Positions 1 to 64,000 of a DNA stretch of 64,000 nucleotides are shown one piece after another. How positions within the stretch are numbered: position 1 is the stretch's first letter; each line of letters starts with the position of its first letter. The stretch is from Balneola sp. (lineage in GTDB: Bacteria > Bacteroidota > Rhodothermia > Balneolales > Balneolaceae), in contig RHLJ01000001.1 of assembly GCA_003712055.1 (NCBI GenBank), positions 620,001-684,000 on the forward strand, read 5' to 3'. A model generated the notes under the pieces. That model was not told the origin of the DNA. It saw nothing but the letters and a program-made list of their open reading frames with translations, and ran no database searches. The translations under genes and the position numbers were made by a program.

Positions 1-1
1 C

Positions 2-1090
2 TATACCACCACTGCTGATTCTGGATGGAACCTGGTTGGTAATCCATTCGGAGCAACCATCGACTGGGATGATTCTCCAAATTGGACCAAAACCAATGTG
101 GATGGTACCATTTATGTATGGGATCCAGCAGCAAACGGTGGGGATGGTGAATACTTAACCTGGAATGGAAGCACTGGAACCTTAGGAAGTGGATTAATTG
201 CACCTTTCCAGGGATTTTGGGTGAAAGCTAATGATGCTTCACCAGATTTAAGGGTTACAACCGATGCTAAAACTACAGGTGGCTCTTTTCTTAGAAAGGA
301 AATCAAATCGCCTGAAGAAAACCCAATGTTTGAACTCGAACTAAACATCGATGGCCTTCAAAAGAAAACAAGTCTATTATTCACGGATGAAGGCCGCATG
401 GGTAAAGATCTGCTTGATGGATTCACCCTCTTGCCTTTAACTGATAATCGATTAGACCTTCACACTCTCTTAGACGATGGTGCTTCTTTGGCAATCAATC
501 ACCTTCCTACTTTAAGGGATAATCGAATTGTTATTCCATTAGTAATTCGAGGCTATATAGATGGAGAACCTATTTCCGGTGAGTATTTACTTCGATTTAT
601 TAATGCAGACAACCTCCCAGATGACTGGCTTGTGTTACTTATCGATAAAGAAACAGGAAATGAGGTAAATCTTGTTACTAATGAAGAGCAAAGAATATTC
701 CATACAACCAGAGGAAAGGCAAAAGTTGGTAACCCATTAAGTAGTCCCGATTTGGTGTTCCTGGAGTCATTAGCTACTCGATACACCTTAATGATTACAA
801 CAGAAGAGATAGAAGCGAATATCCCAAGAAGTATTTTCCTGGATCAAAACTACCCAAATCCATTTAATCCATCTACTACCATTCCATTTGGACTAAATGA
901 GACTTCCAATGTTGAGCTCACCATCTATGATATTTTAGGAAGAAAAGTTCAAACATTAATTAATGGCGAGAGAAGTGCCGGACGTTATGAAGTAACCTTC
1001 AATTCAAGAGATCTTTCCAGTGGCGTCTATTTCTACCGACTCGTAACTGATGAACGAACACTTACAAAACGCTTTACTCTTATTAAGTAA
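2..1090 (+). CDS. Secreted protein with C-terminal T9SS type A sorting domain (5' end outside window)
   Basis: The frame is open from the first bases of the window, so the N-terminus and signal peptide are missing. The visible N-terminal part carries a GWNLVGNPFGATIDWD and PFQGFWVKA pattern common in surface proteins of Bacteroidota and relatives. The last ~80 residues start with NYPNPFNPSTTIPF and end in a short basic beta strand (LTKRFTLIK), the classic Por/type IX secretion sorting domain. By family knowledge such proteins cross the outer membrane through T9SS and are anchored or released. The substrate or ligand cannot be told. A GTG at 98 is in frame but internal, not the likely start. 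Confidence 0.85.
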   Translation, partial: YTTTADSGWNLVGNPFGATIDWDDSPNWTKTNVDGTIYVWDPAANGGDGEYLTWNGSTGTLGSGLIAPFQGFWVKANDASPDLRVTTDAKTTGGSFLRKEIKSPEENPMFELELNIDGLQKKTSLLFTDEGRMGKDLLDGFTLLPLTDNRLDLHTLLDDGASLAINHLPTLRDNRIVIPLVIRGYIDGEPISGEYLLRFINADNLPDDWLVLLIDKETGNEVNLVTNEEQRIFHTTRGKAKVGNPLSSPDLVFLESLATRYTLMITTEEIEANIPRSIFLDQNYPNPFNPSTTIPFGLNETSNVELTIYDILGRKVQTLINGERSAGRYEVTFNSRDLSSGVYFYRLVTDERTLTKRFTLIK

Positions 1091-1110
1091 ATAATTACTA
1101 CAGTTTTGAC

Positions 1111-1150
1111 CACCCAGTAGCAAGAAAAAATGTAATACTTTTCTGGGTTT
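1111..1150 (+). terminator. Weak possible terminator after the T9SS cargo gene
   Basis: ACCCAG (1112-1117) can pair with CTGGGT (1143-1148), with inner AGAAAA/TTTTCT pairing and a short T run after it. The loop is long and the stem is interrupted, so this is only a candidate. Confidence 0.3.
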
Positions 1151-1179
1151 TACCTCTTATTGTAAAAGTGGAGGTTATA

Positions 1180-1599
1180 ATGAGTAGTTACTCCGATATT
1201 ATTTTTTTAAGTGCTGCCCTAGTAGTTTTCTCTTCTCTTGCCGTAAATACAGCACGAAATTACCAAACGACATCTCAAAACAGATATAAATCTGATATTG
1301 AGTTTAGAGCAATTGCCGTAGCTCAAGATGAAATCGATAAAGTGCAATGGATTTATGATCAGGCTCAGCTAAATTCTGCAAGCCCGTCCTACATCTATTC
1401 AAATTACCCAAAAACAGAGACCCTATTATATGGCTCTAGTCAACAGTATTCGGAAAATTTCTCAATTGAGGCCTCTTCTGAACTAATAGAAGATTCAATG
1501 CTTCAAAAACGCTATAGAGTAACAGTTATAGTAACCAACAACCAGGTATCCCCTGATATTTCTGTGACTTTAAATTATATCAAAACCTATGCAAAATAG
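1180..1599 (+). CDS. Pilin-like membrane protein, cassette copy 1, gene A (139 aa)
   Basis: A small protein with one N-terminal hydrophobic segment (residues ~7-25, DIIFLSAALVVFSSLAVNTA) followed by a polar, beta-rich domain, the layout of minor pilins and pseudopilins. It has no clear prepilin-peptidase site (no G before FTLIE), so type IV pilin membership is unproven. The start was set at 1180 because GGAGG lies at 1170-1174, five bases upstream, and because the paralogue at 3675 then has exactly the same length. A GTG at 1168 is in frame but would place the ribosome site inside the gene. First gene of a three-gene operon repeated downstream. Confidence 0.75.
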   Translation: MSSYSDIIFLSAALVVFSSLAVNTARNYQTTSQNRYKSDIEFRAIAVAQDEIDKVQWIYDQAQLNSASPSYIYSNYPKTETLLYGSSQQYSENFSIEASSELIEDSMLQKRYRVTVIVTNNQVSPDISVTLNYIKTYAK

Positions 1600-1605
1600 C
1601 TTGAT

Positions 1606-2193
1606 ATGAATATTGGAATCGTTACAAGTTTTGCAATTGGGGGGATATTGATGATCTCCATCTTAGCATTTAATGGAAGAGTATTAAGTCAAAGTGCAGA
1701 GAATACTGTTTCGGTATCCACCCAAATCAAACTCAATGAAATCATTGAACTTGTAAACAATGATTTTAACAGAATTGGCTTTGGTACCGGGACTTCCGAT
1801 CCATTCGTTAAAATCGAAGCAGATGATATTATTTTTGAAGCTGATGCTTTTGATGGAGATTCTTATGGGGTAACCAATATCAGATGGGAATTTGATAAAG
1901 CTGCCCAGGTTACTACTACTAAAAACCCCAATGATTTTTATCTAAAAAGAACAGGGCCTATTACTGGAAGCACATATGGGGAGACTCGATTCCCTGTTGC
2001 TCACTTTAGTGTTGTTTATAAAACAGCTAATGATGCTGTAACCACAAATACTGCTACTGTAAAGAAGATTTCTGTAGAAATTATTATCGAATCCCCTGAA
2101 CCCTACAGTAAATCTTCAGACGGAACAGATTTGTATCAACGCACTGTATGGAAAAGGACGTTTGTACCCAACAATATTAACCTACCCTATTAA
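1606..2193 (+). CDS. Pilin-like membrane protein, cassette copy 1, gene B (195 aa)
   Basis: N-terminal hydrophobic helix (residues ~4-24, GIVTSFAIGGILMISILAF) and a globular remainder with NDFNRIGF, DDIIFEAD and NIRWEFD blocks, all conserved in the paralogue at 4103. The layout resembles PilW-type minor pilins, but I cannot name a family with certainty. It starts six bases after gene A and ends 12 bases before gene C, so all three are probably co-transcribed. The C-terminal WKRTFVPNNINLPY is nearly identical in both copies. Confidence 0.75.
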   Translation: MNIGIVTSFAIGGILMISILAFNGRVLSQSAENTVSVSTQIKLNEIIELVNNDFNRIGFGTGTSDPFVKIEADDIIFEADAFDGDSYGVTNIRWEFDKAAQVTTTKNPNDFYLKRTGPITGSTYGETRFPVAHFSVVYKTANDAVTTNTATVKKISVEIIIESPEPYSKSSDGTDLYQRTVWKRTFVPNNINLPY

Positions 2194-2205
2194 TTCGGAG
2201 TTGTT

Positions 2206-3507
2206 ATGGGAAAAGGAATATTACTTTTGTTATCAGGTATTGTAGTTCTAACTGGGATTATTCAAACCAGAAGTGATCAAAGGAATAAAATACTACCTGA
2301 AAAAAATGCGGAATATTATAATGAAGTCCAGGCTCGAAATGTATCAAAAAGCCTAATTGATAATGCAATAGAGCTCATGAAAAAAAATACAGACTGGGCA
2401 GGAAGTATTTCTTCAGATTCCAATTACTTCGGTTCAGGAACACTAACTTCTTATACTATTAATAGTGATTCTTATCCAGCCGATCATAGTGTTACTTCCT
2501 GGGATCAATACAAAATTCTTCTGAATAGCATAGGCCGTTTCGAAAAAGACGGGGTTACTTACGAGGTGACAACTGAGGTATTAATGCGTCAGGATTCCTA
2601 TTCGAAATACTCTTATTTAACAGAATCTGAGCTTAGCTCTTCCGGTTCAAATATATGGTTCTGGGATAAAGATGAATTATGGGGCCCAATTCACACAAAC
2701 GGAACTTATAAGATGTCCGGTTCACCTACATTTAATGGGTTAACTACCAGCCCGAATATGTGGGATGGCCATCCTACGAATCCAACAAGCCCCGTTTTTA
2801 ATGGAGGATCAAACTTCTTTGCTCCTTACAAAAGCCCTCCGGATAGCTATGAATTATCAAAATTGACCTCTGCAGCAAGTTCCGGAGGTATTACCTACTC
2901 CAACCAAATTGAAGTAGATTTCTATGAGTACAGTAATGAGGGATATGTAAATATCCGCGAGTATTCGAGTGGGAGTTGGAGCAGCTGGGATAGTCATAAA
3001 TTAAGCGATACGAACGGCATTATCTCTACTTCCGGGAGAATTGATGTTAAAGGAGTAGTAAAAGGTTCGGTTACGCTTCATTCTGAAACGCTGATAGAAA
3101 TTGACGGAGATATCACTTATTCAACAAACCCAATAGTTGATTCTACTTCAACAGACCTTCTAGGCTTGGTAAGCGAAGGTAGCGTTCGCATCGACCGGGA
3201 TGCACATACTGCATCCGGTACTCAGGATTTAGATATTCATGCAACTATAATGGCTTTAAATACCTCTTTTTATGTTGAGAGCTACTGGACTGGTAGTTCA
3301 AGAGGTAAACTGAACCTACTTGGGGGAATTGTTCAAAAAAACCGGGGAGCTGTTGGTACTTTTTCAGGTACTTCTATCGTGTCGGGATACACAAAAAACT
3401 ATCAATATGACAATAGACTAAGGAGCCAAATTCCTCCTGAATTTCCTAGGGAAAGTATTTTCTCTATCCTTTATTGGAAAGATAAAGTAAGTAAAGTTGG
3501 AAGCTGA
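2206..3507 (+). CDS. Large membrane-anchored surface-type protein, cassette copy 1, gene C (433 aa)
   Basis: N-terminal membrane segment (LLLLSGIVVLTGII, residues ~5-20), then an alpha-helical stretch and a long Ser/Gly/Thr-rich region. The second half shows blocks such as GPIHTNGTYKMSG, ISTSGRIDVKGVVKG and LLGLVSEGSVRIDRDA, which look like a beta-helix or repeated beta strands. It resembles uncharacterised FCB-group proteins (possibly DUF4900-type); the name is uncertain. GGAG lies just upstream of ATG. The position after two small pilin-like genes recalls PilX/PilY-like partners, by inference only. Confidence 0.7.
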   Translation: MGKGILLLLSGIVVLTGIIQTRSDQRNKILPEKNAEYYNEVQARNVSKSLIDNAIELMKKNTDWAGSISSDSNYFGSGTLTSYTINSDSYPADHSVTSWDQYKILLNSIGRFEKDGVTYEVTTEVLMRQDSYSKYSYLTESELSSSGSNIWFWDKDELWGPIHTNGTYKMSGSPTFNGLTTSPNMWDGHPTNPTSPVFNGGSNFFAPYKSPPDSYELSKLTSAASSGGITYSNQIEVDFYEYSNEGYVNIREYSSGSWSSWDSHKLSDTNGIISTSGRIDVKGVVKGSVTLHSETLIEIDGDITYSTNPIVDSTSTDLLGLVSEGSVRIDRDAHTASGTQDLDIHATIMALNTSFYVESYWTGSSRGKLNLLGGIVQKNRGAVGTFSGTSIVSGYTKNYQYDNRLRSQIPPEFPRESIFSILYWKDKVSKVGS

Positions 3508-3674
3508 ATGTTACAAAAACGTTAGAGTATGGATGTAGTTTTCTGAGTAGTATTAAGTGTTAGACAGTAATCAATAGTGAAGAAACTCACTTTAAGTTAA
3601 TTAATGCAATTTAATTAGCGTATTCACTTAAGATTACTATTTTCACCTAGAATTATGTTACACAAAGGGTTGGT

Positions 3675-4094
3675 ATGGCAAGTTATGCCGAAATAATATA
3701 CTTGACTGTGGCGATGATGATTTTTTCCACTCTCGCCATGAATACGGCTAGGAATTACAATTCCACTCGTACTGAATTATATCGTACGGAGTTAGAATAT
3801 CGGTCAATAGCTGTTGCACAGGACGAACTTGATAAGGTTCAATGGATTTATGACGATACTGACTTAGATCCTACCAGTGGCTCCTATGTGTACTCAACGT
3901 ACCCTGTAACAGAAACTCATACTTATGGCTCAACTGATCAGTATAGCAGCGATTTTGTGGTATATGCGGAATCAGAACTTATTGAGGATACCGGATCACA
4001 AAAAAGATTTCAGGTTACCGTAAGCGTATTAAATGAATCATTGGATCCCGATATCTTTGTTACTTTAGATTATGTGAAATCTTATTCCTATTAG
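3675..4094 (+). CDS. Pilin-like membrane protein, cassette copy 2, gene A (139 aa)
   Basis: Paralogue of the gene at 1180: same length, same hydrophobic N-terminus ending in NTARNY, and shared blocks (QDELDKVQWIYD, AESELIEDTGSQKR, DYVKSYSY). AAGGG precedes ATG by a few bases. The 167-base gap upstream (3508-3674) is AT-rich and probably carries a promoter for this second copy. Most residue differences lie in the middle of the protein, which suggests divergence for a different assembly or surface rather than a recent duplication. Confidence 0.75.
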   Translation: MASYAEIIYLTVAMMIFSTLAMNTARNYNSTRTELYRTELEYRSIAVAQDELDKVQWIYDDTDLDPTSGSYVYSTYPVTETHTYGSTDQYSSDFVVYAESELIEDTGSQKRFQVTVSVLNESLDPDIFVTLDYVKSYSY

Positions 4095-4102
4095 GTGCAG
4101 TT

Positions 4103-4690
4103 ATGAATGTAGGATTAATTACAACGTTTGTTATTGGGGGTATCTTCATGCTCTCCATATTCGCCTACAACCAACAATTGGTTACTAGTTCCCAGGAATT
4201 TCTACTCAGTACTATTAGTCAGCAAAACCTTGACAATGTAGTTACAGTACTATCAAACGATTTTAATAAGATTGGGTACAACACCGGGCTGGCAGTTCCA
4301 TTCACAACTATAAATTCTGACGATATTCTTTTTCAGGCTGATGTTTATGATGACGATAGTTATAGCGCAACCAATATACGATGGTACTTAGATACCTCTG
4401 CACCGGTAACTGCTACATCTAATCCTAATGACTACTACTTAAAAAGAGTTGGTCCAATATCGAACAGCTCTTATGGAACCATACAATTTCCCGTTACGCT
4501 ATTTAAAGTAAAGTATTATACGGCCGATGGAACTGTTACAACAAATAAAACTTCTGTGAAAAAAGTGGAAGTACAGATTATCACTGAATCGGGTGAAGCG
4601 TACACAGTTGGAAATTTCAGTGAAGACTTCTATCCAAGAAATACTTGGAAGAGAATATTCGTACCTAACAACATAAACTTACCATATTAA
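4103..4690 (+). CDS. Pilin-like membrane protein, cassette copy 2, gene B (195 aa)
   Basis: Paralogue of the gene at 1606 with identical length and the same ending (VPNNINLPY). N-terminal hydrophobic helix GLITTFVIGGIFMLSIFAY, then a polar domain with NDFNKIGYNTG and NIRWYLDTS. Eight bases separate it from gene A and 12 from gene C. Exact function unknown; a minor-pilin-like role is inferred from size, topology and context. Confidence 0.75.
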   Translation: MNVGLITTFVIGGIFMLSIFAYNQQLVTSSQEFLLSTISQQNLDNVVTVLSNDFNKIGYNTGLAVPFTTINSDDILFQADVYDDDSYSATNIRWYLDTSAPVTATSNPNDYYLKRVGPISNSSYGTIQFPVTLFKVKYYTADGTVTTNKTSVKKVEVQIITESGEAYTVGNFSEDFYPRNTWKRIFVPNNINLPY

Positions 4691-4702
4691 AAAGGAGTTA
4701 TT

Positions 4703-6172
4703 ATGGGAAAGAGTTTGTTATTCTTAGTTGGCGGTTTAACAATTATTACAGGGTTAGTTAATGTTCAAAACTCTGATAGAATGCAGGACTTGCCCGAAAT
4801 CACCAACGCATACTATGAAGAACAGGTAGCAAAAAATATCGCAAAAAGTCTCATCGATAATGCTATCGAGAATATGAAAGCTGATAATAACTGGACAGAT
4901 AGTTTAACCCTTACAGAAGTAATGGATGCTGGTGCCATGTTAACAAGAGATAATGATTTATTGAAAACGAATGTCACCAAGCTCTTAGCAGGGCAATCCG
5001 TTGAGGAGGCTCAAGTTGAAGAACTAGAACTGGATGTATTACAGTCGAAGCTTTTACAGAATAAAATGTCTGGAAGTTTAAAAAGCTATACTCAATCATC
5101 ATCTGATAAACCATCCAATAGCGTAGGTAGCTGGGACGAATATAAAGTACTGTTAATGAGCACGAGCACCTATGATAATATTGAAGTCACTACCGAAGTA
5201 CTTATGCAAAGAGACTCGTTCTCGAAATACTCCTATATGACTAATTCTGAACTCAGCTCTACTGGTGGAAATATCTGGTTTATGAGTGCAGACAATATTT
5301 ATGGCCCTATTCATACCAATGGTACATTTAAAATGTCTGGTAACCCATCTTTTTATGGATTAATTACCAGCCCAAATAATTGGCAAGCTCATAGTACTAA
5401 TCCAACCAACCCAAATTTTTTCGGTGGGGAAAACTTCAATGCCCCCGTAAAGGACTCTCCCACCTCTTATGAGTTAAGTAAATTGACTGCAGCGGCAGCG
5501 GAAGGAGGATTAACATTTGATGGAGACATAGATATCGACTTCTATGAAAGTGGCGGAGTTGGATACGCAGACATTAATAAAGCAGTTGTAACCTCTTATA
5601 CTTGTGGAACCAATCGTCGTCCAAGAATATGCTACAATACCACCTGGGTACAAGAAACCCTAGACCTTTCAACTATTGACGGGGTGATTTCTACATCAGG
5701 GAAGATTTCTGTAGAAGGAACCGTTAAAGGTGCAATTACTCTTCACTCAGAAGATGAAATTGAAATCGTAGGAGATATCTTCTACCATACAAGCCCAGTT
5801 GTTGATAGTTCCTCAACCGATCTTCTTGGTCTGGTAAGTGAGGGTGATGTAATTATAGATCAAAACGCACATAGTGCTTCTGGTACTCAGGATGTTACCA
5901 TACACGCGTCTATTATGGCACTTAATAATTCTTTCTATGTCGAGAATTATAGTAGTGGTGGAATTAGAGGAACTCTGAACCTACTAGGTGGACTAATACA
6001 ACAAAACAGAGGTCCAGTAGGAACTTTCTCAGGGAGTACAATGGTAACAGGATATCAGAAGAACTATCAGTATGATGGTCGTTTAAAGGGAAATATTCCA
6101 CCATCCTTTCCTAGAGAGAGTGTATTCTCCATTGTATACTGGAAAGAAGAAATTACGGACACTTCAAATTAA
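4703..6172 (+). CDS. Large membrane-anchored surface-type protein, cassette copy 2, gene C (489 aa)
   Basis: Paralogue of the gene at 2206 with the same N-terminal anchor and the same C-terminal half (GPIHTNGTFKMSGNPSF, ISTSGKISVEGTVKGAIT, GLVSEGDVIIDQNAH). It is longer by an acidic helical insertion around residues 70-125 (TLTEVMDAGAMLTRDNDLL onward) and by a small insertion with two cysteines (YTCGTNRRPRICYN) that copy 1 lacks. AAGGAG precedes the ATG. Function unknown; probably the largest surface-exposed member of the cassette. Confidence 0.7.
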   Translation: MGKSLLFLVGGLTIITGLVNVQNSDRMQDLPEITNAYYEEQVAKNIAKSLIDNAIENMKADNNWTDSLTLTEVMDAGAMLTRDNDLLKTNVTKLLAGQSVEEAQVEELELDVLQSKLLQNKMSGSLKSYTQSSSDKPSNSVGSWDEYKVLLMSTSTYDNIEVTTEVLMQRDSFSKYSYMTNSELSSTGGNIWFMSADNIYGPIHTNGTFKMSGNPSFYGLITSPNNWQAHSTNPTNPNFFGGENFNAPVKDSPTSYELSKLTAAAAEGGLTFDGDIDIDFYESGGVGYADINKAVVTSYTCGTNRRPRICYNTTWVQETLDLSTIDGVISTSGKISVEGTVKGAITLHSEDEIEIVGDIFYHTSPVVDSSSTDLLGLVSEGDVIIDQNAHSASGTQDVTIHASIMALNNSFYVENYSSGGIRGTLNLLGGLIQQNRGPVGTFSGSTMVTGYQKNYQYDGRLKGNIPPSFPRESVFSIVYWKEEITDTSN

Positions 6173-6177
6173 TTTGC

Positions 6178-6570
6178 ATGAGATTAGCTATCGCATTTCT
6201 ATTTTTTGGTTTAATACTACTTAGTTCAAACCAGGCAGAGGCAAGACAATCCGTCACTTTTAATGTAAATATGAAACCTCAGCTTGAGGACAGTACTTTT
6301 GTGCCAGGCAGAGATCAGCTTCAAATCGTAGGGAATATACCTCCTATAAATTCACTCCGACCCTATTACCTTATTGATAGTGAGCCCATAGATAGTGTTT
6401 ACAGTGTTACTATTAACTTTCCGGCCAGATTTAGAAATCAAACTATTTCATATAATTTTGAGATGACTGCTAATTACAGGAAATACACCGAAGTCATGGA
6501 GAGGAATGTGAGGTTATTATATAATGAAGTCTCGTTAGATGCTTTATATTTTAATGCATTCGCCTGGTAA
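6178..6570 (+). CDS. Small secreted protein of unknown function (130 aa)
   Basis: Signal peptide at residues 1-22 (LAIAFLFFGLILLSSNQAEA). The mature part begins QSVTFNVNMKPQ and has FVPGRDQLQIVGN, resembling the start of beta-sandwich modules of the starch-binding type (VTFxVNM...PGxDxVxVxGN), here without an obvious ligand-binding core. It lies five bases after gene C of cassette 2 and is probably its last co-transcribed gene. Confidence 0.6.
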   Translation: MRLAIAFLFFGLILLSSNQAEARQSVTFNVNMKPQLEDSTFVPGRDQLQIVGNIPPINSLRPYYLIDSEPIDSVYSVTINFPARFRNQTISYNFEMTANYRKYTEVMERNVRLLYNEVSLDALYFNAFAW

Positions 6571-6599
6571 TTTTCATCATCAGCTATTATAATTGGTTA

Positions 6600-6616
6600 A
6601 TTAAGAAACCTTAATT
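6600..6616 (+). promoter_or_regulatory. 17-bp palindromic motif, copy 1
   Basis: ATTAAGAAACCTTAATT, with ATTAAG and CTTAAT as inverted arms. It lies 52 bases upstream of the pilin-like gene at 6668 and is flanked by two direct AATTGGTTAA repeats (6591-6600 and 6613-6622). Near copies occur at 8327 and 8432, before the next pilin-like gene. Candidate operator; the regulator is unknown. Confidence 0.4.
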
Positions 6617-6667
6617 GGTTAATCTCGAGAGAGAAGATGATCTTTATTAAAACTATAGTTAGCGCTG

Positions 6668-7171
6668 ATGAGGGTTCTCCTTTTAACCATATTTATCTTC
6701 ACCTTCCTACAAGCTTCTTCAGCCAAAGCACAAGAGACTCAGACCCTCTCAAGTACAATTGGTATTTCTACTAGAATAGCTCAATCCATTGAACTAATTA
6801 CTGTAAAATCCATGACTTTTGGTAATACTCAGCCTGGTCAAGAAGAGATTTATGTGAATCCTGTAGTAGATGCGAATGCGGGATATATGATTGCAGTTGG
6901 AACTCCAGAGGCTGAATTCCGGCTTAATTTTTTACAAGAGCGAAGACTTTCCAGGATTGAAGGACCTGGCTTCCTCATATTTACTTACGAATTATCAGGA
7001 AACGACATAGAAGATCAGTCAAGTTCTGAGGTAATAGAAAACGAAAATCAAACGTTAAAATTTAATCTGGATGGAGAGTATCACATTTGGGTTGGTGGTA
7101 TAGTTGTGCTTACAAATGCACAACCAGGTAATTATGAAGGTGATTTTACCATAGAGATCGACTATATCTAA
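6668..7171 (+). CDS. Secreted beta-rich protein, possible fibre subunit 1 (167 aa)
   Basis: Signal peptide ending SSAKAQ (residues 1-21). The mature protein has a strand pattern like DUF4402/spore-coat-U domains: an early hydrophobic pair (SIELITVKSMTFGNTQPGQ) and a C-terminal GNYEGDFTIEIDYI strand. Such domains are pilus subunits in archaic chaperone-usher systems. With the three genes that follow, and the chaperone and usher downstream, it is probably a minor fibre or tip subunit. That role is inferred. Confidence 0.6.
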   Translation: MRVLLLTIFIFTFLQASSAKAQETQTLSSTIGISTRIAQSIELITVKSMTFGNTQPGQEEIYVNPVVDANAGYMIAVGTPEAEFRLNFLQERRLSRIEGPGFLIFTYELSGNDIEDQSSSEVIENENQTLKFNLDGEYHIWVGGIVVLTNAQPGNYEGDFTIEIDYI

Positions 7172-7177
7172 TATCTT

Positions 7178-7774
7178 ATGCTATTGAAGAGATATACATA
7201 TCTCCTTTTATTCATATTGCTCTCCATGAATCTACCCTCTATTACGGCGCAGGAAATTGATTTCGGAAGTTATAGCAGTCAGTATACTATGACATTAACT
7301 GACCTTACCCCTGCTTCTGATCTTGATTTTGGATTAGTAATTACGGGTATAGATCAGGAAGTTGATTTATTTAACGCAAAGGTACTTTCGATTGAAGGAG
7401 TAAGTTACCTGGATGTAATTGTAGATGTTACCGGTCCACAATATTTAACACTTGATGGTGCTCCTTGCAGTACATCCAACTGTAGAATACCTTTTACAGT
7501 TAGGGCAGCCTACGCAAATAAAGGTACTAATAGTACTTCTCAGGCTATATTGATGACTACTATTGGATTAACTGCCAGTGCTCAATTTCCAATTAAGTAC
7601 AGGGGAAATGCCCCTCCTGGCCCTCCTCCTACTCCGGTATATGAAGGATATAATCCCTCGGCATTTAATGAGACCGCTTATTTGTATATTTACGGTGATT
7701 TAGATTTTTTTGGAGTAACTGTTGACGCCGGGAATTATTCCGGGGACATTTTGATAACCGTCCAATATGACTAG
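7178..7774 (+). CDS. Secreted beta-rich protein, possible fibre subunit 2 (198 aa)
   Basis: Signal peptide (residues 1-24, ending SITAQ). The mature part has SDLDFGLVITG near the start and ends GNYSGDILITVQYD, the same edge-strand pattern as its neighbours. The middle (IPFTVRAAYANKGTNS) is shared with the gene at 7767, so the two are paralogues. One cysteine pair (CSTSNC) may form a disulphide. A proline-rich loop (PPGPPPTP) is specific to this copy. Starts six bases after the preceding gene and overlaps the next by eight. Confidence 0.6.
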   Translation: MLLKRYTYLLLFILLSMNLPSITAQEIDFGSYSSQYTMTLTDLTPASDLDFGLVITGIDQEVDLFNAKVLSIEGVSYLDVIVDVTGPQYLTLDGAPCSTSNCRIPFTVRAAYANKGTNSTSQAILMTTIGLTASAQFPIKYRGNAPPGPPPTPVYEGYNPSAFNETAYLYIYGDLDFFGVTVDAGNYSGDILITVQYD

Positions 7775-8312
7775 GCCAAAAAAAAATATTCTTCTCTTTA
7801 CAGTAGCATTATTCCTCCTTGGACTTGTGCCAGAGTCATTATTTGCTCAATTCATTAACCTTCAGATTCGCATTGAGCCAGAATTAAGCGCAACAGTTGA
7901 GCAAGAATTAGATTTTGGTAGCTTTGATATTAATGCAGGAGAGCAATCTATTGGGATTAGCGATGTTAATGCAGGGCTCTTCAGTGTACGGGCATATTAT
8001 ACACAAAATGTATTTATAGAGTTAATCTTACCAGATGAATTAACTCACATAAATCCCGCAATATCTCATGTTATTCCCATTGATTTACAAATTGCCTATA
8101 ACAACAAAGGAAATCGATCTTCAAGGGAAGCAGTAGTATTAGAGAATAATAAAGGATTACTCCCTATAAATGAATACGGAGACGTTATTAGTTCCAATTC
8201 ACCCGAGATCTGGAAAGAAATGTTCCTCTTTGTATTTGGCTCAATCTATGTTAATGATATCGCTAGTGGTATTTATGAGTCAGATATCGTCCTTTCTATA
8301 GAGTATGACTAG
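7767..8312 (+). CDS. Secreted beta-rich protein, possible fibre subunit 3 (181 aa)
   Basis: Signal peptide ending SLFAQ. The mature part carries EQELDFGSFDINAGEQ, IPIDLQIAYNNKGNRS (shared with the gene at 7178) and a C-terminal SGIYESDIVLSIEYD strand. The eight-base overlap with the preceding gene implies coupled translation. Probably a fibre subunit or adaptor of the chaperone-usher locus; no enzyme motif is seen. Confidence 0.6.
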   Translation: MTRPKKNILLFTVALFLLGLVPESLFAQFINLQIRIEPELSATVEQELDFGSFDINAGEQSIGISDVNAGLFSVRAYYTQNVFIELILPDELTHINPAISHVIPIDLQIAYNNKGNRSSREAVVLENNKGLLPINEYGDVISSNSPEIWKEMFLFVFGSIYVNDIASGIYESDIVLSIEYD

Positions 8313-8326
8313 TGTTTCCTTGAAAG

Positions 8327-8343
8327 ATTAAGGTTTTCTTAAT
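8327..8343 (-). promoter_or_regulatory. 17-bp palindromic motif, copy 2 (reverse orientation)
   Basis: ATTAAGGTTTTCTTAAT on the plus strand. Its complement reads ATTAAGAAAACCTTAAT, which matches the copy at 6600 apart from one extra A in the centre. It lies in the 225-base gap before the main pilin gene. Confidence 0.35.
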
Positions 8344-8425
8344 TAAAGGAACGTAACTGTACCACATACTATAAATGGTTAAACTTGTATCAGATCGTTA
8401 ATTAGATGATTTACCCTCTTAACTG

Positions 8426-8487
8426 TTATTGATTAAGAGACCCTAATTAAAAGAATCTAACTTGATGGACGGTCACTTAATCAATAA
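8426..8487 (+). promoter_or_regulatory. 12-bp perfect inverted repeat before the main pilin gene
   Basis: TTATTGATTAAG (8426-8437) and CTTAATCAATAA (8476-8487) are exact reverse complements 38 bases apart. The left arm overlaps the 17-bp motif at 8432. The pair could be two operator half-sites that loop or, if transcribed, a long leader hairpin ending 50 bases before the ATG at 8538. Confidence 0.4.
8432..8448 (+). promoter_or_regulatory. 17-bp palindromic motif, copy 3
   Basis: ATTAAGAGACCCTAATT matches the motif at 6600 in 15 of 17 positions and has the same orientation. It lies 89 bases upstream of the pilin gene at 8538. A partial fourth copy (CCTAATTAATTAA, 9145-9157) precedes the chaperone gene. 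Confidence 0.4.
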
Positions 8488-8537
8488 TTTTTTCGCAGGA
8501 CAACAAAAAGAAATTTTAAAACAAAACGAACACGATC

Positions 8538-9056
8538 ATGAAATCTTTAAAACTTACTCTTTCCGTTTTTATGTTAGTAGCCTTTGCAAGTGTTAATACA
8601 TTTGCTCAGGAAGAAGCAACTGTAACTGCTACTGCAGAAATTCAAGCTGCTCTTACCATTAGCGCAGATCAAAATATCGATCTAGGAACTATTCAAACTG
8701 GTACTTCTAGTACTCTTGCTGCTGGACCAGATGATGGAACAACTGAAGTTAACGTTGGAACTTCTACTTCTTACGGTATCGTTAGAATGACTGGTACTGC
8801 ATCAGGAACTGTTACTCTCTCTTTCTCTGATGCTATTTTAACTCAAAGTGGTTCTGATCCATTGGACTTCGTTACTGTTGGATACGATAGCGCAAGCCAA
8901 GCTTCTCATACAAGTGGCTCTACATTAAACTTCGATGCAAGTGGAAACTTGACACTTTATTTAGGTGGAACTCTTGATGCAGCTGCTGGCTCAGGTACAT
9001 ACAGCACTAGTGGTGGTGGAACTGCTTCTCCAATTACAGTAACTATCCAGTACTAA
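8538..9056 (+). CDS. DUF4402-like secreted protein, probable major fibre subunit (172 aa)
   Basis: Signal peptide with cleavage near FA|QEE (residue 23). The mature part is low in charge and rich in Thr, Ser, Gly and Ala, with the DUF4402 pattern: ALTISADQNIDLGTIQTG at the start and ASPITVTIQY as the last strand. It has its own leader with inverted repeats and is followed by a strong terminator, so it may be expressed at much higher level than the downstream assembly genes, as expected for a major subunit. The pilin role rests on fold pattern and neighbouring chaperone and usher genes. Confidence 0.7.
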   Translation: MKSLKLTLSVFMLVAFASVNTFAQEEATVTATAEIQAALTISADQNIDLGTIQTGTSSTLAAGPDDGTTEVNVGTSTSYGIVRMTGTASGTVTLSFSDAILTQSGSDPLDFVTVGYDSASQASHTSGSTLNFDASGNLTLYLGGTLDAAAGSGTYSTSGGGTASPITVTIQY

Positions 9057-9087
9057 GAAAATGAATTGCGCTTTATGCGCATGCCTT

Positions 9088-9120
9088 AAAAGTCCCATTA
9101 TTCGATGGGACTTTTTTTTT
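9088..9120 (+). terminator. Strong intrinsic terminator after the main pilin gene
   Basis: AAAAGTCCCAT pairs perfectly with ATGGGACTTTT around a six-base loop, followed by a T run (9112-9120). It separates the subunit gene from the chaperone-usher-motor genes and would allow partial read-through. Confidence 0.9.
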
Positions 9121-9218
9121 AGTAATGATATTTCGTACTAATGGCCTAATTAATTAACTTTACCCCATTGTCTGAGGTTTTTCGTTAATATATTAGAATT
9201 AAAGTATCATCTAGCGAC

Positions 9219-10055
9219 ATGAAAAAAATAAGTCTATTTACGGGTATTCTTATAGCGATAGCCTTCCCTTTCGCCTCATCAGCCCAAGTAACCATAGCTC
9301 CTACCAATCTTTTTATTGATGGTAATGCACGCTTCGGCACCTATATGGTTATTAACGGTTCAAATGAGACCCAGGAAATCTCTATCGACTTTATTTTCAA
9401 CTACAGCCAGAATGACGACACTGGAGAACGCTTAGTTGTTGAGGATAATGAGGAAGTTGAAGAGCAGTATTCTATTGCAGAGTATGTGCGCGCTTTCCCC
9501 AGAAACTTCACAATTGCACCAGGTCAACGCCAAGTAGTACGATTGCGATTAAGCCCCCCAAATGATCTCGAAGATGGAATGTATTGGGCTCGAATTAAAA
9601 CAGCTTCTTCTCCTGAAACACCTCCACTGGAGCTTCAGGCAAATGACGCAGTTTCAGCCAGGGTGGCTATAACCGTAGAGCAGGTAACCGGTTTATTCTT
9701 TAAGAAAGGAGATTTAAGTACAGGTATTGAAGTACTTGATATTGAATCTACCCAATCTGATGATAACCAAACACTAACTGTTCTCACATCGTATTTAAGA
9801 ACCGGTAATTCCCCATTCTTAGGCTCAATTACCGCATCATTGGTGAATGCAAGTGGCCAGGTAGTTAAAAATGACTTCGTATCCACCTCTTTGTATTTCG
9901 ATGGTGCGTTAAAACATGAATTTGATATTTCTGACCTACCAGCAGGCACCTATACTGTGCGTGTGATGTTTGAAAGCCAGCGAGCTGATATCGCGGCTGG
10001 GGATTTGGTTCAAATGCAACCAATCTCGCAAACATCTACATTCACAAAAAGGTGA
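9219..10055 (+). CDS. Periplasmic PapD-like fimbrial chaperone (278 aa)
   Basis: Signal peptide ending FASSAQ (residues 1-22). The N-terminal immunoglobulin-like domain shows a chaperone pattern: FGTYMVINGSNETQEISIDF, then YVRAFPRNFTIAPGQRQVVRLRL at residues ~89-111, and GMYWARIKTASSP. This is the PapD/FimC F1-G1 region, which donates a strand to pilus subunits. The second domain ends in a beta-rich AGTYTVRVMFE block. Expected role: capture subunits leaving the Sec channel and deliver them to the usher. It overlaps the usher gene by four bases (GTGA). Longer than typical ~230-residue chaperones. Confidence 0.75.
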   Translation: MKKISLFTGILIAIAFPFASSAQVTIAPTNLFIDGNARFGTYMVINGSNETQEISIDFIFNYSQNDDTGERLVVEDNEEVEEQYSIAEYVRAFPRNFTIAPGQRQVVRLRLSPPNDLEDGMYWARIKTASSPETPPLELQANDAVSARVAITVEQVTGLFFKKGDLSTGIEVLDIESTQSDDNQTLTVLTSYLRTGNSPFLGSITASLVNASGQVVKNDFVSTSLYFDGALKHEFDISDLPAGTYTVRVMFESQRADIAAGDLVQMQPISQTSTFTKR

Positions 10056-13000
10056 ATCTAGGGCTATACAGAAACCTCTTCTTTCTTACCCTATTCTTCT
10101 TTTGTATTAACCTAATACAAAACGAAAATGTATTAGCCCAAACTAGTGATGACGCCTTTGAAGTTTATTTAGACTTCAATCACAGGGGTATTATCAATGA
10201 CGTAGTAGTTACATACTACTTAGAGGATGTCTTTTTTATTCCAGCACAAGGTGTATTTAATATCTTTCAGGTTGAGAATTCTCTAGAAGGACTTGTATTA
10301 AGCGGGCGGTTTGGCTCTGAGCAGGCATCATATTTGATAGATCTCGAATCAAATATTATAACATTCGAAGATCAAAGTTATCCCATCACTACAGAAGACT
10401 ATATTCTAACAGAAGTTGATTTCTACTTACCTCCAAGAATTTATAGTGAGATTTTTGGATTAGACTTTTCTGTTGATTTTAGCAACCTAACACTAAATCT
10501 AGAAACTGAAAAAGAATTACCTATCATTCAATCGGCGATTAGACGGCAACGTAGAAGAATAGCGGAGAGGAATACTGCAGATAGAACTTACTATCCATTG
10601 CTACAGGGCAGAAATGTCACTCTTTTAGATGGTGGATTCTTAGATTATTCATTGTCTTCCAATTTTTCCAATAATACTAATGCATTCAACTACAATTCTA
10701 ATCTTGGTTTACAGCTAGTCGGTGGAGATTTACAAGGTTCTGTTTTTGGAGTAGCATCAGAGGACAATCAGGTCACTTCAACGGATAATTTAAGATGGAG
10801 ATATCTCATTAGAGAAACACCTCTTATAAGCGAAGTTACTGTTGGCCAAACTACCCTCGATGGAGTACTAACCAACGAATATACCGGGATTAGAATCGCC
10901 AACGACCCAATAGAACCAAGACGATTTTTTGATGAATTTGAGGTACAGGGAAATACTTTTCCTGAATCTGAGGTTGAGTTGTACTTAAACAATGCCCTAG
11001 TGGGGTTCGAACAAGCTGATGAACTTGGAAATTATCGCTTCCTTACCCCTCTTTATTATGGGTCTTCACAATTGGACGTAAGGATCTATGGGCCTACCGG
11101 TCAAATTATTGAGAGAAGATCCAGGGTACAGGTCCCTTTTTCATTCCAGCCAAAAGGCACTTTGAACTATAAATTAAATGCAGGAATCCTTGACAACCCT
11201 ATTATTGGGTCTACTGAAAGAAGTATGGCATTACAGGGAAATATGGCCTATGGATTAACTCCCTGGTTAACTTTAAAAGGAGGAGTCGAGTACTATGAAA
11301 CTGATGCTGGCGATTCAAAACCGTCTTATACAGGAACTGCTTCACTGCGTTTTCTAAGAAGCTATATACTGTCTTTCGAAGGTGTGACAGATGGCTATTA
11401 TCGAGCAACAATTAACTCAGTATATCCTAATGCCGCGAGTTTTAATATTGACTATACAAACTTTACTGCCAGCTCGGGGATTTATAATGCAGGAGGAAGT
11501 GATCAACAATTAGTAACTAGTTTTTTTTACCCTTTGTATTTGTTCAGGATTCCATTGAATATGAGAGCTTCAGCATTTACACGAGTTAGAGAGGGAATAA
11601 CTTTTACCACATTTAGGTACGATATAAACACTCGAATCCAAAAACTAAGCCTTAGGATGGGATTTAGTGATCGATATATTGATGAATTCGACGTTTTAAA
11701 TCCTACTTCTTCTGCAACTCTTGAATCCTCTGCAACCTATAATTTTTCGAGAAATCCCAATATCCCAATATTTCTTAGAGGCACTTTTTTAAGAGCTCAA
11801 GCCAGGTATTTACCCGCTGTAAATCAATTCCAATCATCCGAGTTTCTTGTTTCCAGAAATTTATTTTCGAATGGTCGTCTTCAGGTTTCTTATGGACGGA
11901 ACTATTTAACTAACTCAAACACTATTCGGGCTAGTTTCGTCATCGATTTGATTAAAACCAGATCGAGTACTACCGCAACAACCTTTGGAGGTTCATATAG
12001 TGTTTCTCAAACTTTGAGAGGATCCATTGGGTATGATCCTAATTACAGCAATTTTCTCCTTACGAGCCGAAATCAGGTAGGACGTTCTGGAGCTGCTTTA
12101 AAAATGTATGTCGATAACAACAACAACAACAGATTGGATGAAGGTGATGAAGAAATCCCTGAAGTAAACCTTCGTCTCCAACGGAGCGGAGCTTCAGAAA
12201 GGTTAAAAAACGGTGTACTCTATTACACCCAGCTTCAACCTTATTTCAGATACAATATGGAAATCAATAAAGCTTCCATAACAAACCCAATGCTTGTACC
12301 TCAGGTTGATCAATTTTCTGTTGTAACTGATCCAAATACTTTTAAAAAATTAGACTTAGCATTCTATACTTCCGGATTAATGGAAGGATATTTAGAACGG
12401 GTATATCAAGACGGACTTACCGATGGAATTGGTGGGGTAAAGCTATTACTTAGAGCACAAAGCGATTCAACTGTTAAAGAGATTCGTTCCTTCTCAGATG
12501 GTAGTTTTTATGAGTATCCAATTCCTCCCGGAAAATATGAGCTCTTTGTAGACCCCTCACAATTGGATCTACTGAATATGAAATCCATACCTGAAAAACT
12601 TGATTTTGAGGTGGTTTCCAGACCGGATGGAGATTTTATTGAAGGATTATCTTTCCAGCTTGTACCAAGAGACCTTATTCCTGAAGAAGAGGAAGTGGAC
12701 TCTACATTATTTACCGAAGCTGTTCCAAGTCTTACCCTTGATGATGTAACCGATGAAATAAGGAACGATCCTGAGATTATTCAGTATGAAAACGAGCTAC
12801 TTGTTAAGGTTGAAGAGGCCTTACGTTTGATTATTCTAACGCAAAATGAATTCTATGAAAGGGACTTTGAGAAAGCGTTTGAGTATATTGAGCAGTCATT
12901 ACAGGCATTTGAGACGGCACAAGGTTACGCATTGAAAGGAAGTATTTTGTACTTCCAGGGAAAAAGATTGGAAGCAGTGAATAGCTGGAGGATGGCCCTT

Positions 13001-13075
13001 CGGTTTGATCCCGATATTTTTATTCCAACTCTTGAGTCTCTTGATCAGCGAGTCACGGTCAGTTCATCGGATTAA
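10052..13075 (+). CDS. PapC-like outer-membrane usher with C-terminal TPR (1007 aa)
   Basis: Signal peptide ending VLAQ (~residue 30). Residues ~31-160 form an N-terminal domain. From ~190 to ~680 the sequence alternates as in a beta barrel. A plug-like segment (EVQGNTFPESEVELYLNNAL, then VGFEQADELGNYRF) begins near residue 293 and runs into RRSRVQVPFSFQPKGTLNYKLNAGI, a close match to the usher middle region. Near residue 687 is a DNNNNNRLDEGDEE loop, probably calcium-binding, followed by beta-sandwich domains. Residues ~913-995 are a TPR (ALKGSILYFQGKRLEAVNSW). Ushers translocate chaperone-bound subunits; the TPR is not normal and suggests a periplasmic partner. GTG start; the six genes from 9219 onward look like one operon. 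Confidence 0.75.
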   Translation: MNLGLYRNLFFLTLFFFCINLIQNENVLAQTSDDAFEVYLDFNHRGIINDVVVTYYLEDVFFIPAQGVFNIFQVENSLEGLVLSGRFGSEQASYLIDLESNIITFEDQSYPITTEDYILTEVDFYLPPRIYSEIFGLDFSVDFSNLTLNLETEKELPIIQSAIRRQRRRIAERNTADRTYYPLLQGRNVTLLDGGFLDYSLSSNFSNNTNAFNYNSNLGLQLVGGDLQGSVFGVASEDNQVTSTDNLRWRYLIRETPLISEVTVGQTTLDGVLTNEYTGIRIANDPIEPRRFFDEFEVQGNTFPESEVELYLNNALVGFEQADELGNYRFLTPLYYGSSQLDVRIYGPTGQIIERRSRVQVPFSFQPKGTLNYKLNAGILDNPIIGSTERSMALQGNMAYGLTPWLTLKGGVEYYETDAGDSKPSYTGTASLRFLRSYILSFEGVTDGYYRATINSVYPNAASFNIDYTNFTASSGIYNAGGSDQQLVTSFFYPLYLFRIPLNMRASAFTRVREGITFTTFRYDINTRIQKLSLRMGFSDRYIDEFDVLNPTSSATLESSATYNFSRNPNIPIFLRGTFLRAQARYLPAVNQFQSSEFLVSRNLFSNGRLQVSYGRNYLTNSNTIRASFVIDLIKTRSSTTATTFGGSYSVSQTLRGSIGYDPNYSNFLLTSRNQVGRSGAALKMYVDNNNNNRLDEGDEEIPEVNLRLQRSGASERLKNGVLYYTQLQPYFRYNMEINKASITNPMLVPQVDQFSVVTDPNTFKKLDLAFYTSGLMEGYLERVYQDGLTDGIGGVKLLLRAQSDSTVKEIRSFSDGSFYEYPIPPGKYELFVDPSQLDLLNMKSIPEKLDFEVVSRPDGDFIEGLSFQLVPRDLIPEEEEVDSTLFTEAVPSLTLDDVTDEIRNDPEIIQYENELLVKVEEALRLIILTQNEFYERDFEKAFEYIEQSLQAFETAQGYALKGSILYFQGKRLEAVNSWRMALRFDPDIFIPTLESLDQRVTVSSSD

Positions 13076-13079
13076 GGCA

Positions 13080-14918
13080 ATGCTTTGCGTTGAAAATCAA
13101 CATATCACCTCATCGAAAAAAAGGCTTACTAGCTTTATATGGGTAAGCTTTCTCCTCAAGAGATTATCTATTGCTTTTTTATTGAGCTTAGTAATCATTT
13201 CCTTTGGATTAGCACAGACAGCAACTGATGCTAATAACTCTCAATCGCTTGCTCTACAGGTTTCGAACCTGGAACAAAGCTATGATTCTCAAATTTATCT
13301 ACTCCTTGCTAATTACTTTGATCGTAAAAAGTTCTTTGTTGATGTAAATATTGACGCGGAGTTTGTGGATGAGACTATTGAAACCACCCAGAATCAAATT
13401 GTAAGGAATCAGTCTCAACCGGTGATCATGCCCGGTCTTCCCTTCCTTCCACAAGAAAACCTAAGAGAATCCGCTACCGCAGGTACTCCCGAAACGGTTA
13501 TTAACCAGAGTACGGTACGATCCCTTCAATTGAATAGCATAGCAGTAAGCATCTATGCCGACACTTCTTTTACTGCCCAGGAAGTACAGTTTATGCGACT
13601 ACTGACGGGAATAGCCTCAAAAATAGATGAGAGCAGAGGAGATGTAATCACCATATCGCAAATATCTATTCCCAGATTTGGTACCGAAGATCCAATTAGG
13701 ATTGTAGAAACACAGCCTGAAACTTTTAATCTGGTGGCTTCTTTCAGAGAATACATTCCTGGCTTTGTCCTCTTACTACTTTTCGGACTCATCATGTTTG
13801 TGAATAGTTTCTTTAACCGACCTAAAGAGACCATATCCCCTATCCAACAACGAGAAAGTATTAAGCACGATATCAATATTACCGATCTTGGAGCCAGACG
13901 TGTAGAGCAGGTGATGGTGGGTAGCTCTGATGGTGATATCTCACAAGAGATTAATGAATTAATTCAAAGCTTCTTCAACAAACCCCAGGAAATAGCTTTG
14001 TTATTTGAATACTGGATGGCTGAAAACCCAGAGGAAGGTGTATTGAGAGCTGCTGAAGTAGCTTGTAGTGTTGATAAGCACTTGCTAAGGACGCTTAAGT
14101 CAGATATGCAGCCTGAGAATTATGAAGCTATTTCTAAATTGGCTGATGAAATGCCTCCGCTTACTTCTGATGTGAAAGGCACCGTTATCCGGAAATTCAA
14201 TACTATGCTTAAATCCGGAAGTGCAGAAAGCATGAATGCCAGAAAAAGCGGGCATATCACACTGTTTAAATTCCTCGAGCATATCAACGAGCAGCAAATA
14301 GTGAAGTTGATTGGTGATGAAGGCCACCAAACCGGAGCTTTGGTCCTTGATTATCTTCCTGAAGAAAAAGCAGCATCGGTACTAAAGAAACTTAGCCCTA
14401 CCCAAAGTACTAACCTCATGCTTAAAATGACCACGGTTGGTACTCTCCCGTTCCAACTTCAGAATGAGATTTCAACACGTCTCTTTGATAAGGCTATGGA
14501 TCTTATTGAAGAAGAAAAAGAACAAAAGCTTGGAGCTGAGAATATTCTTCCTGTATTGGAAAAACTCCCTCTTAATGAACAACAGAAATATATTGACCAG
14601 CTTAAGGCTTCCAATGCTGCAGTTGGAGATATTATCGAAGGACAGTTTATCACTATTGACCAGGTAATCAATATTACTGATAACATTATCAAAGAAGCTC
14701 TGAAAGATTTAAACACTGCTACCTTATTAGACGCTATCGTTGATCTTGATCCAAAGCTGATTGATAAAATACTTTCTGTTCGAGCAAGAAGAGAACAACG
14801 ACTTATAAGACTTGAACTAGACGAAATTAAAGGGAGACCATATAAAGATACCGAGGTTGTTAAAAAGCAGATGATGGAGCTTATTAGAAAGGAAGTGAGA
14901 AAAAGCCGTGAAGATTAG
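13080..14918 (+). CDS. FliF-FliG-like fusion protein, inner-membrane rotor candidate (612 aa)
   Basis: Hydrophobic N-terminal segment (residues ~25-45). Periplasmic part ~65-215 resembles the FliF ring-building region: YDSQIYLLLANYFDRKKFFVDVNI, a flexible QPVIMPG linker, and SLQLNSIAVSIYADTSFTAQEV. A membrane helix follows at ~227-246 (PGFVLLLLFGLIMFVNSFF). The rest is cytoplasmic and FliG-like: EGHQTGALVLDYLPEEKAAS matches the FliG EHPQTIALIL...PEKAA motif, and the end (NIIKEALKDLNTATLLDAI, then KILSVRARREQRLIRLELDE) aligns with the FliG torque domain. The first FliF domains are absent. Start at 13080 chosen because earlier in-frame codons lie inside the usher gene. Usually these are two separate flagellar proteins. 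Confidence 0.75.
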   Translation: MLCVENQHITSSKKRLTSFIWVSFLLKRLSIAFLLSLVIISFGLAQTATDANNSQSLALQVSNLEQSYDSQIYLLLANYFDRKKFFVDVNIDAEFVDETIETTQNQIVRNQSQPVIMPGLPFLPQENLRESATAGTPETVINQSTVRSLQLNSIAVSIYADTSFTAQEVQFMRLLTGIASKIDESRGDVITISQISIPRFGTEDPIRIVETQPETFNLVASFREYIPGFVLLLLFGLIMFVNSFFNRPKETISPIQQRESIKHDINITDLGARRVEQVMVGSSDGDISQEINELIQSFFNKPQEIALLFEYWMAENPEEGVLRAAEVACSVDKHLLRTLKSDMQPENYEAISKLADEMPPLTSDVKGTVIRKFNTMLKSGSAESMNARKSGHITLFKFLEHINEQQIVKLIGDEGHQTGALVLDYLPEEKAASVLKKLSPTQSTNLMLKMTTVGTLPFQLQNEISTRLFDKAMDLIEEEKEQKLGAENILPVLEKLPLNEQQKYIDQLKASNAAVGDIIEGQFITIDQVINITDNIIKEALKDLNTATLLDAIVDLDPKLIDKILSVRARREQRLIRLELDEIKGRPYKDTEVVKKQMMELIRKEVRKSRED

Positions 14919-15462
14919 GCCGCTCTTCATATCACAAATAGCACGTCTATGTTTGATAGGCGGAATAGCATTCTCTTTAGTAGCCTGCTCAGGAAGCCGT
15001 CAAACTGTAAATACTGATCAACCAGTTGATACACCAAATGAACAACAAGCTGGGTTAATTTCTGAATCCCAGCCAACACCTCAACCGGATACCTTATCAA
15101 CTGAAGAGCAACTCGCCCTGGATTTAAAAGAACTTTACAGAGAAGAACTTTTCGAAAAACATAACTCAGAAGCGAACCAACTCGTTAATTTCTATATCCT
15201 GGCTCAGCAAAAGCTTTTTACGGGAGAATATCCCGAGGCGCTTAGCTTAATTCAAAGAGCAGCTCAAATCAAAGAGAATGCAGATGTACTTGCCCTTAGA
15301 GGCAGTATCTACCTGGGATTAGGACAACCAGATGAGTTTGTATCTAATTGGAGAAGAGCTTTGGAATTAGATCCTGAGGTTCCCATTCTACCTTCTCCCT
15401 ATGTAATTCAGCAACTCCAGCTTTATGGATTGATTGATGAAAATCTTCAAAAAAATTTTTAA
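14908..15462 (+). CDS. TPR lipoprotein of the usher-motor operon (184 aa)
   Basis: Lipoprotein signal with lipobox SLVAC (Cys27), then a Pro/Gln/Thr-rich linker and a C-terminal helical domain of TPR type at ~95-160 (ALRGSIYLGLGQPDEFVSNW, RRALELDPEVP). This TPR is clearly related to that at the end of the usher (ALKGSILYFQGKRLEAVNSW, RMALRFDPDIF). It overlaps the FliF-FliG gene by 11 bases and abuts the MotA gene. Likely a periplasmic lipid-anchored adaptor between outer-membrane and inner-membrane parts, by inference. GTG start. Confidence 0.7.
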   Translation: MKIRPLFISQIARLCLIGGIAFSLVACSGSRQTVNTDQPVDTPNEQQAGLISESQPTPQPDTLSTEEQLALDLKELYREELFEKHNSEANQLVNFYILAQQKLFTGEYPEALSLIQRAAQIKENADVLALRGSIYLGLGQPDEFVSNWRRALELDPEVPILPSPYVIQQLQLYGLIDENLQKNF

Positions 15463-16260
15463 GTGAGAACCTCCATACTTAACATATTAAGCTTTCTGGT
15501 TTCTTTAACCATTATGGTTTGGGGTTCTTTACTGGTAATGGGGTTTACTGAGTTTAATCTACTGCCCCCAGCCTATGAAATACTAAATATCCCGAGTCTT
15601 GCTATAGTTTTTGGAGGAATTTCGGCTAGCGTTTTTATCAGTTATCCTTTTAGAAAGGTTCTTCAAGCTCTTAAGGATAGTACTAAGCTTTTCTCTCACA
15701 GCACCATTACGGATGAGGTGCTCCAAAAGGACATCGATAATGTACTTGAATGGCAAAAAGTAATTAATGCGGACAAAGTTGCTGCCGTTTCTGAATTAAG
15801 CCGAACTTACAGCGACCAGTTTGAAGGCTACCTCTTTTCGGTGCTGGATACCAACTATAGCACTGAAGAACTCAGAGAACTTGGAGAAACAAATATCATT
15901 GAAAATTATACACGCCAACAACAAATCAATCAGATAATTGGAAGTATGGGTAGAACTTCTCCAGTATTTGGTATGTTAGGCACCCTATTTGGTTTAATCG
16001 TGATTCTTTCAGGTTTTAGTGAAGTTGAATCTTTGCTCTCTGGTTTGGGAGCTGCCCTTATGACAACACTTTATGGGATTATTGTTGGTAATTTCATATT
16101 TACCCCAATGGCAAAAAAGCTCAATAATATTGCTTCATTGCAATATTTTCGTGAAAAATTAATACTTGAGGGTATCATTTTAATTGAAGAACAAAAGACT
16201 TCCCTTCAAATTTATGATCGCCTACAGGCGCATATGAAACGCGGAAAAAGTTCGCTTTAA
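15463..16260 (+). CDS. MotA-type stator protein (265 aa)
   Basis: Membrane helices at ~7-28 and ~40-62, a cytoplasmic loop, and two closing helices at ~165-185 and ~190-215. The two prolines central to MotA function are present: RTSPVFGMLGTLFGLIVIL (P167, equivalent to E. coli P173) and FIFTPMAKKL (P215, equivalent to P222). GAALMTTLYGIIVG is the usual last helix. MotA and MotB form an ion channel that drives a rotor. GTG start immediately after the stop of the preceding gene. The length and PG-binding partner fit MotA better than TolQ/ExbB. Confidence 0.85.
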   Translation: MRTSILNILSFLVSLTIMVWGSLLVMGFTEFNLLPPAYEILNIPSLAIVFGGISASVFISYPFRKVLQALKDSTKLFSHSTITDEVLQKDIDNVLEWQKVINADKVAAVSELSRTYSDQFEGYLFSVLDTNYSTEELRELGETNIIENYTRQQQINQIIGSMGRTSPVFGMLGTLFGLIVILSGFSEVESLLSGLGAALMTTLYGIIVGNFIFTPMAKKLNNIASLQYFREKLILEGIILIEEQKTSLQIYDRLQAHMKRGKSSL

Positions 16261-16276
16261 CTCGGGGTGATTTTTC

Positions 16277-18046
16277 TTGAATCCGGATTCCTTAAATATG
16301 ACTGGAAACTCGCTCTTCCCTCAAGAACCATTCGACCCGGAGGAAGAAAATAGCTGGCAGGTAAGTTACCTGGACATTATTACCATCGTACTTGGCTTTT
16401 TAATTATTCTCCTTTCCGTTTCCCAGATTGCTAAAGAAGAGTTCTCTTCACTTTCTACTTTATTTAGAGAACTAGCTGATCAAACCGAGTTTATAACTAC
16501 TCCGATTGAGGATATCCAGGAAGAACTCGAAGAATTACTACAGCCACAAATAGAACAAGGAAGACTTGAACTTCTTCGGGATTTAAATGATTTGGTTATC
16601 CGTTTTCGGGGAGACGATTTCTACCAATCCGGAAACGCAACCATACAATTGGACGGAATGGACTTATTAAATCACGTGATAAGGGCATTCCAACAAACTT
16701 CTCATGATGATTTTAATATTGATGTAGAAGGCCATACGGATAATGTTCCTATATCATCAGATATATACCCATCCAATTGGGAGCTATCGACTGCCAGAGC
16801 ATCAAATGTGGTGAAGTATTTTGATTACATGGGAATAGAAACTTCCCGGCTAAAGGCTTCAGGTTATGCTGATTCAAGACCTTTAATCCAATTCGACTCT
16901 TTTGGAAACCCATTTCTTGCAAGTAATGAACTCAATCGAAGAATCGTGTTGAGGTTATATTATACCACCGAAGCTTTAGAGCGAAAAGCAAATCAGGAAC
17001 AGTTCGCTTCATCTGAAGAAGAAACTATAGAAACTTCGGAGATAGAGAATCAAGAAGAAGAGCCCAGTGTTACTGAGTTAATACAATCTCTGACAGCGAA
17101 TCAATCTGAGGAGCCTGAACAAGAACAAGAAACCACTGAATCTCCTACTTCTTCTTCTACTGCTGAAGCTGTACCTGAACAGCAAGAAGAAACCCCAACA
17201 ACACCGCTAAGAGTTCAGGAACCAGGACCAGAAACCGTACAAGAGACACCTGGAAATCATACAGTTAATTTAGCGGCCATTCCGGTTTTTACCGATAGAA
17301 CAATTTCATGTTCTTTTTCTGTAAATGCCGGGAGCTTCCAATCTCTATCATCTGGTTTTCAGGTAGCATCTAATGCTCAATCCAAAACCAATTACAGCTT
17401 TGAAGTTTCTTACAATAACCGATCCTACTCAATTCGGTCTAATGAATTTGCTTCGCTAGGTCAGGCAATGTTAGCGCAGCGTGAAATTTCAGAGGCATTA
17501 AATGATGAATCCCTAGGTATAATCCATCAGTGTTACACTCCTGGGGTTACTTCACCATCACCTTTGCAGTACCAGATTCAATTTGGAGCGTTCCAAAACC
17601 AGCAAAATGCACTCGATTATTCCGTGAATGTACTGGATGAGTTTGGAATACAAACTTTTATGACCCGAAGAGCCTCTACTTATAATGTAGTAGCGGGGCC
17701 GTTCCTTACCAGGGAAAATGTACTTTCACAATTAAGCTCATTTCGGGAAAAAGGTGTTCGAGAAAACATCTTTATCAAACCTATGACAGAAGATGTAGCT
17801 GAATATGACTATGCTTACCAAATTCATTTAGAGTCTTTTGAGACAAGGGATGCTGCTGATATCCTGGCTAGCCGTCTTCAGTCTGCTCTTGGCGTGAGTA
17901 CTATTATTGAGCGTTCTACGGATGGAAACTACTATCTCATGACAGAACGATTCGAAAACTATAATGACGCGTCTTCACTTTTCAACCGGATTCAAAATAG
18001 AATCCCTGCAATGAATCCGGTAATATTCTTCCTGGAGTACTTATAA
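16277..18046 (+). CDS. MotB-type stator protein with OmpA domain and three SPOR-like repeats (589 aa)
   Basis: One membrane helix (WQVSYLDIITIVLGFLIILL) with the ion-binding aspartate at D33. An OmpA/MotB peptidoglycan-binding domain spans ~110-235 (VEGHTDNVPISSDIYPSNWE, LSTARA). A Glu/Gln/Thr/Pro-rich linker (~235-330) leads to three SPOR-like units near 344, 432 and 513 (FSVNAGSFQS, YQIQFGAFQN, YQIHLESFET). SPOR domains bind glycan strands lacking stem peptides, often at division sites. Ordinary MotB is ~300 residues, so the tail is unusual. TTG start supported by GGGGTGA at 16264-16270; an ATG at 16298 is the alternative. Confidence 0.85.
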   Translation: MNPDSLNMTGNSLFPQEPFDPEEENSWQVSYLDIITIVLGFLIILLSVSQIAKEEFSSLSTLFRELADQTEFITTPIEDIQEELEELLQPQIEQGRLELLRDLNDLVIRFRGDDFYQSGNATIQLDGMDLLNHVIRAFQQTSHDDFNIDVEGHTDNVPISSDIYPSNWELSTARASNVVKYFDYMGIETSRLKASGYADSRPLIQFDSFGNPFLASNELNRRIVLRLYYTTEALERKANQEQFASSEEETIETSEIENQEEEPSVTELIQSLTANQSEEPEQEQETTESPTSSSTAEAVPEQQEETPTTPLRVQEPGPETVQETPGNHTVNLAAIPVFTDRTISCSFSVNAGSFQSLSSGFQVASNAQSKTNYSFEVSYNNRSYSIRSNEFASLGQAMLAQREISEALNDESLGIIHQCYTPGVTSPSPLQYQIQFGAFQNQQNALDYSVNVLDEFGIQTFMTRRASTYNVVAGPFLTRENVLSQLSSFREKGVRENIFIKPMTEDVAEYDYAYQIHLESFETRDAADILASRLQSALGVSTIIERSTDGNYYLMTERFENYNDASSLFNRIQNRIPAMNPVIFFLEYL

Positions 18047-18071
18047 AGAAGGGCTTTTTATTTCTTTGATA

Positions 18072-18181
18072 GTCATCCCGGACTTGATCCGGGATCTGTA
18101 GTGACTGATTCGTTGATAAACAAAGTTTTTCTATCAACGGCTTATTAACCCCAATAGATCCTGAAACAAGTTCAGGATGAC
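18072..18181. repeat. REP-like inverted repeat element (nested palindromes)
   Basis: GTCATCCCGGACTTGATCCG (18072-18091, unit to 18097) is itself palindromic. A related unit in the opposite direction lies at 18156-18181 and reads GTCATCCTGAACTTGTTTCA on the minus strand. Between them CGTTGATA (18111-18118) pairs with TATCAACG (18132-18139). The layout is that of mobile REP doublets found in many bacterial genomes. It fills most of the gap between the convergent motB-like and pdh operons and could act as a bidirectional terminator. Confidence 0.7.
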
Positions 18182-18245
18182 ACAGGGGTATATTTTAGCA
18201 AAGAGATTTTATCACGAACTAATTTGAGTCCAAAGAAAAGTACGG

Positions 18246-19478
18246 TTAAAGAAGCATGGAAAGAGGATTTTCAATCAATTGCTTCACAGTATTTAAGAAC
18301 TGGGCAGCTTTAGCTCCATCAACAACTCTGTGATCGCTTGACAGGGTAACTTTCATTCTTTTTCCGGGAACAATTTCGCCATCCTCAACCACAGGCACAT
18401 CACGAATCGCACCTACTGCTAAAATACAGGCGTCCGGAGGATTAATAATAGCGGTGAATTCTTCAATACCGAACATACCAAGGTTACTAATGGTAAATGT
18501 ACTTCCCTCCATTTGATCAGGCTGAAGCTTTCGATCTCTTGCTAAACCAGCCAGCTCACGAGTTTCTGCAGAAATCTGAGCTAATCCCTTTTTATCTGCA
18601 TGATTGATGACTGGTGTCATTAACCCTTCATCAATAGCTACAGCAACCGCTACATTTACATCGCCATGTTCCATAATGATATCGCCATGCCATGAGCTAT
18701 TAATTGCCTGATGTCTCGTTAATGCAATTGCACAGGCTTTAACAACAATATCATTGAAGCTTATTTTAACATCATTAGCTGCGTTCATTGATGCTCGTGC
18801 AGCTACTGCAGCCTTCATATCGATATCAATAGTCTCGTAAAAATGAGGATTGGTAAACTTGCTTTCCGATAACCTTCGAGCAATTGTTTTCCGCATCTGA
18901 GAAACCTTTACTTCCTTGCTTTCCAGACTGTCAAATACTGGAGCAGGAGCAGCAGAAGGAGCAGGTTTTGTAAGCCCACCACTTTCTTTAAATCCTTCTA
19001 CATCTTTTTTGATAATCCTTCCTTCAGGACCCGAACCACTTACCCCTGAAAGGTCGATACCCTTATCTGCAGCAATCTTTTTTGCTAATGGAGATGCTTT
19101 AACCCTTCCATTGTCCGATCCGGAAGCTTGTGGAGCAGAAGTGGTAGCTTCTGCTTTTTCCTCTACAACAGCTTCTTGCTTTTCTTCCTTTTTGGGTGTT
19201 TCAGAAGCTCCACCTTCAAGTAGATCGCTAATATCCTCACCAGCTTCTCCAATTACTGCAATTATACCACCCAATGGTACCGCATCTCCCTCTCCGGGAA
19301 CAATTTTCAGAATAGTACCGGCATCGAATACTTCTACATCCATTGTTGCCTTATCGGTCTCAACCTCAGCAATAATGTCGCCTGCTTCTACAGTATCCCC
19401 TTCCTTTACATTCCATTTTGCGATTACCCCTTCTTCCATGGTATCGCTGAGTTTGGGCATTTCGATCTTAATGGCCAT
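18246..19478 (-). CDS. pdhC: Pyruvate dehydrogenase E2, dihydrolipoamide acetyltransferase (410 aa)
   Basis: Transfers the acetyl group from lipoyl-lysine to coenzyme A. One lipoyl domain at 1-80 with the modified lysine in ETDKATMDVE (K43). A subunit-binding domain at ~125-163 (VKASPLAKKIAADKGIDLSG). The catalytic domain covers ~190-410 with the active-site motif DHRVVDGA (H383, D387) near the end. Pro/Ala-rich linkers join the parts. Last gene of the pdhA-pdhB-pdhC operon. No E3 gene is adjacent, so dihydrolipoamide dehydrogenase must be encoded elsewhere. Confidence 0.95.
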   Translation of the reverse strand: MAIKIEMPKLSDTMEEGVIAKWNVKEGDTVEAGDIIAEVETDKATMDVEVFDAGTILKIVPGEGDAVPLGGIIAVIGEAGEDISDLLEGGASETPKKEEKQEAVVEEKAEATTSAPQASGSDNGRVKASPLAKKIAADKGIDLSGVSGSGPEGRIIKKDVEGFKESGGLTKPAPSAAPAPVFDSLESKEVKVSQMRKTIARRLSESKFTNPHFYETIDIDMKAAVAARASMNAANDVKISFNDIVVKACAIALTRHQAINSSWHGDIIMEHGDVNVAVAVAIDEGLMTPVINHADKKGLAQISAETRELAGLARDRKLQPDQMEGSTFTISNLGMFGIEEFTAIINPPDACILAVGAIRDVPVVEDGEIVPGKRMKVTLSSDHRVVDGAKAAQFLNTVKQLIENPLSMLL

Positions 19479-19499
19479 AGCTTCTTTTATTGAGTGATT

Positions 19500-20483
19500 T
19501 TAAGTTCTGTATGTAACCTGATTTACTGCATCAATTACCTGTTTCGGACTTGGGAACCAGGCATCAAATAGCTTTTTAGAGAATGGTGCATTCACATCTG
19601 GTAATGTAACTCTTTGAACAGGAGCATCCAGGTAGTCAAATGCTTCTCTTTGAAGAGAAAATCCTATTTCAGCAGCAAGACCTGCAAATGGATGTGCTTC
19701 ATCAACCACCACACATCTGTTTGTCTTTTTGATAGATTCAATGATTAAAGGAAGATCTAAAGGTTTTACCGTTCTTGGATCAATGATCTCACACTCTACA
19801 CCATCTTTTGCAAGTTGAGCCGCAGCCTGTACAGCTACATGGTACATCTTACCGTGAGCTACTATGGTAACATCGCTTCCTTTACGTTTGATCTTTCCTT
19901 TACCAATTGGAATGATATAGTCTTCGACATCAGAAACCTCTCCTTTCATTCCGTACATTTGTTCGGATTCCATGAATAATACAGGATTATCATCTCTAAC
20001 AGCCGATTTCATCAATCCTTTTGCATCATCAGGTTCTGAAACATAAATCACTTTCAATCCTGGGAAATGAGCATACATGGAATCGAATGCTACCGAATGA
20101 GTTGCTCCTAACTGTCCAGCCGATGCATTAGGCCCTCTGAATACGATAGGACAATCTGCCTGACCGCCGGTCATGTACTTCACCTTGGTTGCATGGTTAA
20201 TAATCTGGTCAGCGGCTAATACGGCGAAGTTGAAGGTCATAAACTCAACGATTGGACGAAGACCATGCATTGCAGCACCAACGCCAATCCCTGCAAAGCC
20301 AAGCTCCGAAATGGGGGTATCGATAACCCTTCTGAACCCATATTTATCAAGTAAGCCCTCGGTAACTTTATAAGCTCCGTTATATTCTGCTACTTCCTCG
20401 CCCATGATGAATACTCTTTCATCGCGATCCATTTCTTCATCAATAGCGTGCTTTATTGCTTCTCTGAATTGTAATTCTGCCAT
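19500..20483 (-). CDS. pdhB: Pyruvate dehydrogenase E1 component beta subunit (327 aa)
   Basis: Forms the alpha2beta2 thiamine-diphosphate enzyme with the next gene upstream. Typical start (LQFREAIKHAIDEEMDRDER) and the FIMGEEVAEYNGAYKVTEGL block that holds the glutamate contacting the cofactor. GAMHGLRPIVEFMTFNF and FRGPNASAGQLGATHS are family signatures, and the C-terminal domain has VDEAHPFAGLAAEI. Length fits the family. It lies 19 bases after pdhA and 21 before pdhC. Confidence 0.95.
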   Translation of the reverse strand: MAELQFREAIKHAIDEEMDRDERVFIMGEEVAEYNGAYKVTEGLLDKYGFRRVIDTPISELGFAGIGVGAAMHGLRPIVEFMTFNFAVLAADQIINHATKVKYMTGGQADCPIVFRGPNASAGQLGATHSVAFDSMYAHFPGLKVIYVSEPDDAKGLMKSAVRDDNPVLFMESEQMYGMKGEVSDVEDYIIPIGKGKIKRKGSDVTIVAHGKMYHVAVQAAAQLAKDGVECEIIDPRTVKPLDLPLIIESIKKTNRCVVVDEAHPFAGLAAEIGFSLQREAFDYLDAPVQRVTLPDVNAPFSKKLFDAWFPSPKQVIDAVNQVTYRT

Positions 20484-20502
20484 TATCTAATTCAACTAAA
20501 TT

Positions 20503-21603
20503 TTAAACGTGGAAGTAAGGTTCGTCTTCAACAAACATGTCATCATACATTTCCTCTATTTCAGGGAAAGGAGACTCATCAGCGAAGGTTACTGCATCAA
20601 GCACTACCTGCTCTATTCTATCTTCTATTTCTTTCAATACCGCTTCTTCGGCAAGCTTATTCGATAATATGTAATCTTTCAATCGAAGAATCGGATCGAT
20701 TTTTTGATACTGTTCAAGCTCTTCTTTGGTACGGTACTTTTGAGGATCTGACATGGAATGACCTCGATATCGATAGGTGCGAATCTCCACAAAATAAGGT
20801 TCAGAGTTTTCGCGCACATCATCCGCTATTTCTTTCATTTTCTCATAAACGGAGAATACATCCATACCATTAATAACTGCGCTTTTCATGCCATATCCTT
20901 TAGCGCGGTCAACGATTTCTGCAACAGTATGACGTTTTGCAGCTGTACCCATGGAATACCCATTGTTTTCAACTACAAAAAGAACTGGTAGCTTCCAGAG
21001 TTGAGCCATATTCATGGATTCATGTAGTGCACCTTGGTCTACTGCTCCATCTCCAAAGAAAGTTGCCGATATATTTCCTGTACCTTTGTATTTGTTTGCA
21101 AATGCAAAGCCTGCACCGATGGGGATGTGCCCCCCTACAATACCATAACCACCCCAAAAGTGCTCTTTTGAGTTAGCAAAGTGCATTGAGCCCCCTTTAC
21201 CCTTGGAACAGCCTGTAGCCTTACCAAAAAGTTCTGCCATTCCCTCGTTAGCAGAAATTCCACGGCATAAGCCCCATCCATGATCCCTATAACCGGTAAT
21301 AATATCATCTTTATCATCAAACGCGAATACCGTACCAGTAGAAATAGCTTCCTGACCAATATAAAGATGCAAGAAACCACCAAACTTACCTTTTTGATAC
21401 TGTTGCATTGCTCGTTCCTCAAATCGTCGCTGCAAGTACATCTGTTCGTACATTGCTAACAAATCAGCTTCTGAAAGGCCAAGCTCTTTATGCTTTTTCT
21501 TTGTTGCAGGAGGAAGGTCTACACCTTTTTGAACAACTCCATCATTTGAATCGCCTATGCCCCGAGGTGCAAAAACGATGTCGTCTTTTTTCTTTTTTGC
21601 CAT
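20503..21603 (-). CDS. pdhA: Pyruvate dehydrogenase E1 component alpha subunit (366 aa)
   Basis: Binds thiamine diphosphate and Mg: the GDG...NN signature is GDGAVDQGALHESMNMAQLW continuing to VVENN. Other family blocks are RRFEERAMQQYQKGKFGGF, HLYIGQEA and RGHSMSDPQKYR. The first ~30 residues are lysine-rich and not part of the fold. First gene of the operon; the 83-base gap upstream to the alaS stop must hold its promoter, but I cannot place it reliably. Confidence 0.95.
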   Translation of the reverse strand: MAKKKKDDIVFAPRGIGDSNDGVVQKGVDLPPATKKKHKELGLSEADLLAMYEQMYLQRRFEERAMQQYQKGKFGGFLHLYIGQEAISTGTVFAFDDKDDIITGYRDHGWGLCRGISANEGMAELFGKATGCSKGKGGSMHFANSKEHFWGGYGIVGGHIPIGAGFAFANKYKGTGNISATFFGDGAVDQGALHESMNMAQLWKLPVLFVVENNGYSMGTAAKRHTVAEIVDRAKGYGMKSAVINGMDVFSVYEKMKEIADDVRENSEPYFVEIRTYRYRGHSMSDPQKYRTKEELEQYQKIDPILRLKDYILSNKLAEEAVLKEIEDRIEQVVLDAVTFADESPFPEIEEMYDDMFVEDEPYFHV

Positions 21604-21686
21604 AGTAAGTTTTTTATCGGTCTCCCTAGAAAAGGGGTCGAAATATATCCAATTTTTTGAAAGTTTTCGCCGTCTGCTTTGCCTGC

Positions 21687-24350
21687 CTATCCAATGGATT
21701 CTGAAAGGATTTCATTCACTTTTTCAAGGGCTTCGTCTAGTTTTTCGGGATTACGTCCGCCAGCAGTTGCAAGATTTGGCTGTCCACCACCTCCGCCTCC
21801 TACAAGTCGGCCTAATTGCCCTACAAGAGCACCGGCTTTAAGCCCTTTTTCTTTTATGAGATCTTCGGTAACAGCTACCATTAAAAATACTTTTCCCTCA
21901 TCATTTCTTGATGCCAGAACCGTAACCGTATTTTTGGGAGCTTTTTGAAGCGCATCGTAGCCAAGTTGCTTTAACACTCCCATATCAGCGCCAGTTACTT
22001 CTCCTTTAACCAATGAAATGCCATTTAAGCTATCAGCAGAATCAAGCAATTCATCAAGTTTGGCACCAGTATTTTGCAGGTTTATTTTTTCAAGTGCTTT
22101 TTCAAGTGCTTTTTTCTCTTCCTGTAGCTTAATCACATTAAGAACAGGGTCTTCGTGATGCCCGACCGCTTTCCTAAACTTTATGATCAGCTTCTTCTCT
22201 TCTCTGAGAAGTCGATCTGATGCCTTTCCGACGAATGCCTCAATCCTTCTGATCCCCGCAGCAACAGAACTTTCGGTAAATATTCTAAAATGTCCAAGTT
22301 CTCCGGTAGCACCTGCATGAGTTCCCCCGCATAATTCCACTGAATAGTCTTCTCCAAACGTAATTACCCGAACATTATCTCCATACTTTTCTCCAAAGAG
22401 CATGGTAGCTCCTCTTTGTTTGGCCTCATCAATAGGAACATTTCTTTCTTCCATTAGAGGAATATTCTCCTGGATTTTTGCATTTACTTCTGCTTCAATC
22501 TCATCAATTTGCTCGTCGGTAACCGCTTCATAGTGGGAAAAATCGAAACGCAAATGATAATCATTAACCAATGACCCTTTCTGAGCTACATGATCTCCAA
22601 GAATATTCCTTAAAGCAGCATGAGCAAGATGAGTTGCGGAATGGTGCTTCTGAATTTCAACACGTCGTTCGAGATCAATGCTGGCTGTCCAGTTTCCGGT
22701 TAGATCTTCTGGTAAAGATTCAGTGTAATGAATGAAGTTACCTTGCGATTTCTGAACATCAATAATGTGTATGAACTCTTCTCCATTAGACAGCATCCCA
22801 GTATCCGCAACCTGCCCACCACTTTCAGCATAAAATGGAGTCTTATTTAACTGAATTGCATAACGATCTTTTTCTTTTCTGTAAGCAGTGATAGTAACCT
22901 CAGCTTCAAAATCATCATATCCAATAAATTCAAAGCTTGAAGCTTTGGTAACAGGTACCCATTCACCCGTTTGGCTTTGGTCGATCGTGAATTTCCCTGC
23001 AGCACGAGCTCTTTCCTTCTGCGCCTGCATATTCTTATTAAAACCTTCCTCATCTACCTCAATCCCTTTCTCACGAGCCATCAACTGTGTTAAGTCGATT
23101 GGGAAACCATAGGTATCATGTAGTTTAAAAGCATCAGCACCTGAGAGTAGTTCTTTCCCTTCTATCATTTCATTGAAGATATCGATACCCTGACCGAGGG
23201 TTTTCAAAAAACTCTTTTCTTCTGCTCTTACTACATTAGTGATGTATTCTTGTTGAGCAACAATTTCGGGAAATACTTCTTCGAATTGGTCAGCAAGTGT
23301 TTGAACCAACTTGTACATGAAAGGCTCTTTAAAACCAAGCTTATCCCAACCGTATCGTATTGCTCTTCGCTGTATACGCCGGATTACATACCCTCTCCCA
23401 TCATTTCCTGGCGATGCTCCGTCTGCGATTGAGAATACCACCGCCCGAATGTGATCAGCGATAACCCTCATAGCAATATCTTTTTCTTCATTCTGACCAT
23501 ATTTCGACCCGGCTAGTCCGGAAATTTGATCCAGAAGCGGAGTGAATACATCAGAGTCATAGTTTGAGAATTTATCCTGGAGTACCGCACATACTCTTTC
23601 AAAACCCATTCCTGTATCAACGTGTTTTGCTGGAAGCGTTTTAAGGGTATCATCTGGTAACCGATTGAACTGAATGAAAACGAGATTCCAAATTTCCATC
23701 ACCCTTGGATCATCCATGTTCACCAATTCGGCACCATTTTGCTGTTGCCTTTCTTCCTCAGATCTTAGATCAATATGGATTTCAGAACAGGGACCACAAG
23801 GGCCAGTGTCCCCCATCTCCCAAAAATTATCTTTCTTCCCAAACTTTAAGATATGATCGTGAGCGATGTTGGTTTGGCTTTTCCATAATTCAATAGCTTC
23901 TTCATCAACTGGGAGGCCATCTTCTTCATCTCCCCCAAACACAGTTGCATACAATCTCCCGGGATCCATTCCCCATCGATCTACAAGTAGCTCCCAAGCC
24001 CATAAAATTGCATCTTTCTTAAAATAATCTCCGAACGACCAGTTCCCCAACATCTCAAAGAGAGTATGGTGATAGGTATCGTGCCCTACTTCTTCCAGGT
24101 CATTATGCTTTCCACTTACCCGAATACATTTTTGGGTATCAGCTGCGCGGCTCCAGTTTTTTCCATCATGTGTAAGAAACTCCTCTTCACCCAAAAAAAT
24201 AGGTTTAAACTGATTCATTCCTGCATTTGTAAATAACAACGTGGGATCTTCTTTAGGAACAACAGGAGCACTTGAAACAATTGCGTGCTCTTTCTCTGCA
24301 AAGAATTCCAAAAATTCGTTTCTGATTTGGGATGAAGTCTTCCTGGACAT
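21687..24350 (-). CDS. alaS: Alanyl-tRNA synthetase (887 aa)
   Basis: Charges tRNA-Ala. The aminoacylation domain is at the N-terminus (PVVPKEDPTLLFTNAGMNQF), and the editing domain has both zinc motifs, HHSATHLAHAAL and CGGTHAGATGELG. The C-terminal domain ends with a glycine-rich stretch (GRLVGGGGGGQPNLATAGG), as usual for AlaRS. Length is normal (~875-890). Monocistronic, divergent from the DUF502 gene across a 114-base gap. Confidence 0.97.
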   Translation of the reverse strand: MSRKTSSQIRNEFLEFFAEKEHAIVSSAPVVPKEDPTLLFTNAGMNQFKPIFLGEEEFLTHDGKNWSRAADTQKCIRVSGKHNDLEEVGHDTYHHTLFEMLGNWSFGDYFKKDAILWAWELLVDRWGMDPGRLYATVFGGDEEDGLPVDEEAIELWKSQTNIAHDHILKFGKKDNFWEMGDTGPCGPCSEIHIDLRSEEERQQQNGAELVNMDDPRVMEIWNLVFIQFNRLPDDTLKTLPAKHVDTGMGFERVCAVLQDKFSNYDSDVFTPLLDQISGLAGSKYGQNEEKDIAMRVIADHIRAVVFSIADGASPGNDGRGYVIRRIQRRAIRYGWDKLGFKEPFMYKLVQTLADQFEEVFPEIVAQQEYITNVVRAEEKSFLKTLGQGIDIFNEMIEGKELLSGADAFKLHDTYGFPIDLTQLMAREKGIEVDEEGFNKNMQAQKERARAAGKFTIDQSQTGEWVPVTKASSFEFIGYDDFEAEVTITAYRKEKDRYAIQLNKTPFYAESGGQVADTGMLSNGEEFIHIIDVQKSQGNFIHYTESLPEDLTGNWTASIDLERRVEIQKHHSATHLAHAALRNILGDHVAQKGSLVNDYHLRFDFSHYEAVTDEQIDEIEAEVNAKIQENIPLMEERNVPIDEAKQRGATMLFGEKYGDNVRVITFGEDYSVELCGGTHAGATGELGHFRIFTESSVAAGIRRIEAFVGKASDRLLREEKKLIIKFRKAVGHHEDPVLNVIKLQEEKKALEKALEKINLQNTGAKLDELLDSADSLNGISLVKGEVTGADMGVLKQLGYDALQKAPKNTVTVLASRNDEGKVFLMVAVTEDLIKEKGLKAGALVGQLGRLVGGGGGGQPNLATAGGRNPEKLDEALEKVNEILSESIG

Positions 24351-24464
24351 TAACTTTCTACTAGGATATTTCGATTTACGAAGGCTGGGAAGATAGAAAA
24401 AATCCAGTTCTTACTCATTGAATACCTTCTATAAAAACCATGAGAATCCAATAAAGCTGATACT

Positions 24465-25034
24465 ATGAAACTGATATTGAATTACTTTTTAAGAGGAATG
24501 CTTATTGTTTTCCCGGTTGGCGCTACCATATATCTGGTTAGCATCACTATAAACTGGGTAAATGCTACTTTTAATAATCTTTTCTTTGGCTGGTTTGAAT
24601 GGAACATCCCAGGCCTTGGAATCTTAACTGGCTTCGTACTTATCTCGCTGGTAGGGTTTATTTTTTCCAGGGCTTTTATAAAACCAATCATACAATGGTT
24701 TGAGAATATCCTTACCCGTACCCCATTGGTAAGTATCATTTATACTTCTTTAAAGGATTTAACTGAAGCATTTGTAGGAGAGAAAAAGAAATTCACTAAA
24801 CCTGTAAAAATCCAATTTGGAGAAATGGATCTTGCTCGTTTTGGTTTTATTACCCAGGAATCCCTTTCCAACCTTGGTCTTGAGCAAGAAGTAGCTGTCT
24901 ACTGCCCTCATTCTTACAACTTTTCCGGTAACCTGTATATCGTACCAAAGGAAAGCATTACACCGATTGAAGCCGATTCAACCGACTTTATGCGATTTAT
25001 TGTCTCAGGAGGCGTAACCGGGTTCGGTAAATGA
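24465..25034 (+). CDS. DUF502 family membrane protein (189 aa)
   Basis: Two membrane helices (residues ~10-28 and ~50-70), then GFIFSRAFIKPIIQWFENIL, TRTPLVSIIYTSLKDLTEAF and a C-terminal soluble domain with VAVYCPHSYNFSGNLYIVP: the DUF502 pattern. The molecular role is unknown. It converges with the lipoprotein gene at 25037 with only two bases between the stop codons. Confidence 0.85.
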   Translation: MKLILNYFLRGMLIVFPVGATIYLVSITINWVNATFNNLFFGWFEWNIPGLGILTGFVLISLVGFIFSRAFIKPIIQWFENILTRTPLVSIIYTSLKDLTEAFVGEKKKFTKPVKIQFGEMDLARFGFITQESLSNLGLEQEVAVYCPHSYNFSGNLYIVPKESITPIEADSTDFMRFIVSGGVTGFGK

Positions 25035-25036
25035 TA

Positions 25037-25456
25037 TTAGCAAGAAGCAGAGACATTATATCTCCTTCCAAATCTACAATTACGCCAGTACCAATTTTCG
25101 TCGACCTGAGTGAGTTCAAGTCGTTTTATTTTTCTTTCCCAGTCGTGATCAGGTTCTTGTATTAGATAGAAATACCGGTAGTTCCTGGGGAAACCGGTCA
25201 TATAAAACACTATAGAACTTGTATCTGGAGATACATGAGCACCATAAGCCCCGAGTTCTTTCAATTCTTGCCAGATATCAGAATTAGTCGAATCCCTCCT
25301 AAGAACAAAACCTGGCTCAACTTTAGCCTCAATTTTCCTGGCTAAAATCTCTAAATCTTTAGGATTTTTTGGAGGTTTAGGCTTATTAGTACAATTCATA
25401 AACCCTAAGAAAAGTACCAAAATAGCTGGTAGCATTTTCTTTTGGACATTAGACAT
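25037..25456 (-). CDS. Hypothetical lipoprotein (139 aa)
   Basis: Signal with lipobox GFMNC (Cys22), followed by a Lys/Pro-rich linker. The rest is a small domain with aromatic residues (NYRYFYLIQEPDHDWERKI, ENWYWRNC) and one possible disulphide. No family recognised. It follows the ferredoxin-NADP reductase gene by three bases, so the two are probably co-transcribed. Confidence 0.6.
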   Translation of the reverse strand: MSNVQKKMLPAILVLFLGFMNCTNKPKPPKNPKDLEILARKIEAKVEPGFVLRRDSTNSDIWQELKELGAYGAHVSPDTSSIVFYMTGFPRNYRYFYLIQEPDHDWERKIKRLELTQVDENWYWRNCRFGRRYNVSASC

Positions 25457-25459
25457 TTT

Positions 25460-26383
25460 CTAGTAAACCTCTTCAAATGTTCTTGGACTTGGCTTAATTT
25501 GGGTTTTCACTTCTTCCCATGACCAGTCTTTAGGATCTCTCTCTGCTAAATCTCCCTTTAAAACCAGGTAATCTAAATATCCTCTCTTAGCGAGGTTATG
25601 ATAGATACCTGATTCCATCCCTTTCATCCCACAGAGATAAATCAAAGTATTCTCTTTCGAAAGGATAGGGTCAAGAGTCTCAGTTTCACCATCAATTGCT
25701 GTCTGAACATAATATTTACTCCCATCTTCTCTGCGGTCCTCACGAGAAATCATCTTTATGTAATGAAAATTCTCATTCTCTTGAGCCATTTCACTAAAGA
25801 ATTTAGGATAAAGCACATCTGTCCTATAAGGACATCCAAATACAAGGGCAACCTCACCTTTAAAACCCGCTTCAAATAATTCAATAATCATACCTCGAAA
25901 AGGAGCAATGCCTGTTCCTGTTGCAAAAAACACGTAGTTGAAATCATGGATATTTTCCGGAAGCAGATACCTTTTTCCGCTTGGGCCTGTTACTTTTACT
26001 TTATCACCAATCTTAAGATTGCAGAGGTAGTTAGAACATATGCCCATATAAAAAGTCCCATCAACCTCATCCATCGCGCGTTTAACTGTTGTTGAAACTA
26101 AATGCCTTTCACCGCCTTCTCCTTTTGATGGCGAAGATACCGAATACAGTCTAAGTTTATGAGGTCTTCCTTTTTCGTTTTCACCTGGTGGTAGAACCCC
26201 TATAGATTGACCTACTCTGAATTTCCCTTCTAAATCGGTTCCTGAAATATCGAAAGTCATGTGACGAACTATGTTCGGGCTACTTTCCGCTGTACATACG
26301 TAGTTCTCAACAACCATTGCCTCAGTAGGATTTTTCGGAGTATGAATATTGAGTTCAACTTCAGGTAAAACAATTTCTGGCAT
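25460..26383 (-). CDS. Plant-type ferredoxin--NADP reductase (307 aa)
   Basis: FAD/NADP oxidoreductase moving electrons between ferredoxin or flavodoxin and NADP. FAD-binding motif KLRLYSVSS, a second FAD contact ICSNYLCNL, NADP-binding GTGIAPFRGM and the CGMKGMESG block. The C-terminus ends in tyrosine (RTFEEVY), as in plant and cyanobacterial FNR, where the last tyrosine stacks on the flavin. This places it with the plastidic type, not the shorter bacterial Fpr type. The physiological partner is not visible here. Confidence 0.88.
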   Translation of the reverse strand: MPEIVLPEVELNIHTPKNPTEAMVVENYVCTAESSPNIVRHMTFDISGTDLEGKFRVGQSIGVLPPGENEKGRPHKLRLYSVSSPSKGEGGERHLVSTTVKRAMDEVDGTFYMGICSNYLCNLKIGDKVKVTGPSGKRYLLPENIHDFNYVFFATGTGIAPFRGMIIELFEAGFKGEVALVFGCPYRTDVLYPKFFSEMAQENENFHYIKMISREDRREDGSKYYVQTAIDGETETLDPILSKENTLIYLCGMKGMESGIYHNLAKRGYLDYLVLKGDLAERDPKDWSWEEVKTQIKPSPRTFEEVY

Positions 26384-26402
26384 GTCTAAGTGTTTGGTGC
26401 AT

Positions 26403-26431
26403 AAAAAATCCCGATCTAAGAGATCAGGATT
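26403..26431 (-). terminator. Intrinsic terminator of the repeat-protein gene
   Basis: Read on the minus strand, AATCCTGATCT and AGATCGGGATT form an 11-bp stem with one mismatch around a CTT loop, followed by six T. It lies between the repeat-protein gene and the FNR gene. Confidence 0.8.
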
Positions 26432-26482
26432 CTAAAGTAATTAGTATGAACCTTGTTTAGAAATAAAAAATGATGCAGCTAC

Positions 26483-27259
26483 TTATTGGTTACTGATTTT
26501 ATACCGTATAAGTTCGTCCACTGTTGGCCGTTCCCCTCGTTCTGCAATGAGTTGTGCAGCAAGATTATCCGTGACATCTAAGTTTCTCATTCGGATCAAA
26601 TTTTCCTTGGTCAATTCCTCAAAGGTATACCCTAAATCCATCATCCTACTTGTAAAGTTAGCGGTAACTCCGTTTCGTCTTGTTGTAGTTAAGTCATCTA
26701 CAGTAAAAGAATATCCCAATTCTTTCATCATAGAAGCATAGGTTGCGCTAACGTTTGCATTTTCTAAATCGATAAGTTGGTCAACGGTTAGATTATTATA
26801 TCCTACATCGAAGAATTCCTGAGTTTCAGAAGCAGAAACTCCAGCGTTCCTAAGTTCCACCACTTCTTCAAGGGTGAGATCAGTATAGCCTAAATCGTGA
26901 AATCTTTTAGTTTCGGTAGCAGTTACCCCTTCATCTCTTAATGCAGAAAGTTCCGCGTCAGAGAGCACTCCGTATCCCATGTCTTCCATCATTTCCCCCA
27001 TTCCTGCTAATAATTCAGGGTCGTATTCATTAAATGATTCAATAGCCTCAGAGATGGGATTACCTATATCGGTAAAAAAATTAGTCACTCTGCTACCAGC
27101 GTAGAATAAAAGAGTAACAACAAAAGCAATTACAAGGATATAATTCGCCGTTTTAGATCCCCCGCCTCCTGTTTTTGGAGAGATTCCTATACCTGATTCT
27201 GAGGAATCATTCTCCAGGTCTTGAAGATCGTTCTTTAAATTCCTGAATTTTGTACTCAT
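26483..27259 (-). CDS. Membrane protein with ~29-residue helical repeats (258 aa)
   Basis: One membrane helix (NYILVIAFVVTLLFYAG) separates a short N-terminal part from a long C-terminal domain. That domain has five or six repeats of about 29 residues with the consensus DLGYxxLTxxELxxLRxxGVTA, for example FHDLGYTDLTLEEVVELRNAG and FFDVGYNNLTVDQLIDLENAN. Similar repeats occur at the ends of bacterial BlaR1-like and zinc-finger membrane proteins; function unknown. Start set at ATG 27259 (MSTKFRNLK); the frame stays open to a TTG at 27292, which looks unlikely. Confidence 0.6.
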   Translation of the reverse strand: MSTKFRNLKNDLQDLENDSSESGIGISPKTGGGGSKTANYILVIAFVVTLLFYAGSRVTNFFTDIGNPISEAIESFNEYDPELLAGMGEMMEDMGYGVLSDAELSALRDEGVTATETKRFHDLGYTDLTLEEVVELRNAGVSASETQEFFDVGYNNLTVDQLIDLENANVSATYASMMKELGYSFTVDDLTTTRRNGVTANFTSRMMDLGYTFEELTKENLIRMRNLDVTDNLAAQLIAERGERPTVDELIRYKISNQ

Positions 27260-27328
27260 AATGCGCCCATAATTTGCGAGATGACTACGCAATTATAAGT
27301 CCAAAGATGCACAAATGGAATTTTTTTT

Positions 27329-27703
27329 CTAAATCAGGGCAAGTGATTTTGTAAGATCTGCAAGCGTAAACGGTTTGGTAATTAAATCTGCAAATTCTGT
27401 AGCCTTAGCACGATCATAATTTACACGATCGGAATTACCAGTAAGATAAATGACCGAAGTAGTAATTTTTTCTTTGATCGCAATTACTGCTTCAATCCCA
27501 TCCATATCACCTTTTAGTCGAATATCCATCAAAATGATGTCCGGTTTATTCTCTGTTGCCAAGTTAATTGCTTCTTCACCTGAAATAGCTTTTCCAACTA
27601 CTTCATGGCCGAGCTCTTTTACCATATTTTCTATCACAAGCGAGATGATCATATCATCTTCAACAATTAATATTCGCTTTTTTTTTCCTAATAATTCAGA
27701 CAA
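27329..27703 (-). CDS. Stand-alone response regulator receiver protein (124 aa)
   Basis: A single CheY-like receiver domain with all key residues: acidic pair D16/D17, phospho-acceptor D60 (DIILMDIRL), the threonine in VIYLTGNS and the lysine in DLITKPF. There is no output domain. The RLKGDMDGIEA loop is typical of regulators paired with HisKA_2/HWE kinases. No kinase gene is nearby. Confidence 0.9.
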   Translation of the reverse strand: MSELLGKKKRILIVEDDMIISLVIENMVKELGHEVVGKAISGEEAINLATENKPDIILMDIRLKGDMDGIEAVIAIKEKITTSVIYLTGNSDRVNYDRAKATEFADLITKPFTLADLTKSLALI

Positions 27704-27822
27704 TTTCCTGCTTATTTTTTTACTAATTATCGGGCTTGTCCTTTTCAGGGCAAAGGAGAAATGAAAGGTAAAAATGTTACCATCTTCTCTTTTTACATTA
27801 AAAATGAACTATTCCCAACCGT

Positions 27823-28686
27823 TTAAAATTCAGATTCTGCATTAACGGGTTCAATCGCTAAAAACAGACCATCTATTACATCTATATTCGCATACCATCC
27901 CTCAAAAGTATCGTCATTAAACTGAATAAAAACTTTCCAGGTTTTTCTTAGCTCAAGCACTCCTTCATTGTTATATGGATAGAATTCGAATTCCGGAAGT
28001 GTTTGCACGTGCTCCTCTTGCACAGTAAAAACTGTGTCGCCCCCAGTAAAGGGTTCCATATCAATATCCCAACCAAGAAGCATATCTTGAGCCTCTTCAT
28101 AGCCAATATTTATGAAATCAGGGTTTACAAATTCAGGAAACCAATTCCCCCAAATTCTATTCACCCCTATTGAATCGACAAATACAGTAATCCTGGAGTC
28201 GTTAACTTTTACCCCTTCAAATATCTGAGGCTTAAACGATATTTTATATTCAATGGGTACACTATTTATATCAGGTCCTTCACAAATTGTACAACCATAA
28301 AGCGGAATTACCTCATCTAGAATCAATGCCGTAGTATCAGTTACAAGGGTATATTCCGAATTCATGAGCAGTGACTTTTTAGCCAATGGGATAAGTGTAT
28401 CAGCTCTTGTCAACTCGACACGTACTTGTGTGCGATCCAGGCATGGATTTACGTCATCAATAAATAAAACTCTACTAAAACCACTAAACCCAAATTCATT
28501 TAGCGTAGAACAAATGTGCCCCTCATTTTCTTGTTGATATCTTGTATTTAGTGTTACAAGATCTGCTATGAGGTAGGGTTCGATGCTGGTAGGGTAATCT
28601 GTAAAATCGGCAACCTCAATACTATCACATTGTGATAATATTACTATAAGTAGAAGTGAGAGAATAGAGAGATGTCTCAATATCAA
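27823..28686 (-). CDS. Hypothetical lipoprotein (287 aa)
   Basis: Signal peptide with lipobox ILSQC (Cys20) and a mature part of ~265 residues without a recognised motif. It has five further cysteines, including CTIC. Monocistronic; the 142-base AT-rich region 28687-28828 separates it from the divergent oxidoreductase gene and should hold both promoters. Confidence 0.55.
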   Translation of the reverse strand: MILRHLSILSLLLIVILSQCDSIEVADFTDYPTSIEPYLIADLVTLNTRYQQENEGHICSTLNEFGFSGFSRVLFIDDVNPCLDRTQVRVELTRADTLIPLAKKSLLMNSEYTLVTDTTALILDEVIPLYGCTICEGPDINSVPIEYKISFKPQIFEGVKVNDSRITVFVDSIGVNRIWGNWFPEFVNPDFINIGYEEAQDMLLGWDIDMEPFTGGDTVFTVQEEHVQTLPEFEFYPYNNEGVLELRKTWKVFIQFNDDTFEGWYANIDVIDGLFLAIEPVNAESEF

Positions 28687-28828
28687 TATCCTATTTAAGT
28701 TTGATGAAGATAGAAATTTAATTTTAGAGACTCTGTTAATAAGAATTCATATATGTTAATTTATTCTCATATAAATGCGTATATCTAAGTCGATTTATAT
28801 ATGAAAATAGCTCATTCCCTTACTCCTC

Positions 28829-29983
28829 GTGTACCAACGAAATAAAAAAATCTCGATAATAGGCCGTGGTGTTTCAGGGTTAAGTTGCGCGCTCCTGTTA
28901 CAGAGTTTGGGGTTCGATGTTACAGTGTACTATAAGATTCCTGATTCAAAAAAAGACCCAACAGAAGTAAGTGCTTTCCCCTCTGCTTCTGTAATTCCAC
29001 ATTCAATTGTACACCCGAAAGTGAAGAGTATTTTCCGGGATAGCCTTTTTTCATTTAAGTACTTGCATGGACTTAACTTCCCTGGACTAACTACACATCG
29101 CCATTTTGAGATTTTCGGTGATGAAACCGATATACCTGATTATGTTCACATAATGCCGGAGAATAAGGTGCTAAATCCAGGTGATATCATTCCGATAAAG
29201 TCTCAATATGAGTTGAAAACAGGCTGGGAGTATCGGTGCTTCTTTGCAGATTGGCCAATTTACTTTCCTGAATTATATCGTTTATTTCTAAAACAAGGAG
29301 GTACATTTGTTGAGAAGGAGATTACCAAGGAAACCATATCAGATCTTGATTCGGAGATTATTATAAACTGTTCTGAATTTGGGAGTCTTTGGCTCTTTGA
29401 AGATTCATTTGAACCTGTGATATATAGAGGTCATTTGCTCTTTATTAAAGACGCACCCCTTCTAAAAGATCAAAAAGGAAATACCATATCATATAATTTT
29501 TCTCCGGGTATCGAATATTACAGTACCAATAATGGAACCCTGCAAGATGTATATGTTTACCCAAGAAAAGACGGGTGGATTTTAGGGGGAAGCCGACAAA
29601 AAGGGTCTATTGACGAGAAGGGAAAATGGGTTGGTGAAGAGACTTCTTCTCCTTTAGCCGAACTAGATAACAAAACCTTTCCTCAACAAATCATCTCAAT
29701 CAACCAGGAGTTAATAAGGAATAGTTTTGGAATAGACCTGAATAATTATTCCAATAGAGAGCTTCGTGTTGGCTATCGATTTATGGGTAATAGAAATGAA
29801 GAAATGAGACTGGAAGTAAAAACCAGTCAAGATCGATTAATTGTTCATAATTATGGTCACGGAGGAGCAGGTGTAACGATAAGCTGGGGTTGTGCACTCC
29901 ATGTGGCATCGTTAACTTTAAAGGAACTTGGTGAGCCTATCCCAAATACTGATCAAATCCTTAATGGACTGATTACTTACTGA
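28829..29983 (+). CDS. FAD-dependent D-amino-acid oxidase family protein (384 aa)
   Basis: N-terminal dinucleotide-binding motif IIGRGVSGLSCALLLQSLGF and the C-terminal NYGHGGAGVTISWGCA, which is highly characteristic of D-amino-acid oxidases and their DAO-family relatives. EYYSTNNGTLQDVYVYPRKD and GWILGGSRQKG are part of the substrate domain. Expected reaction: oxidative deamination of a D-amino acid or related amine; the substrate is not predictable. GTG start; no strong ribosome site. Overlaps the convergent MerC-like gene by seven bases. Confidence 0.8.
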   Translation: MYQRNKKISIIGRGVSGLSCALLLQSLGFDVTVYYKIPDSKKDPTEVSAFPSASVIPHSIVHPKVKSIFRDSLFSFKYLHGLNFPGLTTHRHFEIFGDETDIPDYVHIMPENKVLNPGDIIPIKSQYELKTGWEYRCFFADWPIYFPELYRLFLKQGGTFVEKEITKETISDLDSEIIINCSEFGSLWLFEDSFEPVIYRGHLLFIKDAPLLKDQKGNTISYNFSPGIEYYSTNNGTLQDVYVYPRKDGWILGGSRQKGSIDEKGKWVGEETSSPLAELDNKTFPQQIISINQELIRNSFGIDLNNYSNRELRVGYRFMGNRNEEMRLEVKTSQDRLIVHNYGHGGAGVTISWGCALHVASLTLKELGEPIPNTDQILNGLITY

Positions 29984-30366
29984 ACCGAACTTCCTTTTTT
30001 GAGACGATAATTCAACCAATGTCCCCTTATTAGTAAAATGCTCCCTATGAGAGTCACTCCTGCTTCTCCTAGTTCTCCTAATGTTTCATTAAAGAGCCAG
30101 GCCAAAAAAATTATCAACACCCCTGAGATCAGATAAAATGTAATTGATAACGATTCATGTCTATTTCGCAATGAAAGTATAACTACTGGAGCTATTGCCA
30201 GGAAAAAAAAGAGATGTGTATATCCATGCAACTCCTCAAAAGCGGGCCACAAAGGAATCAAAGAAATGATAAAAGGAACGAGCAAACAATGAATAGCACA
30301 TACTCCTGAAATGCCTATTCCTACTCTATCCCAAAAACCCGGTTTTGTTGATTTATTCTCTTCCAT
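29977..30366 (-). CDS. MerC domain membrane protein (129 aa)
   Basis: Four membrane helices. The first carries GVCAIHCLLVPFI, the two-cysteine motif of MerC-domain proteins. In mer operons MerC imports Hg(II); chromosomal copies without other mer genes are common in Bacteroidota and relatives and their cargo is unknown. No merA or merR is nearby. Confidence 0.8.
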   Translation of the reverse strand: MEENKSTKPGFWDRVGIGISGVCAIHCLLVPFIISLIPLWPAFEELHGYTHLFFFLAIAPVVILSLRNRHESLSITFYLISGVLIIFLAWLFNETLGELGEAGVTLIGSILLIRGHWLNYRLKKGSSVQ

Positions 30367-30424
30367 GAAAATTTTATGATACCGATAATTGACTTGAGTT
30401 CAATGGATTGAATTAAAATTTTGC

Positions 30425-31150
30425 CTAGTCTATGAGAGTATTTAATTCGACTTCAAATTCTTTCCACTCTGGCATGTAAATGTCCATAAGTTTATAAAAT
30501 CTTTTGTTATGGAGTCGCTCTAATAAATGGGTCATTTCGTGTACAATAACCATTTCAAGGCATTCAACTCTCTTTTTTGCTAGCTCAAGGCTTAACCAGA
30601 TTCTTTTATCTCTAATATTACAAGAGCCCCATCTGGTTCTCATCTTCCTTACTCGATACTCATTCACCTTTACGTTCATTTTTGATTCATAGTGTTGAAC
30701 CAGTTGAGGTATCCTCTCTTTCAACTCACTTCTATACCAGGCCTCGAGTATTCTTTTCCTTTGCTCGATCGAGGAGGCCTCAGAAATTTCGATCACAAGC
30801 TCATTTCCTGATATATATACTCTCTTTCTCGATCCGGGAGTTCTATCAATTTGTTTTAGTTGAAATTGCTTCCCAAAAAAATAATGTACTTCCCCATTTT
30901 CGTAAGTTAAAAAAGGGTTAGCAGAAACATTATTAACCGAGTGTAACTGATGTCTTTTAATCCATGAGAATTTAGAATCAAGAAAACCTTCGATCGCTTT
31001 TTCAGAGATGTGAATAGGAGCAGAAACACGAACCAGTCCTGTTCTTCTATTTACCCGGACGTATAGATTTTTAATCCTTTTCCGAGTTATTTCGACCGAA
31101 ATCCCTCTCCAGGTTTTTTGATACTTTTTTTCTGATCTAAAAAAATTCAC
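30425..31150 (-). CDS. YgjP-type zinc metallopeptidase (241 aa)
   Basis: Contains the zinc site HEMTHLLERLHNKRFY (HExxH plus a third histidine) and the preceding RMRTRWGSCNIRDKRIWLSL block that defines the YgjP/WLM-like M48 relatives (DUF45). The N-terminal half has strands KRIKNLYVRVNRRTGLVRVS. Cytoplasmic, probably a protease; often associated with restriction-modification loci, but none is seen here. Confidence 0.85.
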   Translation of the reverse strand: MNFFRSEKKYQKTWRGISVEITRKRIKNLYVRVNRRTGLVRVSAPIHISEKAIEGFLDSKFSWIKRHQLHSVNNVSANPFLTYENGEVHYFFGKQFQLKQIDRTPGSRKRVYISGNELVIEISEASSIEQRKRILEAWYRSELKERIPQLVQHYESKMNVKVNEYRVRKMRTRWGSCNIRDKRIWLSLELAKKRVECLEMVIVHEMTHLLERLHNKRFYKLMDIYMPEWKEFEVELNTLID

Positions 31151-31257
31151 GCGCTAAAGTACCATTAAATACACTCCGAAAAGTATTGTAATTGAATTTA
31201 TTTAACGATTTAATGATGCTTTTTTGACTTCTTAATAGTAGAATCTCATAAAAACTT

Positions 31258-32118
31258 TTGAAGATTTTAAAACGAGTTCTAATTGGAGTAGCTATTCTGG
31301 CAGTAACTGGAATTGTCATATTCCTTAATACCATGGATTTTACAGTTTCCCAAGAACAAATTGATTCTGCTTTTTCCGGGTTAAACTATCAACCAGAATT
31401 TAAGGAGCTTGATAATCGTGGTAGAAATTTACACTACATCACTATCGGGGATACAAGTAAACCATCTTTTCTTTTTGTACATGGATCTCCAGGAACATGG
31501 GATAATTTTCTGGGATTCTTATCGGATGAAAAACTATTGGAGAAATACCACCTTATAGCAGTAGACCGACCTGGATTTGGAAAAAGCGATTATGGCAAAC
31601 CTGAGCGATCTCTTAAAAAACAATCCGAAGATATCCTTGCTGTGTTGATCGAGGAACAAACGACAGCCACACTTATTGGTCATTCCTATGGAGGACCAGT
31701 AATTATGCGCATGGCTATTGATGCCCCAGAGTTGGTTGATGGATTAATCAGTGTGGCAGGATCGGTTGATCCAGAACTCGAAAAAACCAAGTGGTATCAA
31801 ATTCCGGTACACTATAAAGTTTTGTCATGGATACTTCCTGGATTTTTATACTCAACTAATGAAGAGATCTTAGCCTTAAAAAAAGAGCTTGAAGAAATGA
31901 TTCCATGTTGGAAAAATATTACTCAGCCTGTCTCAGTAATTCAGGGGGGTAAAGACAATTTAGTCCCCGAGGGTAATGCATATTTCATTGAGAATATGCT
32001 CCCACACAATAATCCCAACATGGTCATTATCCCAGAAATGAATCACTTTGTCCCATGGACTAATCCTGATTTAATTAGGGATGAAATGGAATACATAACC
32101 AGGAAAATCGGAAACTAG
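31258..32118 (+). CDS. Alpha/beta-hydrolase with N-terminal membrane anchor (286 aa)
   Basis: Serine hydrolase of the alpha/beta fold: oxyanion motif HGSPGTWDNF, nucleophile elbow GHSYGG, and a catalytic histidine in EMNHFVPW. Residues ~5-25 are a hydrophobic anchor or signal. TTG start at 31258 retained because it supplies the basic residues before the anchor (MKILKRV); no better start exists upstream of the fold. Substrate unknown; esterase- or epoxide-hydrolase-like. Confidence 0.8.
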   Translation: MKILKRVLIGVAILAVTGIVIFLNTMDFTVSQEQIDSAFSGLNYQPEFKELDNRGRNLHYITIGDTSKPSFLFVHGSPGTWDNFLGFLSDEKLLEKYHLIAVDRPGFGKSDYGKPERSLKKQSEDILAVLIEEQTTATLIGHSYGGPVIMRMAIDAPELVDGLISVAGSVDPELEKTKWYQIPVHYKVLSWILPGFLYSTNEEILALKKELEEMIPCWKNITQPVSVIQGGKDNLVPEGNAYFIENMLPHNNPNMVIIPEMNHFVPWTNPDLIRDEMEYITRKIGN

Positions 32119-32204
32119 AATTACGATTAGTATCATTTTCATTTCCTGATGTAACATTTTCCTTCTTGATTGTTCTTTGAATTGATACGTTAGCTTTTCA
32201 GTTC

Positions 32205-32585
32205 ATGGACGATAAAAAATTTCTATTTAATAATGACGATGCCTATAAACTGCTTGTCAAAGCAAGGGTTCATTTGCTCCTTATACCCTACTTGATATTT
32301 ATTGGGATGTGTATCCTATCCATTATCCTCGCACTTCATTTTCACGATTATAAATTCATTCTTTCTATCAATTTTGCTGGAATTATGCTCAGTCAAATTT
32401 ACTGGTCAAGAATGATTGTAGTATGGAAGGTAAAAGTTTTTCAGCATCAATTATTTCGTGAGGTATACAGAGAAGCTATTCGAGAAGGGTTAATTTATCA
32501 CGATTCTAACTGGTTCAGTAACCTCATCATAGCTACAAAAAAGGAACGAATACTCATTAAGTCGAGAAGCATACCTACTCTGTGA
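32205..32585 (+). CDS. Small membrane protein of unknown function (126 aa)
   Basis: Two membrane helices close together (LLLIPYLIFIGMCILSIILAL and KFILSINFAGIMLSQIYW) with charged N- and C-terminal parts. No recognised family. Same strand as the GH3 gene 74 bases downstream, but co-transcription is uncertain. Confidence 0.5.
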   Translation: MDDKKFLFNNDDAYKLLVKARVHLLLIPYLIFIGMCILSIILALHFHDYKFILSINFAGIMLSQIYWSRMIVVWKVKVFQHQLFREVYREAIREGLIYHDSNWFSNLIIATKKERILIKSRSIPTL

Positions 32586-32659
32586 GATTTTTTATCTGAG
32601 ATTCTATTAATTCAATTTGATTAACTTTACCTGTTGAACGATGATTTGAATCTTTTTGA

Positions 32660-34909
32660 ATGGCAGTAAAAGCTAATCCTGAAAAAACTGAAGAACACAT
32701 AGATATTGCTTCGGCTGTTAATGATCTCCTATCTAAGATGACCTTAGAAGAGAAAATTGGCCAAATGAACCAATATTCAAGTACCTGGGACATTACTGGT
32801 CCTATGCCAGAGGGAGTAGACGAACAGGAGCGCTACCAAAAAATTACCGAGGGTAAAGTAGGTTCAATGCTCAATGTTGTTGGTGTTGATGCTACACGAA
32901 AAGCTCAAAGACTGGCTATAGAACACTCCAGATTAGGTATCCCTTTGATTTTTGGGTATGATGTGATCCATGGGTACAAAACGATGTTCCCTATTCCACT
33001 GGCAGAATCTTGTAGTTGGGATCTAGAATTGATTGAAAAATCTGCCCGAATCGCTGCTACAGAATCTGCAGCCTCAGGAGTGCACTGGACTTTTGCTCCC
33101 ATGATGGATATAGGCAGGGATGCCCGCTGGGGAAGAGTCATAGAAGGAGGCGGTGAGGATACACACCTAGGGACAAAAATTGCAGTTGCCCGAGTAAAAG
33201 GATTTCAGGGAAATGATCTTTCAAGAAAGGATACGATAGCTGCTACCGCCAAACATTTTGCTGGGTACGGATTTATAGTTGGTGGCAGAGATTATAATAC
33301 CACTGAATTAAACACCAATACTCTTTATAACCACGTATTACCTCCTTTTAAAGCTTCAGTAGAGGCCGGAGTAGCTACCGTAATGAATTCTTTTAATGAT
33401 ATTGATGGGATTCCTGTGACAGGTAATACCCATCTACAGCGAAGAATTTTGAAGGAAGACTGGGGTTTTGAAGGTTTCATCATTACCGATTGGAATACCA
33501 TTGGGGAAATGAAAAAACATCAGTACGCAAAAGATCTGCGGGAAGCCTCTAAAAGAGCGATCCTGGCTGGTGCTGATATGGACATGGAATCTCAGGGCTT
33601 TGAGTTTTTCCTTAAAGAAATTGTTGAATCGGGCGAAGTAGATGAGTCCTTTGTTGATGAAGCTGTGCGAAGAATACTCACTTTAAAGTTCAAACTAGGT
33701 TTGTTTGATGATCCATATAAGTATTGCGATGAGCACCTGGAAAAAACTAAAGTATTCTGTAAAGAGCACCGGGACGCGTCAAAAGAAGCTGCTTTAAAAT
33801 CTATTGTTCTACTTAAGAATGAAAAGAATCAACTCCCTCTTTCGAAAGAAGCTAAATCGATTGCAGTAATAGGATCACTTGCTGATGATAAGGATACTCC
33901 AATAGGTACCTGGAGAGCTCAAGCGATTCCATTTAGCGCTGTATCCTTACTAGAAGGAATTCAAAATAAAGTTTCTGATGATGTAGAAGTCCGTTTTTCT
34001 AAGGGGTATACCCTTTCAACTGGGATTCCTGAATTCACTCAAACCCTCGATTTATCTAATGCTGATGACAGGTCTGGCTTTGATGATGCCATTGAACTTG
34101 CTGCTGCTTCTGATATGGTAATCTTGGCCCTTGGAGAAGAATGTTTTCAATCTGGTGAAGGTAGAAGCCAAACTGAAATCGGTTTAAAAGGTTCACAGCT
34201 TGATTTATTGAAAGAGATCAACAAAGTGAACAAGAATGTGATTGTAGTTCTGATTAACGGCCGACCGATTGCTGAACCCTGGTTATATGAGAACATGTCA
34301 ACAATCCTTGAATGTTGGCAACTAGGTTCGGAATCAGGAAATGCAATAGCCGATGTATTATTTGGAGACTTCAACCCTTCAGGTAAACTCGCGATCTCGA
34401 TTCCAAGAAATGTTGGGCAAGTACCTATTTATTATAACAGAAATAATACGGGGCGACCAATAAATGACGACATCGATCCTTTATATGTGTTTTGGTCACA
34501 CTATATCGACTCCGAAAAAACACCTCAGTATTCTTTTGGGCATGGTTTGAGCTATACCACTTTTGAGTATTCGAATTTGGAACTTAGTTCTCAGACAATG
34601 AAGATGGATGAACGTATTTTTGTTTCTGTGGAAGTGAAGAATATTGGTAATATGAAAGGAACCGAAACAGTTCAGTTCTATATCAATGACCTTTATTCTT
34701 CCACTATTCGACCTATCAAAGAGCTTAAAGGTTTTACTAAAATTGAACTCGAACCCGGAAAATCAAACCGGGTAGTATTTGAAATCACCTGGGAAACACT
34801 AGCTTTTTATGGTCCGGATCGTACACTTGCTGCTGAGCCTGGTGAATTCGAAATCATGATAGGAGGTAACTCGGAAGAGTTATTGACTCAAAAAATCGAA
34901 TTGATATAA
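32660..34909 (+). CDS. bglX: GH3 family beta-glucosidase (749 aa)
   Basis: Glycoside hydrolase family 3 enzyme. N-terminal barrel with MTLEEKIGQMNQ, FGYDVIHGYKTMFPIPLAES, FAPMMDIGRDARWGRV and the nucleophile motif GFIITDWNT (D277). It continues with the alpha/beta sandwich (LGEECFQSGEGRSQTEIGL) and a C-terminal fibronectin-like domain (YSFGHGLSYTTFEYSN). Close in architecture to BglX. No signal peptide is visible from this start, so it is probably cytoplasmic, unlike periplasmic BglX. A terminator follows immediately. Confidence 0.92.
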   Translation: MAVKANPEKTEEHIDIASAVNDLLSKMTLEEKIGQMNQYSSTWDITGPMPEGVDEQERYQKITEGKVGSMLNVVGVDATRKAQRLAIEHSRLGIPLIFGYDVIHGYKTMFPIPLAESCSWDLELIEKSARIAATESAASGVHWTFAPMMDIGRDARWGRVIEGGGEDTHLGTKIAVARVKGFQGNDLSRKDTIAATAKHFAGYGFIVGGRDYNTTELNTNTLYNHVLPPFKASVEAGVATVMNSFNDIDGIPVTGNTHLQRRILKEDWGFEGFIITDWNTIGEMKKHQYAKDLREASKRAILAGADMDMESQGFEFFLKEIVESGEVDESFVDEAVRRILTLKFKLGLFDDPYKYCDEHLEKTKVFCKEHRDASKEAALKSIVLLKNEKNQLPLSKEAKSIAVIGSLADDKDTPIGTWRAQAIPFSAVSLLEGIQNKVSDDVEVRFSKGYTLSTGIPEFTQTLDLSNADDRSGFDDAIELAAASDMVILALGEECFQSGEGRSQTEIGLKGSQLDLLKEINKVNKNVIVVLINGRPIAEPWLYENMSTILECWQLGSESGNAIADVLFGDFNPSGKLAISIPRNVGQVPIYYNRNNTGRPINDDIDPLYVFWSHYIDSEKTPQYSFGHGLSYTTFEYSNLELSSQTMKMDERIFVSVEVKNIGNMKGTETVQFYINDLYSSTIRPIKELKGFTKIELEPGKSNRVVFEITWETLAFYGPDRTLAAEPGEFEIMIGGNSEELLTQKIELI

Positions 34910-34936
34910 AAAAAGCAGCACACTTGTGCTGCTTTA
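34909..34936. terminator. Bidirectional intrinsic terminator
   Basis: AAAGCAGCACA (34912-34922) and TGTGCTGCTTT (34925-34935) form a perfect stem with A and T tracts, between the convergent GH3 and Bax-inhibitor genes. Confidence 0.85.
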
Positions 34937-34956
34937 AACTTCTGTAATATCAGATC

Positions 34957-35652
34957 TTATCTTCTATCCCCAAATATTCTGAGGAGTAAGATGAACAGGT
35001 TAATAAAGTCGAGATAAAGAGTAAGTGCGCCCATAATGGCCCCTTTCCTTCCAGCTTCACTTTCTATGTCCACTTCAAGACTCATTCGTTTAAGTTTCTG
35101 AGTGTCGTAGGCAGTTAGACCTACAAATACTAACACTCCGATGTAAGTAATGATCCAATAGAGCCCTGTACTTTGTAAGAAGAAATTGACCACACTTGCA
35201 ATGATAACTCCGATTAGCCCCATAACTAGGATATTACCCCAAGAAGAAAGATCTGATTTTGTAAAGAATCCATAGATGCTCATCACACCAAATGTACCTG
35301 CCGTAATAAAGAATGTAGAAGCAACAGAAGCCTGAGTATAGGCCAAAAGTATGACAGATAGCGTGAGCCCATTCAAGGCGGAATACAACAAGAATAATCC
35401 AATAGCCATATTTGAAGATATCTTATTAATAATGGCTACCATCCCGAATACAATGCCTAATTCTACAATAATCAGTCCAATAAGTACGAAAGGAGTATTA
35501 ATGATGAAGCTCATCAATGCATCTGATGAGACGGTTCTAAGTGCAATAAATCCAGTTAAAGCGAGTGCCAAACACATCCAGGCGTATACTTTATTCATAA
35601 AAGTAACCTGAATGCTCCTGACTTGTTCAGCTGTAAGTTGTTGTGTATACAT
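34957..35652 (-). CDS. Bax inhibitor-1/YccA family membrane protein (231 aa)
   Basis: Seven membrane helices. N-terminal MNKVYAWMCLALALTGFIAL and the closing VGLTAYDTQKLKRM followed by GALTLYLDFINLFILLLRIF are typical of the BI-1/YbhL/YccA family, whose characterised members are calcium-leak channels or interact with FtsH. Monocistronic, and divergent in layout from nothing nearby on the plus strand. Confidence 0.92.
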   Translation of the reverse strand: MYTQQLTAEQVRSIQVTFMNKVYAWMCLALALTGFIALRTVSSDALMSFIINTPFVLIGLIIVELGIVFGMVAIINKISSNMAIGLFLLYSALNGLTLSVILLAYTQASVASTFFITAGTFGVMSIYGFFTKSDLSSWGNILVMGLIGVIIASVVNFFLQSTGLYWIITYIGVLVFVGLTAYDTQKLKRMSLEVDIESEAGRKGAIMGALTLYLDFINLFILLLRIFGDRR

Positions 35653-35728
35653 GATAAATAGGTCTTTAAGTTGTCTTTTGCCGGAAGATAATGAACCGAC
35701 GTATTAGTATCGCAATTCGTGTGCCAAA

Positions 35729-38350
35729 TTACGAACCAAACCAATAACTAAATTTTAGAAGGAACACATTGGTAGGTTCATTGTCAAAAATATCACGTGT
35801 TCCTCCGAATAGGTCAAACATGTCATTATTAAGCACTCCCTCTCTCTCCTGCTGCCACACAAAAAAGAAAGTTGAACCCGGTCGATATTCCCACCTTAGT
35901 ACCGCATTCCCCTGAAGTGCTTTGTAGTTGAAGTCTAAGTCTTCATTAAAAGAGTCAACAACATCAGGTGTTGTAATAGTGCTTATCGGTATAAAATCGT
36001 AGGTCTTACGTTCTTCGAAATATTTGAAATTCTGAAAATCCGCAGTATATAAAAGAGGTCTCAGATAAGTTTGAAGACTTAATTTTGAAGTAAAAGTCCA
36101 GTCTACTCTGATTTCTGTATAAAATATATCCAGAAATGAATCAGAGAATAGGTATTCATCAGCTATATCAGCATCATAATTCCCAAAATCATGATATTGA
36201 TCTGTGTTTTTTTCTTTTATATATGTTGGTGAAAATTGTATTTGAATAAAACTTGTGGGTCTGTAGTTAAGAGAAGCATAAAGTGTTGTAGTGTATTCTC
36301 CTGAAGCATCTTTTCTATACCTATTCCCAATTGTTGCATAGAAATTTTCTGTTTGATCTGATCTAAGCTCCAAGCTTGTATTCCAGTCCTTTGGACGCCT
36401 CATTACGGGGCCACCCCTTGTAATTCTATCGTTATAGAATTTACCAGTAAAGCCTGCTGTTCCTATTATACTCCACAAGTTATTTAGCTGGAAATATGCC
36501 CCGGAAGAATAAAAGTTCATGATCATATCACCGTCAAAATTCCATGCATAACCTCCGAATCCCCAAAGCAAATAGAAGCGGAATAGCTCAGAATCAAGGT
36601 TCAAATATTCTGCATAAAAGTGTGGAGCTCGATAATCGGCTCTTTCTAGGAAACCAATATCATTCACTTCGTAGCCAGGACTCATTTCTGAATAAGTGAA
36701 GGAATATAAAAGGCCAGCTCCCCCATATTTACCTACGCTAAATTCCCCATAGTACCCATCCAAACTTGTTTTTGAAGGATCAACGGACAATTTCTTAGAG
36801 TCTGTTCTATTATAATATCTTGCAGAAGTAGTTTGAGTGAATAGCAAGGCATTTTGTGTCCCATTCACCTGACTCGCAGCTAATACTCCACTTGCTCCCC
36901 AACTTCGGTTAGCCCAAAAATACTGTCCATCCAGACCAACTTGATAAGCTGATTTATGTAAATAGTCTTGGAGGTATGACCCGCCTAAAGATCGGTTCAC
37001 AGCACTTGCAAAACCACCTATTTGGAGATCACCTCCTTTTAAATCCTGCTCAATTCGTGCCACCATAAAATTAGTAGCAGGTTCAACCTGGAAATTTCCT
37101 CTGGTTGAATCTCCTGAAAAGAAAAAACTGGCATTCTCTTCCAATGTATATGCATCTAAAAAGCCAATGGAAAGTCCTTTATCCGTTTTACCACTTACCT
37201 TTACTGCACCAGCAATTGTTGTCTCTTGCGGTCGATCTTCAAAATCTGCTGTAATTCCGGCTAGAAAAACATCACCGGTAGGACTTTTACCAATTCTGCG
37301 ACTATAGAAATTAGAATGGGTACTGAATGTATTTTGGGAAGCAGTATTTCCATACGAAAAGATATCCCCTCCTTCCAGGAAGAAAGGACGCTGTTCATCA
37401 AAAAAGATTTCAAAATTGGTTAGGTTAATTGTTGCCGGATCAGCTTCTACCTGACCAAAATCCGGGTTTATCGTACCTGTTAGTGTAAAATCAGAAGTAA
37501 TTCCATACTTAAAATCTCCACCGATTTTGTACCCTAGGTCATTTTCTTCAAAAAAAGGATCGCTATTATCTAAATCCGGCTCCCGGGTTAATTCTGCTGA
37601 TATGTAAGGAAGAGCTTCAAGACGTATTGGGCGGGATAAATCCATAACTCCTTCCAAAGTACCATACCAGGAAACTTCGCCATATTCTTCTCTCGGAACA
37701 CGAGACCAATAATTATACTCTTCGTGTCGTGCTATTTGTCGTTCGAAGTTTATTCCCCAGTTTTGAACATTTTTTGATGAAGTAAAACGAAGTTGAGAAA
37801 GTGGAATTCGGAACTCCGCAATCCAACCATCAGAATTAATGCTGGTTTCTGCTTCCCAAACAGCATCCCATAATACATCTTCTTCAATATCATTGAATTG
37901 CATGATGTCTTTCTGAACTCCAACAGGATTAACTCCAAAAGTAAATGCAGTTAAGTTGTCATCATAGCTATCTATACTTACAAATATCCAATCGCTTAAC
38001 TCATCGCCGTCTCTTCTGAATAATGTGGCAGCAATTGAATCCGGAGCAGAGTCATAATTATATGCTCCTACATATAGATATTGATTTGAATAAAGTACTT
38101 TGACTTCAGTTCTCTGACTCGGTTTACCACCATCACTCGGAAAATTCTGCACAAAATCAGTTGCGGTAGATGCAGCAGCCCAGATCAACTCATCTAATAA
38201 GCCATCAATCCTAATTTCAGAATCTGAAACAACTCTTTCGGCCTTAAGACTTGGTTTATCAGACGCAACGTTTTGAGCATAACTAAAAGATGAACCAAAA
38301 AGTAGCACCCATACTATTGCACAAAGCCAAACACATAACGTGCTTTTCAT
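35729..38350 (-). CDS. DUF5916 outer-membrane-type protein, copy 1 (873 aa)
   Basis: Signal peptide (WLCAIVWVLLFGSSFSYAQ). Residues ~45-230 form a CBM9-like beta sandwich (DSEIRIDGLLDELIWAAAST). The rest is the DUF5916 region with INPDFGQVEADPATINLTNF and EIFFDEQRPFFLEGGDIFSY, then many amphipathic strands ending in an aromatic C-terminus (LLKFSYWFGS), as in outer-membrane barrels. Ligand unknown. ATG at 38350 was preferred over GTG at 38374, as it gives a normal signal peptide. Paralogous to the next gene. Confidence 0.85.
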   Translation of the reverse strand: MKSTLCVWLCAIVWVLLFGSSFSYAQNVASDKPSLKAERVVSDSEIRIDGLLDELIWAAASTATDFVQNFPSDGGKPSQRTEVKVLYSNQYLYVGAYNYDSAPDSIAATLFRRDGDELSDWIFVSIDSYDDNLTAFTFGVNPVGVQKDIMQFNDIEEDVLWDAVWEAETSINSDGWIAEFRIPLSQLRFTSSKNVQNWGINFERQIARHEEYNYWSRVPREEYGEVSWYGTLEGVMDLSRPIRLEALPYISAELTREPDLDNSDPFFEENDLGYKIGGDFKYGITSDFTLTGTINPDFGQVEADPATINLTNFEIFFDEQRPFFLEGGDIFSYGNTASQNTFSTHSNFYSRRIGKSPTGDVFLAGITADFEDRPQETTIAGAVKVSGKTDKGLSIGFLDAYTLEENASFFFSGDSTRGNFQVEPATNFMVARIEQDLKGGDLQIGGFASAVNRSLGGSYLQDYLHKSAYQVGLDGQYFWANRSWGASGVLAASQVNGTQNALLFTQTTSARYYNRTDSKKLSVDPSKTSLDGYYGEFSVGKYGGAGLLYSFTYSEMSPGYEVNDIGFLERADYRAPHFYAEYLNLDSELFRFYLLWGFGGYAWNFDGDMIMNFYSSGAYFQLNNLWSIIGTAGFTGKFYNDRITRGGPVMRRPKDWNTSLELRSDQTENFYATIGNRYRKDASGEYTTTLYASLNYRPTSFIQIQFSPTYIKEKNTDQYHDFGNYDADIADEYLFSDSFLDIFYTEIRVDWTFTSKLSLQTYLRPLLYTADFQNFKYFEERKTYDFIPISTITTPDVVDSFNEDLDFNYKALQGNAVLRWEYRPGSTFFFVWQQEREGVLNNDMFDLFGGTRDIFDNEPTNVFLLKFSYWFGS

Positions 38351-38460
38351 AAAAAACCTATCGCTGATTATCACTGATATTTTGAGAGCCCCAACGTACC
38401 AAGAGGGAATAATGCCCTATCGAACCTAAGAGAATATAAATCAGAGGATGTTACAAATAA

Positions 38461-38490
38461 AAAAAAGGGATGCTTTTGCATCCCTTTTTC
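38461..38490. terminator. Intrinsic terminator between the two DUF5916 genes
   Basis: AAAAAGGGATGC (38462-38473) pairs with GCATCCCTTTTT (38478-38489) around TTTT. On the minus strand it ends the upstream copy, so the two paralogues are separate transcripts. Confidence 0.85.
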
Positions 38491-38506
38491 TAATCAGCGT
38501 TTTGCT

Positions 38507-41293
38507 TTAGCTACCAAACCAATAGCTAAACTTGACCAGAAATACATTTACAGGCTCCGGATCAAAAATGTCAATGAAGTCTCTACTAAAATTGAACTCT
38601 CCATCACTAATGGAACCGTCGCGTTGTTGCTGCCATACCAGGAAGAAAGTCGAACCTGGCTTGTATTCCCATCGGAAAACTGCATTACCCTGAATTGAGC
38701 GGAAGGTAAAATCAGAACGATGAAACGTGAAGTCATCATCTCCATTTCTGTCGATATCTACCGAATAAGAACCATCACCATTATCGGTCAGATCTCCTTC
38801 ATCGGTTCCATACCGGTCAAATCCAAAGCCTCCGGGATCATTGAATTCGCCAAAATTGGAGAATCGAGACGATGCAATAAACGGACGCACAAATGTTTGA
38901 AGACTCATTTTAGGATTGAAAGTCCAGTTTAACCGAATCTCCGTAGATATTCGTGTACTTCTGGCATCCGAAAAGATATATCTGTTACCAAAAGTTTGAT
39001 CCTCATCAAACACACCTGCTTCTCTGGCAATAGTAGCTACGTATTGGTCTTCATCCAGCTCAAATCCTATCTCTGGTTCAACCGATACTTGTATAAAAGT
39101 AGTTGGACGATAAGTTACACCAAACCAATAGTAATCATCATACTCATTCTCTACATCTCTTCGGTGGAATTGACCGGTGTATACAAATACTTGTTTAGCC
39201 CTGTCGGTTCCCATATTGAAGTTGAAATTATAATCACTATTGTAATTCATGATTGGTCCACCTCTTGTCAAGCGATCAGATACTCTGCCAAAAGAGGTAT
39301 TAATGTTGGCGTTTAGATACCATTGATTTTTGAATCTTGTGAAACCACCGATATTATAGTTTTGCCAGATTCTATCTCCATCATAATTCCAACCGTGGAG
39401 ATGATAACTCCAAAGCTCCCAGTACTGTACTTTTTTAGGTGAAGTTTCCTGGTATTGGAAAGCAAAAGCCAAAGCTCTGTAGTCTGCCCGGTTTTGAAAT
39501 CCCAGGTCATTGGTTTCATATCCTGGGCTTACCTCCGAATAAGTAACTGAGCCCGTGAAATGATCCCCTGATGACTTTCTTAAACTTAATTCTGTAGCGA
39601 ACCCTTCAAGACTTGTTTTAGAGCTATCAATACTTAGCTCATCAGAATCCACGCGTTGATAGTAGCGTTGAGGTGCCAACTGAGCAACCCTAATAGTTTC
39701 AGTATTACCATTTATTTGGCTCCGAGAGATGGTTCCACTTACAACATATTCTCTGTCATTCCAGTTATGCTCAAAATCTGCCCCAGTAACATAGGCCGAC
39801 TCTCTAAGGAGGTCTTCGAAATATGTACCTCCAATATTCCTGTTTACAGCACTTAAAAATCCTCCTGCTACTGTATTCCCTTCATTAATATCTTTTTTAA
39901 CTCGAGCTACTAGGTAATTTGTAGCAGGTTCAACAGCATAAGAGCCAGTACTTTGGCCAAGGACGTTACCTTGATTAACCGTGAAATTCGCCGTCTCCTC
40001 CAGCGTATATGCATTAAGCAAGCCAATAGACCAACCGGATTTAGTTTTACCGCTTATCTTAGCTGCTGCTGCGATATTCGTTTGATCGGGTACATCTTCA
40101 TATAAAGATTGTAGGCTATCTGAAATAAAGGCAGATTCATTATTAAACATGTTGAAATCATCAATATTACCCTGAGGAGACCTACCAATTCTTCTTGAAT
40201 AGAAAGTATTTGGATTACCTGCTGTATTGTAGGTTCTGGTACGACCAAATCTGAAAATCTCGTTTCCTTCAAGAAAAAATGGCCTTCTTTCTGAGAAGAA
40301 AATTTCAAACTGAGAAAGGTTAATCGTAGAGGGGTCTGCCTCTACCTGACCAAAGTCTGGATTAATAGTAGCAGTTAATGTTAGATCAGAAGTTAAACCG
40401 TATTTAACGTCTCCACCTAATCCAAAATTAAACGCATTTTCATCATAATAAGGATCATCAGGATCTTGTTCTGGCTCTCTGGTTAACCTCGAGGATACAT
40501 AGGGAGCTATCTCAAGTCTACGAGGTTCCTTCAAATCTGAAATACCGTTCAGTCTTCCAAAAAGGGATACCATTCCAGCCTCTGTTTGAGATGTAGGAGC
40601 CCAATAATTGAACTCGTTATGTCTGGCTATACGTCGTTGAAAGTTTACACCCCAACTCTGATTCACATCTTTTGAACTAAACCGCAATTGAGATAGTGGG
40701 ATCTTCATTTCTACCGACCAACCATTTGCATGAGTAACTGCCTCGGCTTCCCAAACGGCATCCCACAGAACATCTTCTCCATTATCATCAAAATATAAAA
40801 TGTCTTTTTGTACCCCTCTTGGATTTACAGCAAATGTAAATGCTGTTCTTTTATCATTGTAGCTATCAAAACTTACATAAACCCAGTCACTTGTTTCACT
40901 TCCATCCCTACGAAAAAGCGGGCTTGTCGTAGAATCAATTGCTGTTTCATAAGCCATTACACCAACATAGATATACTTGTCAGTATATAAGATTTGAGCC
41001 TCTGTTTGTTGAGAAGGAGTTCCACCGTCAACAGGGAAACGTTGGGTAAAACCTGTTGCAACTGGGGCATTTCTCCAGGCGTTTTCATCAAGTAGTCCAT
41101 CCAGAATTATAAGACCACTTGTGATTCGAACAGCATCCATTGTTGGTGCGTCTTCTGATCCTACTCGGTAATCAGTTTTATCAGATGGGTTCGCCAAATT
41201 GGCTACATTTTGTCCTTTAGGAACAGAGTTTTGGGCTACTGTAGTACCTCCGAAACATAAACACAGTAATAGCAGGGTAGTGATTTTTTTCAT
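38507..41293 (-). CDS. DUF5916 outer-membrane-type protein, copy 2 (928 aa)
   Basis: Same design as the gene at 35729: signal peptide ending TTVAQ, CBM9-like domain (SGLIILDGLLDENAWRNAPV), the NPDFGQVEADPSTINLSQFE block, FFSERRPFFLEGNEIFRFG and a barrel-like end VFLVKFSYWFGS. It has an additional acidic insertion near the C-terminus (DEGDLTDNGDGSYSVDIDRN, then GDDDF) that resembles a calcium-binding loop. An imperfect hairpin (41321-41353) lies in the leader. Function unknown. Confidence 0.85.
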   Translation of the reverse strand: MKKITTLLLLCLCFGGTTVAQNSVPKGQNVANLANPSDKTDYRVGSEDAPTMDAVRITSGLIILDGLLDENAWRNAPVATGFTQRFPVDGGTPSQQTEAQILYTDKYIYVGVMAYETAIDSTTSPLFRRDGSETSDWVYVSFDSYNDKRTAFTFAVNPRGVQKDILYFDDNGEDVLWDAVWEAEAVTHANGWSVEMKIPLSQLRFSSKDVNQSWGVNFQRRIARHNEFNYWAPTSQTEAGMVSLFGRLNGISDLKEPRRLEIAPYVSSRLTREPEQDPDDPYYDENAFNFGLGGDVKYGLTSDLTLTATINPDFGQVEADPSTINLSQFEIFFSERRPFFLEGNEIFRFGRTRTYNTAGNPNTFYSRRIGRSPQGNIDDFNMFNNESAFISDSLQSLYEDVPDQTNIAAAAKISGKTKSGWSIGLLNAYTLEETANFTVNQGNVLGQSTGSYAVEPATNYLVARVKKDINEGNTVAGGFLSAVNRNIGGTYFEDLLRESAYVTGADFEHNWNDREYVVSGTISRSQINGNTETIRVAQLAPQRYYQRVDSDELSIDSSKTSLEGFATELSLRKSSGDHFTGSVTYSEVSPGYETNDLGFQNRADYRALAFAFQYQETSPKKVQYWELWSYHLHGWNYDGDRIWQNYNIGGFTRFKNQWYLNANINTSFGRVSDRLTRGGPIMNYNSDYNFNFNMGTDRAKQVFVYTGQFHRRDVENEYDDYYWFGVTYRPTTFIQVSVEPEIGFELDEDQYVATIAREAGVFDEDQTFGNRYIFSDARSTRISTEIRLNWTFNPKMSLQTFVRPFIASSRFSNFGEFNDPGGFGFDRYGTDEGDLTDNGDGSYSVDIDRNGDDDFTFHRSDFTFRSIQGNAVFRWEYKPGSTFFLVWQQQRDGSISDGEFNFSRDFIDIFDPEPVNVFLVKFSYWFGS

Positions 41294-41417
41294 GGTATAG
41301 AGCTGGCTATGCTAGCTTCAGTGGTTCGACTTTTCCGCCAAGTCGAATCACTAAATTAGCGAAGTTAATTATCTCGTAAGTGTTACGTGCAGAAACAGTT
41401 AGCGTTTCTGTGATTTA

Positions 41418-42221
41418 CTAATTTTTACTTATTTCTATATCGCCGTGGAGTGTTTTGAAGAGGAATTCCGGACCACCGCCATTTACTTCACCGGTGATCC
41501 ATTTATTTATGGTAACAGTGTATTTACCATCTCCACTACTTATTTCTGATGCGCTTGACGATCGGTCTAACTCGATATCAAAATTTGTGTAGACATCTCC
41601 GTAATCGGTCTTCATTTTGCCTGTAAATTTTGTGTTTGAAGGAAATGAAACTTCGATATCTCCATTTAATCCTGTAAAAGACATTGGAGTATTCGGAGTA
41701 ACCGAAGACATGGTAACTTCGATATCTCCATTCACACTATTTACAACAACGGAACCACCAATATCATACATCTCAATATCACCATTGGTTGCTCTCACTT
41801 CATGTTCACCATCTACTCCCTCTACCATTACATCACCATGAGTTACCTGAAGATTGAGTGAAAAATTCTTAGGAACCCATATCTCTAAATCGAGATCATG
41901 ACTGTTGGGAGCAGTTTTGATGCGAACATTATTATTGTCTTCGGTCACTTCTAAACCGACACCACTATTGGATATTTTTTTGAGGCCGTTACGACTATAA
42001 TTGTTGTATCGATCATCATCTTCGCCATCAAACTTGACGATTATTTCATCTCCACTGTGTGCCTTAACTACAACTTCATCTGCATAAACTGCATTGATAC
42101 TGAGTTTTCCAGGTTTACCTGGATTGGTTAATGGAACTTTTAGATCATTCTGCCCTAATACAGAACCTGAGCTAAGCATAATAAAGCCAATCAGGTAGAT
42201 AATAGTTCTTGATGTTTTCAT
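41418..42221 (-). CDS. DUF4097 family exported beta-helix protein (267 aa)
   Basis: Signal peptide ending SVLGQ. The mature part is a run of short beta strands with regularly spaced glycine/aspartate turns (HGDVMVEGVDG, TNGDIEMYDIGG, VNGDIEVTMS, LNGDIEVSFPS), the DUF4097 right-handed beta-helix pattern. Such proteins commonly sit behind ECF sigma/anti-sigma pairs. Role unknown. It starts 16 bases after the related gene upstream. Confidence 0.85.
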   Translation of the reverse strand: MKTSRTIIYLIGFIMLSSGSVLGQNDLKVPLTNPGKPGKLSINAVYADEVVVKAHSGDEIIVKFDGEDDDRYNNYSRNGLKKISNSGVGLEVTEDNNNVRIKTAPNSHDLDLEIWVPKNFSLNLQVTHGDVMVEGVDGEHEVRATNGDIEMYDIGGSVVVNSVNGDIEVTMSSVTPNTPMSFTGLNGDIEVSFPSNTKFTGKMKTDYGDVYTNFDIELDRSSSASEISSGDGKYTVTINKWITGEVNGGGPEFLFKTLHGDIEISKN

Positions 42222-42237
42222 GGTTTTCTTCTTTGTA

Positions 42238-43131
42238 TTATGATTTTCTTACTCGGATGTAGGCATCACCGTTTACCATCTCAAAAGCCATTTCTATTTC
42301 ACCATCTCCAATCTGGATAGGTGAACTTTGGCTAATCTTGTATCGATACCCACTTCCCTTTTTTTCCTTGTTCAATCTGTTTGGGAGTCTTTTCACATCC
42401 TCAAAATCTGTATAGAGTTCTCCATGAAGACTTTCGAATGTAATAACTGCTGATAAATCTTCCGGTGAATACACTTCAATTTTTCCATTTACTGTATGGA
42501 AATCTAAATCTTCGGTTGGGCTTTCAGAGAACCATACTTCAATATCTCCATTTACGGTATTTGCATCCGCGGCCCCTAATGCATCTTTAATTACAACATT
42601 TCCATTTACATTGCTGGCTCGAACTCGTCCCGTCATTTCTTCTACTACAACATCTCCACTGTTTACTGTGGAAGCTTTTAGGTCCAAATTATTTGGAACT
42701 TTGATAACCAGATCAAAATGTGCATTTATATCATCCCAGTCTCTGTCATCCCAATGCCAATGATAATCTATTTTTCCTCTTCTGAATTCGACATGAGCAT
42801 TTGGGGCTTCTACATATACATAAAATTTACCCTCATACATCCTGGTTTCAAGATAATATTCATCCGCTTCTTCCTGGGAAATATCACCGCGCTTCTTCCA
42901 AAGTTCTTTCCGCCCTTCAATTACGATTTCATCACCATCATATCCGGTAACAAGTACTTCTCCATTTATATTTTTAATCACAACCTCTTCAGCGGCAGAA
43001 AAATCACTGCTTTTAATGTTGAGGTCAAAATTTTCAACCCTGTCCTGTGCAGCAACATCAGCTATTGATACTAATAGTCCTAGAAGTGAAACAAGTAATA
43101 ATTTTAGTATGAAGTTTAGTAGAGATTCCAT
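42238..43131 (-). CDS. DUF4097 family exported beta-helix protein (297 aa)
   Basis: Signal peptide (LNFILKLLLVSLLGLLVSIA, ending VAAQ). Turn repeats SGDVVVEEMTG, VNGNVVIKDALG, VNGDIEVWFSE and VNGKIEVYSPE define the DUF4097 fold. Start set at ATG 43131, preceded by AGGAG eight bases upstream. An ATG at 43155 overlaps the stop of the anti-sigma gene (ATGA) and could be a coupled start; it would add MTLTGAIS. Third gene of the sigma operon. Confidence 0.85.
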   Translation of the reverse strand: MESLLNFILKLLLVSLLGLLVSIADVAAQDRVENFDLNIKSSDFSAAEEVVIKNINGEVLVTGYDGDEIVIEGRKELWKKRGDISQEEADEYYLETRMYEGKFYVYVEAPNAHVEFRRGKIDYHWHWDDRDWDDINAHFDLVIKVPNNLDLKASTVNSGDVVVEEMTGRVRASNVNGNVVIKDALGAADANTVNGDIEVWFSESPTEDLDFHTVNGKIEVYSPEDLSAVITFESLHGELYTDFEDVKRLPNRLNKEKKGSGYRYKISQSSPIQIGDGEIEMAFEMVNGDAYIRVRKS

Positions 43132-43151
43132 AGATATAGCTCCTGTTAAGG

Positions 43152-43937
43152 TCATAGTAGTACCGCAATGGTATTTTCGACTTTTCTTTTAGTGGCACCT
43201 GCCAGTTCTTTCTCATCAATCAGGCGCTGAAATTCGTTCGCAGAATTTTTCACGCCTAGTTCAACCATCGCATCTGCCATCTCAATGATCACGATATCAG
43301 ATTCCTGGTTAGCAATAGATCGGACTAAGCCTTCTCTAACAAGTTCATTATCTCCCCATCTGCCTAACGCTTCGATAGTCTGAACTCGAACATTTATGCT
43401 TTCATCGTTATTAAGGGTAAATAGCAACGCACTTATCGCTTTCTCATCAACCGTAGGTAATTGGGTACTTATGTTTACAGCCCTAAGTCTATCCGTCGTT
43501 GATGGTCCTTCAAGCATACTTACCATCATTATTTCACGCATGGTTTGCATTTCAGAAGTAAGTTGCTCGATCTGAGAGTCATTATTTCCTACTAGATTCC
43601 CAACAAAGCCTCCCATAATCAATAGAACGAATGCATAAGCAAGTTTTGGCATAGTTAACTGACTCAGAAAGTTTGAAAATTTCTCTTTCAGAGATGTCAT
43701 TACTGAAGAACCTTCACCCTTTTCATTTTCCAGCATGGTATAGAACCGTGAACTCATTTCTGAAGAAGGTTCGGGAACCTGAACCATCTCCAATTCATCA
43801 TGAAGCTGTTCCATTGCCCGGAAATCAATAAAATCTATGGTGCCTTTTGTCAGTAGTTCCTGAAGTTCAGCTTTGGCTGCGTCATCAAGATTACCGGACA
43901 GATAATCGGCAATTAATTGTTCGTACTTCTCATTCAT
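43152..43937 (-). CDS. Putative anti-sigma factor with HEAT repeats (261 aa)
   Basis: The N-terminal ~90 residues resemble the cytoplasmic anti-sigma domain (NEKYEQLIADYLSGNLDDAA). A membrane helix follows at ~97-115 (KLAYAFVLLIMGGFVGNLVG), then an extracytoplasmic region with HEAT-type helical repeats (VRVQTIEALGRWGDNELVRE). It overlaps the sigma gene by eight bases (ATGAATGA). Proposed role: hold the ECF sigma factor at the membrane until a signal arrives. The HEAT domain as sensor is inferred. Confidence 0.7.
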   Translation of the reverse strand: MNEKYEQLIADYLSGNLDDAAKAELQELLTKGTIDFIDFRAMEQLHDELEMVQVPEPSSEMSSRFYTMLENEKGEGSSVMTSLKEKFSNFLSQLTMPKLAYAFVLLIMGGFVGNLVGNNDSQIEQLTSEMQTMREIMMVSMLEGPSTTDRLRAVNISTQLPTVDEKAISALLFTLNNDESINVRVQTIEALGRWGDNELVREGLVRSIANQESDIVIIEMADAMVELGVKNSANEFQRLIDEKELAGATKRKVENTIAVLL

Positions 43938-44496
43938 TGCTAAATGCCTCACTAAGTGTGGTTACAATCTGTTTTAATTCTTTCATAGCCCTAAACATTC
44001 TTACTTTAACGGCACTTTCCGATACTCCCTGTATCTCAGCAATTTCGTGGTATCTCAATCCTTCATATCGGCTCAAAATCACCACTTCTTTTTTTTCATC
44101 ATCCAATTGCTCAAGTGCTTTTTCCAGTAACAGTTTTCGTCTGTTTCTCTCGTCCAATTCATGGTACCCGTCGGGCGCTTCACCTTCGATTCGTTCTTCG
44201 TCAAGTATCTCATCTTCCTGCCGCCTTTTTTCCTTACGGAAATGGTCGATGTGCGCATTTCGCGCTATGCTGAACATCCAGGTGGTGAAGGCACCCGAAC
44301 CGGAGTACGTTGTCCGATATTTAAGCATACGCTCAAATACCGATTGAACAAGATCCTCGCTTAACTGGGGCTCAAAAGTCTTGCGATAAAAAAAGCTATA
44401 TAAAGGGCGATTATATCGCTCAAACAGTAGACCTAGTTTATCCAGATCACCATTCTTTACCTTCATCATTAAAGCTTTATCCGTCGTCGAATCCAA
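43930..44496 (-). CDS. ECF-type RNA polymerase sigma factor (188 aa)
   Basis: Region 2 at ~15-90 (LFERYNRPLYSFFYR, LSEDLVQSVFERML, GAFTTWMFSIARNAHIDHFR) and region 4 at ~125-180 (LDDEKKEVVILSRYEGLRYH, EIAEIQGVSESAVKVRMFRA). No region 1.1 or 3. It heads an operon with its putative anti-sigma factor and DUF4097 proteins, so it probably responds to the envelope. The targets are not known. Confidence 0.92.
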   Translation of the reverse strand: MDSTTDKALMMKVKNGDLDKLGLLFERYNRPLYSFFYRKTFEPQLSEDLVQSVFERMLKYRTTYSGSGAFTTWMFSIARNAHIDHFRKEKRRQEDEILDEERIEGEAPDGYHELDERNRRKLLLEKALEQLDDEKKEVVILSRYEGLRYHEIAEIQGVSESAVKVRMFRAMKELKQIVTTLSEAFSNE

Positions 44497-44575
44497 TTAA
44501 TCCTCAGGCCCCGAGTTAATGTTCAACCAAGTACACTTTTCTTCCATTGAAAGGTTACATGTTTTTTTCTGCCCT

Positions 44576-45382
44576 TTATCCTGCTAATTGCCCTTCTTCA
44601 AAATGGGCTCTTAGTACTCCTTCAAGAAACGTTCTAATTGATTTATTTCCTGCTATAATCCTTTTTCCAAATAGCTGGTTCTGCTCGCCCAACCAGTCGC
44701 ACGTTCCTCCCCCCGCTTCTTTAATAATCAACATTCCCGCTGCGATGTCCCATGGATTAAGTCCATATTCATAAAATCCCTCAAACCTGCCTGAAGCCAC
44801 GCAACATAAATCATAGGAAGCCGAGCCTGCCCTTCTTATGCCGTGTGTTTTCTGCATCAAATCTTTCAAAACCTCCAGATATGGATCTACAAGATCAAAT
44901 TGACTATATGGAAAACCAGTCCCAATCAAGGCTTTTGATGGATCAGTAATTTTTGAGATAGAAAGCTTCTCTCCATTTAAATATGCTCCATTGCCTTCTA
45001 CTGCATAGAAACATTCGGAATTAGCAATCTCCAAAACCAATCCCACTTTTGGCACCCCATCTTCCCATAGTGCAATTGAAACACAATAGGGTGCAAATCC
45101 ATGCGAGAAGTTTGTGGTACCGTCGATCGGGTCAATAATCCATACTCTTCCATTTGGAAGTTCTAAATGCGTATTAGACTCTTCGGCTAAAAATTCATCT
45201 CCAGGAAATGACGATTTTATTACTTCAATGATTTTCTTTTCAGAGGCAAGATCTGCATCAGTGACCAAGTCATTCTTTCTTTTCAACTCAATATTGAAGG
45301 ATCTTTCACTGGCAAATTTCTTTATAATAATTGATGCTTCTCTTGCTGCATTTTTTGTAGTTTCCAGTTCTTGATCATACAT
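44576..45382 (-). CDS. suhB: Inositol monophosphatase family protein (268 aa)
   Basis: Mg-dependent phosphatase of the IMPase fold. The metal motifs are DEFLAEESN, WIIDPIDGTTNFSHG and WDIAAGMLIIKEAGG. Length and motif spacing fit SuhB/IMPase. Members dephosphorylate inositol-1-phosphate or related sugar phosphates, so the symbol is by family resemblance. Divergent from rpiB across a 103-base gap. Confidence 0.9.
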   Translation of the reverse strand: MYDQELETTKNAAREASIIIKKFASERSFNIELKRKNDLVTDADLASEKKIIEVIKSSFPGDEFLAEESNTHLELPNGRVWIIDPIDGTTNFSHGFAPYCVSIALWEDGVPKVGLVLEIANSECFYAVEGNGAYLNGEKLSISKITDPSKALIGTGFPYSQFDLVDPYLEVLKDLMQKTHGIRRAGSASYDLCCVASGRFEGFYEYGLNPWDIAAGMLIIKEAGGGTCDWLGEQNQLFGKRIIAGNKSIRTFLEGVLRAHFEEGQLAG

Positions 45383-45485
45383 AATTACTTACAATTAATG
45401 AGTGAAGGTTGAATAAATGAATCTTTAAACTAAGCTAAAATTTAGTGATATTTGACCACCAATCATTCACCTCAACTTTTGATTA

Positions 45486-45941
45486 ATGATCATCCCAATT
45501 TCGAGCGATCACGCAGGGTATAAAGCCAAGCAAATCACAAAAAAAATCCTTGAAAACCTTGGACATACCCCGGTAGATTTCGGTACTCATAATGATGAAT
45601 CTGTCGATTATCCGGATTTTGCTGTTCAAGTATCGGAACGAGTTGATTCAGGGGAATATTCACAAGGCATCATTTTATGCGGCAGTGGCCAGGGAGTTTG
45701 TATGACCGCAAACAAATATCCTGAAATAAGAGCTGCATTAGTTTATAACCATAAAGTTGCTGAGATGACCCGCTTCCATAACAATGCTAATATCCTGTGC
45801 CTCCCGGGACGTGAATTGGAAGAAGATGAAGCCGAATTAGAAGCTATACTAAAGGCCTGGTTTAGCACCGAATTTGAAGGAGGCAGGCATTCTCGAAGAA
45901 TTGAAAAAATTAAATCTTTAACACAAAAGGACGCTGATTAA
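45486..45941 (+). CDS. rpiB: Ribose-5-phosphate isomerase B (151 aa)
   Basis: Interconverts ribose 5-phosphate and ribulose 5-phosphate. [10 protein letters not shown] at the start, YPDFA, the active-site cysteine in [14 protein letters not shown] (C65) and the late [20 protein letters not shown] block are RpiB signatures. Shares one base with glyA (TAATG), so the two are coupled. Confidence 0.95.
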
Positions 45942-47239
45942 TGAAATCGATCCAGGAACAAGATCCTACCGTTTTTGAACTGATAGAAAAAGAAACGGTA
46001 CGACAGAACAATAACCTTGAGCTCATTGCATCTGAAAATTTTGTTTCAAGAGCTGTGCTCCAGGCTAATGGAAGCAACCTTACCAATAAGTATGCGGAAG
46101 GCTATCCTGGAAAACGATACTATGGCGGATGCGAATACGCAGATATGATTGAAGATATTGCACGTGATCGTGCAAAGCAGTTGTTTGGAGCTGATTGGGT
46201 TAATGTTCAACCTCATTCGGGAGCTACCGCTAATGCAGCTGTTTACCTTGCTCTGATTAAGCCGGGTGACACCTTACTAGGATTTGATCTCTCCCATGGA
46301 GGTCACCTAACTCATGGTTCGCCTGTTAACTTTTCAGGTATTTACTTCAAACCTGAATTCTACGGAGTTGAAAAGGAAACTGGCCGTCTCGATATGGACA
46401 AAATTAGAGACAAGGCCAAAGCAGTAAATCCAAAAATGATTTCTATTGGCGCCTCTGCTTATTCCAGAGATTATGATTATGAGGCGTTTAGAAGTATTGC
46501 TGATGAAGTAGGCGCATTATTATGGATGGATATGGCACATACTGCAGGCTTAATTGCTACCAAGCTGCTAAATGATCCCTTACCTCATTCTCATGTTGTA
46601 ACTACAACAACGCATAAAACGCTTCGAGGCCCAAGAGGTGGAATGATCCTGGTTGGTAAAGATGGAGAAAACACACTTGGAGTTGTCGCTCCTAAATCGG
46701 GTAGAACCAAAAACTGGAGTGAAGTATTAGACTCTGCTGTTTTCCCAGGCACACAAGGTGGCCCGCTCATGCATGTGGTTGCAGCTAAAGCTGTAGCGTA
46801 CGGTGAAGCTTTAGATCCATCATTTAAGGATTATCAAATTCAGGTACAAAAAAATGCTAAAGCCTTGGCAGCAAAGTTCATTGATTTAGGATATGATATT
46901 GTTAGTAACGGAACTGATAATCATCTCATCCTAATCGATCTACGAAATAAAGGTGTAACCGGAAAAGTTGCTGAAGAAGCCCTTGGTAAAGCTGCAATTA
47001 CGGTGAATAAGAATATGGTTCCTTTCGATACTGAAAGCCCATTTGTAACTTCTGGTATTCGTATTGGAGCGCCGGCTATGACCACTCGAGGTCTGGGAGA
47101 ATCTGAATTCGAGTACATTGCTGCACTAATCGACAAAGTGATCCAGAAACCCGGAGATGAAGATGTTCACAAACATGTTACTAACGAAGTAGAAGCCCTC
47201 TGTGAACGATTCCCTCTTTACGATTTCGTAACCGCCTAA
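45941..47239 (+). CDS. glyA: Serine hydroxymethyltransferase (432 aa)
   Basis: PLP enzyme that makes glycine and methylene-tetrahydrofolate from serine. [35 protein letters not shown] and the PLP-lysine motif [14 protein letters not shown] (K226) are diagnostic. Normal length. Central gene of rpiB-glyA-tatC. Confidence 0.97.
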
Positions 47240-47248
47240 ACAATTAGC

Positions 47249-48124
47249 TTGAGCAGTACCGAACGACAGATTATGGGAGACCCCCCCCCAAAGGTAGTTC
47301 CTCCTCCTGATAGAACTGATCAAATGTCTTTTCTTGAACATCTCGAAGAATTGAGATGGAGAATCATTAAGGGCTGTATCGGTGTTATAGTTGGTGTTGT
47401 TGTGGCCTTCATCTTTTCTGATTTCGTAATTGATGAGGTATTGCTTGGCCCTTCAAAAGCAGATTTCTTCATGTACAAATTCATTGGAGTTGATGCTATC
47501 GATCTTACATTACAAAGCAGGAAATTACCGGGGCAGTTCTTCACGTACTGGGGAATGCTATTCGTGACCGGCTTTTTAATTGGTTCTCCCGTGTTCTTTT
47601 ACCAAATGTGGGCTTTTATTGAGCCTGCCCTTGAATCAAAGGAGAAATGGAAAACTATAATTAGTGCTCTTTTCATCACTATTTTCTTCTTAATTGGAGT
47701 GGCGTTCGGATACTTAATCCTTGTCCCGTTTGCACTTCAATTCTTCGGTACATTTAATATTTCTGACTCAGGCATCGTTAGGAATGATTTCGATATCAAT
47801 GAGTATTTTGGCTCCCTGGCAATGTGGGTAGTAACCTGTGGGCTTATCTTTCAGATCCCAATAATAAGTTACGCTCTTTCCAAAATTGGAATTCTTACCC
47901 CTGCTTTTTTGCGAAAGTACCGAAGACATGCATTTATAGTTTGTCTGGTCATGGCAGCATTCCTTACCCCTCCTGAACCTATATCCCAGGTATTAATTGC
48001 AATGCCACTAGCAGTGCTTTATGAGTTTGCCATTTGGGTGAGCCATTTTGCTAATAAGATGAGAGATAGGGAGCTAAAAGAAGCGCTTGGAGAAGACTTT
48101 AATCAGCCTGCTTCTACTGAGTAA
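47249..48124 (+). CDS. tatC: Twin-arginine translocase subunit TatC (291 aa)
   Basis: Six membrane helices. The TatC start MSFLEHLEELRWRIIK, a signal-peptide contact region, and the FYQMWAFIEPALESKEK and FLTPPEPISQVLIAMPLAVLYE blocks are clear. The first ~25 codons before MSFLEHL are proline-rich and contain nine consecutive C (47281-47289). The start is uncertain: TTG 47249 as given, ATG 47273, or ATG 47324, where most TatC proteins begin. No strong ribosome site precedes any of them. tatA/tatB are not here. Confidence 0.92.
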   Translation: MSSTERQIMGDPPPKVVPPPDRTDQMSFLEHLEELRWRIIKGCIGVIVGVVVAFIFSDFVIDEVLLGPSKADFFMYKFIGVDAIDLTLQSRKLPGQFFTYWGMLFVTGFLIGSPVFFYQMWAFIEPALESKEKWKTIISALFITIFFLIGVAFGYLILVPFALQFFGTFNISDSGIVRNDFDINEYFGSLAMWVVTCGLIFQIPIISYALSKIGILTPAFLRKYRRHAFIVCLVMAAFLTPPEPISQVLIAMPLAVLYEFAIWVSHFANKMRDRELKEALGEDFNQPASTE

Positions 48125-48205
48125 GTTTTTAATAGGTTGATGCCTTATCTTTAAAATAAAATTCTGTTTTACCTGTTTGTAAAGCGTTAAATCATAAAAT
48201 CATTA

Positions 48206-48688
48206 ATGCAGTTTATCAAAAACTTTCAATCACTTTTTGTTGTAGCCGGCCTCTCACTTATCCTTATTGCTTGCGGAGGTAATAATAACAGCTTCGAAAA
48301 TGATTATTCTGACGCTCCTGCTCTAGCAGATACCAGCAATGCCCTTTCCAAAGTAATTACCGATTCAGGCGTTATTTACTATGTAATAAGCACCGGAGAC
48401 TCAACCTCTTTTGAAGTAACAATCAGAGACAATATTTTTATTTATTACACTACCCGAACCCTTGATGGTGAAATTATTGCCAGTTCTTATGTAAATGGAA
48501 GTACCTCAGCAGTTTCAATTCTAAATATAGGTTCTCAAACTAGAATTAGTTTTGTGGGAGAAGGTTTAGCTCCGGGAGTTTTAGGAATGTTTGAAGGCGA
48601 ACGAAGAGTGATATTCATCCCAGAAGACGTTAGCACGATTGATGAAGCAATTACTATTGATGTAGAGCTTGAACTTGTAGACGAATAG
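48206..48688 (+). CDS. FKBP-like peptidyl-prolyl isomerase lipoprotein (160 aa)
   Basis: Lipoprotein signal with lipobox LIAC (Cys23). The domain follows the FKBP order: DSGVIYYVISTGDS, IFIYYTTRTLDGEIIASSYV, GEGLAPGVLGMFEGERRVIF, IPEDV...VELELV. Several hydrophobic active-site positions differ, so catalytic activity is unsure; a periplasmic folding helper is likely. Converges with alr across four bases. Confidence 0.65.
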   Translation: MQFIKNFQSLFVVAGLSLILIACGGNNNSFENDYSDAPALADTSNALSKVITDSGVIYYVISTGDSTSFEVTIRDNIFIYYTTRTLDGEIIASSYVNGSTSAVSILNIGSQTRISFVGEGLAPGVLGMFEGERRVIFIPEDVSTIDEAITIDVELELVDE

Positions 48689-48692
48689 CTCC

Positions 48693-49751
48693 TCAAACGT
48701 ATATTCGGGGAATCCTTTCCTTTAACCCCGTGGTTATTTCGTATGGAATAGTTAATGCATGTTTTGCCCATGCTTTTACAGATAACTCTTTTTGCCTCAG
48801 CAAATACACGGTTGTTCCAGAAGAGAACTTTCGATCCCTCAGAAAAACAATTGAGTAATCCATACTAATTATCCCTACCTGAGAGAAACGCTCTCCTTCA
48901 ATTTCAAACTCAATTTTATTGGTAAGTATTCTGGGTATTCCATCGCTATAGCCAGTCGGAACTATACCGATATACCCATTTTCTGAAGAATGCCACTTGC
49001 TCCCGTAGCTTGCAGAATCTCCCTTTTTTATCTTCTTAACCTGCATCAAAAAAGAAGTGAAATCTAAAATGGGCTCTAAATCAGGTACATCTATCTCTCC
49101 TGCTCCATAACCATATAAACAAACACCGGGTCTTACTGCATCAAACTGTAGATCTAGATCCCTGTAGTGGAAAATTCCTCCGGTGTTCGCAGTGTGGGTC
49201 ATCCACTCAGATGGAAACTCGGATCGTATTGACCTGAACAAAGCCAATTGGCGGCTTACCTCAGGGTTACCAGGATCATCAGCCTTATAATAATGTGTAT
49301 ATATGCCTGTACATTTTTTTCCGGGATACTTCTTCAATTCCATTTTAAGTTGCTGAATATCATCAGGTAGTATTCCAAGTCGATGCATTCCGGTATCAAT
49401 ATTGATATGAAACTTGGTATCGTTTTTAAGCAAACCAAGAACACTTATATCAGATAATGTCGCTGTTAAGTTGAAATCAACATACATCTGTGCAGTTTCT
49501 TCAGTGGGAGCTTCAAAAACTAAAATTGGATTCGTAATTCCCTGGTCTCTCAACAATTTACCTTCAGATGCCCTTGCAACGCAAAACCATTCGACCTTAG
49601 GAGCAATATGCATTGCAACTTCGACCATACCATGCCCATAAGCATTGTCCTTAATCACCGCCATCTTCTTTACTCCCGGCTTAAGCCGACGATTTATTGC
49701 TTCTAGATTTGAGTCTAGTTTAGATAAATGAATTACTATCCTTGAATTCAA
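48693..49751 (-). CDS. alr: Alanine racemase (352 aa)
   Basis: Supplies D-alanine for peptidoglycan. PLP-binding lysine K34 in MAVIKDNAYGHG (the usual motif is AVVKANAYGHG, so A is replaced by D), HTANTGGIFH, DAVRPGVCLYGYG and the second catalytic tyrosine in SASYGSKWH. TTG start overlaps the stop of the oxidoreductase gene (TTGA), so translation is probably coupled. Slightly short for the family (~365) but complete. Confidence 0.93.
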   Translation of the reverse strand: MNSRIVIHLSKLDSNLEAINRRLKPGVKKMAVIKDNAYGHGMVEVAMHIAPKVEWFCVARASEGKLLRDQGITNPILVFEAPTEETAQMYVDFNLTATLSDISVLGLLKNDTKFHINIDTGMHRLGILPDDIQQLKMELKKYPGKKCTGIYTHYYKADDPGNPEVSRQLALFRSIRSEFPSEWMTHTANTGGIFHYRDLDLQFDAVRPGVCLYGYGAGEIDVPDLEPILDFTSFLMQVKKIKKGDSASYGSKWHSSENGYIGIVPTGYSDGIPRILTNKIEFEIEGERFSQVGIISMDYSIVFLRDRKFSSGTTVYLLRQKELSVKAWAKHALTIPYEITTGLKERIPRIYV

Positions 49752-51349
49752 TTAAACCACTTTTTTCTTTTCTGTTTCTTCAGGATGACCTGAGCTGCAT
49801 TATATCCGGCCGCACCAAAAACGCCACCACCTGGATGACAGGAAGCACTAGAGAGAAACAAGTTTTCAATCGGAGTTTCGTATCGGCTCATCTCTGGGAT
49901 GGGGCGAAACATAAACATTTGATCGAAGCTCATCTCTACATGCATCACATTCCCTTTCAACAAACCATGTTTGCGTTCTATATCTAACGGGGACTGTATA
50001 TACCAGTCGATGAGTTTTCCTTTCATGTTTGGAGCGTAATCTACAACAACATCATAAATTTTCTGCGCTTCTTCTTCTCTTATCGAGTCCCAGCTAAGCC
50101 CATTAGCAAGCTCATAAGGATGCCATTGTGCCCAAACAAACATAGTGTGTTTACCATCTTTTGCTACTTCAGGATCGATCTTAGAAAATGTCATTGCAAG
50201 AACGGCTGGCTTTTTCGGAGGTTCCTTTCTCATATAGTCGCCAATAGCATTATTCATATACTGCACCGAAGGTGCCATCAATTGAATTCCGTTATGTATA
50301 TAAGGATCGTCCGGTGCAGCGGTGTATTGAGGAAGTTCCTCTACTGCACATCGAATTACCATACCAAAACCGTTTCCTACATGGATATTTTCCACTTTCT
50401 TAAACATCGATTCGGATAAATGTTCCCGTCCCACCATGTTTATCATTGTGGTTTGAACATGCGCATTTGAAACAATGATGGGAGCTCTGAATTCCTCTCC
50501 TTCTTCTGTTTCAACCCCGATTGCCTTACCATTCTCTATTAGTATTTTTAGGATTGGTTTATTGGCTTTGACCTCCCCCCCATGTGCCTCAATAAGATTT
50601 TTCATGGCTTGTGTAAGCATACCACTCCCTCCTTTCGGATGCTTGGCTCCACTCTCGTGTAGCATCGATTGCCAACCAGCAAAATCTCCTGTAGCTGAAT
50701 GATCAGGAAGTGGCCCCGATTGTGCGGCAAACCAAAGGAGAGCAGCTCTCATATATGGATTATCAAATGCATCATTAACCACTTTCCCATAGCTTGAAAG
50801 CACTTTTTGAAGGCCGGCAGCTTGTTCCCCTTTTTTGAACATTGCCCCATCTTTTATCTGAGCCTTTGCCATTTCTGCCATAATCCCACCTGTAGTAGGC
50901 GGAGTCATAAAAGCCTTCAATACCCCTTTGTTAATCTTCCCCCAAAAATTAATGAACTCCTTGTAATTCTTAACATCCTCCGGTGCTACTTTAGAGATGG
51001 ATTCCAGGGTTCTTTCAACATCTTTCCAGAAGTGAATAACCCCTTTCCCGGTCGGAACCGGATAAGACATGATAGGATCCATATCTATATACTCAAGCCC
51101 ATAGTTTGTGAGTTCAAGCTCTTCTATAATCCCGGTTTGATGGATCATAATGTGAACTGAAGAACCTACATCCATCAAAAATCCATTTGGATTTTCCTCT
51201 GATTGAAACATACGCTCGGTACACACTGCTCCGCCTATGGTATCCCTCCTTTCAAGAACTAATACCTTAAATCCATTTTTTGAGAGATAGCATCCGGTTG
51301 TTAATCCATTATGCCCGGAGCCTATTATGATAGCATCGAAATTATTCAT
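49748..51349 (-). CDS. CrtO/PYROXD2-type FAD oxidoreductase, carotenoid-ketolase-like (533 aa)
   Basis: FAD-binding motif IIIGSGHNGLTTGCYLSKNG at the N-terminus and a C-terminal FLSSASCHPGGGVFGAAGYN that matches the phytoene-desaturase-like superfamily. Overall length and the PGGGVFG motif fit the CrtO-type beta-carotene ketolase / PYROXD2 group. Carotenoid ketolation would suit a pigmented Balneolota, but no other crt gene is nearby, so the substrate is inferred. Upstream of alr in one transcript. Confidence 0.75.
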   Translation of the reverse strand: MNNFDAIIIGSGHNGLTTGCYLSKNGFKVLVLERRDTIGGAVCTERMFQSEENPNGFLMDVGSSVHIMIHQTGIIEELELTNYGLEYIDMDPIMSYPVPTGKGVIHFWKDVERTLESISKVAPEDVKNYKEFINFWGKINKGVLKAFMTPPTTGGIMAEMAKAQIKDGAMFKKGEQAAGLQKVLSSYGKVVNDAFDNPYMRAALLWFAAQSGPLPDHSATGDFAGWQSMLHESGAKHPKGGSGMLTQAMKNLIEAHGGEVKANKPILKILIENGKAIGVETEEGEEFRAPIIVSNAHVQTTMINMVGREHLSESMFKKVENIHVGNGFGMVIRCAVEELPQYTAAPDDPYIHNGIQLMAPSVQYMNNAIGDYMRKEPPKKPAVLAMTFSKIDPEVAKDGKHTMFVWAQWHPYELANGLSWDSIREEEAQKIYDVVVDYAPNMKGKLIDWYIQSPLDIERKHGLLKGNVMHVEMSFDQMFMFRPIPEMSRYETPIENLFLSSASCHPGGGVFGAAGYNAAQVILKKQKRKKWFN

Positions 51350-51438
51350 TCAGGTAAAGATAAAACGAATTGATTGAAAGAGAAGATTTATTAAGTTGTT
51401 GATCACCACTCGTTAACTAAATTTGATGAGGTAGCATT

Positions 51439-52287
51439 CTGAATATTGGGCAATTTGAAGTTGAACAATTAAGCGAAGGTATTTTTGAGGTTTATAATGA
51501 TGGAACCTTCATTAAAGTGAACGCCGAGGATATCACTTCAAAAAAGAATCCCCATGAAATACCTACTTCTTCCACTACTATTGGTATTGATCCTATACTC
51601 ATTAAATCCGGAAAACAGGTTATTCTACTTGATACCGGTCTTGGGTGGGGTCTTGATTCCAAAAGTAACTATGGAGACACCTCCAACCTAAAAACCAATC
51701 TTGATATTTTTGGGTTAACTCCTGAAGATGTAACTCATGTGGTACTCACTCACCTACATTTTGATCATGCGGCTGGTTCTACCTATGTTGATCATGAAGC
51801 CACTACCCGTCTTACCATGCCTAATGCTAATTACTTTGTACAGAAGCTAGAATGGCATTATGCGATACAACGCGTGGGAGAAGAAAATCCAGTAAAAGGT
51901 GGGGATTATATGATGGATGAACTCTACAAACTCCACGCCGAGGAAAAGCTTGTGTTAATTACAGACACCTATTTTGAACTGATTCCAGGAGTTACTTTGA
52001 TTAAAACTGGCGGCCATACTCCCGGCCATCAAATTGTAAAGATTCAGAGTGAGGGAGATACCGCCTATTATTTAGGGGATTTGGTTCCTTCTGAATACCA
52101 TCTGAATCATTATGCAATGAAGCAGATGGATATTGACCCTATTCAGTCAAAAAAGGCAAAAACCTTGATTCTTAGACAAGCGCTGAAAGAAAAAGCCACA
52201 CTACTCTTCTATCACTCCATTCACACAAAATCAGGGAAATTGGTACAGGACGAAGATAAGAAGTATGCACTAATTGAGGCAACCTGA
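51439..52287 (+). CDS. Metallo-beta-lactamase-fold hydrolase, probable CTG start (282 aa)
   Basis: MBL-fold metal hydrolase: HLHFDHAAG metal motif, further histidines in TGGHTPGHQI and FYHSIH, and aspartate in YYLGDLVPS. The frame is open from 51430 and the protein family normally begins MxIGQFEVxxxSEG. Here NIGQFEVEQLSEGIFEVYND is encoded from 51442, preceded by CTG at 51439 with GAGG seven bases upstream. The first standard start (GTG 51517) would remove this conserved strand. Substrate unknown; lactonase- or glyoxalase-like. Confidence 0.8.
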   Translation: MNIGQFEVEQLSEGIFEVYNDGTFIKVNAEDITSKKNPHEIPTSSTTIGIDPILIKSGKQVILLDTGLGWGLDSKSNYGDTSNLKTNLDIFGLTPEDVTHVVLTHLHFDHAAGSTYVDHEATTRLTMPNANYFVQKLEWHYAIQRVGEENPVKGGDYMMDELYKLHAEEKLVLITDTYFELIPGVTLIKTGGHTPGHQIVKIQSEGDTAYYLGDLVPSEYHLNHYAMKQMDIDPIQSKKAKTLILRQALKEKATLLFYHSIHTKSGKLVQDEDKKYALIEAT

Positions 52288-53639
52288 TGAATACCAGATT
52301 CTTGATCCTTTCATGTATTATTATCGTTTCATGTGCTCCACCTTCTACAAAGGAATTTGCTCCTACTGATCCCTCTCTAGAATATCTCCCATACAAACCC
52401 ACTGGAGCTGAATTCGTTGTTTCCAGAGCAGAGTATGAGGACAAACTTTATGGGTTTTGGCTTGGGCAATGCATTGCCAACTGGACCGGCCTTGTTACCG
52501 AAATGGACAAAATTGGAAGTATCGGTGATATAAGAACCGGTGATTTTTATACCCGCGAGGATTGGGGTAAACCCGATCAACCTAATATATGGTCAGAAGG
52601 AGAATCCAGTCCCCTATCTCCAACCATTGATTTTGTATTTGAAGACTCTTCAGGAGTATGGGGAGCAGATGACGATACTGATATTGAGTATATGTACCAG
52701 CATCTTCTGTTTGAAAACCAGACCAGCCTTTTAACAGGAGAACAGATACGAGATGGGTGGCTTAATCATATACATGAGGAAGAGGAAAATTATCTGTGGG
52801 TTTCAAATCAAACTGCTTTCGACTTAATGGGAGAAGGAACAACACCACCTGAAACGAGTAATCCGGATTTAAATCCTCACTATGAAATGATTGATGCCCA
52901 ACTTACTACTGAGATCTTTGGGCTCTTCTCACCTGCAAGACCGGATTTTGCGAGAGAAATGGCAACACTTCCTATTCAAACGACAGCCAGAGAAGAAGCA
53001 GAATGGATTTCAATGTTTTATGTGAATATGTATGCTCAAGCGATTCATATTGATTCCATCAATCAAATTAAGCAGAAACTTTTCCGAAATGCTGAATATG
53101 CGAAAAGTGCTTTCCCTGAAGACTCTTACCCTGCAAAGATGTATGATTTCGTTAAATCCCGATATGAAGCGGGAATTCCATGGGAACAAACGCGTGATGA
53201 AATCTACCAGCGCTATCAGGTTGAAGAACAGGATGGATATGATATCACTTCTCAAAATCTATATTGTAATGGTTGCTTTGCTGCAGGTATAAACTTTGCC
53301 GCCAGTTTAGTGAGTCTCTTTTATGGAGAAGGAGATTTGATAGAAACTATTAAAATCGGTGCACTCGCCGGTTGGGATTCGGATAATCCTACTGCCACCT
53401 GGGGTGGAATGCTGGGTTTTATCTATGGAAAGGAAGAAATCGAAAGGGCATTCAACCGCGAATTTTCGCAAACCTTTTATATACATCGAACCCGGAAAGG
53501 ATTTCCAAATGATGGCTATGATTCTTTTTCTAATATGGCTAGAAAAGGACTATTTATTACTGATCGGGTTATCCAAGAGGATCTTGGTGGTGGTGTAGAT
53601 TTAGAAAAGAATGTTTGGTATATCCCGGTCTCTAACTAG
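52287..53639 (+). CDS. ADP-ribosylglycohydrolase family lipoprotein (450 aa)
   Basis: Lipobox IVSCA (Cys16), so exported. Family motifs: LYGFWLGQCIANWTG near the start, WGADDDTDIEYMYQHLL (paired aspartates for Mg) and AGWDSDNPTATWGGMLGFIY at the end. ADP-ribosylglycohydrolases normally remove ADP-ribose in the cytoplasm; exported relatives in Bacteroidota often lie with sugar-processing genes, so the true substrate may be a glycoside. Shares one base with the preceding gene (TGATG). Confidence 0.8.
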   Translation: MNTRFLILSCIIIVSCAPPSTKEFAPTDPSLEYLPYKPTGAEFVVSRAEYEDKLYGFWLGQCIANWTGLVTEMDKIGSIGDIRTGDFYTREDWGKPDQPNIWSEGESSPLSPTIDFVFEDSSGVWGADDDTDIEYMYQHLLFENQTSLLTGEQIRDGWLNHIHEEEENYLWVSNQTAFDLMGEGTTPPETSNPDLNPHYEMIDAQLTTEIFGLFSPARPDFAREMATLPIQTTAREEAEWISMFYVNMYAQAIHIDSINQIKQKLFRNAEYAKSAFPEDSYPAKMYDFVKSRYEAGIPWEQTRDEIYQRYQVEEQDGYDITSQNLYCNGCFAAGINFAASLVSLFYGEGDLIETIKIGALAGWDSDNPTATWGGMLGFIYGKEEIERAFNREFSQTFYIHRTRKGFPNDGYDSFSNMARKGLFITDRVIQEDLGGGVDLEKNVWYIPVSN

Positions 53640-53652
53640 CCAAGTTCCAAGT

Positions 53653-54750
53653 ATGAAGAAACTCATTCTAATAATCTTATTTGTCGCGATTATAACACCA
53701 GCTCTTGCAGCTCAAGAAAGTGACAAACCACTAAGAGTAGGTGTAGTTGGCCTCACCCACACTCATGTGCACTGGATTTTGGGTAGACCCAACCTTGGAG
53801 ATATCGAAATTGTGGGAATTGTAGAGCCTAACAGGGATCTGGCTCAACGATATTCGGATCAACATGGCTACTCCATGGAGATAGTTTTTGACACCATGGA
53901 AGAAATGTTTGAGACTACTGCCCCTGAAGCAGTAACCGCATTTGGTACTATTTACGAACATCTGGAAGTAGTACAAGAGGCGGCTCCTCGAGGTATTCAT
54001 GTTATGGTTGAAAAGCCCCTGGCAGTAAGCCTTGATCATGCTAAGCAAATGAAGGCTCTGGCAGATGAACATGACATCCATTTACTAACCAATTATGAGA
54101 CTACCTGGTATCCTACCAATCATAAAGTCTTTGAAATGACGCAAAAAGGAGAGTTAGGAGATTTAAGGAAGGTAATTGTAAATGATGGGCATCAAGGTCC
54201 CGTTGAAATTGGCGTTAATGAGGAATTCCTCGAATGGCTCACCGATCCTATACAAAACGGAGCCGGAGCTTTGACTGATTTTGGATGCTACGGAGCTAAT
54301 CTTATCACCTGGTTAAAAAAAGGTGAACGGCCTGAGTCGGTATTTGCAGTCACTCAAACCATCAAGCCAGATATTTACCCGAATGTGGATGATGAAGCTA
54401 CAATCATACTTACTTACCCCGATATGCAGGGCATCATTCAGGCAAGCTGGAACTGGCCTGTATCAAGAAAGGATATGGAGGTGTATGGAAAAACTGGTTT
54501 CGCTATCGCGGAGAATAGAAATAATATGAGATACCAGTTTTCGGAAGATGATCCACTTGTAAGAGATCAGTTACCTGAACTTGAATATCCCTTTAATGAT
54601 CCATTTGCGATTTTTGCAGCCGTAATACGAGGAGAATTAGAGCTCCCCTCCTACGATCTTTCCTCACTTGAAAACAATATGATTGTAATGGAAATTTTGG
54701 ATGCTGCTATACGAAGTGCTGAGAGCGGAACTAGAATTTATTTGGATTAA
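53653..54750 (+). CDS. Exported Gfo/Idh/MocA family oxidoreductase (365 aa)
   Basis: Sec-type signal peptide (LILIILFVAIITPALAAQ), then an NAD-binding Rossmann domain (LRVGVVGLTHTHVHWILGRP) and the EKPLAVSLDHAKQMKALADE motif of the family. The C-terminal domain has FGCYGANLITWL. Start moved to ATG 53653; an in-frame ATG at 53611 lies inside the preceding gene and would spoil the signal. Exported members act on sugars, for example as hydrolases with bound NAD. Groups with the two genes before it. Confidence 0.85.
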   Translation: MKKLILIILFVAIITPALAAQESDKPLRVGVVGLTHTHVHWILGRPNLGDIEIVGIVEPNRDLAQRYSDQHGYSMEIVFDTMEEMFETTAPEAVTAFGTIYEHLEVVQEAAPRGIHVMVEKPLAVSLDHAKQMKALADEHDIHLLTNYETTWYPTNHKVFEMTQKGELGDLRKVIVNDGHQGPVEIGVNEEFLEWLTDPIQNGAGALTDFGCYGANLITWLKKGERPESVFAVTQTIKPDIYPNVDDEATIILTYPDMQGIIQASWNWPVSRKDMEVYGKTGFAIAENRNNMRYQFSEDDPLVRDQLPELEYPFNDPFAIFAAVIRGELELPSYDLSSLENNMIVMEILDAAIRSAESGTRIYLD

Positions 54751-54770
54751 CGATCTATGAGTTCCTGAAA

Positions 54771-55370
54771 ATGATAGATGAGAATAAATGCATACAGGAA
54801 ATTTCTAAAGGGAATGAGAAAGCATTAAAAGACCTGTATGACCTTTATTCTCAAAAAGTATACAACACCATTTTAAGTTATACCAAGAACGAGGAAGATG
54901 CCCAGGAGCTTCTTCAGGATGTTTTTGTAACGGTGTATAATTCCGCTGGATCTTTCAAATTCAATTCTTCGGTGAGTACCTGGATTTACAGGATATCAAT
55001 TAACAAGTCCATCGATTTTATCCGAAAAAAAGATACCAGGAATAGAAAAGGACTTTTATCTCTGTTTAAACCTGGTAGCACTCAAATTGAGCATGATGTT
55101 GAGGATTTTGCACATCCCGGAGTTCGAATGGAGCAGAAAGAAGACGCGAAACTTCTGTTTAAAGTAATTGATGAGCTATCCGAAAATCAGAAAACAGCAT
55201 TTATTTTAACTCAGGTTGAAGGCTTATCTCAGCAGGAAACGGCTGATATTATGGAGATTACCAGAAAAGCAGTCGAGTCTTTAGTCCAACGAGCTAAAGC
55301 GAACTTGAGAAAAAGTTTAGAAAAATATTTTCCCAACCGAGGGGATTCACAAAAAAATACGACCAAATAG
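54771..55370 (+). CDS. ECF-type RNA polymerase sigma factor (199 aa)
   Basis: Region 2 (LYDLYSQKVYNTILSYTKNE, EDAQELLQDVFVTVYNS, STWIYRISINKSIDFIR) and region 4 (LSENQKTAFILTQVEGLSQQ, ETADIMEITRKAVESLVQRA). It leads a run of seven same-strand genes, including a Spy-like protein and SCO1, pointing to metal or envelope stress. Distinct from the sigma factor at 43930. Confidence 0.92.
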   Translation: MIDENKCIQEISKGNEKALKDLYDLYSQKVYNTILSYTKNEEDAQELLQDVFVTVYNSAGSFKFNSSVSTWIYRISINKSIDFIRKKDTRNRKGLLSLFKPGSTQIEHDVEDFAHPGVRMEQKEDAKLLFKVIDELSENQKTAFILTQVEGLSQQETADIMEITRKAVESLVQRAKANLRKSLEKYFPNRGDSQKNTTK

Positions 55371-55372
55371 CT

Positions 55373-55645
55373 ATGGAACAGTGGAAAGATAAAATCTTAG
55401 CAAGTGCCAACGGAATACAGAAAGCAACTCCACCTGAGGATGCGTTTAGTAAAATCCTCGATAAAATTGATCAGGATCGGGCTGAAGTCAGGATCTCGAA
55501 AGTTCAATTAGTTGCCGCTGCTGCAATACTTCTTATAACCATGTGTGTAAATATACTTTTGATTAGCAGTCAGTTTAATTCAGAAGAACCCACGGAATCT
55601 ACGGCTGAATATTCCGAAATCATCTCTTCTTATAATCTTTACTAG
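55373..55645 (+). CDS. Small single-helix membrane protein, putative anti-sigma factor (90 aa)
   Basis: A ~45-residue charged N-terminal part, one membrane helix (LVAAAAILLITMCVNILLIS) and a short extracytoplasmic tail. It follows the sigma gene by two bases and precedes the Spy-like gene by one. Position and topology fit a small anti-sigma factor, but no zinc-finger motif is seen. Confidence 0.65.
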   Translation: MEQWKDKILASANGIQKATPPEDAFSKILDKIDQDRAEVRISKVQLVAAAAILLITMCVNILLISSQFNSEEPTESTAEYSEIISSYNLY

Positions 55646-55646
55646 C

Positions 55647-56141
55647 ATGAAGAAAAGTACCTTTTTTATAATTGCAGCAATTATCCTTTTTATCCTCAAT
55701 GGGATACTCATTGCCTTAGTCCTTCAGAAACCTGCATATCCCATCCCTCAAGAAGCTAAACAAGGAGAATTGAAACTCAGGATTGGTGAACAACTAAATT
55801 TATCCGAACAACAAGTTCAGGACCATCGACGCTTAGCTGATGAACATTTTAGGGGCATGAGAAGGCTCACAGAACAGCAAAAAAGATTAGCCCGAGATTA
55901 TTTTTCATCACTCTCACGCATTGATGCAAACTCGTCAGATACGAGCGATGTATTAGATGAAATTAGTGAGCTTGAAGCTCAGAAAATCCAGCTAACCTAT
56001 GAGCATTTAAATGATATCAAGTCACTGTTGGATGAGGATCAACTTCCTCTTTTCGATTCGATCCTTGATGAAATCCTTAAAGTAATGCTCAACGATCAAA
56101 AAAATGCCCCCCCTCCCCCTCGCCAGCCAAGGGATCGTTAA
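55647..56141 (+). CDS. Spy/CpxP-like periplasmic protein (164 aa)
   Basis: N-terminal anchor or signal (FFIIAAIILFILNGILIALVL), then an all-helical domain with the LNLSEQQVQDHRRLADEHFR pattern of Spy/CpxP/CnrR metal-sensor or chaperone proteins. It ends in a proline-rich tail (APPPPRQPRDR) encoded by a C-rich tract. In related operons it works with the sigma/anti-sigma pair as a periplasmic sensor; that role is inferred. Confidence 0.7.
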   Translation: MKKSTFFIIAAIILFILNGILIALVLQKPAYPIPQEAKQGELKLRIGEQLNLSEQQVQDHRRLADEHFRGMRRLTEQQKRLARDYFSSLSRIDANSSDTSDVLDEISELEAQKIQLTYEHLNDIKSLLDEDQLPLFDSILDEILKVMLNDQKNAPPPPRQPRDR

Positions 56142-56152
56142 AAACATCTCGT

Positions 56153-56187
56153 CTATAGCAGTACACTACTTAATTAATCTGCTATAG
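56153..56187. promoter_or_regulatory. 9-bp perfect inverted repeat before the first YHYH gene
   Basis: CTATAGCAG (56153-56161) and CTGCTATAG (56179-56187) flank 17 AT-rich bases and end two bases before the ATG at 56190. As RNA this would hide the start region; as DNA it could be an operator. Confidence 0.35.
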
Positions 56188-56189
56188 GC

Positions 56190-57008
56190 ATGAATATTTT
56201 TAAGATTTTCTTATCAACCCTCACAACAGTCGGATTGCTTTCATTCATATATGCTTCCAATTCGATCAATAAACTGGAGAGTGGCACAGATTCTGAACTC
56301 AGTCCTGCATTTTCAGAATTTGATTCAGAGAATATTTCCATTGTTTTAGATGGTAACCGTGTAATTATCGAAACCAATGGACTCCCCAATCATGCCTCTC
56401 CCTATTGGTCAAATTCAGAGGGAAGAACTGCTGTCGCTCCTGGTGGTAGAACATTAACAACACAAGCGTCAGAAGAAGATCATCCTCTGTTTGTAGAACC
56501 AACGGTAACTTCATTCCGAACGATGGCCCCAGGCAATATTGATGATTTTAATGGATCCTATACCCTGACAGTTTCAACTAATCCGGTAAAAGCTTCTAGA
56601 TCTTCCGCTACTGGAATGGGACCAATCGGGATAGCTGTAAGCGGAGCTATGATTTATAATGATCGTGAGGGGCCTAATCGCCCGCTTGACCACGCTATCA
56701 ATTCTCTGGATTTCAATGGTGCGCATACCGGACCTCAAAGTTATCATTACCACTTAGAGCCAAAAGCGTGGTCAGAAGATGATGAGAAACTAATTGGGAT
56801 TATGGCTGATGGGTTCTTCTTATATGGTCGCAGAGACTATGATGGTACTTATCCCACTGATCTTGATGAATCAGGTGGTCATTTTGGACCAACTCCCCAT
56901 AACCCTGATGGAGAATATCATTACCACATTCAAAATGAACTGTACCTAAATCAGTATCACATCTTATTTCCGGGAGTCTTCCAGGGAACGGCCAGCAGAA
57001 TCCATTAA
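56190..57008 (+). CDS. YHYH-domain exported protein, copy 1 (272 aa)
   Basis: N-terminal hydrophobic segment (FLSTLTTVGLLSFIYA). The domain has QSYHYHLEPKAW, GIMADGFFLYGRRDYDG and GEYHYHIQNELYLNQY, the histidine-tyrosine motifs that name the YHYH family. The clustered histidines and acidic residues suggest metal binding, not proven. Compared with its neighbour it has a short insertion (SEGRTAVAPGGRTLTTQAS). Confidence 0.85.
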   Translation: MNIFKIFLSTLTTVGLLSFIYASNSINKLESGTDSELSPAFSEFDSENISIVLDGNRVIIETNGLPNHASPYWSNSEGRTAVAPGGRTLTTQASEEDHPLFVEPTVTSFRTMAPGNIDDFNGSYTLTVSTNPVKASRSSATGMGPIGIAVSGAMIYNDREGPNRPLDHAINSLDFNGAHTGPQSYHYHLEPKAWSEDDEKLIGIMADGFFLYGRRDYDGTYPTDLDESGGHFGPTPHNPDGEYHYHIQNELYLNQYHILFPGVFQGTASRIH

Positions 57009-57075
57009 ACTTTTCCCGAGGGATAACAAGAAAACCTTCGTCAATACAAGTGAACTCAGAATAAACCCAAAGAAA

Positions 57076-57843
57076 ATGAAACGAAACAGAAATCTCTTTT
57101 TGGCTATTATGCTTCCAGGGATACTTCTAGTTGGATGCTCTACTGACTCTGATTCTGATGAGGAAATAGAGGATTCAATCACCTACGAATTACCAGCAGC
57201 ATTCTCAGCATTCTCAACCGATAACGTAACTGCTATAATTGACGGTAGCGAGGTTGTCATCGAGACCAACGGGCTTCCAAATCATACTTCTCCATATTGG
57301 TCTCAGGATCATGAACTTTTTGTTGAGCCTACCGTTACCTCATTTGATCAAATGGCTCCTGGAACCATAGATCAATTCAATGGTAGTTATACACTTCGAG
57401 TACCTGTTAACCCAACCAAAGCAGCTAACTCTACATCTACAGGCCTGGGAGCAATTGGGATCGCAGTAAGTGGAGCAGTTATATATAACGATCAGGAAGG
57501 CCCTAATGTCCCACTAGATGATGCCGTGGTATCACTTGATTATACAGCCGCCCATACAGGACCTCAAAGTTACCACTATCATCTTGAACCTAAAGCGTGG
57601 TCGGATGATGATGACGAGCTTATTGGCATCATCGCTGACGGTTTCCTTTTATATGGTCGCATTTGCCCTTCTACAGAAACTTACCCAACTGACCTAGATG
57701 AATCTGGTGGGCATACAAGCATAACAAAATATGATTCTGAAAATGAATCTTACCATTACCATATTCTAAATGAGCTGTACTTAAATCAGTACTACATTTT
57801 ATTCCCAGGAGACTATCAAGGAACCGCAAATGCAATCAACTAG
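57076..57843 (+). CDS. YHYH-domain lipoprotein, copy 2 (255 aa)
   Basis: Lipobox LVGC (Cys21), acidic linker (DSDSDEEIED), then the same domain as the gene at 56190: IETNGLPNHTSPYW, GAIGIAVSGAVIYNDQEGP, QSYHYHLEPKAW and ESYHYHILNELYLNQYYILF. The tandem pair arose by duplication; one copy is lipid-anchored. Overlaps the next gene by 14 bases. Confidence 0.85.
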   Translation: MKRNRNLFLAIMLPGILLVGCSTDSDSDEEIEDSITYELPAAFSAFSTDNVTAIIDGSEVVIETNGLPNHTSPYWSQDHELFVEPTVTSFDQMAPGTIDQFNGSYTLRVPVNPTKAANSTSTGLGAIGIAVSGAVIYNDQEGPNVPLDDAVVSLDYTAAHTGPQSYHYHLEPKAWSDDDDELIGIIADGFLLYGRICPSTETYPTDLDESGGHTSITKYDSENESYHYHILNELYLNQYYILFPGDYQGTANAIN

Positions 57844-58414
57844 TATATATATTATTCTCCTACTTTGTTCTTTACTTGCATCTTCGGATGCAGGTAAAGA
57901 TTCCTTTACTATCGAAGTAGTGAAGGATCAGCTTACCCTGAACCCGAATGAAGGAATCTTCTATTATAATGAAGAACCTTATACAGGAGTGGCTGTCGAG
58001 TATTTTCCCAATACGCAAATTGCTGAATCGATAACCTATCAGGACGGCAAAAGGAATGGTCTTCGACAAAAATGGTATGAACATGGAGCTCTGAGTTTTG
58101 AAGCAAACTATATCGAGAATAAGCTGCACGGACAGATAAGCACCTGGTGGTCGAATGGTGTATTGCGCAGCCAGGCTAACTATGAGCTGGGTGTATTAAA
58201 TGGCATTGCAGAACAATGGTATGAAAGTGGTGCCTTATTCAAAAGGATGAATCTAGTTAATGGAAAAGAAGAAGGTATGCAACAAGCCTGGAGAGAAAAT
58301 GGGAAGCTTTATACAAACTATGAAGCAAAAAATGGGAGGATCTTTGGCTTAAAGCGCGCCAATCTTTGTTTTGAACTAGAAAATGAAATTGTACAGATCA
58401 ATGAAGAACTTTAG
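57830..58414 (+). CDS. Exported MORN-repeat (YwqK-like) protein (194 aa)
   Basis: Signal peptide (SIYIILLLCSLLASSDA), then five ~23-residue MORN-type repeats: YQDGKRNGLRQKWYEHGALS, YIENKLHGQISTWWSNGVLR, YELGVLNGIAEQWYESGALF, VNGKEEGMQQAWRENGKLY. Databases often call such proteins YwqK-family antitoxins, but no toxin is adjacent and it is exported. Probably a periplasmic accessory of this operon. Confidence 0.75.
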   Translation: MQSTSIYIILLLCSLLASSDAGKDSFTIEVVKDQLTLNPNEGIFYYNEEPYTGVAVEYFPNTQIAESITYQDGKRNGLRQKWYEHGALSFEANYIENKLHGQISTWWSNGVLRSQANYELGVLNGIAEQWYESGALFKRMNLVNGKEEGMQQAWRENGKLYTNYEAKNGRIFGLKRANLCFELENEIVQINEEL

Positions 58415-59075
58415 CCTACTAGCTATACTCTTATTTCTTGTAGCATGTAAGTCAGAATACAAGCCAATGGATATCAAACAGGAAGAAGAAACAACTATTC
58501 TTCCCTACTACCAAGAAGCTTCCTTTACCCCAAGCTGGTTTGACGAAGAGAATGTGCTTCCCAGCGATTTTCATAAAATTCCTGAATTTTCACTTACTAA
58601 TCATTTGGGAGAAACTATTACTGAAGAAACTGTTCAAGGAAAAATCTATGTGGTTGATTTCTTTTTTGCCAGCTGCTCAGGCATTTGCCCAAAACTAACT
58701 TCCAATATGGCTATCGTACAGGATGCCTTTTTAAAGGATGAAGATGTTCTTTTACTTTCCCACTCAGTAACTCCCACCCTGGATACTGTTCGGGCTCTTA
58801 AAGCCTTTTCTAAAACATATGGTGTAATTGATGGTAAATGGCATCTACTTACAGGAGATAGGGACCTTATTTATGATCTGGGAAGGAACTACTATTTCGT
58901 GGAAGAAGATTTAGGGTTAGAAAAGAATCCTGATGAGTTTATACACACTGAGAATATGGTACTTATCGATCAGGATGGATATATAAGAGGGATCTATAAT
59001 GGATTGAATAAAACTTCCATAAACCAGCTTATTGAGGATATTAATACTCTTAAAAACAGTTCTGCTCACTCATAA
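58383..59075 (+). CDS. SCO1/SenC family copper-binding lipoprotein (230 aa)
   Basis: Lipobox LVAC, thioredoxin-like fold with FFFASCSGICPKLTSNM (the CxxxCP copper motif), LLSHSVTPTLDT and the late histidine in FIHTENMVLIDQDG. SCO proteins load copper into cytochrome oxidase or reduce thiols. Its place at the end of the sigma/Spy/YHYH run hints at copper handling. ATG 58401 (MKNFSLL) is an alternative start. Overlaps the preceding gene. Confidence 0.9.
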   Translation: MKLYRSMKNFSLLAILLFLVACKSEYKPMDIKQEEETTILPYYQEASFTPSWFDEENVLPSDFHKIPEFSLTNHLGETITEETVQGKIYVVDFFFASCSGICPKLTSNMAIVQDAFLKDEDVLLLSHSVTPTLDTVRALKAFSKTYGVIDGKWHLLTGDRDLIYDLGRNYYFVEEDLGLEKNPDEFIHTENMVLIDQDGYIRGIYNGLNKTSINQLIEDINTLKNSSAHS

Positions 59076-59140
59076 AGCGAATCACCAAAAGCAATAATTC
59101 CCGCTCCGAAAATTGTTTTTTACTTTGATCTAAGTAGAGA

Positions 59141-59190
59141 TTCCCTGACTTTTGTTTTGAGAAACAAAAAAAGTTAACACAATCAGGGAA
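59141..59190 (+). promoter_or_regulatory. Leader hairpin covering the ribosome-binding site
   Basis: TTCCCTGA (59141-59148) pairs exactly with TCAGGGAA (59183-59190), the latter being the Shine-Dalgarno region one base before the ATG at 59192. Inside, CTTTTGTTT and AAACAAAA also pair. Translation of the AIM24-family gene could depend on opening this stem. Confidence 0.45.
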
Positions 59191-59191
59191 G

Positions 59192-59938
59192 ATGAATTCA
59201 CACGAAATTGACTACACTATCCATGGAAATGACATGCAGGTCATTTCTATTGAATTAGATCCTCAGGAAACGGTAATCGCCGAAGCGGGTACGATGAACT
59301 GGATGGACAGGGGAATTAACTTTGAAGCCAAATTGGGAGATGGATCACAACCGGATAAGGGAATATTTGGAAAGCTTTTGGATGTAGGGAAAAGAGCCTT
59401 AACTGGAGAATCTATTTTTCTCACCCACTTTACAAACGTGGGTTCAGGGAAAAAGGAAGTGAGTTTCGCAGCTCCCTACCCTGGCACTATAATCCCGTTA
59501 AACTTGAAAACTATCGGTGGCGAAATCCTGTGTCAAAAAGATGCTTTTCTTTGTGCAGCTAAGGGTACTGAAATAAGTATCGCTTTCAATAAGCGATTAG
59601 GCAGTGGCTTTTTCGGGGGTGAAGGATTTATCCTCCAAAAGTTGCGAGGTGATGGACTCGCTTTTCTTCATGCAGGTGGTACGGTAATAGAGCGAGAGTT
59701 AAATAATGAGTCTTTGTTAATAGATACCGGTTGTATTGTAGCTTTTTCACCTGAACTGGAATACAACATTGAACGATCAGGCAATATGAAGTCCATGTTT
59801 TTTGGTGGAGAAGGATTATTCCTTGCTACTCTTCAAGGTACCGGAAAGGTTTATCTGCAAAGTTTACCCTTCTCTCGTTTGGCTGATCGAATTATCCAGC
59901 AAATTCCAAGAACTCCTGTTCATAGAGACGATAATTAA
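59192..59938 (+). CDS. AIM24/TIGR00266 family protein (248 aa)
   Basis: Beta-rich trefoil-like family. Blocks [60 protein letters not shown] and [20 protein letters not shown] are conserved. Bacterial members are of unknown function; a yeast relative acts in mitochondrial inner-membrane organisation. Followed five bases later by a methyltransferase gene. Confidence 0.9.
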
Positions 59939-59942
59939 TTGT

Positions 59943-60740
59943 ATGCCGGAGTATTCAATTAAAGGTGGTGAACAAGGTGCTAAAAGACTGGATATTCTAT
60001 TTAACACGCTTGAAGGAAGTACCAACGAGTTTCTTAATCGAGCTGAACTAAATCAAGGTATTCATTGCCTGGATTTAGGCTGTGGAAACGGCGGGGTATC
60101 TTTTCTTTTGGCAGACCTTACCGGATCAGAAGGCCAAGTTCTCGGATTAGATATTGATCAAAAAAACATTCAAATCGCTAATGAAACAGCCAGTAAAAAA
60201 AATATTGAGAATATATCCTTTCAACGTTTTGATGCATATGAATTAGATAATAACAACGAATATGATCTTGTCTATAGTCGCTTTCTACTGTCCCACCTCG
60301 CCTCACCGGAAACTGTTCTAAACCGCATCTTCGACTCACTCAAAACAGGCGGTACCATATTAGTTGAAGACACAGATTTTACCGGGCATTTTTGCTATCC
60401 AAATTCTGCTCACTTTGATCAATATGTTTCCCTATATCAAAAACTGCTTAAGATAAGAGGTGGCAATGCCAACCGAGGTCAGGAACTTGTTGGCATGCTA
60501 GAAAAAGCTGGGTTTACCGATATAGAATTCACAATATCACAACCTGCTCATACATCAGGTAATGGCAAGCTAATGGCTGAAATTACTTTTGAAGCTGTAT
60601 TTCAGTCGCTTATAGATGAACAACTCATAGACAAGAAAGAGTTCTCAGAGATTCATAAAGGACTCATTGAATTCCGAAAACGCGAGGATACCTTAATGAG
60701 CCTTCCCCGAATCTTTCAGGTAAAAGCTCGTCGGGAATAA
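59943..60740 (+). CDS. SAM-dependent methyltransferase (265 aa)
   Basis: Class I methyltransferase: motif I CLDLGCGNGGVSFLLADL, acidic residue at the end of strand 2 (VLGLDIDQ), then YDLVYSRFLLSHL and LKTGGTILVEDTDF. The UbiE/Methyltransf_25-like core is complete; the acceptor substrate is not identifiable. Start set at ATG 59943, just after the preceding stop; in-frame codons further up lie inside that gene. Confidence 0.85.
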   Translation: MPEYSIKGGEQGAKRLDILFNTLEGSTNEFLNRAELNQGIHCLDLGCGNGGVSFLLADLTGSEGQVLGLDIDQKNIQIANETASKKNIENISFQRFDAYELDNNNEYDLVYSRFLLSHLASPETVLNRIFDSLKTGGTILVEDTDFTGHFCYPNSAHFDQYVSLYQKLLKIRGGNANRGQELVGMLEKAGFTDIEFTISQPAHTSGNGKLMAEITFEAVFQSLIDEQLIDKKEFSEIHKGLIEFRKREDTLMSLPRIFQVKARRE

Positions 60741-60744
60741 TGAA

Positions 60745-62283
60745 TTACTGATTCATTGAGATCAGGAACTCTTCATTATTTTTAGTTCCCTTTACTTTCT
60801 CAATTAAGAACTCAGCCGCTTCGAACGAATTCATCTTGGTCATATAACGTCGAAGCAATACTACCTTTTCTCGTTCGGCATCGCTTACAAGTAGTTCTTC
60901 CCTTCTGGTTCCGCTTCTAAACACATCAATAGCTGGATAGATTCTACGGTCAGAAATTCTTCTATCGAGGACAATCTCACTGTTACCAGTACCTTTAAAT
61001 TCCTCGAAAATTACATCATCCATCCTGGAGCCAGTATCAACAAGAGCAGTAGCAATAATGGTTAAGGAACCGCCGCCTTCTATATTTCGGGCAGAACTGA
61101 ATAACTGACGAGGTACTTTCAGTGCTTCTGAATCCACACCTCCTGTCATTGTACGTCCTTTATTACCTGCTCCTACATTATACGCTCTTGCAAGGCGGGT
61201 TATTGAGTCGAGAAGTAATAGTACATCATGCCCGCTTTCAACAAGACGTTTTGCTTTTTCAAAAACAATCTCAGAAAGCCCAATATGGTTTTCCGGCTTC
61301 TCATCAAAGGTAGAAGCTACAACTTCTGCTCCATCAACCGTACGTTCCATTTCGGTTACTTCTTCGGGGCGCTCGTCTACTAGTAAAATCAGGATCTTTG
61401 CTTCCGGGTGGTTCTTAGATACCGCATTTGCAATATTTCGAAGAATTGTAGTTTTACCCGTTTTTGGTTGAGCCACAATCAACTGACGCTGTCCTTTACC
61501 AACCGGAGCAAATAAATCGATAAATCGGGTGGTATACTCACCATGATCATACTCCAGGGTATATCTTTCCTCCGGGTGTATAGGAAGCAATTCATCAAAA
61601 TTACCCCGGTTATCCATGTCTGTTGGAATTCGGCCATTTACTCCTTCCACCCTAAGTAATGCAAAATATCGCTCCCCTACTTTTGGAGGTCTGATAATCC
61701 CAATTACACAATCTCCTTGTCGTAGTCTAAATCTTTTTATTTGAGAGGGAGATACATAAATATCGTCGGGACTGGCTTTGTAGTTATAATTCACTGATCG
61801 AAGAAAGCCATACCCATCAGGCAATATCTCTAATGTCCCCTCATTGATCAGGTAAGGCCCAAGTTGATCAGTTATCTCGGCAATACGTTCAAGCAAAGTA
61901 GGAGCATCAGATACCGGAAGTTGATCATGCTCATGATTTCTATTCCTATTGTTTCTGTTTCTCTGATTATTTCTCCTATCGTTTCGCTTGTTCTCTTTTA
62001 GATCTTCTTGTTTGTCTTCCTGGTTATTCGTTTTATAAGAAACGATGTGTGACTGCGAACCGTAAGTTTTGAGTTCTTCCTCTTTTTGTGAAGTTGCCGG
62101 AACTGGCACAACTTCTTTTTTACCTGCAATTGCTGTTATTTGATCGATGAGCTCCGCTTTTCTAACCCCCGTAACTTTGCCAACTCCAACCGACTTGGCT
62201 ATATCTTTTAGCTCTGGTAATTTTTTTGACGCAAGAGCATCTAACTCTTCCTGTGAAAGTTTAGTCATCCGATTATCTGACAT
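60745..62283 (-). CDS. rho: Transcription termination factor Rho (512 aa)
   Basis: Hexameric RNA helicase. N-terminal helical domain ([20 protein letters not shown]), an Asn/Arg-rich insertion at ~90-120 ([20 protein letters not shown]), the RNA-binding cold-shock domain ([26 protein letters not shown]) and the ATPase with [29 protein letters not shown] and [14 protein letters not shown]. The Asn/Arg insertion is seen in many FCB-group Rho proteins. Lies downstream of folC. Confidence 0.97.
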
Positions 62284-62399
62284 AAAATATGTGTACGATT
62301 ACAAAATTTACTTACTTAATTGGGGTGAGTGCTATTTATCTACTTTTTTGGATAATACAGTTAAGCACTCAATCTGGTAAGGATACAATGAGAAGGTGG

Positions 62400-63650
62400 T
62401 TAAAAGTTATTTTGAACTATCCACCGTTTAACTACCGGGTAAAAGTAAAAACTTCCTGCAAAAATTACTACTTCCGTATCGATTTCCTTCAATATAGTAT
62501 GATATGATTGTTCCGTGATCGGTTTACAGCTTAAGATTTGATTTATGTCCTCATAACTAGCTGCCCTTTCGGAATCCATCTTGTAAAAAAATACCTGCTC
62601 AAAATCTTCAAAAAGGGAGAGTAATTCTACGTTCACTTTATCATTCAATAGAGACAGAATAAGTGTTTTACTTCCTGCTATCTGCTTCAATCCATCGAGC
62701 ATAGACCGAATAGCATCAATATTGTGTGAGCCCGAGAAATACCAATTGTTATCTATGGTTAATTTCTCAAACCTGGCTGGAACACCACTAAAAGAAGAAA
62801 TGGAGTGTACAAAAGAACTATCCTCAACCGGATAATTTGGTTTAAGCGTATCGATAACCATATATACTATTGCAGTATTCCATGCATTTACCGGTTCCAG
62901 GAAATTTGTACCTATGGGATTAGCAAGGGTATTCAGACCGATGGTTTTATCTTTGAATACAGGGTCTAAATCACTGCTAAGCAGCAATATAGTCCCCACT
63001 CCTTCCACAACTTCTTCAATAGCTTCTAGCGCTTCTCCCTTTATATTTCCAATTACTACCGGAACTCCTTCCTTAATAATGCCTGCCTTTTCAAGAGCAA
63101 TTTCTTTTAGAGAACTCCCCAGGATTTGTTCGTGATCTCTTGAAATACTCGTTATCACACTTATAAGAGGAGATATAATATTGGTAGCATCAAGCCTCCC
63201 TCCCAGCCCGGTTTCTATAATTGCTATATCTACCTTCTTTTCACTAAACAACCAAAAAGCGAGTGCGGTAGAAATTTCAAAATAAGAAAGTCGAGTTTCC
63301 TTAATAAGAGACCCATAACTATTAAAGAATCTCAGAATCGTTTCATCTTCAATATCCTTTCCATTTATTTTGAAACGCTCGTTATACCTCAGCAAATGTG
63401 GAGAGGTAAACAATCCGGTTTTGAACCCTGAATTTCTGTATACATGCTCTAATAAATAGCAGGTAGATCCTTTTCCGTTTGTCCCTGCCACATGAATGGA
63501 TCTGAAGTTATGCTGTGGATTACCAATCTTATCACAAAACAGACTAATGTTTTCCAGACCAAGATTAATAGCTGTTATACCTGACTTGCTGAACATTGGG
63601 ATTTCATTCAAAAACTGAAATACTTCTTCAATTGTATTGAATGATGCCAT
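62400..63650 (-). CDS. folC: Folylpolyglutamate/dihydrofolate synthase (416 aa)
   Basis: ATP-dependent ligase adding glutamate to folates (and possibly making dihydrofolate). P-loop VAGTNGKGSTCYLLEHVYRN, TGLFTSPHLLRYNERFKING, IAIIETGLGGRLDATN and the SRDHEQILGSSLKEIALEKA block are standard Mur-ligase/FolC motifs. Shares one base with the upstream aminotransferase gene (TAATG), consistent with a folate pathway pair. Confidence 0.93.
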   Translation of the reverse strand: MASFNTIEEVFQFLNEIPMFSKSGITAINLGLENISLFCDKIGNPQHNFRSIHVAGTNGKGSTCYLLEHVYRNSGFKTGLFTSPHLLRYNERFKINGKDIEDETILRFFNSYGSLIKETRLSYFEISTALAFWLFSEKKVDIAIIETGLGGRLDATNIISPLISVITSISRDHEQILGSSLKEIALEKAGIIKEGVPVVIGNIKGEALEAIEEVVEGVGTILLLSSDLDPVFKDKTIGLNTLANPIGTNFLEPVNAWNTAIVYMVIDTLKPNYPVEDSSFVHSISSFSGVPARFEKLTIDNNWYFSGSHNIDAIRSMLDGLKQIAGSKTLILSLLNDKVNVELLSLFEDFEQVFFYKMDSERAASYEDINQILSCKPITEQSYHTILKEIDTEVVIFAGSFYFYPVVKRWIVQNNF

Positions 63651-64000
63651 TACCCCAGGTTTTGATCTCTATAGTTGGAAAAGATCTCTTTTATAGCCTC
63701 AAAAGCAGGCGTTGTAGTTAGGAATTCCTGACTGTCTATTCTAGAAACAGGTAGTAATTCTCTTATAGAGTTAGTAACAAATACACAATCCGAATCTAGT
63801 AACGCATCCCATCTGAATTTGCCCTGAACTACTTCAAACTCCGTACTTTGCTCTAGCAATTCAATAATTATCCTTCTGGTAATTCCGGGATAAAGATCTG
63901 CTTCAATAGATGGAGTGTATATGGTTTCCCCTTTCACCCAAAACAGATTAGCTATGGTTGTTTCACTAATCAGTCCTTCACTTGTAGTCATTAGTGCATC
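63650..64000 (-). CDS. Class IV aminotransferase, C-terminal part (gene cut by window edge)
   Basis: The frame continues past the last base, so only ~116 C-terminal residues are seen. DALMTTSEGLISETTIANLF and TPSIEADLYPGITRRIIIEL match the cofactor-proximal region of PLP fold type IV enzymes (branched-chain aminotransferase or aminodeoxychorismate lyase). Being directly upstream of folC favours aminodeoxychorismate lyase (pabC), which makes p-aminobenzoate. The N-terminal half with the catalytic lysine lies outside the window. Confidence 0.8.
   Translation of the reverse strand, partial: DALMTTSEGLISETTIANLFWVKGETIYTPSIEADLYPGITRRIIIELLEQSTEFEVVQGKFRWDALLDSDCVFVTNSIRELLPVSRIDSQEFLTTTPAFEAIKEIFSNYRDQNLG

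Follow-up and report, generated by a model that had tools for sequence, protein, structure and literature searches.

A locus of Balneola sp. (contig RHLJ01000001.1; the window, i.e., the whole stretch analysed, spans 64,000 nucleotides) joins the genes of a chaperone-usher fibre to those of a compact flagellar-type motor, and comparison with relatives shows that motor and usher are genetically coupled. We consider it more probable than not, at roughly 0.6, that a proton-driven rotor built from a FliF-FliG fusion (FliFG) and MotA-MotB stators (MotAB) acts on the usher and its fibre, with both the arrival of torque at the fibre and its purpose being inferred. The presence of a motor and a fibre machine in one cassette points, by inference, to an undescribed motor-driven fibre; in the open-access literature searched, no usher-motor system was found and no described system matches.

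A conserved block of fibre and motor genes

The genes lie on the forward strand (6668-18046) in the order cu1 to cu4, chaperone, usher, FliF-FliG, TPR lipoprotein, MotA and MotB (Table 1). The original prediction had placed all of these open reading frames correctly, and its junctions held as well: chaperone and usher overlap by 4 nt (GTGA), usher and FliFG are separated by 4 nt, FliFG and the TPR gene overlap by 11 nt, the TPR gene abuts MotA without a gap, and 16 nt lie between MotA and MotB. Its picture of a single operon required correction, as a terminator-like hairpin (9088-9115) sets cu1 to cu4 apart from the genes running from the chaperone to motB. Across the whole region, terminator-like sites are not in excess (6, versus 7.8 in shuffles).

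Table 1. Features of the locus, by position in the window
Feature	Position	Strand	Remarks
Two tandem copies of a pilin-like/DUF4900 gene trio	1168..6172	+	kept upstream of usher loci
130-aa secreted protein	6178..6570	+	upstream of cu1, kept in many relatives
cu1, secreted DUF4402-like putative fibre subunit	6668..7171	+	DUF4402 0.0095 in window
cu2, secreted DUF4402-like putative fibre subunit	7178..7774	+	DUF4402 0.038; position conserved
cu3, putative fibre subunit homologous to cu2	7767..8312	+	phmmer cu2/cu3 1e-5 to 3e-6
cu4, small secreted Ala/Ser/Thr/Gly-rich putative main subunit	8538..9056	+	own terminator-like hairpin
Terminator-like hairpin	9088..9124 (hairpin 9088-9115)	+	12 pairs and T run; between cu4 and chaperone gene
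PapD-like periplasmic chaperone	9219..10055	+	profile vs E. coli chaperones E 1.2e-5, probability 81%
Usher with TPR tail	10052..13075	+	barrel 10625-12037, plug about 10907-11134
Usher C-terminal beta domain	about 12374-12667	+	
Usher TPR tail	about 12770-13060	+	
FliF-FliG natural fusion	13080..14918	+	RBM3/beta-collar about 13233-13673, TM about 13731-13814
FliG_M	about 14292-14504	+	
FliG_C	about 14598-14897	+	
TPR lipoprotein	14908..15462	+	lipobox LVAC; related to usher's own TPR tail
MotA-like stator subunit	15463..16260	+	MotA_ExbB 4.1e-17
MotB-like stator subunit	16277..18046	+	plug/TM; OmpA-type wall-binding domain about 16619-16885
MotB three-repeat SPOR tail	about 17282-18043	+	

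Seventeen Balneolales genomes carry the block as one contiguous unit. Its gene order recurs in L112, L116 and 14 further relatives, one of which (L039) has a contig cut behind the TPR gene, and the arrangement is therefore not due to chance; chance adjacency is likewise ruled out by the same-site comparison of L035 and L093 given below. When contigs of named genomes were searched for the system, a search confined to Bacteroidota sensu GTDB, carriers were found only among the Balneolaceae, a family of marine bacteria many of whose members have no flagellum. One carrier, Balneola sp. EhC07 (L069), can be cultured.

The fibre genes, chaperone and usher

Pfam scores for DUF4402 fall below threshold in the window copies of the fibre genes and above the cut-off in orthologues. 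Orthologues of cu1, a gene kept in both motor and motorless loci, reach 1.5e-5 (L093) and 2.9e-5 (L037), at or above the cut-off, while the orthologue of cu3 scores 6.1e-4 and that of cu4 (L036:15214-15747) 6.2e-6. On these orthologue scores, the predicted DUF4402-like secreted proteins upstream of the chaperone held, with donor-strand exchange and a surface fibre remaining inferences.

As criteria for a chaperone-usher system we took a PapD-fold chaperone adjoining the usher and a 24-strand usher barrel with a plug. The former is met through moderate homology (orthologues match PapD_N at 6.7e-4 at best), an inference made from sequence alone, with no structure model. Sequence searches were nearly empty for the usher, giving no Pfam call in the window and almost nothing in the PDB, and its identity was settled by structure: the model is a 24-strand barrel with the plug between strands 6 and 7, as in FimD/PapC, and it matches FimD at 9.5e-26, with a Z score of 24.1 versus 15.2 for the best non-usher. 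Moreover, the family profile aligned to E. coli ushers at 6.6e-13 (hhalign) and one orthologue matches PF00577 at 3.2e-4. The PapC-like usher thus held in profile and fold searches; the barrel criterion is met by the predicted model, and assembly activity is inferred.

A predicted fused rotor and its stators

The FliG part of the fusion was recognised by Pfam (FliG_M 1.4e-11, FliG_C 7.9e-10) and by a profile match to the solved FliG 1lkv (3.6e-39), upholding the predicted resemblance. The FliF part gave a Foldseek value of 4e-7, with the top 18 matches all being FliF, and a Z score of 13.3 versus 8.9 for the best unrelated chain. Here the prediction held only in part, for RBM3/collar and the transmembrane segment rather than for a whole FliF: RBM1/RBM2 were not seen in the fusion sequence, leaving RBM3/collar as the sole visible FliF domain. 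Position 289 of FliG_C is still acidic and the torque charge R281 is kept, but the flagellar torque charges K264, D288 and R297 are not. The FliM-binding motif EHPQR is absent from FliG_M, reading EGHQ or otherwise in all aligned copies; given this loss of EHPQ and the lack of FliM/FliN, a flagellar-type switch is not expected.

The MotA and MotB assignments held. Equivalents of MotA P173 and P222 are invariant (14/14), as is the proton aspartate of MotB (D32 equivalent, 14/14), and MotB is matched by the Pfam plug (1.6e-7), OmpA (3.6e-12) and SPOR (3.9e-10) families. Its SPOR tail is homologous to the tails of motorless ushers (253 columns, E 5e-36), and the TPR lipoprotein is similar to the usher (phmmer 8e-9). 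As far as sequence can tell, the criteria for a rotor and stator, namely FliG domains and a MotA/MotB pair with its aspartate and prolines, are met.

The motor and the usher tail switch together

In the motor version of the locus, the usher ends in TPRs and is followed by FliFG, the TPR lipoprotein, MotA and MotB with its SPOR tail; in the motorless version, at the same chromosomal site, it is the usher that terminates in a homologous SPOR tail. Swaps between the two occurred at least six independent times, the whole unit changing every time. Usher tail and motor were concordant in 6/6 pairs (p 0.031), and a FliF(G) gene adjoins all 19 TPR-tailed ushers and none of the 30 others. In the motor locus L035 and the motorless L093, for instance, the two flanks are 74-78% identical in nucleotide sequence, and where L035 has 5.1 kb of motor cassette, L093 has a 0.9 kb SPOR tail. 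Their usher barrels are 80% identical and their tails 29%, and the MotB tails group in a single clade that excludes the usher tails, for which reasons we prefer cassette exchange; an in-frame motor deletion yielding the motorless usher is not favoured.

In L113/L114, the rotor gene is kept without MotAB; the dedicated MotA and the torque domain FliG_C are both missing. About 30 relatives have the usher without the motor, so the motor is an add-on that is not essential for having the locus. In sister families, independently of this system, a related usher occurs in operons with ExbB/ExbD and a TPR lipoprotein. This cassette switch, the strongest evidence added here, lay beyond the reach of the original prediction.

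Flagellar genes in carrier genomes

FlhA, FliM/FliN and flagellin were not found in this genome, in searches whose controls gave matches, nor was a FliG of normal flagellar size found elsewhere in it. The genome holds a second cluster with the FliFG-TPR-MotA-MotB core and no usher, which encodes its own predicted outer-membrane protein; the core is also found without an usher in other families. Some carrier genomes also have a complete, separate flagellum; read from tables without statistics, the presence of the motor showed no tight link to the presence or absence of a flagellum. Balneola vulgaris is listed with flagella in one compilation (PMC5167729) and is non-motile without a flagellum according to a proteomic study (PMC9027524), and a genome study did not find flagellar assembly genes in Balneola (PMC9909488); as these reports conflict, we rejected its motility as phenotype evidence.

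Three outcomes would have refuted the original prediction: flagellar genes elsewhere that explain the motor, the six genes being usually separated in relatives, or the usher and FliG likeness vanishing in profile searches. None came about, as no such genes were found, 17 genomes keep the order, and both resemblances persisted. Its overall interpretation of a machine joining motor and usher fibre is supported, with torque transfer and its purpose, be it movement, assembly or sensing, still inferred.

Proposed mechanism and alternatives

In the mechanism we propose, the chaperone and the 24-strand usher would assemble a fibre of DUF4402-type subunits (the fold is shown, the activity inferred). 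The FliF-FliG fusion would form a compact inner-membrane rotor ring with RBM3/collar in the periplasm and FliG in the cytoplasm; its domains are shown, and the ring is an inference. The OmpA and SPOR domains of MotB would fix MotA5B2 stators to the wall, where these would conduct ions and drive FliG_C in the flagellar manner, a role for which the residues and the co-loss are shown and the torque is inferred. From the RBM3/collar ring, torque may then reach the outer membrane via the usher's TPR tail and the TPR lipoprotein, turning or working usher and fibre; this step is wholly inferred. The motorless usher carries its own SPOR wall anchor; in the motor version the usher has lost this anchor and gained TPRs, and the anchor sits on the stator, as would be expected if the usher must move freely relative to the wall.

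Against this reading, there are no experimental motility, fibre-imaging, expression or interaction data, and association of genes is no proof that the usher receives torque. The motorless relatives, lost torque charges, moderate chaperone homology and the fact that gliding is unreported for these phyla (PMC5167729) also weigh against it. A bolder reading, which we are slightly more inclined to doubt than to accept, is that of a second rotary surface appendage, an usher fibre turned by proton-driven FliFG/MotAB, which evolved independently of flagellar export and whose cassette repeatedly entered and left an ordinary chaperone-usher locus.

Among the alternatives, it remains possible that the motor energises fibre assembly, secretion or gating, with rotation or pulling opening the plug or driving subunits, as in ExbBD-TonB. 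ExbBD systems open plugged barrels, and ExbB/ExbD and a TPR lipoprotein accompany a related usher in the sister families. However, classical ushers require no such energy, motorless ushers of the same family (barrel <=80% identical) are retained alongside the same chaperone and subunits, and a large FliG-type rotor exceeds the needs of a plug-opener. We think it unlikely that the motor forms an envelope machine of its own (e.g., for gliding or wall work), co-transcribed with the usher without contact. The core without an usher, in the second cluster and in other families, speaks for this, but each switch changed motor and usher tail (TPR or SPOR) jointly, the SPOR tail of MotB otherwise belongs to the usher, the TPR lipoprotein is related to the usher's TPR tail, and the usher-less cluster has a predicted outer-membrane protein of its own.

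A mechanosensor, in which surface contact loads the peptidoglycan-anchored stator and rotor and the signal alters behaviour, force output being minor, is more doubtful still: flagellar stator units are load sensitive (PMC9389320) and a surface-exposed fibre is predicted, but no signalling domain or regulator gene was found in the cassette, and a full ion-driven rotor seems costly for sensing alone. All but excluded is a flagellar relic lying next to a fimbrial operon by chance. Although FliF, FliG, MotA and MotB are flagellar by descent, the frames are open, catalytic residues are conserved in all lineages, FliF and FliG are fused, a dedicated paralogous cluster exists, and relatives with a complete separate flagellum carry both systems; we rejected it on the open frames, conserved key residues and flagellated carriers. 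As to a Gld/T9SS motor as partner, a GldL search gave no match, but control genomes gave none either, making the result uninformative.

Implications and comparison with known systems

Usher-made pili are thought to need no inner-membrane energy, and to our knowledge no rotating surface fibres exist beyond the flagellum and archaellum. If our preferred reading of a motor acting on usher and fibre is true, the flagellar motor would be re-usable on another appendage, and the same-site motorless versions in sister species offer natural comparisons for testing this. The locus bears on the origin of the flagellum, with a motor module that can be parted from export and filament. Rotor proteins without a filament occur in about 11% of non-motile species (PMC12199754), and the cassette may bear on why they keep them. 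The ExbB/ExbD-linked ushers suggest that powering of chaperone-usher systems arose more than once.

With the flagellar motor, the system shares the FliF RBM3/collar fold, FliG_M, FliG_C, MotA, and MotB with D32 and a wall-binding domain. It differs in that FliF and FliG are fused, RBM1/RBM2 are not seen, FliM/FliN, export apparatus and filament are lacking, EHPQ is lost, MotB has a SPOR tail, and the motor's partner is an usher. With chaperone-usher pili (type 1, P; DUF4402/archaic-like), it shares the chaperone, the 24-strand usher with a plug after strand 6, small secreted subunits and the gene order subunits-chaperone-usher; here, however, the C terminus of the usher bears a TPR (or SPOR) tail and motor genes follow in the operon. 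No chaperone-usher system is known to have an ion-driven motor.

AglRQS-Glt of Myxococcus likewise sets a MotAB-type stator on an envelope complex with TPR lipoproteins, without a flagellum. It has no FliG, FliF or usher, and its stators travel along tracks; its hallmark, a motor without a FliG rotor, does not apply to the window, which has FliG domains. The GldLM motor of type IX secretion and gliding is also an ion-driven 5:2 motor on outer-membrane/surface components in Bacteroidota, but its homology to MotAB is not clear (PMC9389320, PMC13104615) and it uses GldKN/SprA rather than an usher or FliG. ExbB/ExbD-TonB and TolQR share the principle of an ion motor on an outer-membrane barrel, and ExbB/ExbD-like genes flank the sister-family ushers, whereas the system described here combines MotAB with a FliG rotor.

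Identity of the usher and motor components

The chaperone-usher and flagellar-type motor genes of the window, which lies in a 3.63 Mb genome of Balneolaceae type, are coupled genetically, as shown by their domain content, conservation, genetic unity, co-switching and co-loss. Pfam and PDB sequence searches with the usher gave almost no signal. We modelled the usher from 12 orthologues with AlphaFold (mean pLDDT 69.6), and the model comprised six strands, a plug region and then 18 strands, i.e., a 24-strand barrel with its plug placed as in ushers. Foldseek matched this model to FimD (9.5e-26) and also to PapC, the first non-usher being LptD at 4e-8, and in VIA-align FimD reached Z 24.1 while no non-usher barrel exceeded 15.2. 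Profile-profile comparison of the usher family with seven E. coli ushers gave an E of 6.6e-13 across 557 columns, with two crossed controls at 0.025 and 0.16, and that of the chaperone with nine E. coli chaperones was of moderate strength (1.2e-5, 81%). C-terminal to the usher barrel are a beta domain and then a helical TPR tail (residues ~907-1003); phmmer relates this tail to the TPR lipoprotein at 8e-9.

The rotor protein, a natural FliF-FliG fusion (FliFG), matched both FliG_M and FliG_C; its family profile found FliG proteins of known structure, the best at 3.6e-39, and the FliG N-terminal domain at 5.6e-5. Its periplasmic part, modelled alone (mean pLDDT 61.9, core 80-89), presented a helix, two long strands, a helix and a strand; all top 18 Foldseek matches were FliF (4e-7 to 1e-5), and VIA-align gave Z 13.3 to the FliF RBM3/collar against 8.9 for the best unrelated fold. 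RBM3, collar, TM and FliG are therefore found on one polypeptide. Relative to E. coli FliG, the fusion retains R281 and an acidic residue (E) at position 289, except in a divergent copy (L116), which has R at 289, and in two distant copies, where 281 is K and 289 is not acidic; K264, D288 and R297 are not retained. The FliM-binding EHPQ motif is lost, in agreement with the absence of FliM/FliN. MotA and MotB matched flagellar stator models, the equivalents of MotB D32 and MotA P173/P222 being invariant in 14/14 homologues and the MotB wall-binding signature SNWELS nearly so; MotB of this system also bears an additional tail of SPOR repeats.

Conservation and layout of the locus

Using the fused FliG, we retrieved 14 further genomes, which share the order chaperone, usher, FliFG, TPR, MotA, MotB (one locus is cut at a contig end after the TPR gene); the Balneolaceae among them have three or four subunit genes upstream. 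Searching with the usher added two loci, L112 and L116, the contig of the latter beginning within the usher. At ten inspected loci, neighbouring genes overlap by no more than 44 bases and stand no more than 66 bases apart. The junctions from chaperone to motB claimed in the original prediction held when re-measured. Given the strong hairpin that separates cu4 from the chaperone gene, the tight block runs from chaperone to motB, and the four subunits may be expressed on their own; in the terminator scan, the number of matches as such did not exceed the shuffle level.

Upstream, pilin-like and DUF4900 genes occur in tandem; such genes also precede many usher loci in relatives, both motor and motorless, and could belong to the fibre system.

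Features of the usher-motor locus and related loci
Feature	Location	Strand	Remarks
ORF upstream of pilin-like genes	98-1090		type IX secretion sorting domain (Por_Secre_tail 9.7e-12)
Trio of small TM-anchored pilin-like proteins plus DUF4900 protein, two tandem copies	1168-3507; 3675-6172		
Four small secreted proteins (cu1-cu4, DUF4402-like putative fibre subunits)	6668-9056	+	
Terminator-like hairpin	9088-9124		12 pairs and T run; strong; lies between cu4, putative main subunit, and chaperone gene
Chaperone	9219-10055	+	profile match to E. coli chaperones
Usher	10052-13075	+	model fold and profile comparison
FliF-FliG fusion	13080-14918	+	FliG_M, FliG_C, FliF RBM3/collar
TPR lipoprotein	14908-15462	+	related to usher TPR tail
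MotA	15463-16260	+	flagellar stator models
MotB	16277-18046	+	flagellar stator models; extra SPOR-repeat tail
Second cluster of the same genome (C2)	L055:8029-13092		FliFG, 369-aa predicted outer-membrane protein, TPR lipoprotein, MotA, MotB
Shortened rotor gene (family f51)	L113:7895-9430	-	FliF part, LysM wall-binding domain, FliG_M; no FliG_C
Usher operons with ExbB/ExbD-like genes and large TPR lipoprotein	L120, L121, L124-L133, L135-L137		two families

Usher tail and motor switch together, and FliG_C is lost with the stator

A usher-profile search of Balneolales genomes found 19 with a TPR-tailed usher and 30 without the tail; a FliF RBM3-domain gene was adjacent in 19/19 of the former versus 0/30 of the latter (plain Fisher value 5e-14, kinship ignored). 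At about 1130-1570 aa, the motorless ushers exceed the TPR-tailed ones in length, and their tails match the SPOR tail of the motor-system MotB in all 18 tested (profile E 1e-53 to 1e-7; hhalign 5e-36, 253 columns). The usher-barrel tree required at least six motor-state changes, on well-supported branches, with usher tail and FliF(G) switching together in 6/6 independent pairs (sign test p 0.031). L035 (motor) and L093 (motorless) are the most closely related of these pairs: both flanks share 72-79% nucleotide identity, and the sole difference is a 5.1 kb cassette in L035 in place of a 0.9 kb tail in L093. The difference begins at one shared position of the usher gene and stops no more than 8 bases from the final stop codon. 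MotB and usher tails form separate clades, hence the MotB-SPOR chimera arose once and cassettes were exchanged later; all trees were quick maximum-likelihood trees without bootstrap.

Family f51 (L113, L114) and an additional copy in genome G108 (L119) have a shortened rotor gene behind a TPR-tailed usher; in L114 and L119 this gene retains only the FliF part. No MotA/MotB follows these three genes, and genome-wide the f51 genomes have MotA only as a low-scoring match, on the contig of a flagellar FliG. FliG_C and the dedicated stator thus go missing together, which is what one would expect if FliG_C here takes torque from MotA.

Other motor pairings

In families f12 and f52 of the same class, a distantly related usher has an ExbB-like gene immediately after it or nearby (14/16 loci examined). 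Most of these loci also group the usher in a single cluster with ExbD-like genes (one or two), a TPR lipoprotein of 460-540 aa, a large protein with a PapD domain and two other conserved proteins. From this gene neighbourhood we infer a second, independent usher-motor pairing; in the literature searched, no usher had been described together with an ion-driven motor. Other Balneolaceae also carry the usher-less FliFG/MotAB module of the window's own genome, as does family f37 (L057, L060), where the order is outer-membrane protein, TPR, MotA, MotB, FliFG. The 369-aa protein of C2 has no Pfam match. With another predicted outer-membrane protein in the usher's place, the motor core thus pairs with different outer-membrane partners.

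Relation to flagella

A genome-wide search, in which positive controls were detected, found no FlhA, FliM/FliN or flagellin in the window's genome, whose only FliG_C matches are the two FliF-FliG fusions. Four flagellated relatives (G046, G123, G085, G293) carry the usher-motor operon plus a complete flagellar set, and the two are therefore separate machines. For Balneola vulgaris, flagella are listed in one report (PMC5167729) and denied in a proteomic study (PMC9027524), which nonetheless counted one 'flagellar assembly' protein, conceivably a part of the usher-motor system. Flagellar assembly genes were not found in Balneola (PMC9909488), and gliding is unreported for these phyla (PMC5167729).

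Proposed working and comparison with known systems

We propose that FliFG would form a ring, that wall-anchored MotAB would turn it, and that the RBM3/collar and TPR proteins would pass the torque on to the usher. Without a motor the usher bears the SPOR anchor, and with a motor the stator does, a shift suggesting that an usher that is driven must not be tied to the wall.

As to the output of the motor, we favour, by inference, rotation of the fibre. The motor might instead energise fibre assembly, or serve to sense load; we consider both less probable than rotation, yet sequence can neither exclude them nor decide the matter, and the conflicting motility reports for B. vulgaris are of no help here. 

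The component families are known, while the assembled machine is undescribed in the open literature that we searched: a 2026 review of gliding mentions neither FliG nor ushers. A 2025 survey found rotor proteins without a filament in 11% of non-motile species, raising an alternative function (PMC12199754). Tests for export, switch and filament genes in the window's genome detected none, so the system is not classed as a flagellum. The usher and chaperone expected of an ordinary chaperone-usher pilus are present, yet no member of that group is, to our knowledge, equipped with a motor, and the system is set apart from it by the motor that it carries.

Follow-up and report, generated by a model that had tools for sequence, protein, structure and literature searches.

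The window analyzed here, a stretch of 64,000 nucleotides from a Balneola sp. genome, encodes a 612-residue protein that joins the RBM3 ring domain of the flagellar protein FliF, a transmembrane (TM) helix, and the switch protein FliG. Its gene shares an operon with the genes of a chaperone-usher pilus and of a MotA/MotB stator. We consider it probable that this fusion serves as the rotor in a minimal rotary motor, related to that of the flagellum, which drives a machine of the outer membrane, in this case a chaperone-usher pilus. An earlier note on the same DNA had already suggested a minimal rotor, and this suggestion gains strength from the MotA and MotB genes of the operon and from the fact that none of the other rotor, export, and filament genes checked was found. 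The main point beyond that reading is the link of the rotor to a chaperone-usher pilus operon and its recurrence, in other phyla, with another outer-membrane-like partner.

Domains and Structure of the Fusion

The open reading frame of the fusion (13080–14918; all operon features given for the window lie on the forward strand) was verified as one protein with the order RBM3, TM, FliG. When the sequence alone was compared with Pfam, FliG_M (1.5e-11) and FliG_C (8.6e-10) both scored above their curated cut-offs, but YscJ_FliF_C reached an E-value of only 0.078, which is too weak to secure FliF. A 27-member profile of the fusion, on the other hand, matched the solved structures of FliF chains at 1e-5 to 3e-4 and of FliG at 3e-42. 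Similarly, hhalign aligned the fusion with the FliF of flagellated relatives over residues 44–285 (E = 8.5e-9) and with their FliG across 285 columns (E = 1e-24), while the controls, consisting of five unrelated families and the crossed pairs, gave E-values of 0.02 or worse. Thus, both the segment that had been read as FliF (65–215) and the segment that had been read as FliG (280–612) found their matches, and the claimed union of a FliF ring domain, a membrane helix, and FliG is borne out by the profiles, hhalign, and the fold.

The fold was taken from an AlphaFold2 model (pLDDT 70), which was compared with known structures using Foldseek and VIA-align. The RBM3/S-ring domain with its beta-collar-like hairpin spans residues 50–199 (13227–13676). 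In the model, this region is an RBM fold with a collar: it follows a helix-strand-strand-helix-strand order (H51–77, E85–107, E137–160, H166–180, E189–194) with long hairpin strands, and only helices follow the membrane helix. VIA-align placed model residues 50–198 on residues 228–438 of Salmonella FliF with a Z of up to 14.9, and the rmsd to 7cg7 was 1.8 over 99 residues. Model residues 318–610 aligned with whole FliG over 283 residues (Z 15.7), with a large rmsd because the placement of the domains differs. The single TM helix between the two parts (residues 218–245; 13731–13814) is the equivalent of FliF TM2, as judged by hhalign and the model.

The front of FliF is missing, as the earlier note had it. 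PF01514, the RBM1/RBM2 side of FliF, had no match anywhere in the genome, and the segment N-terminal to RBM3 has only ~50 residues, with a single hydrophobic stretch. RBM1, RBM2, and the first TM helix (TM1) are therefore absent, and a probable signal peptide (residues 28–47; 13161–13220) stands in their place; in the relatives of the fusion, this stretch terminates in ..AFAQ or ..VFGQ. Since the first ~25 residues vary among the relatives, the true start codon may lie 3′ of 13080.

The FliG part is more complete than the middle and C-terminal regions originally recognized. Both of these are present, the middle domain at residues 396–475 (14265–14504) and the C domain with its torque helix at 14598–14897, but they are preceded by an equivalent of the FliG N domain (residues 286–395, or about 318–390 by a narrower estimate; 13935–14264), which by itself aligned with canonical FliG in hhalign (E = 1e-4) and was matched to PDB 5tdy (FliG_N) by the fusion profile at 9e-4. 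The fusion shares only about 14% identity with canonical FliG. The EGHQTGALVL motif was located at residues 414–423, where EGHQ (414–417) replaces EHPQ, and the relatives show other letters; the canonical FliGs in this alignment were chosen by EHPQ, so the contrast is biased on the canonical side. The EHPQ region of the FliG middle domain binds FliM.

Are the residues that receive torque retained? In E. coli, MotA acts on R281 and D288/D289 of FliG (PMC12505986). In the torque helix alignment, the position of R281 is occupied by R571 and that of D289 by E579, but the first acidic residue (D288) and the later arginine (R297) of canonical FliG have no equivalents in the fusion, so the alignment of charged residues proposed in the earlier note shows retention in part.

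The Pilus Genes of the Operon

The operon comprises, in order, the genes of four pilin-like proteins, a PapD-like chaperone, an usher, the fusion, a tetratricopeptide repeat (TPR) lipoprotein, MotA, and MotB, and it is tightly packed, with the stop of the usher gene at 13075 and the start of the fusion at 13080. The 1007-residue usher (10052–13075) had no informative Pfam match. Its AlphaFold2 model, however, matched FimD/PapC in Foldseek with E-values down to 6.6e-27, and the alignment, which covers the barrel, plug, and C-terminal domains, gave a Z of about 20 compared with about 14 for other barrels. The usher ends in a TPR domain (residues 907–1002) that clusters with the TPR lipoprotein.

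The periplasmic chaperone (9219–10055), which adjoins the usher, is PapD-like but weak by sequence (PapD_N 0.068). PapD_N was found in 5 of 17 chaperone relatives, with a best value of 6.7e-4, and a profile search of the PDB gave no match. The four pilin-like subunits are encoded at 6668–7171, 7178–7774, 7767–8312, and 8538–9056 and terminate in ..IDYI, ..VQYD, ..IEYD, and ..TIQY, respectively. Chaperone-usher pilins carry a tyrosine at or next to the C-terminus; such a tyrosine was present in 56 of 65 pilin-like proteins compared with 37 of 596 other open reading frames.

Two further gene groups lie near the pilins. At 1168–6570 of the window, a three-gene set is duplicated in tandem (143/139, 195/195, and 433/489 residues); its proteins have a single N-terminal hydrophobic helix, with DUF4900 in the long one, and the set, which in near relatives also lies upstream of the operon, resembles a pseudopilin-like set. 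Large secreted proteins whose C-terminal tail resembles that of type IX secretion substrates are often encoded upstream of the pilin genes (98–1090 in the window; the c8 proteins of loci L084, L089, and L090), and they are possibly adhesin cargo or chance neighbors.

The Stator Genes

The gene of the TPR lipoprotein (14908–15462) begins with GTG, overlaps the fusion by 11 bases, and occupies the same position in nearly all loci. It is followed by the genes of a MotA-type subunit (15463–16260; MotA_ExbB 4.1e-17) and of a MotB-type subunit (16277–18046). The latter combines a plug/TM segment bearing an aspartate, an OmpA peptidoglycan domain, and two SPOR repeats, as shown by Pfam and alignment. 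Flagellar MotP/MotA models matched MotA at 3e-28 versus 0.054 for TolQ, and a profile search of the PDB retrieved solved MotA at 2e-20, with MotA/PomA aligned throughout the cytoplasmic region. Furthermore, the ion-channel aspartate is present in 40 of 40 operon MotBs, and nearly all MotAs contain the characteristic prolines. These sequence features assign the stator to the flagellar MotA/MotB type.

The two SPOR repeats of MotB stand C-terminal to the OmpA domain, and this long MotB was seen only in type-1 operons (described below) of the family. Denuded glycan at division sites is the usual target of SPOR domains, and since MotB carries these repeats, the motor may be placed at the septum or the poles.

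Flagellar Genes in Fusion-Bearing Genomes

A profile search of the Balneola genome (99.4% complete) found no canonical FliF, FliM/FliN, FlhA, or flagellin, and the only FliG matches were two fusions. FliM/FliN, FlhA, and flagellin were likewise not found in ten further fusion-bearing genomes, two of which are single-contig, while six others contain FliM/FliN and FlhA besides the fusion. Could the fusion be an extra part of a flagellum? We rejected this candidate, as none of the flagellar genes tested was found in the Balneola genome and the flagellated relatives hold canonical FliF and FliG besides the fusion.

Distribution and Operon Types

The fusion occurs in about 32 of the 128 genomes of the order, so a sequence artifact or frameshift fusion was rejected. 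A contig search with the single fusion protein gave no match; an alignment-based search succeeded. Three operon layouts were observed among the loci compared. Type 1, the layout of the window (pilins, chaperone, usher, fusion, TPR lipoprotein, MotA, MotB), is shared by about 15 Balneolales genomes from several genera, and its named relatives belong to Balneolaceae/Balneola. Type 2, whose named relatives belong to Fibrobacteres and KSB1, lacks the usher and comprises the fusion, a barrel-like protein of 360–400 residues, the TPR lipoprotein, MotA, and MotB. In type 3, found in another family of the phylum, the motor genes lead and the fusion stands at the end.

The second fusion operon of the Balneola genome is of type 2 (contig C2; L003 8328–13391), with a 369-residue outer-membrane-like protein replacing the usher. 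The same layout was seen in Fibrobacteres (L130 and L133) and in KSB1 (L131, which has no called TPR gene). The barrel-like partner had no PDB profile match and no Pfam family; "CsgG/FlgO-like" is a working label given by the look of its sequence. The two fusion paralogues of the Balneola genome are 23% identical over FliG, which points to an old split, and the fusion types and canonical FliG each stand on long branches in an unrooted FliG tree. An extra N-terminal extension was observed in the fusions of L099 (9392–10930) and L097 (2253–4571); Pfam identified LysM in one member, a hint that the rotor protein may contact peptidoglycan.

Rotor genes do occur in non-motile genomes (PMC12199754), and the fusion might accordingly be a functionless flagellar remnant or a rotor piece retained for another use, for example, as an assembly scaffold. 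This appears very improbable, as there are two distinct operons in one genome, the gene order is kept in several phyla, the channel aspartate is conserved, and the joint loss with MotAB described below is unlike decay. That the usher-less type-2 operon holds the same motor is also compatible with a gliding-type drive, in which the motor, instead of spinning the pilus, would carry an adhesin or the usher/pilus platform as a whole along the envelope in the manner of Agl-Glt or GldLM. MotAB-class motors drive gliding elsewhere, but we regard such a drive as quite unlikely here, since rotation in place is favored by the ring-type rotor and by a MotB bound to peptidoglycan.

Joint Loss of FliG_C and the Stator

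Each domain was searched by profile in each locus. MotA and MotB were both present in 46 of the 46 loci that have FliG_C and sufficient contig; five further FliG_C loci stop at a contig edge and are not counted among the 46. On the other hand, four loci (L092, L099, L100, and L101) have lost FliG_C, MotA, and MotB altogether while retaining the usher and an RBM3–TM protein, and three of these (L092, L100, and L101) also retain the TPR lipoprotein. As the four loci belong to three families, the loss occurred more than once. Fisher's test with the loci taken as independent gave p ~1e-6 to 1e-5, which overstates the association because the loci are related. The stand-alone RBM3–TM proteins (L101 9314–10135, L092 8857–9888, and L100 about 3290–3900) end just past the membrane helix, and their genes sit between those of the usher and the TPR lipoprotein.

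The joint loss of FliG_C and MotAB is how a rotor–stator pair should behave. The operons with a stand-alone RBM3–TM protein and without MotAB are natural motorless versions, which indicates that RBM3–TM has a motor-independent role with the usher and that the motor is dispensable for having an usher. The retention of RBM3–TM alone with the usher in L092, L100, and L101 also fits a TonB/Tol-like energizer, in which MotA/MotB and the fusion would deliver short ion-driven strokes to the usher for gating or subunit export, with no continuous rotation of a ring; the MotAB relatives ExbBD and TolQR act in this way, and the usher is an outer-membrane pore. However, all 46 loci combine the FliG torque domain with MotAB, MotA scores as flagellar and not as TolQ/ExbB, and RBM3 is a ring-building fold, so we consider this explanation unlikely.

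Proposed Mechanism

The rotary motor that we favor starts from what was observed (the domain make-up, the operon, its conservation, the absence of flagellar parts, and the coupled loss of FliG_C and MotAB); ring formation, rotation, coupling through TPR, and output are the parts that we infer. Many copies of the fusion would assemble into an inner-membrane ring, in which RBM3 would make up the periplasmic part and FliG the torque ring on the cytoplasmic side; the FliF ring of flagella has about 34 subunits. It is plausible that fusing the rotor ring with the switch protein would spare the assembly between the two. MotA/MotB anchored to peptidoglycan would push FliG_C by means of the ion gradient, and the ring would turn. 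Rotation or strain would then cross the periplasm to the usher, probably via the TPR lipoprotein and the TPR tail of the usher, although this coupling is our guess from their shared homology. The output may be the turning of the pilus base or powered subunit export, and platform movement is a further candidate. RBM1/RBM2 and the FliM-holding motif would have been dropped because the export apparatus and the C-ring are unused. The trimming indeed looks functional rather than random, because RBM2, which touches the export gate in the flagellum (PMC11481574), and EHPQ are gone along with their partners.

More broadly, the stand-alone flagellar-type motor, with its fused RBM3–FliG rotor, MotAB stator, and TPR lipoprotein, could be an old and separate module of the Gram-negative envelope that serves various outer-membrane machines across Balneolota, Fibrobacteres, and KSB1 and that spins or powers the chaperone-usher pilus of Balneolota; to this wider proposal, we assign about even chances. 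The operon of a flagellum-less bacterium suggests that a flagellar motor has been reused to drive a non-flagellar machine. Rotor proteins without a filament are found in 11% of non-motile species, for which an alternative function has been raised (PMC12199754), and a candidate for such a role can now be named and tested. In the literature searched (preprints and most subscription journals lay outside its scope), we found no description of a motor-linked usher or of a non-flagellar RBM3–FliG–MotAB operon. If our reading is true, this would be the first motor-driven chaperone-usher system in that literature. Furthermore, the fusion and MotA offer a far simpler FliG–MotA pair for torque studies.

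Comparison with Known Systems

In GldLM/PorLM, ExbBD-TonB, TolQRA, and Agl-Glt, too, a MotAB-class motor works on a machine of the outer membrane, but no FliG/FliF rotor is known in any of them. The FimD/PapC chaperone-usher pili share the usher fold with its plug and C-terminal domains, a chaperone-like gene, and pilin-like proteins with a C-terminal tyrosine. The usher described here differs in having a TPR tail and an operon that encodes a MotAB-type stator and a rotor, whereas classical ushers are described as independent of a cellular energy source.

The natural FliF–FliG fusion claimed in the earlier note is real, but it has a precedent: Bergeron described a natural shortened fusion in the non-flagellated Chlamydiaceae (PMC4768692). 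As a kind of protein, such a fusion is thus already known, Chlamydia providing the only natural case found in the literature searched, while the machine has no described counterpart there; each module is known, and the function is what we infer. The Chlamydiaceae protein has about 330 residues, no SpoIIIAG-like domain (RBM3), and the M region of FliG only, and it occurs in genomes with FlhA/FliL and an injectisome (PMC4768692). It was therefore trimmed in the opposite way and has no stator context, whereas the present protein retains RBM3 and a complete FliG and shares its operon with MotAB. Engineered FliF–FliG fusions are functional in Salmonella, and Vibrio FliFG forms rings of 34 or 35 subunits (PMC4768692, PMC11481574); these are artificial and contain full-length FliF, unlike the natural, trimmed fusion. 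With the flagellar motor itself, the operon shares RBM3, TM2, the N-M-C order of FliG, and MotA/MotB with the channel aspartate and the OmpA domain. It differs in that a single fused protein forms the rotor, RBM1/RBM2 are missing, and the genome has no FliM/FliN, FlhA, or flagellin; instead of a rod, hook, and filament, the operon contains an usher.
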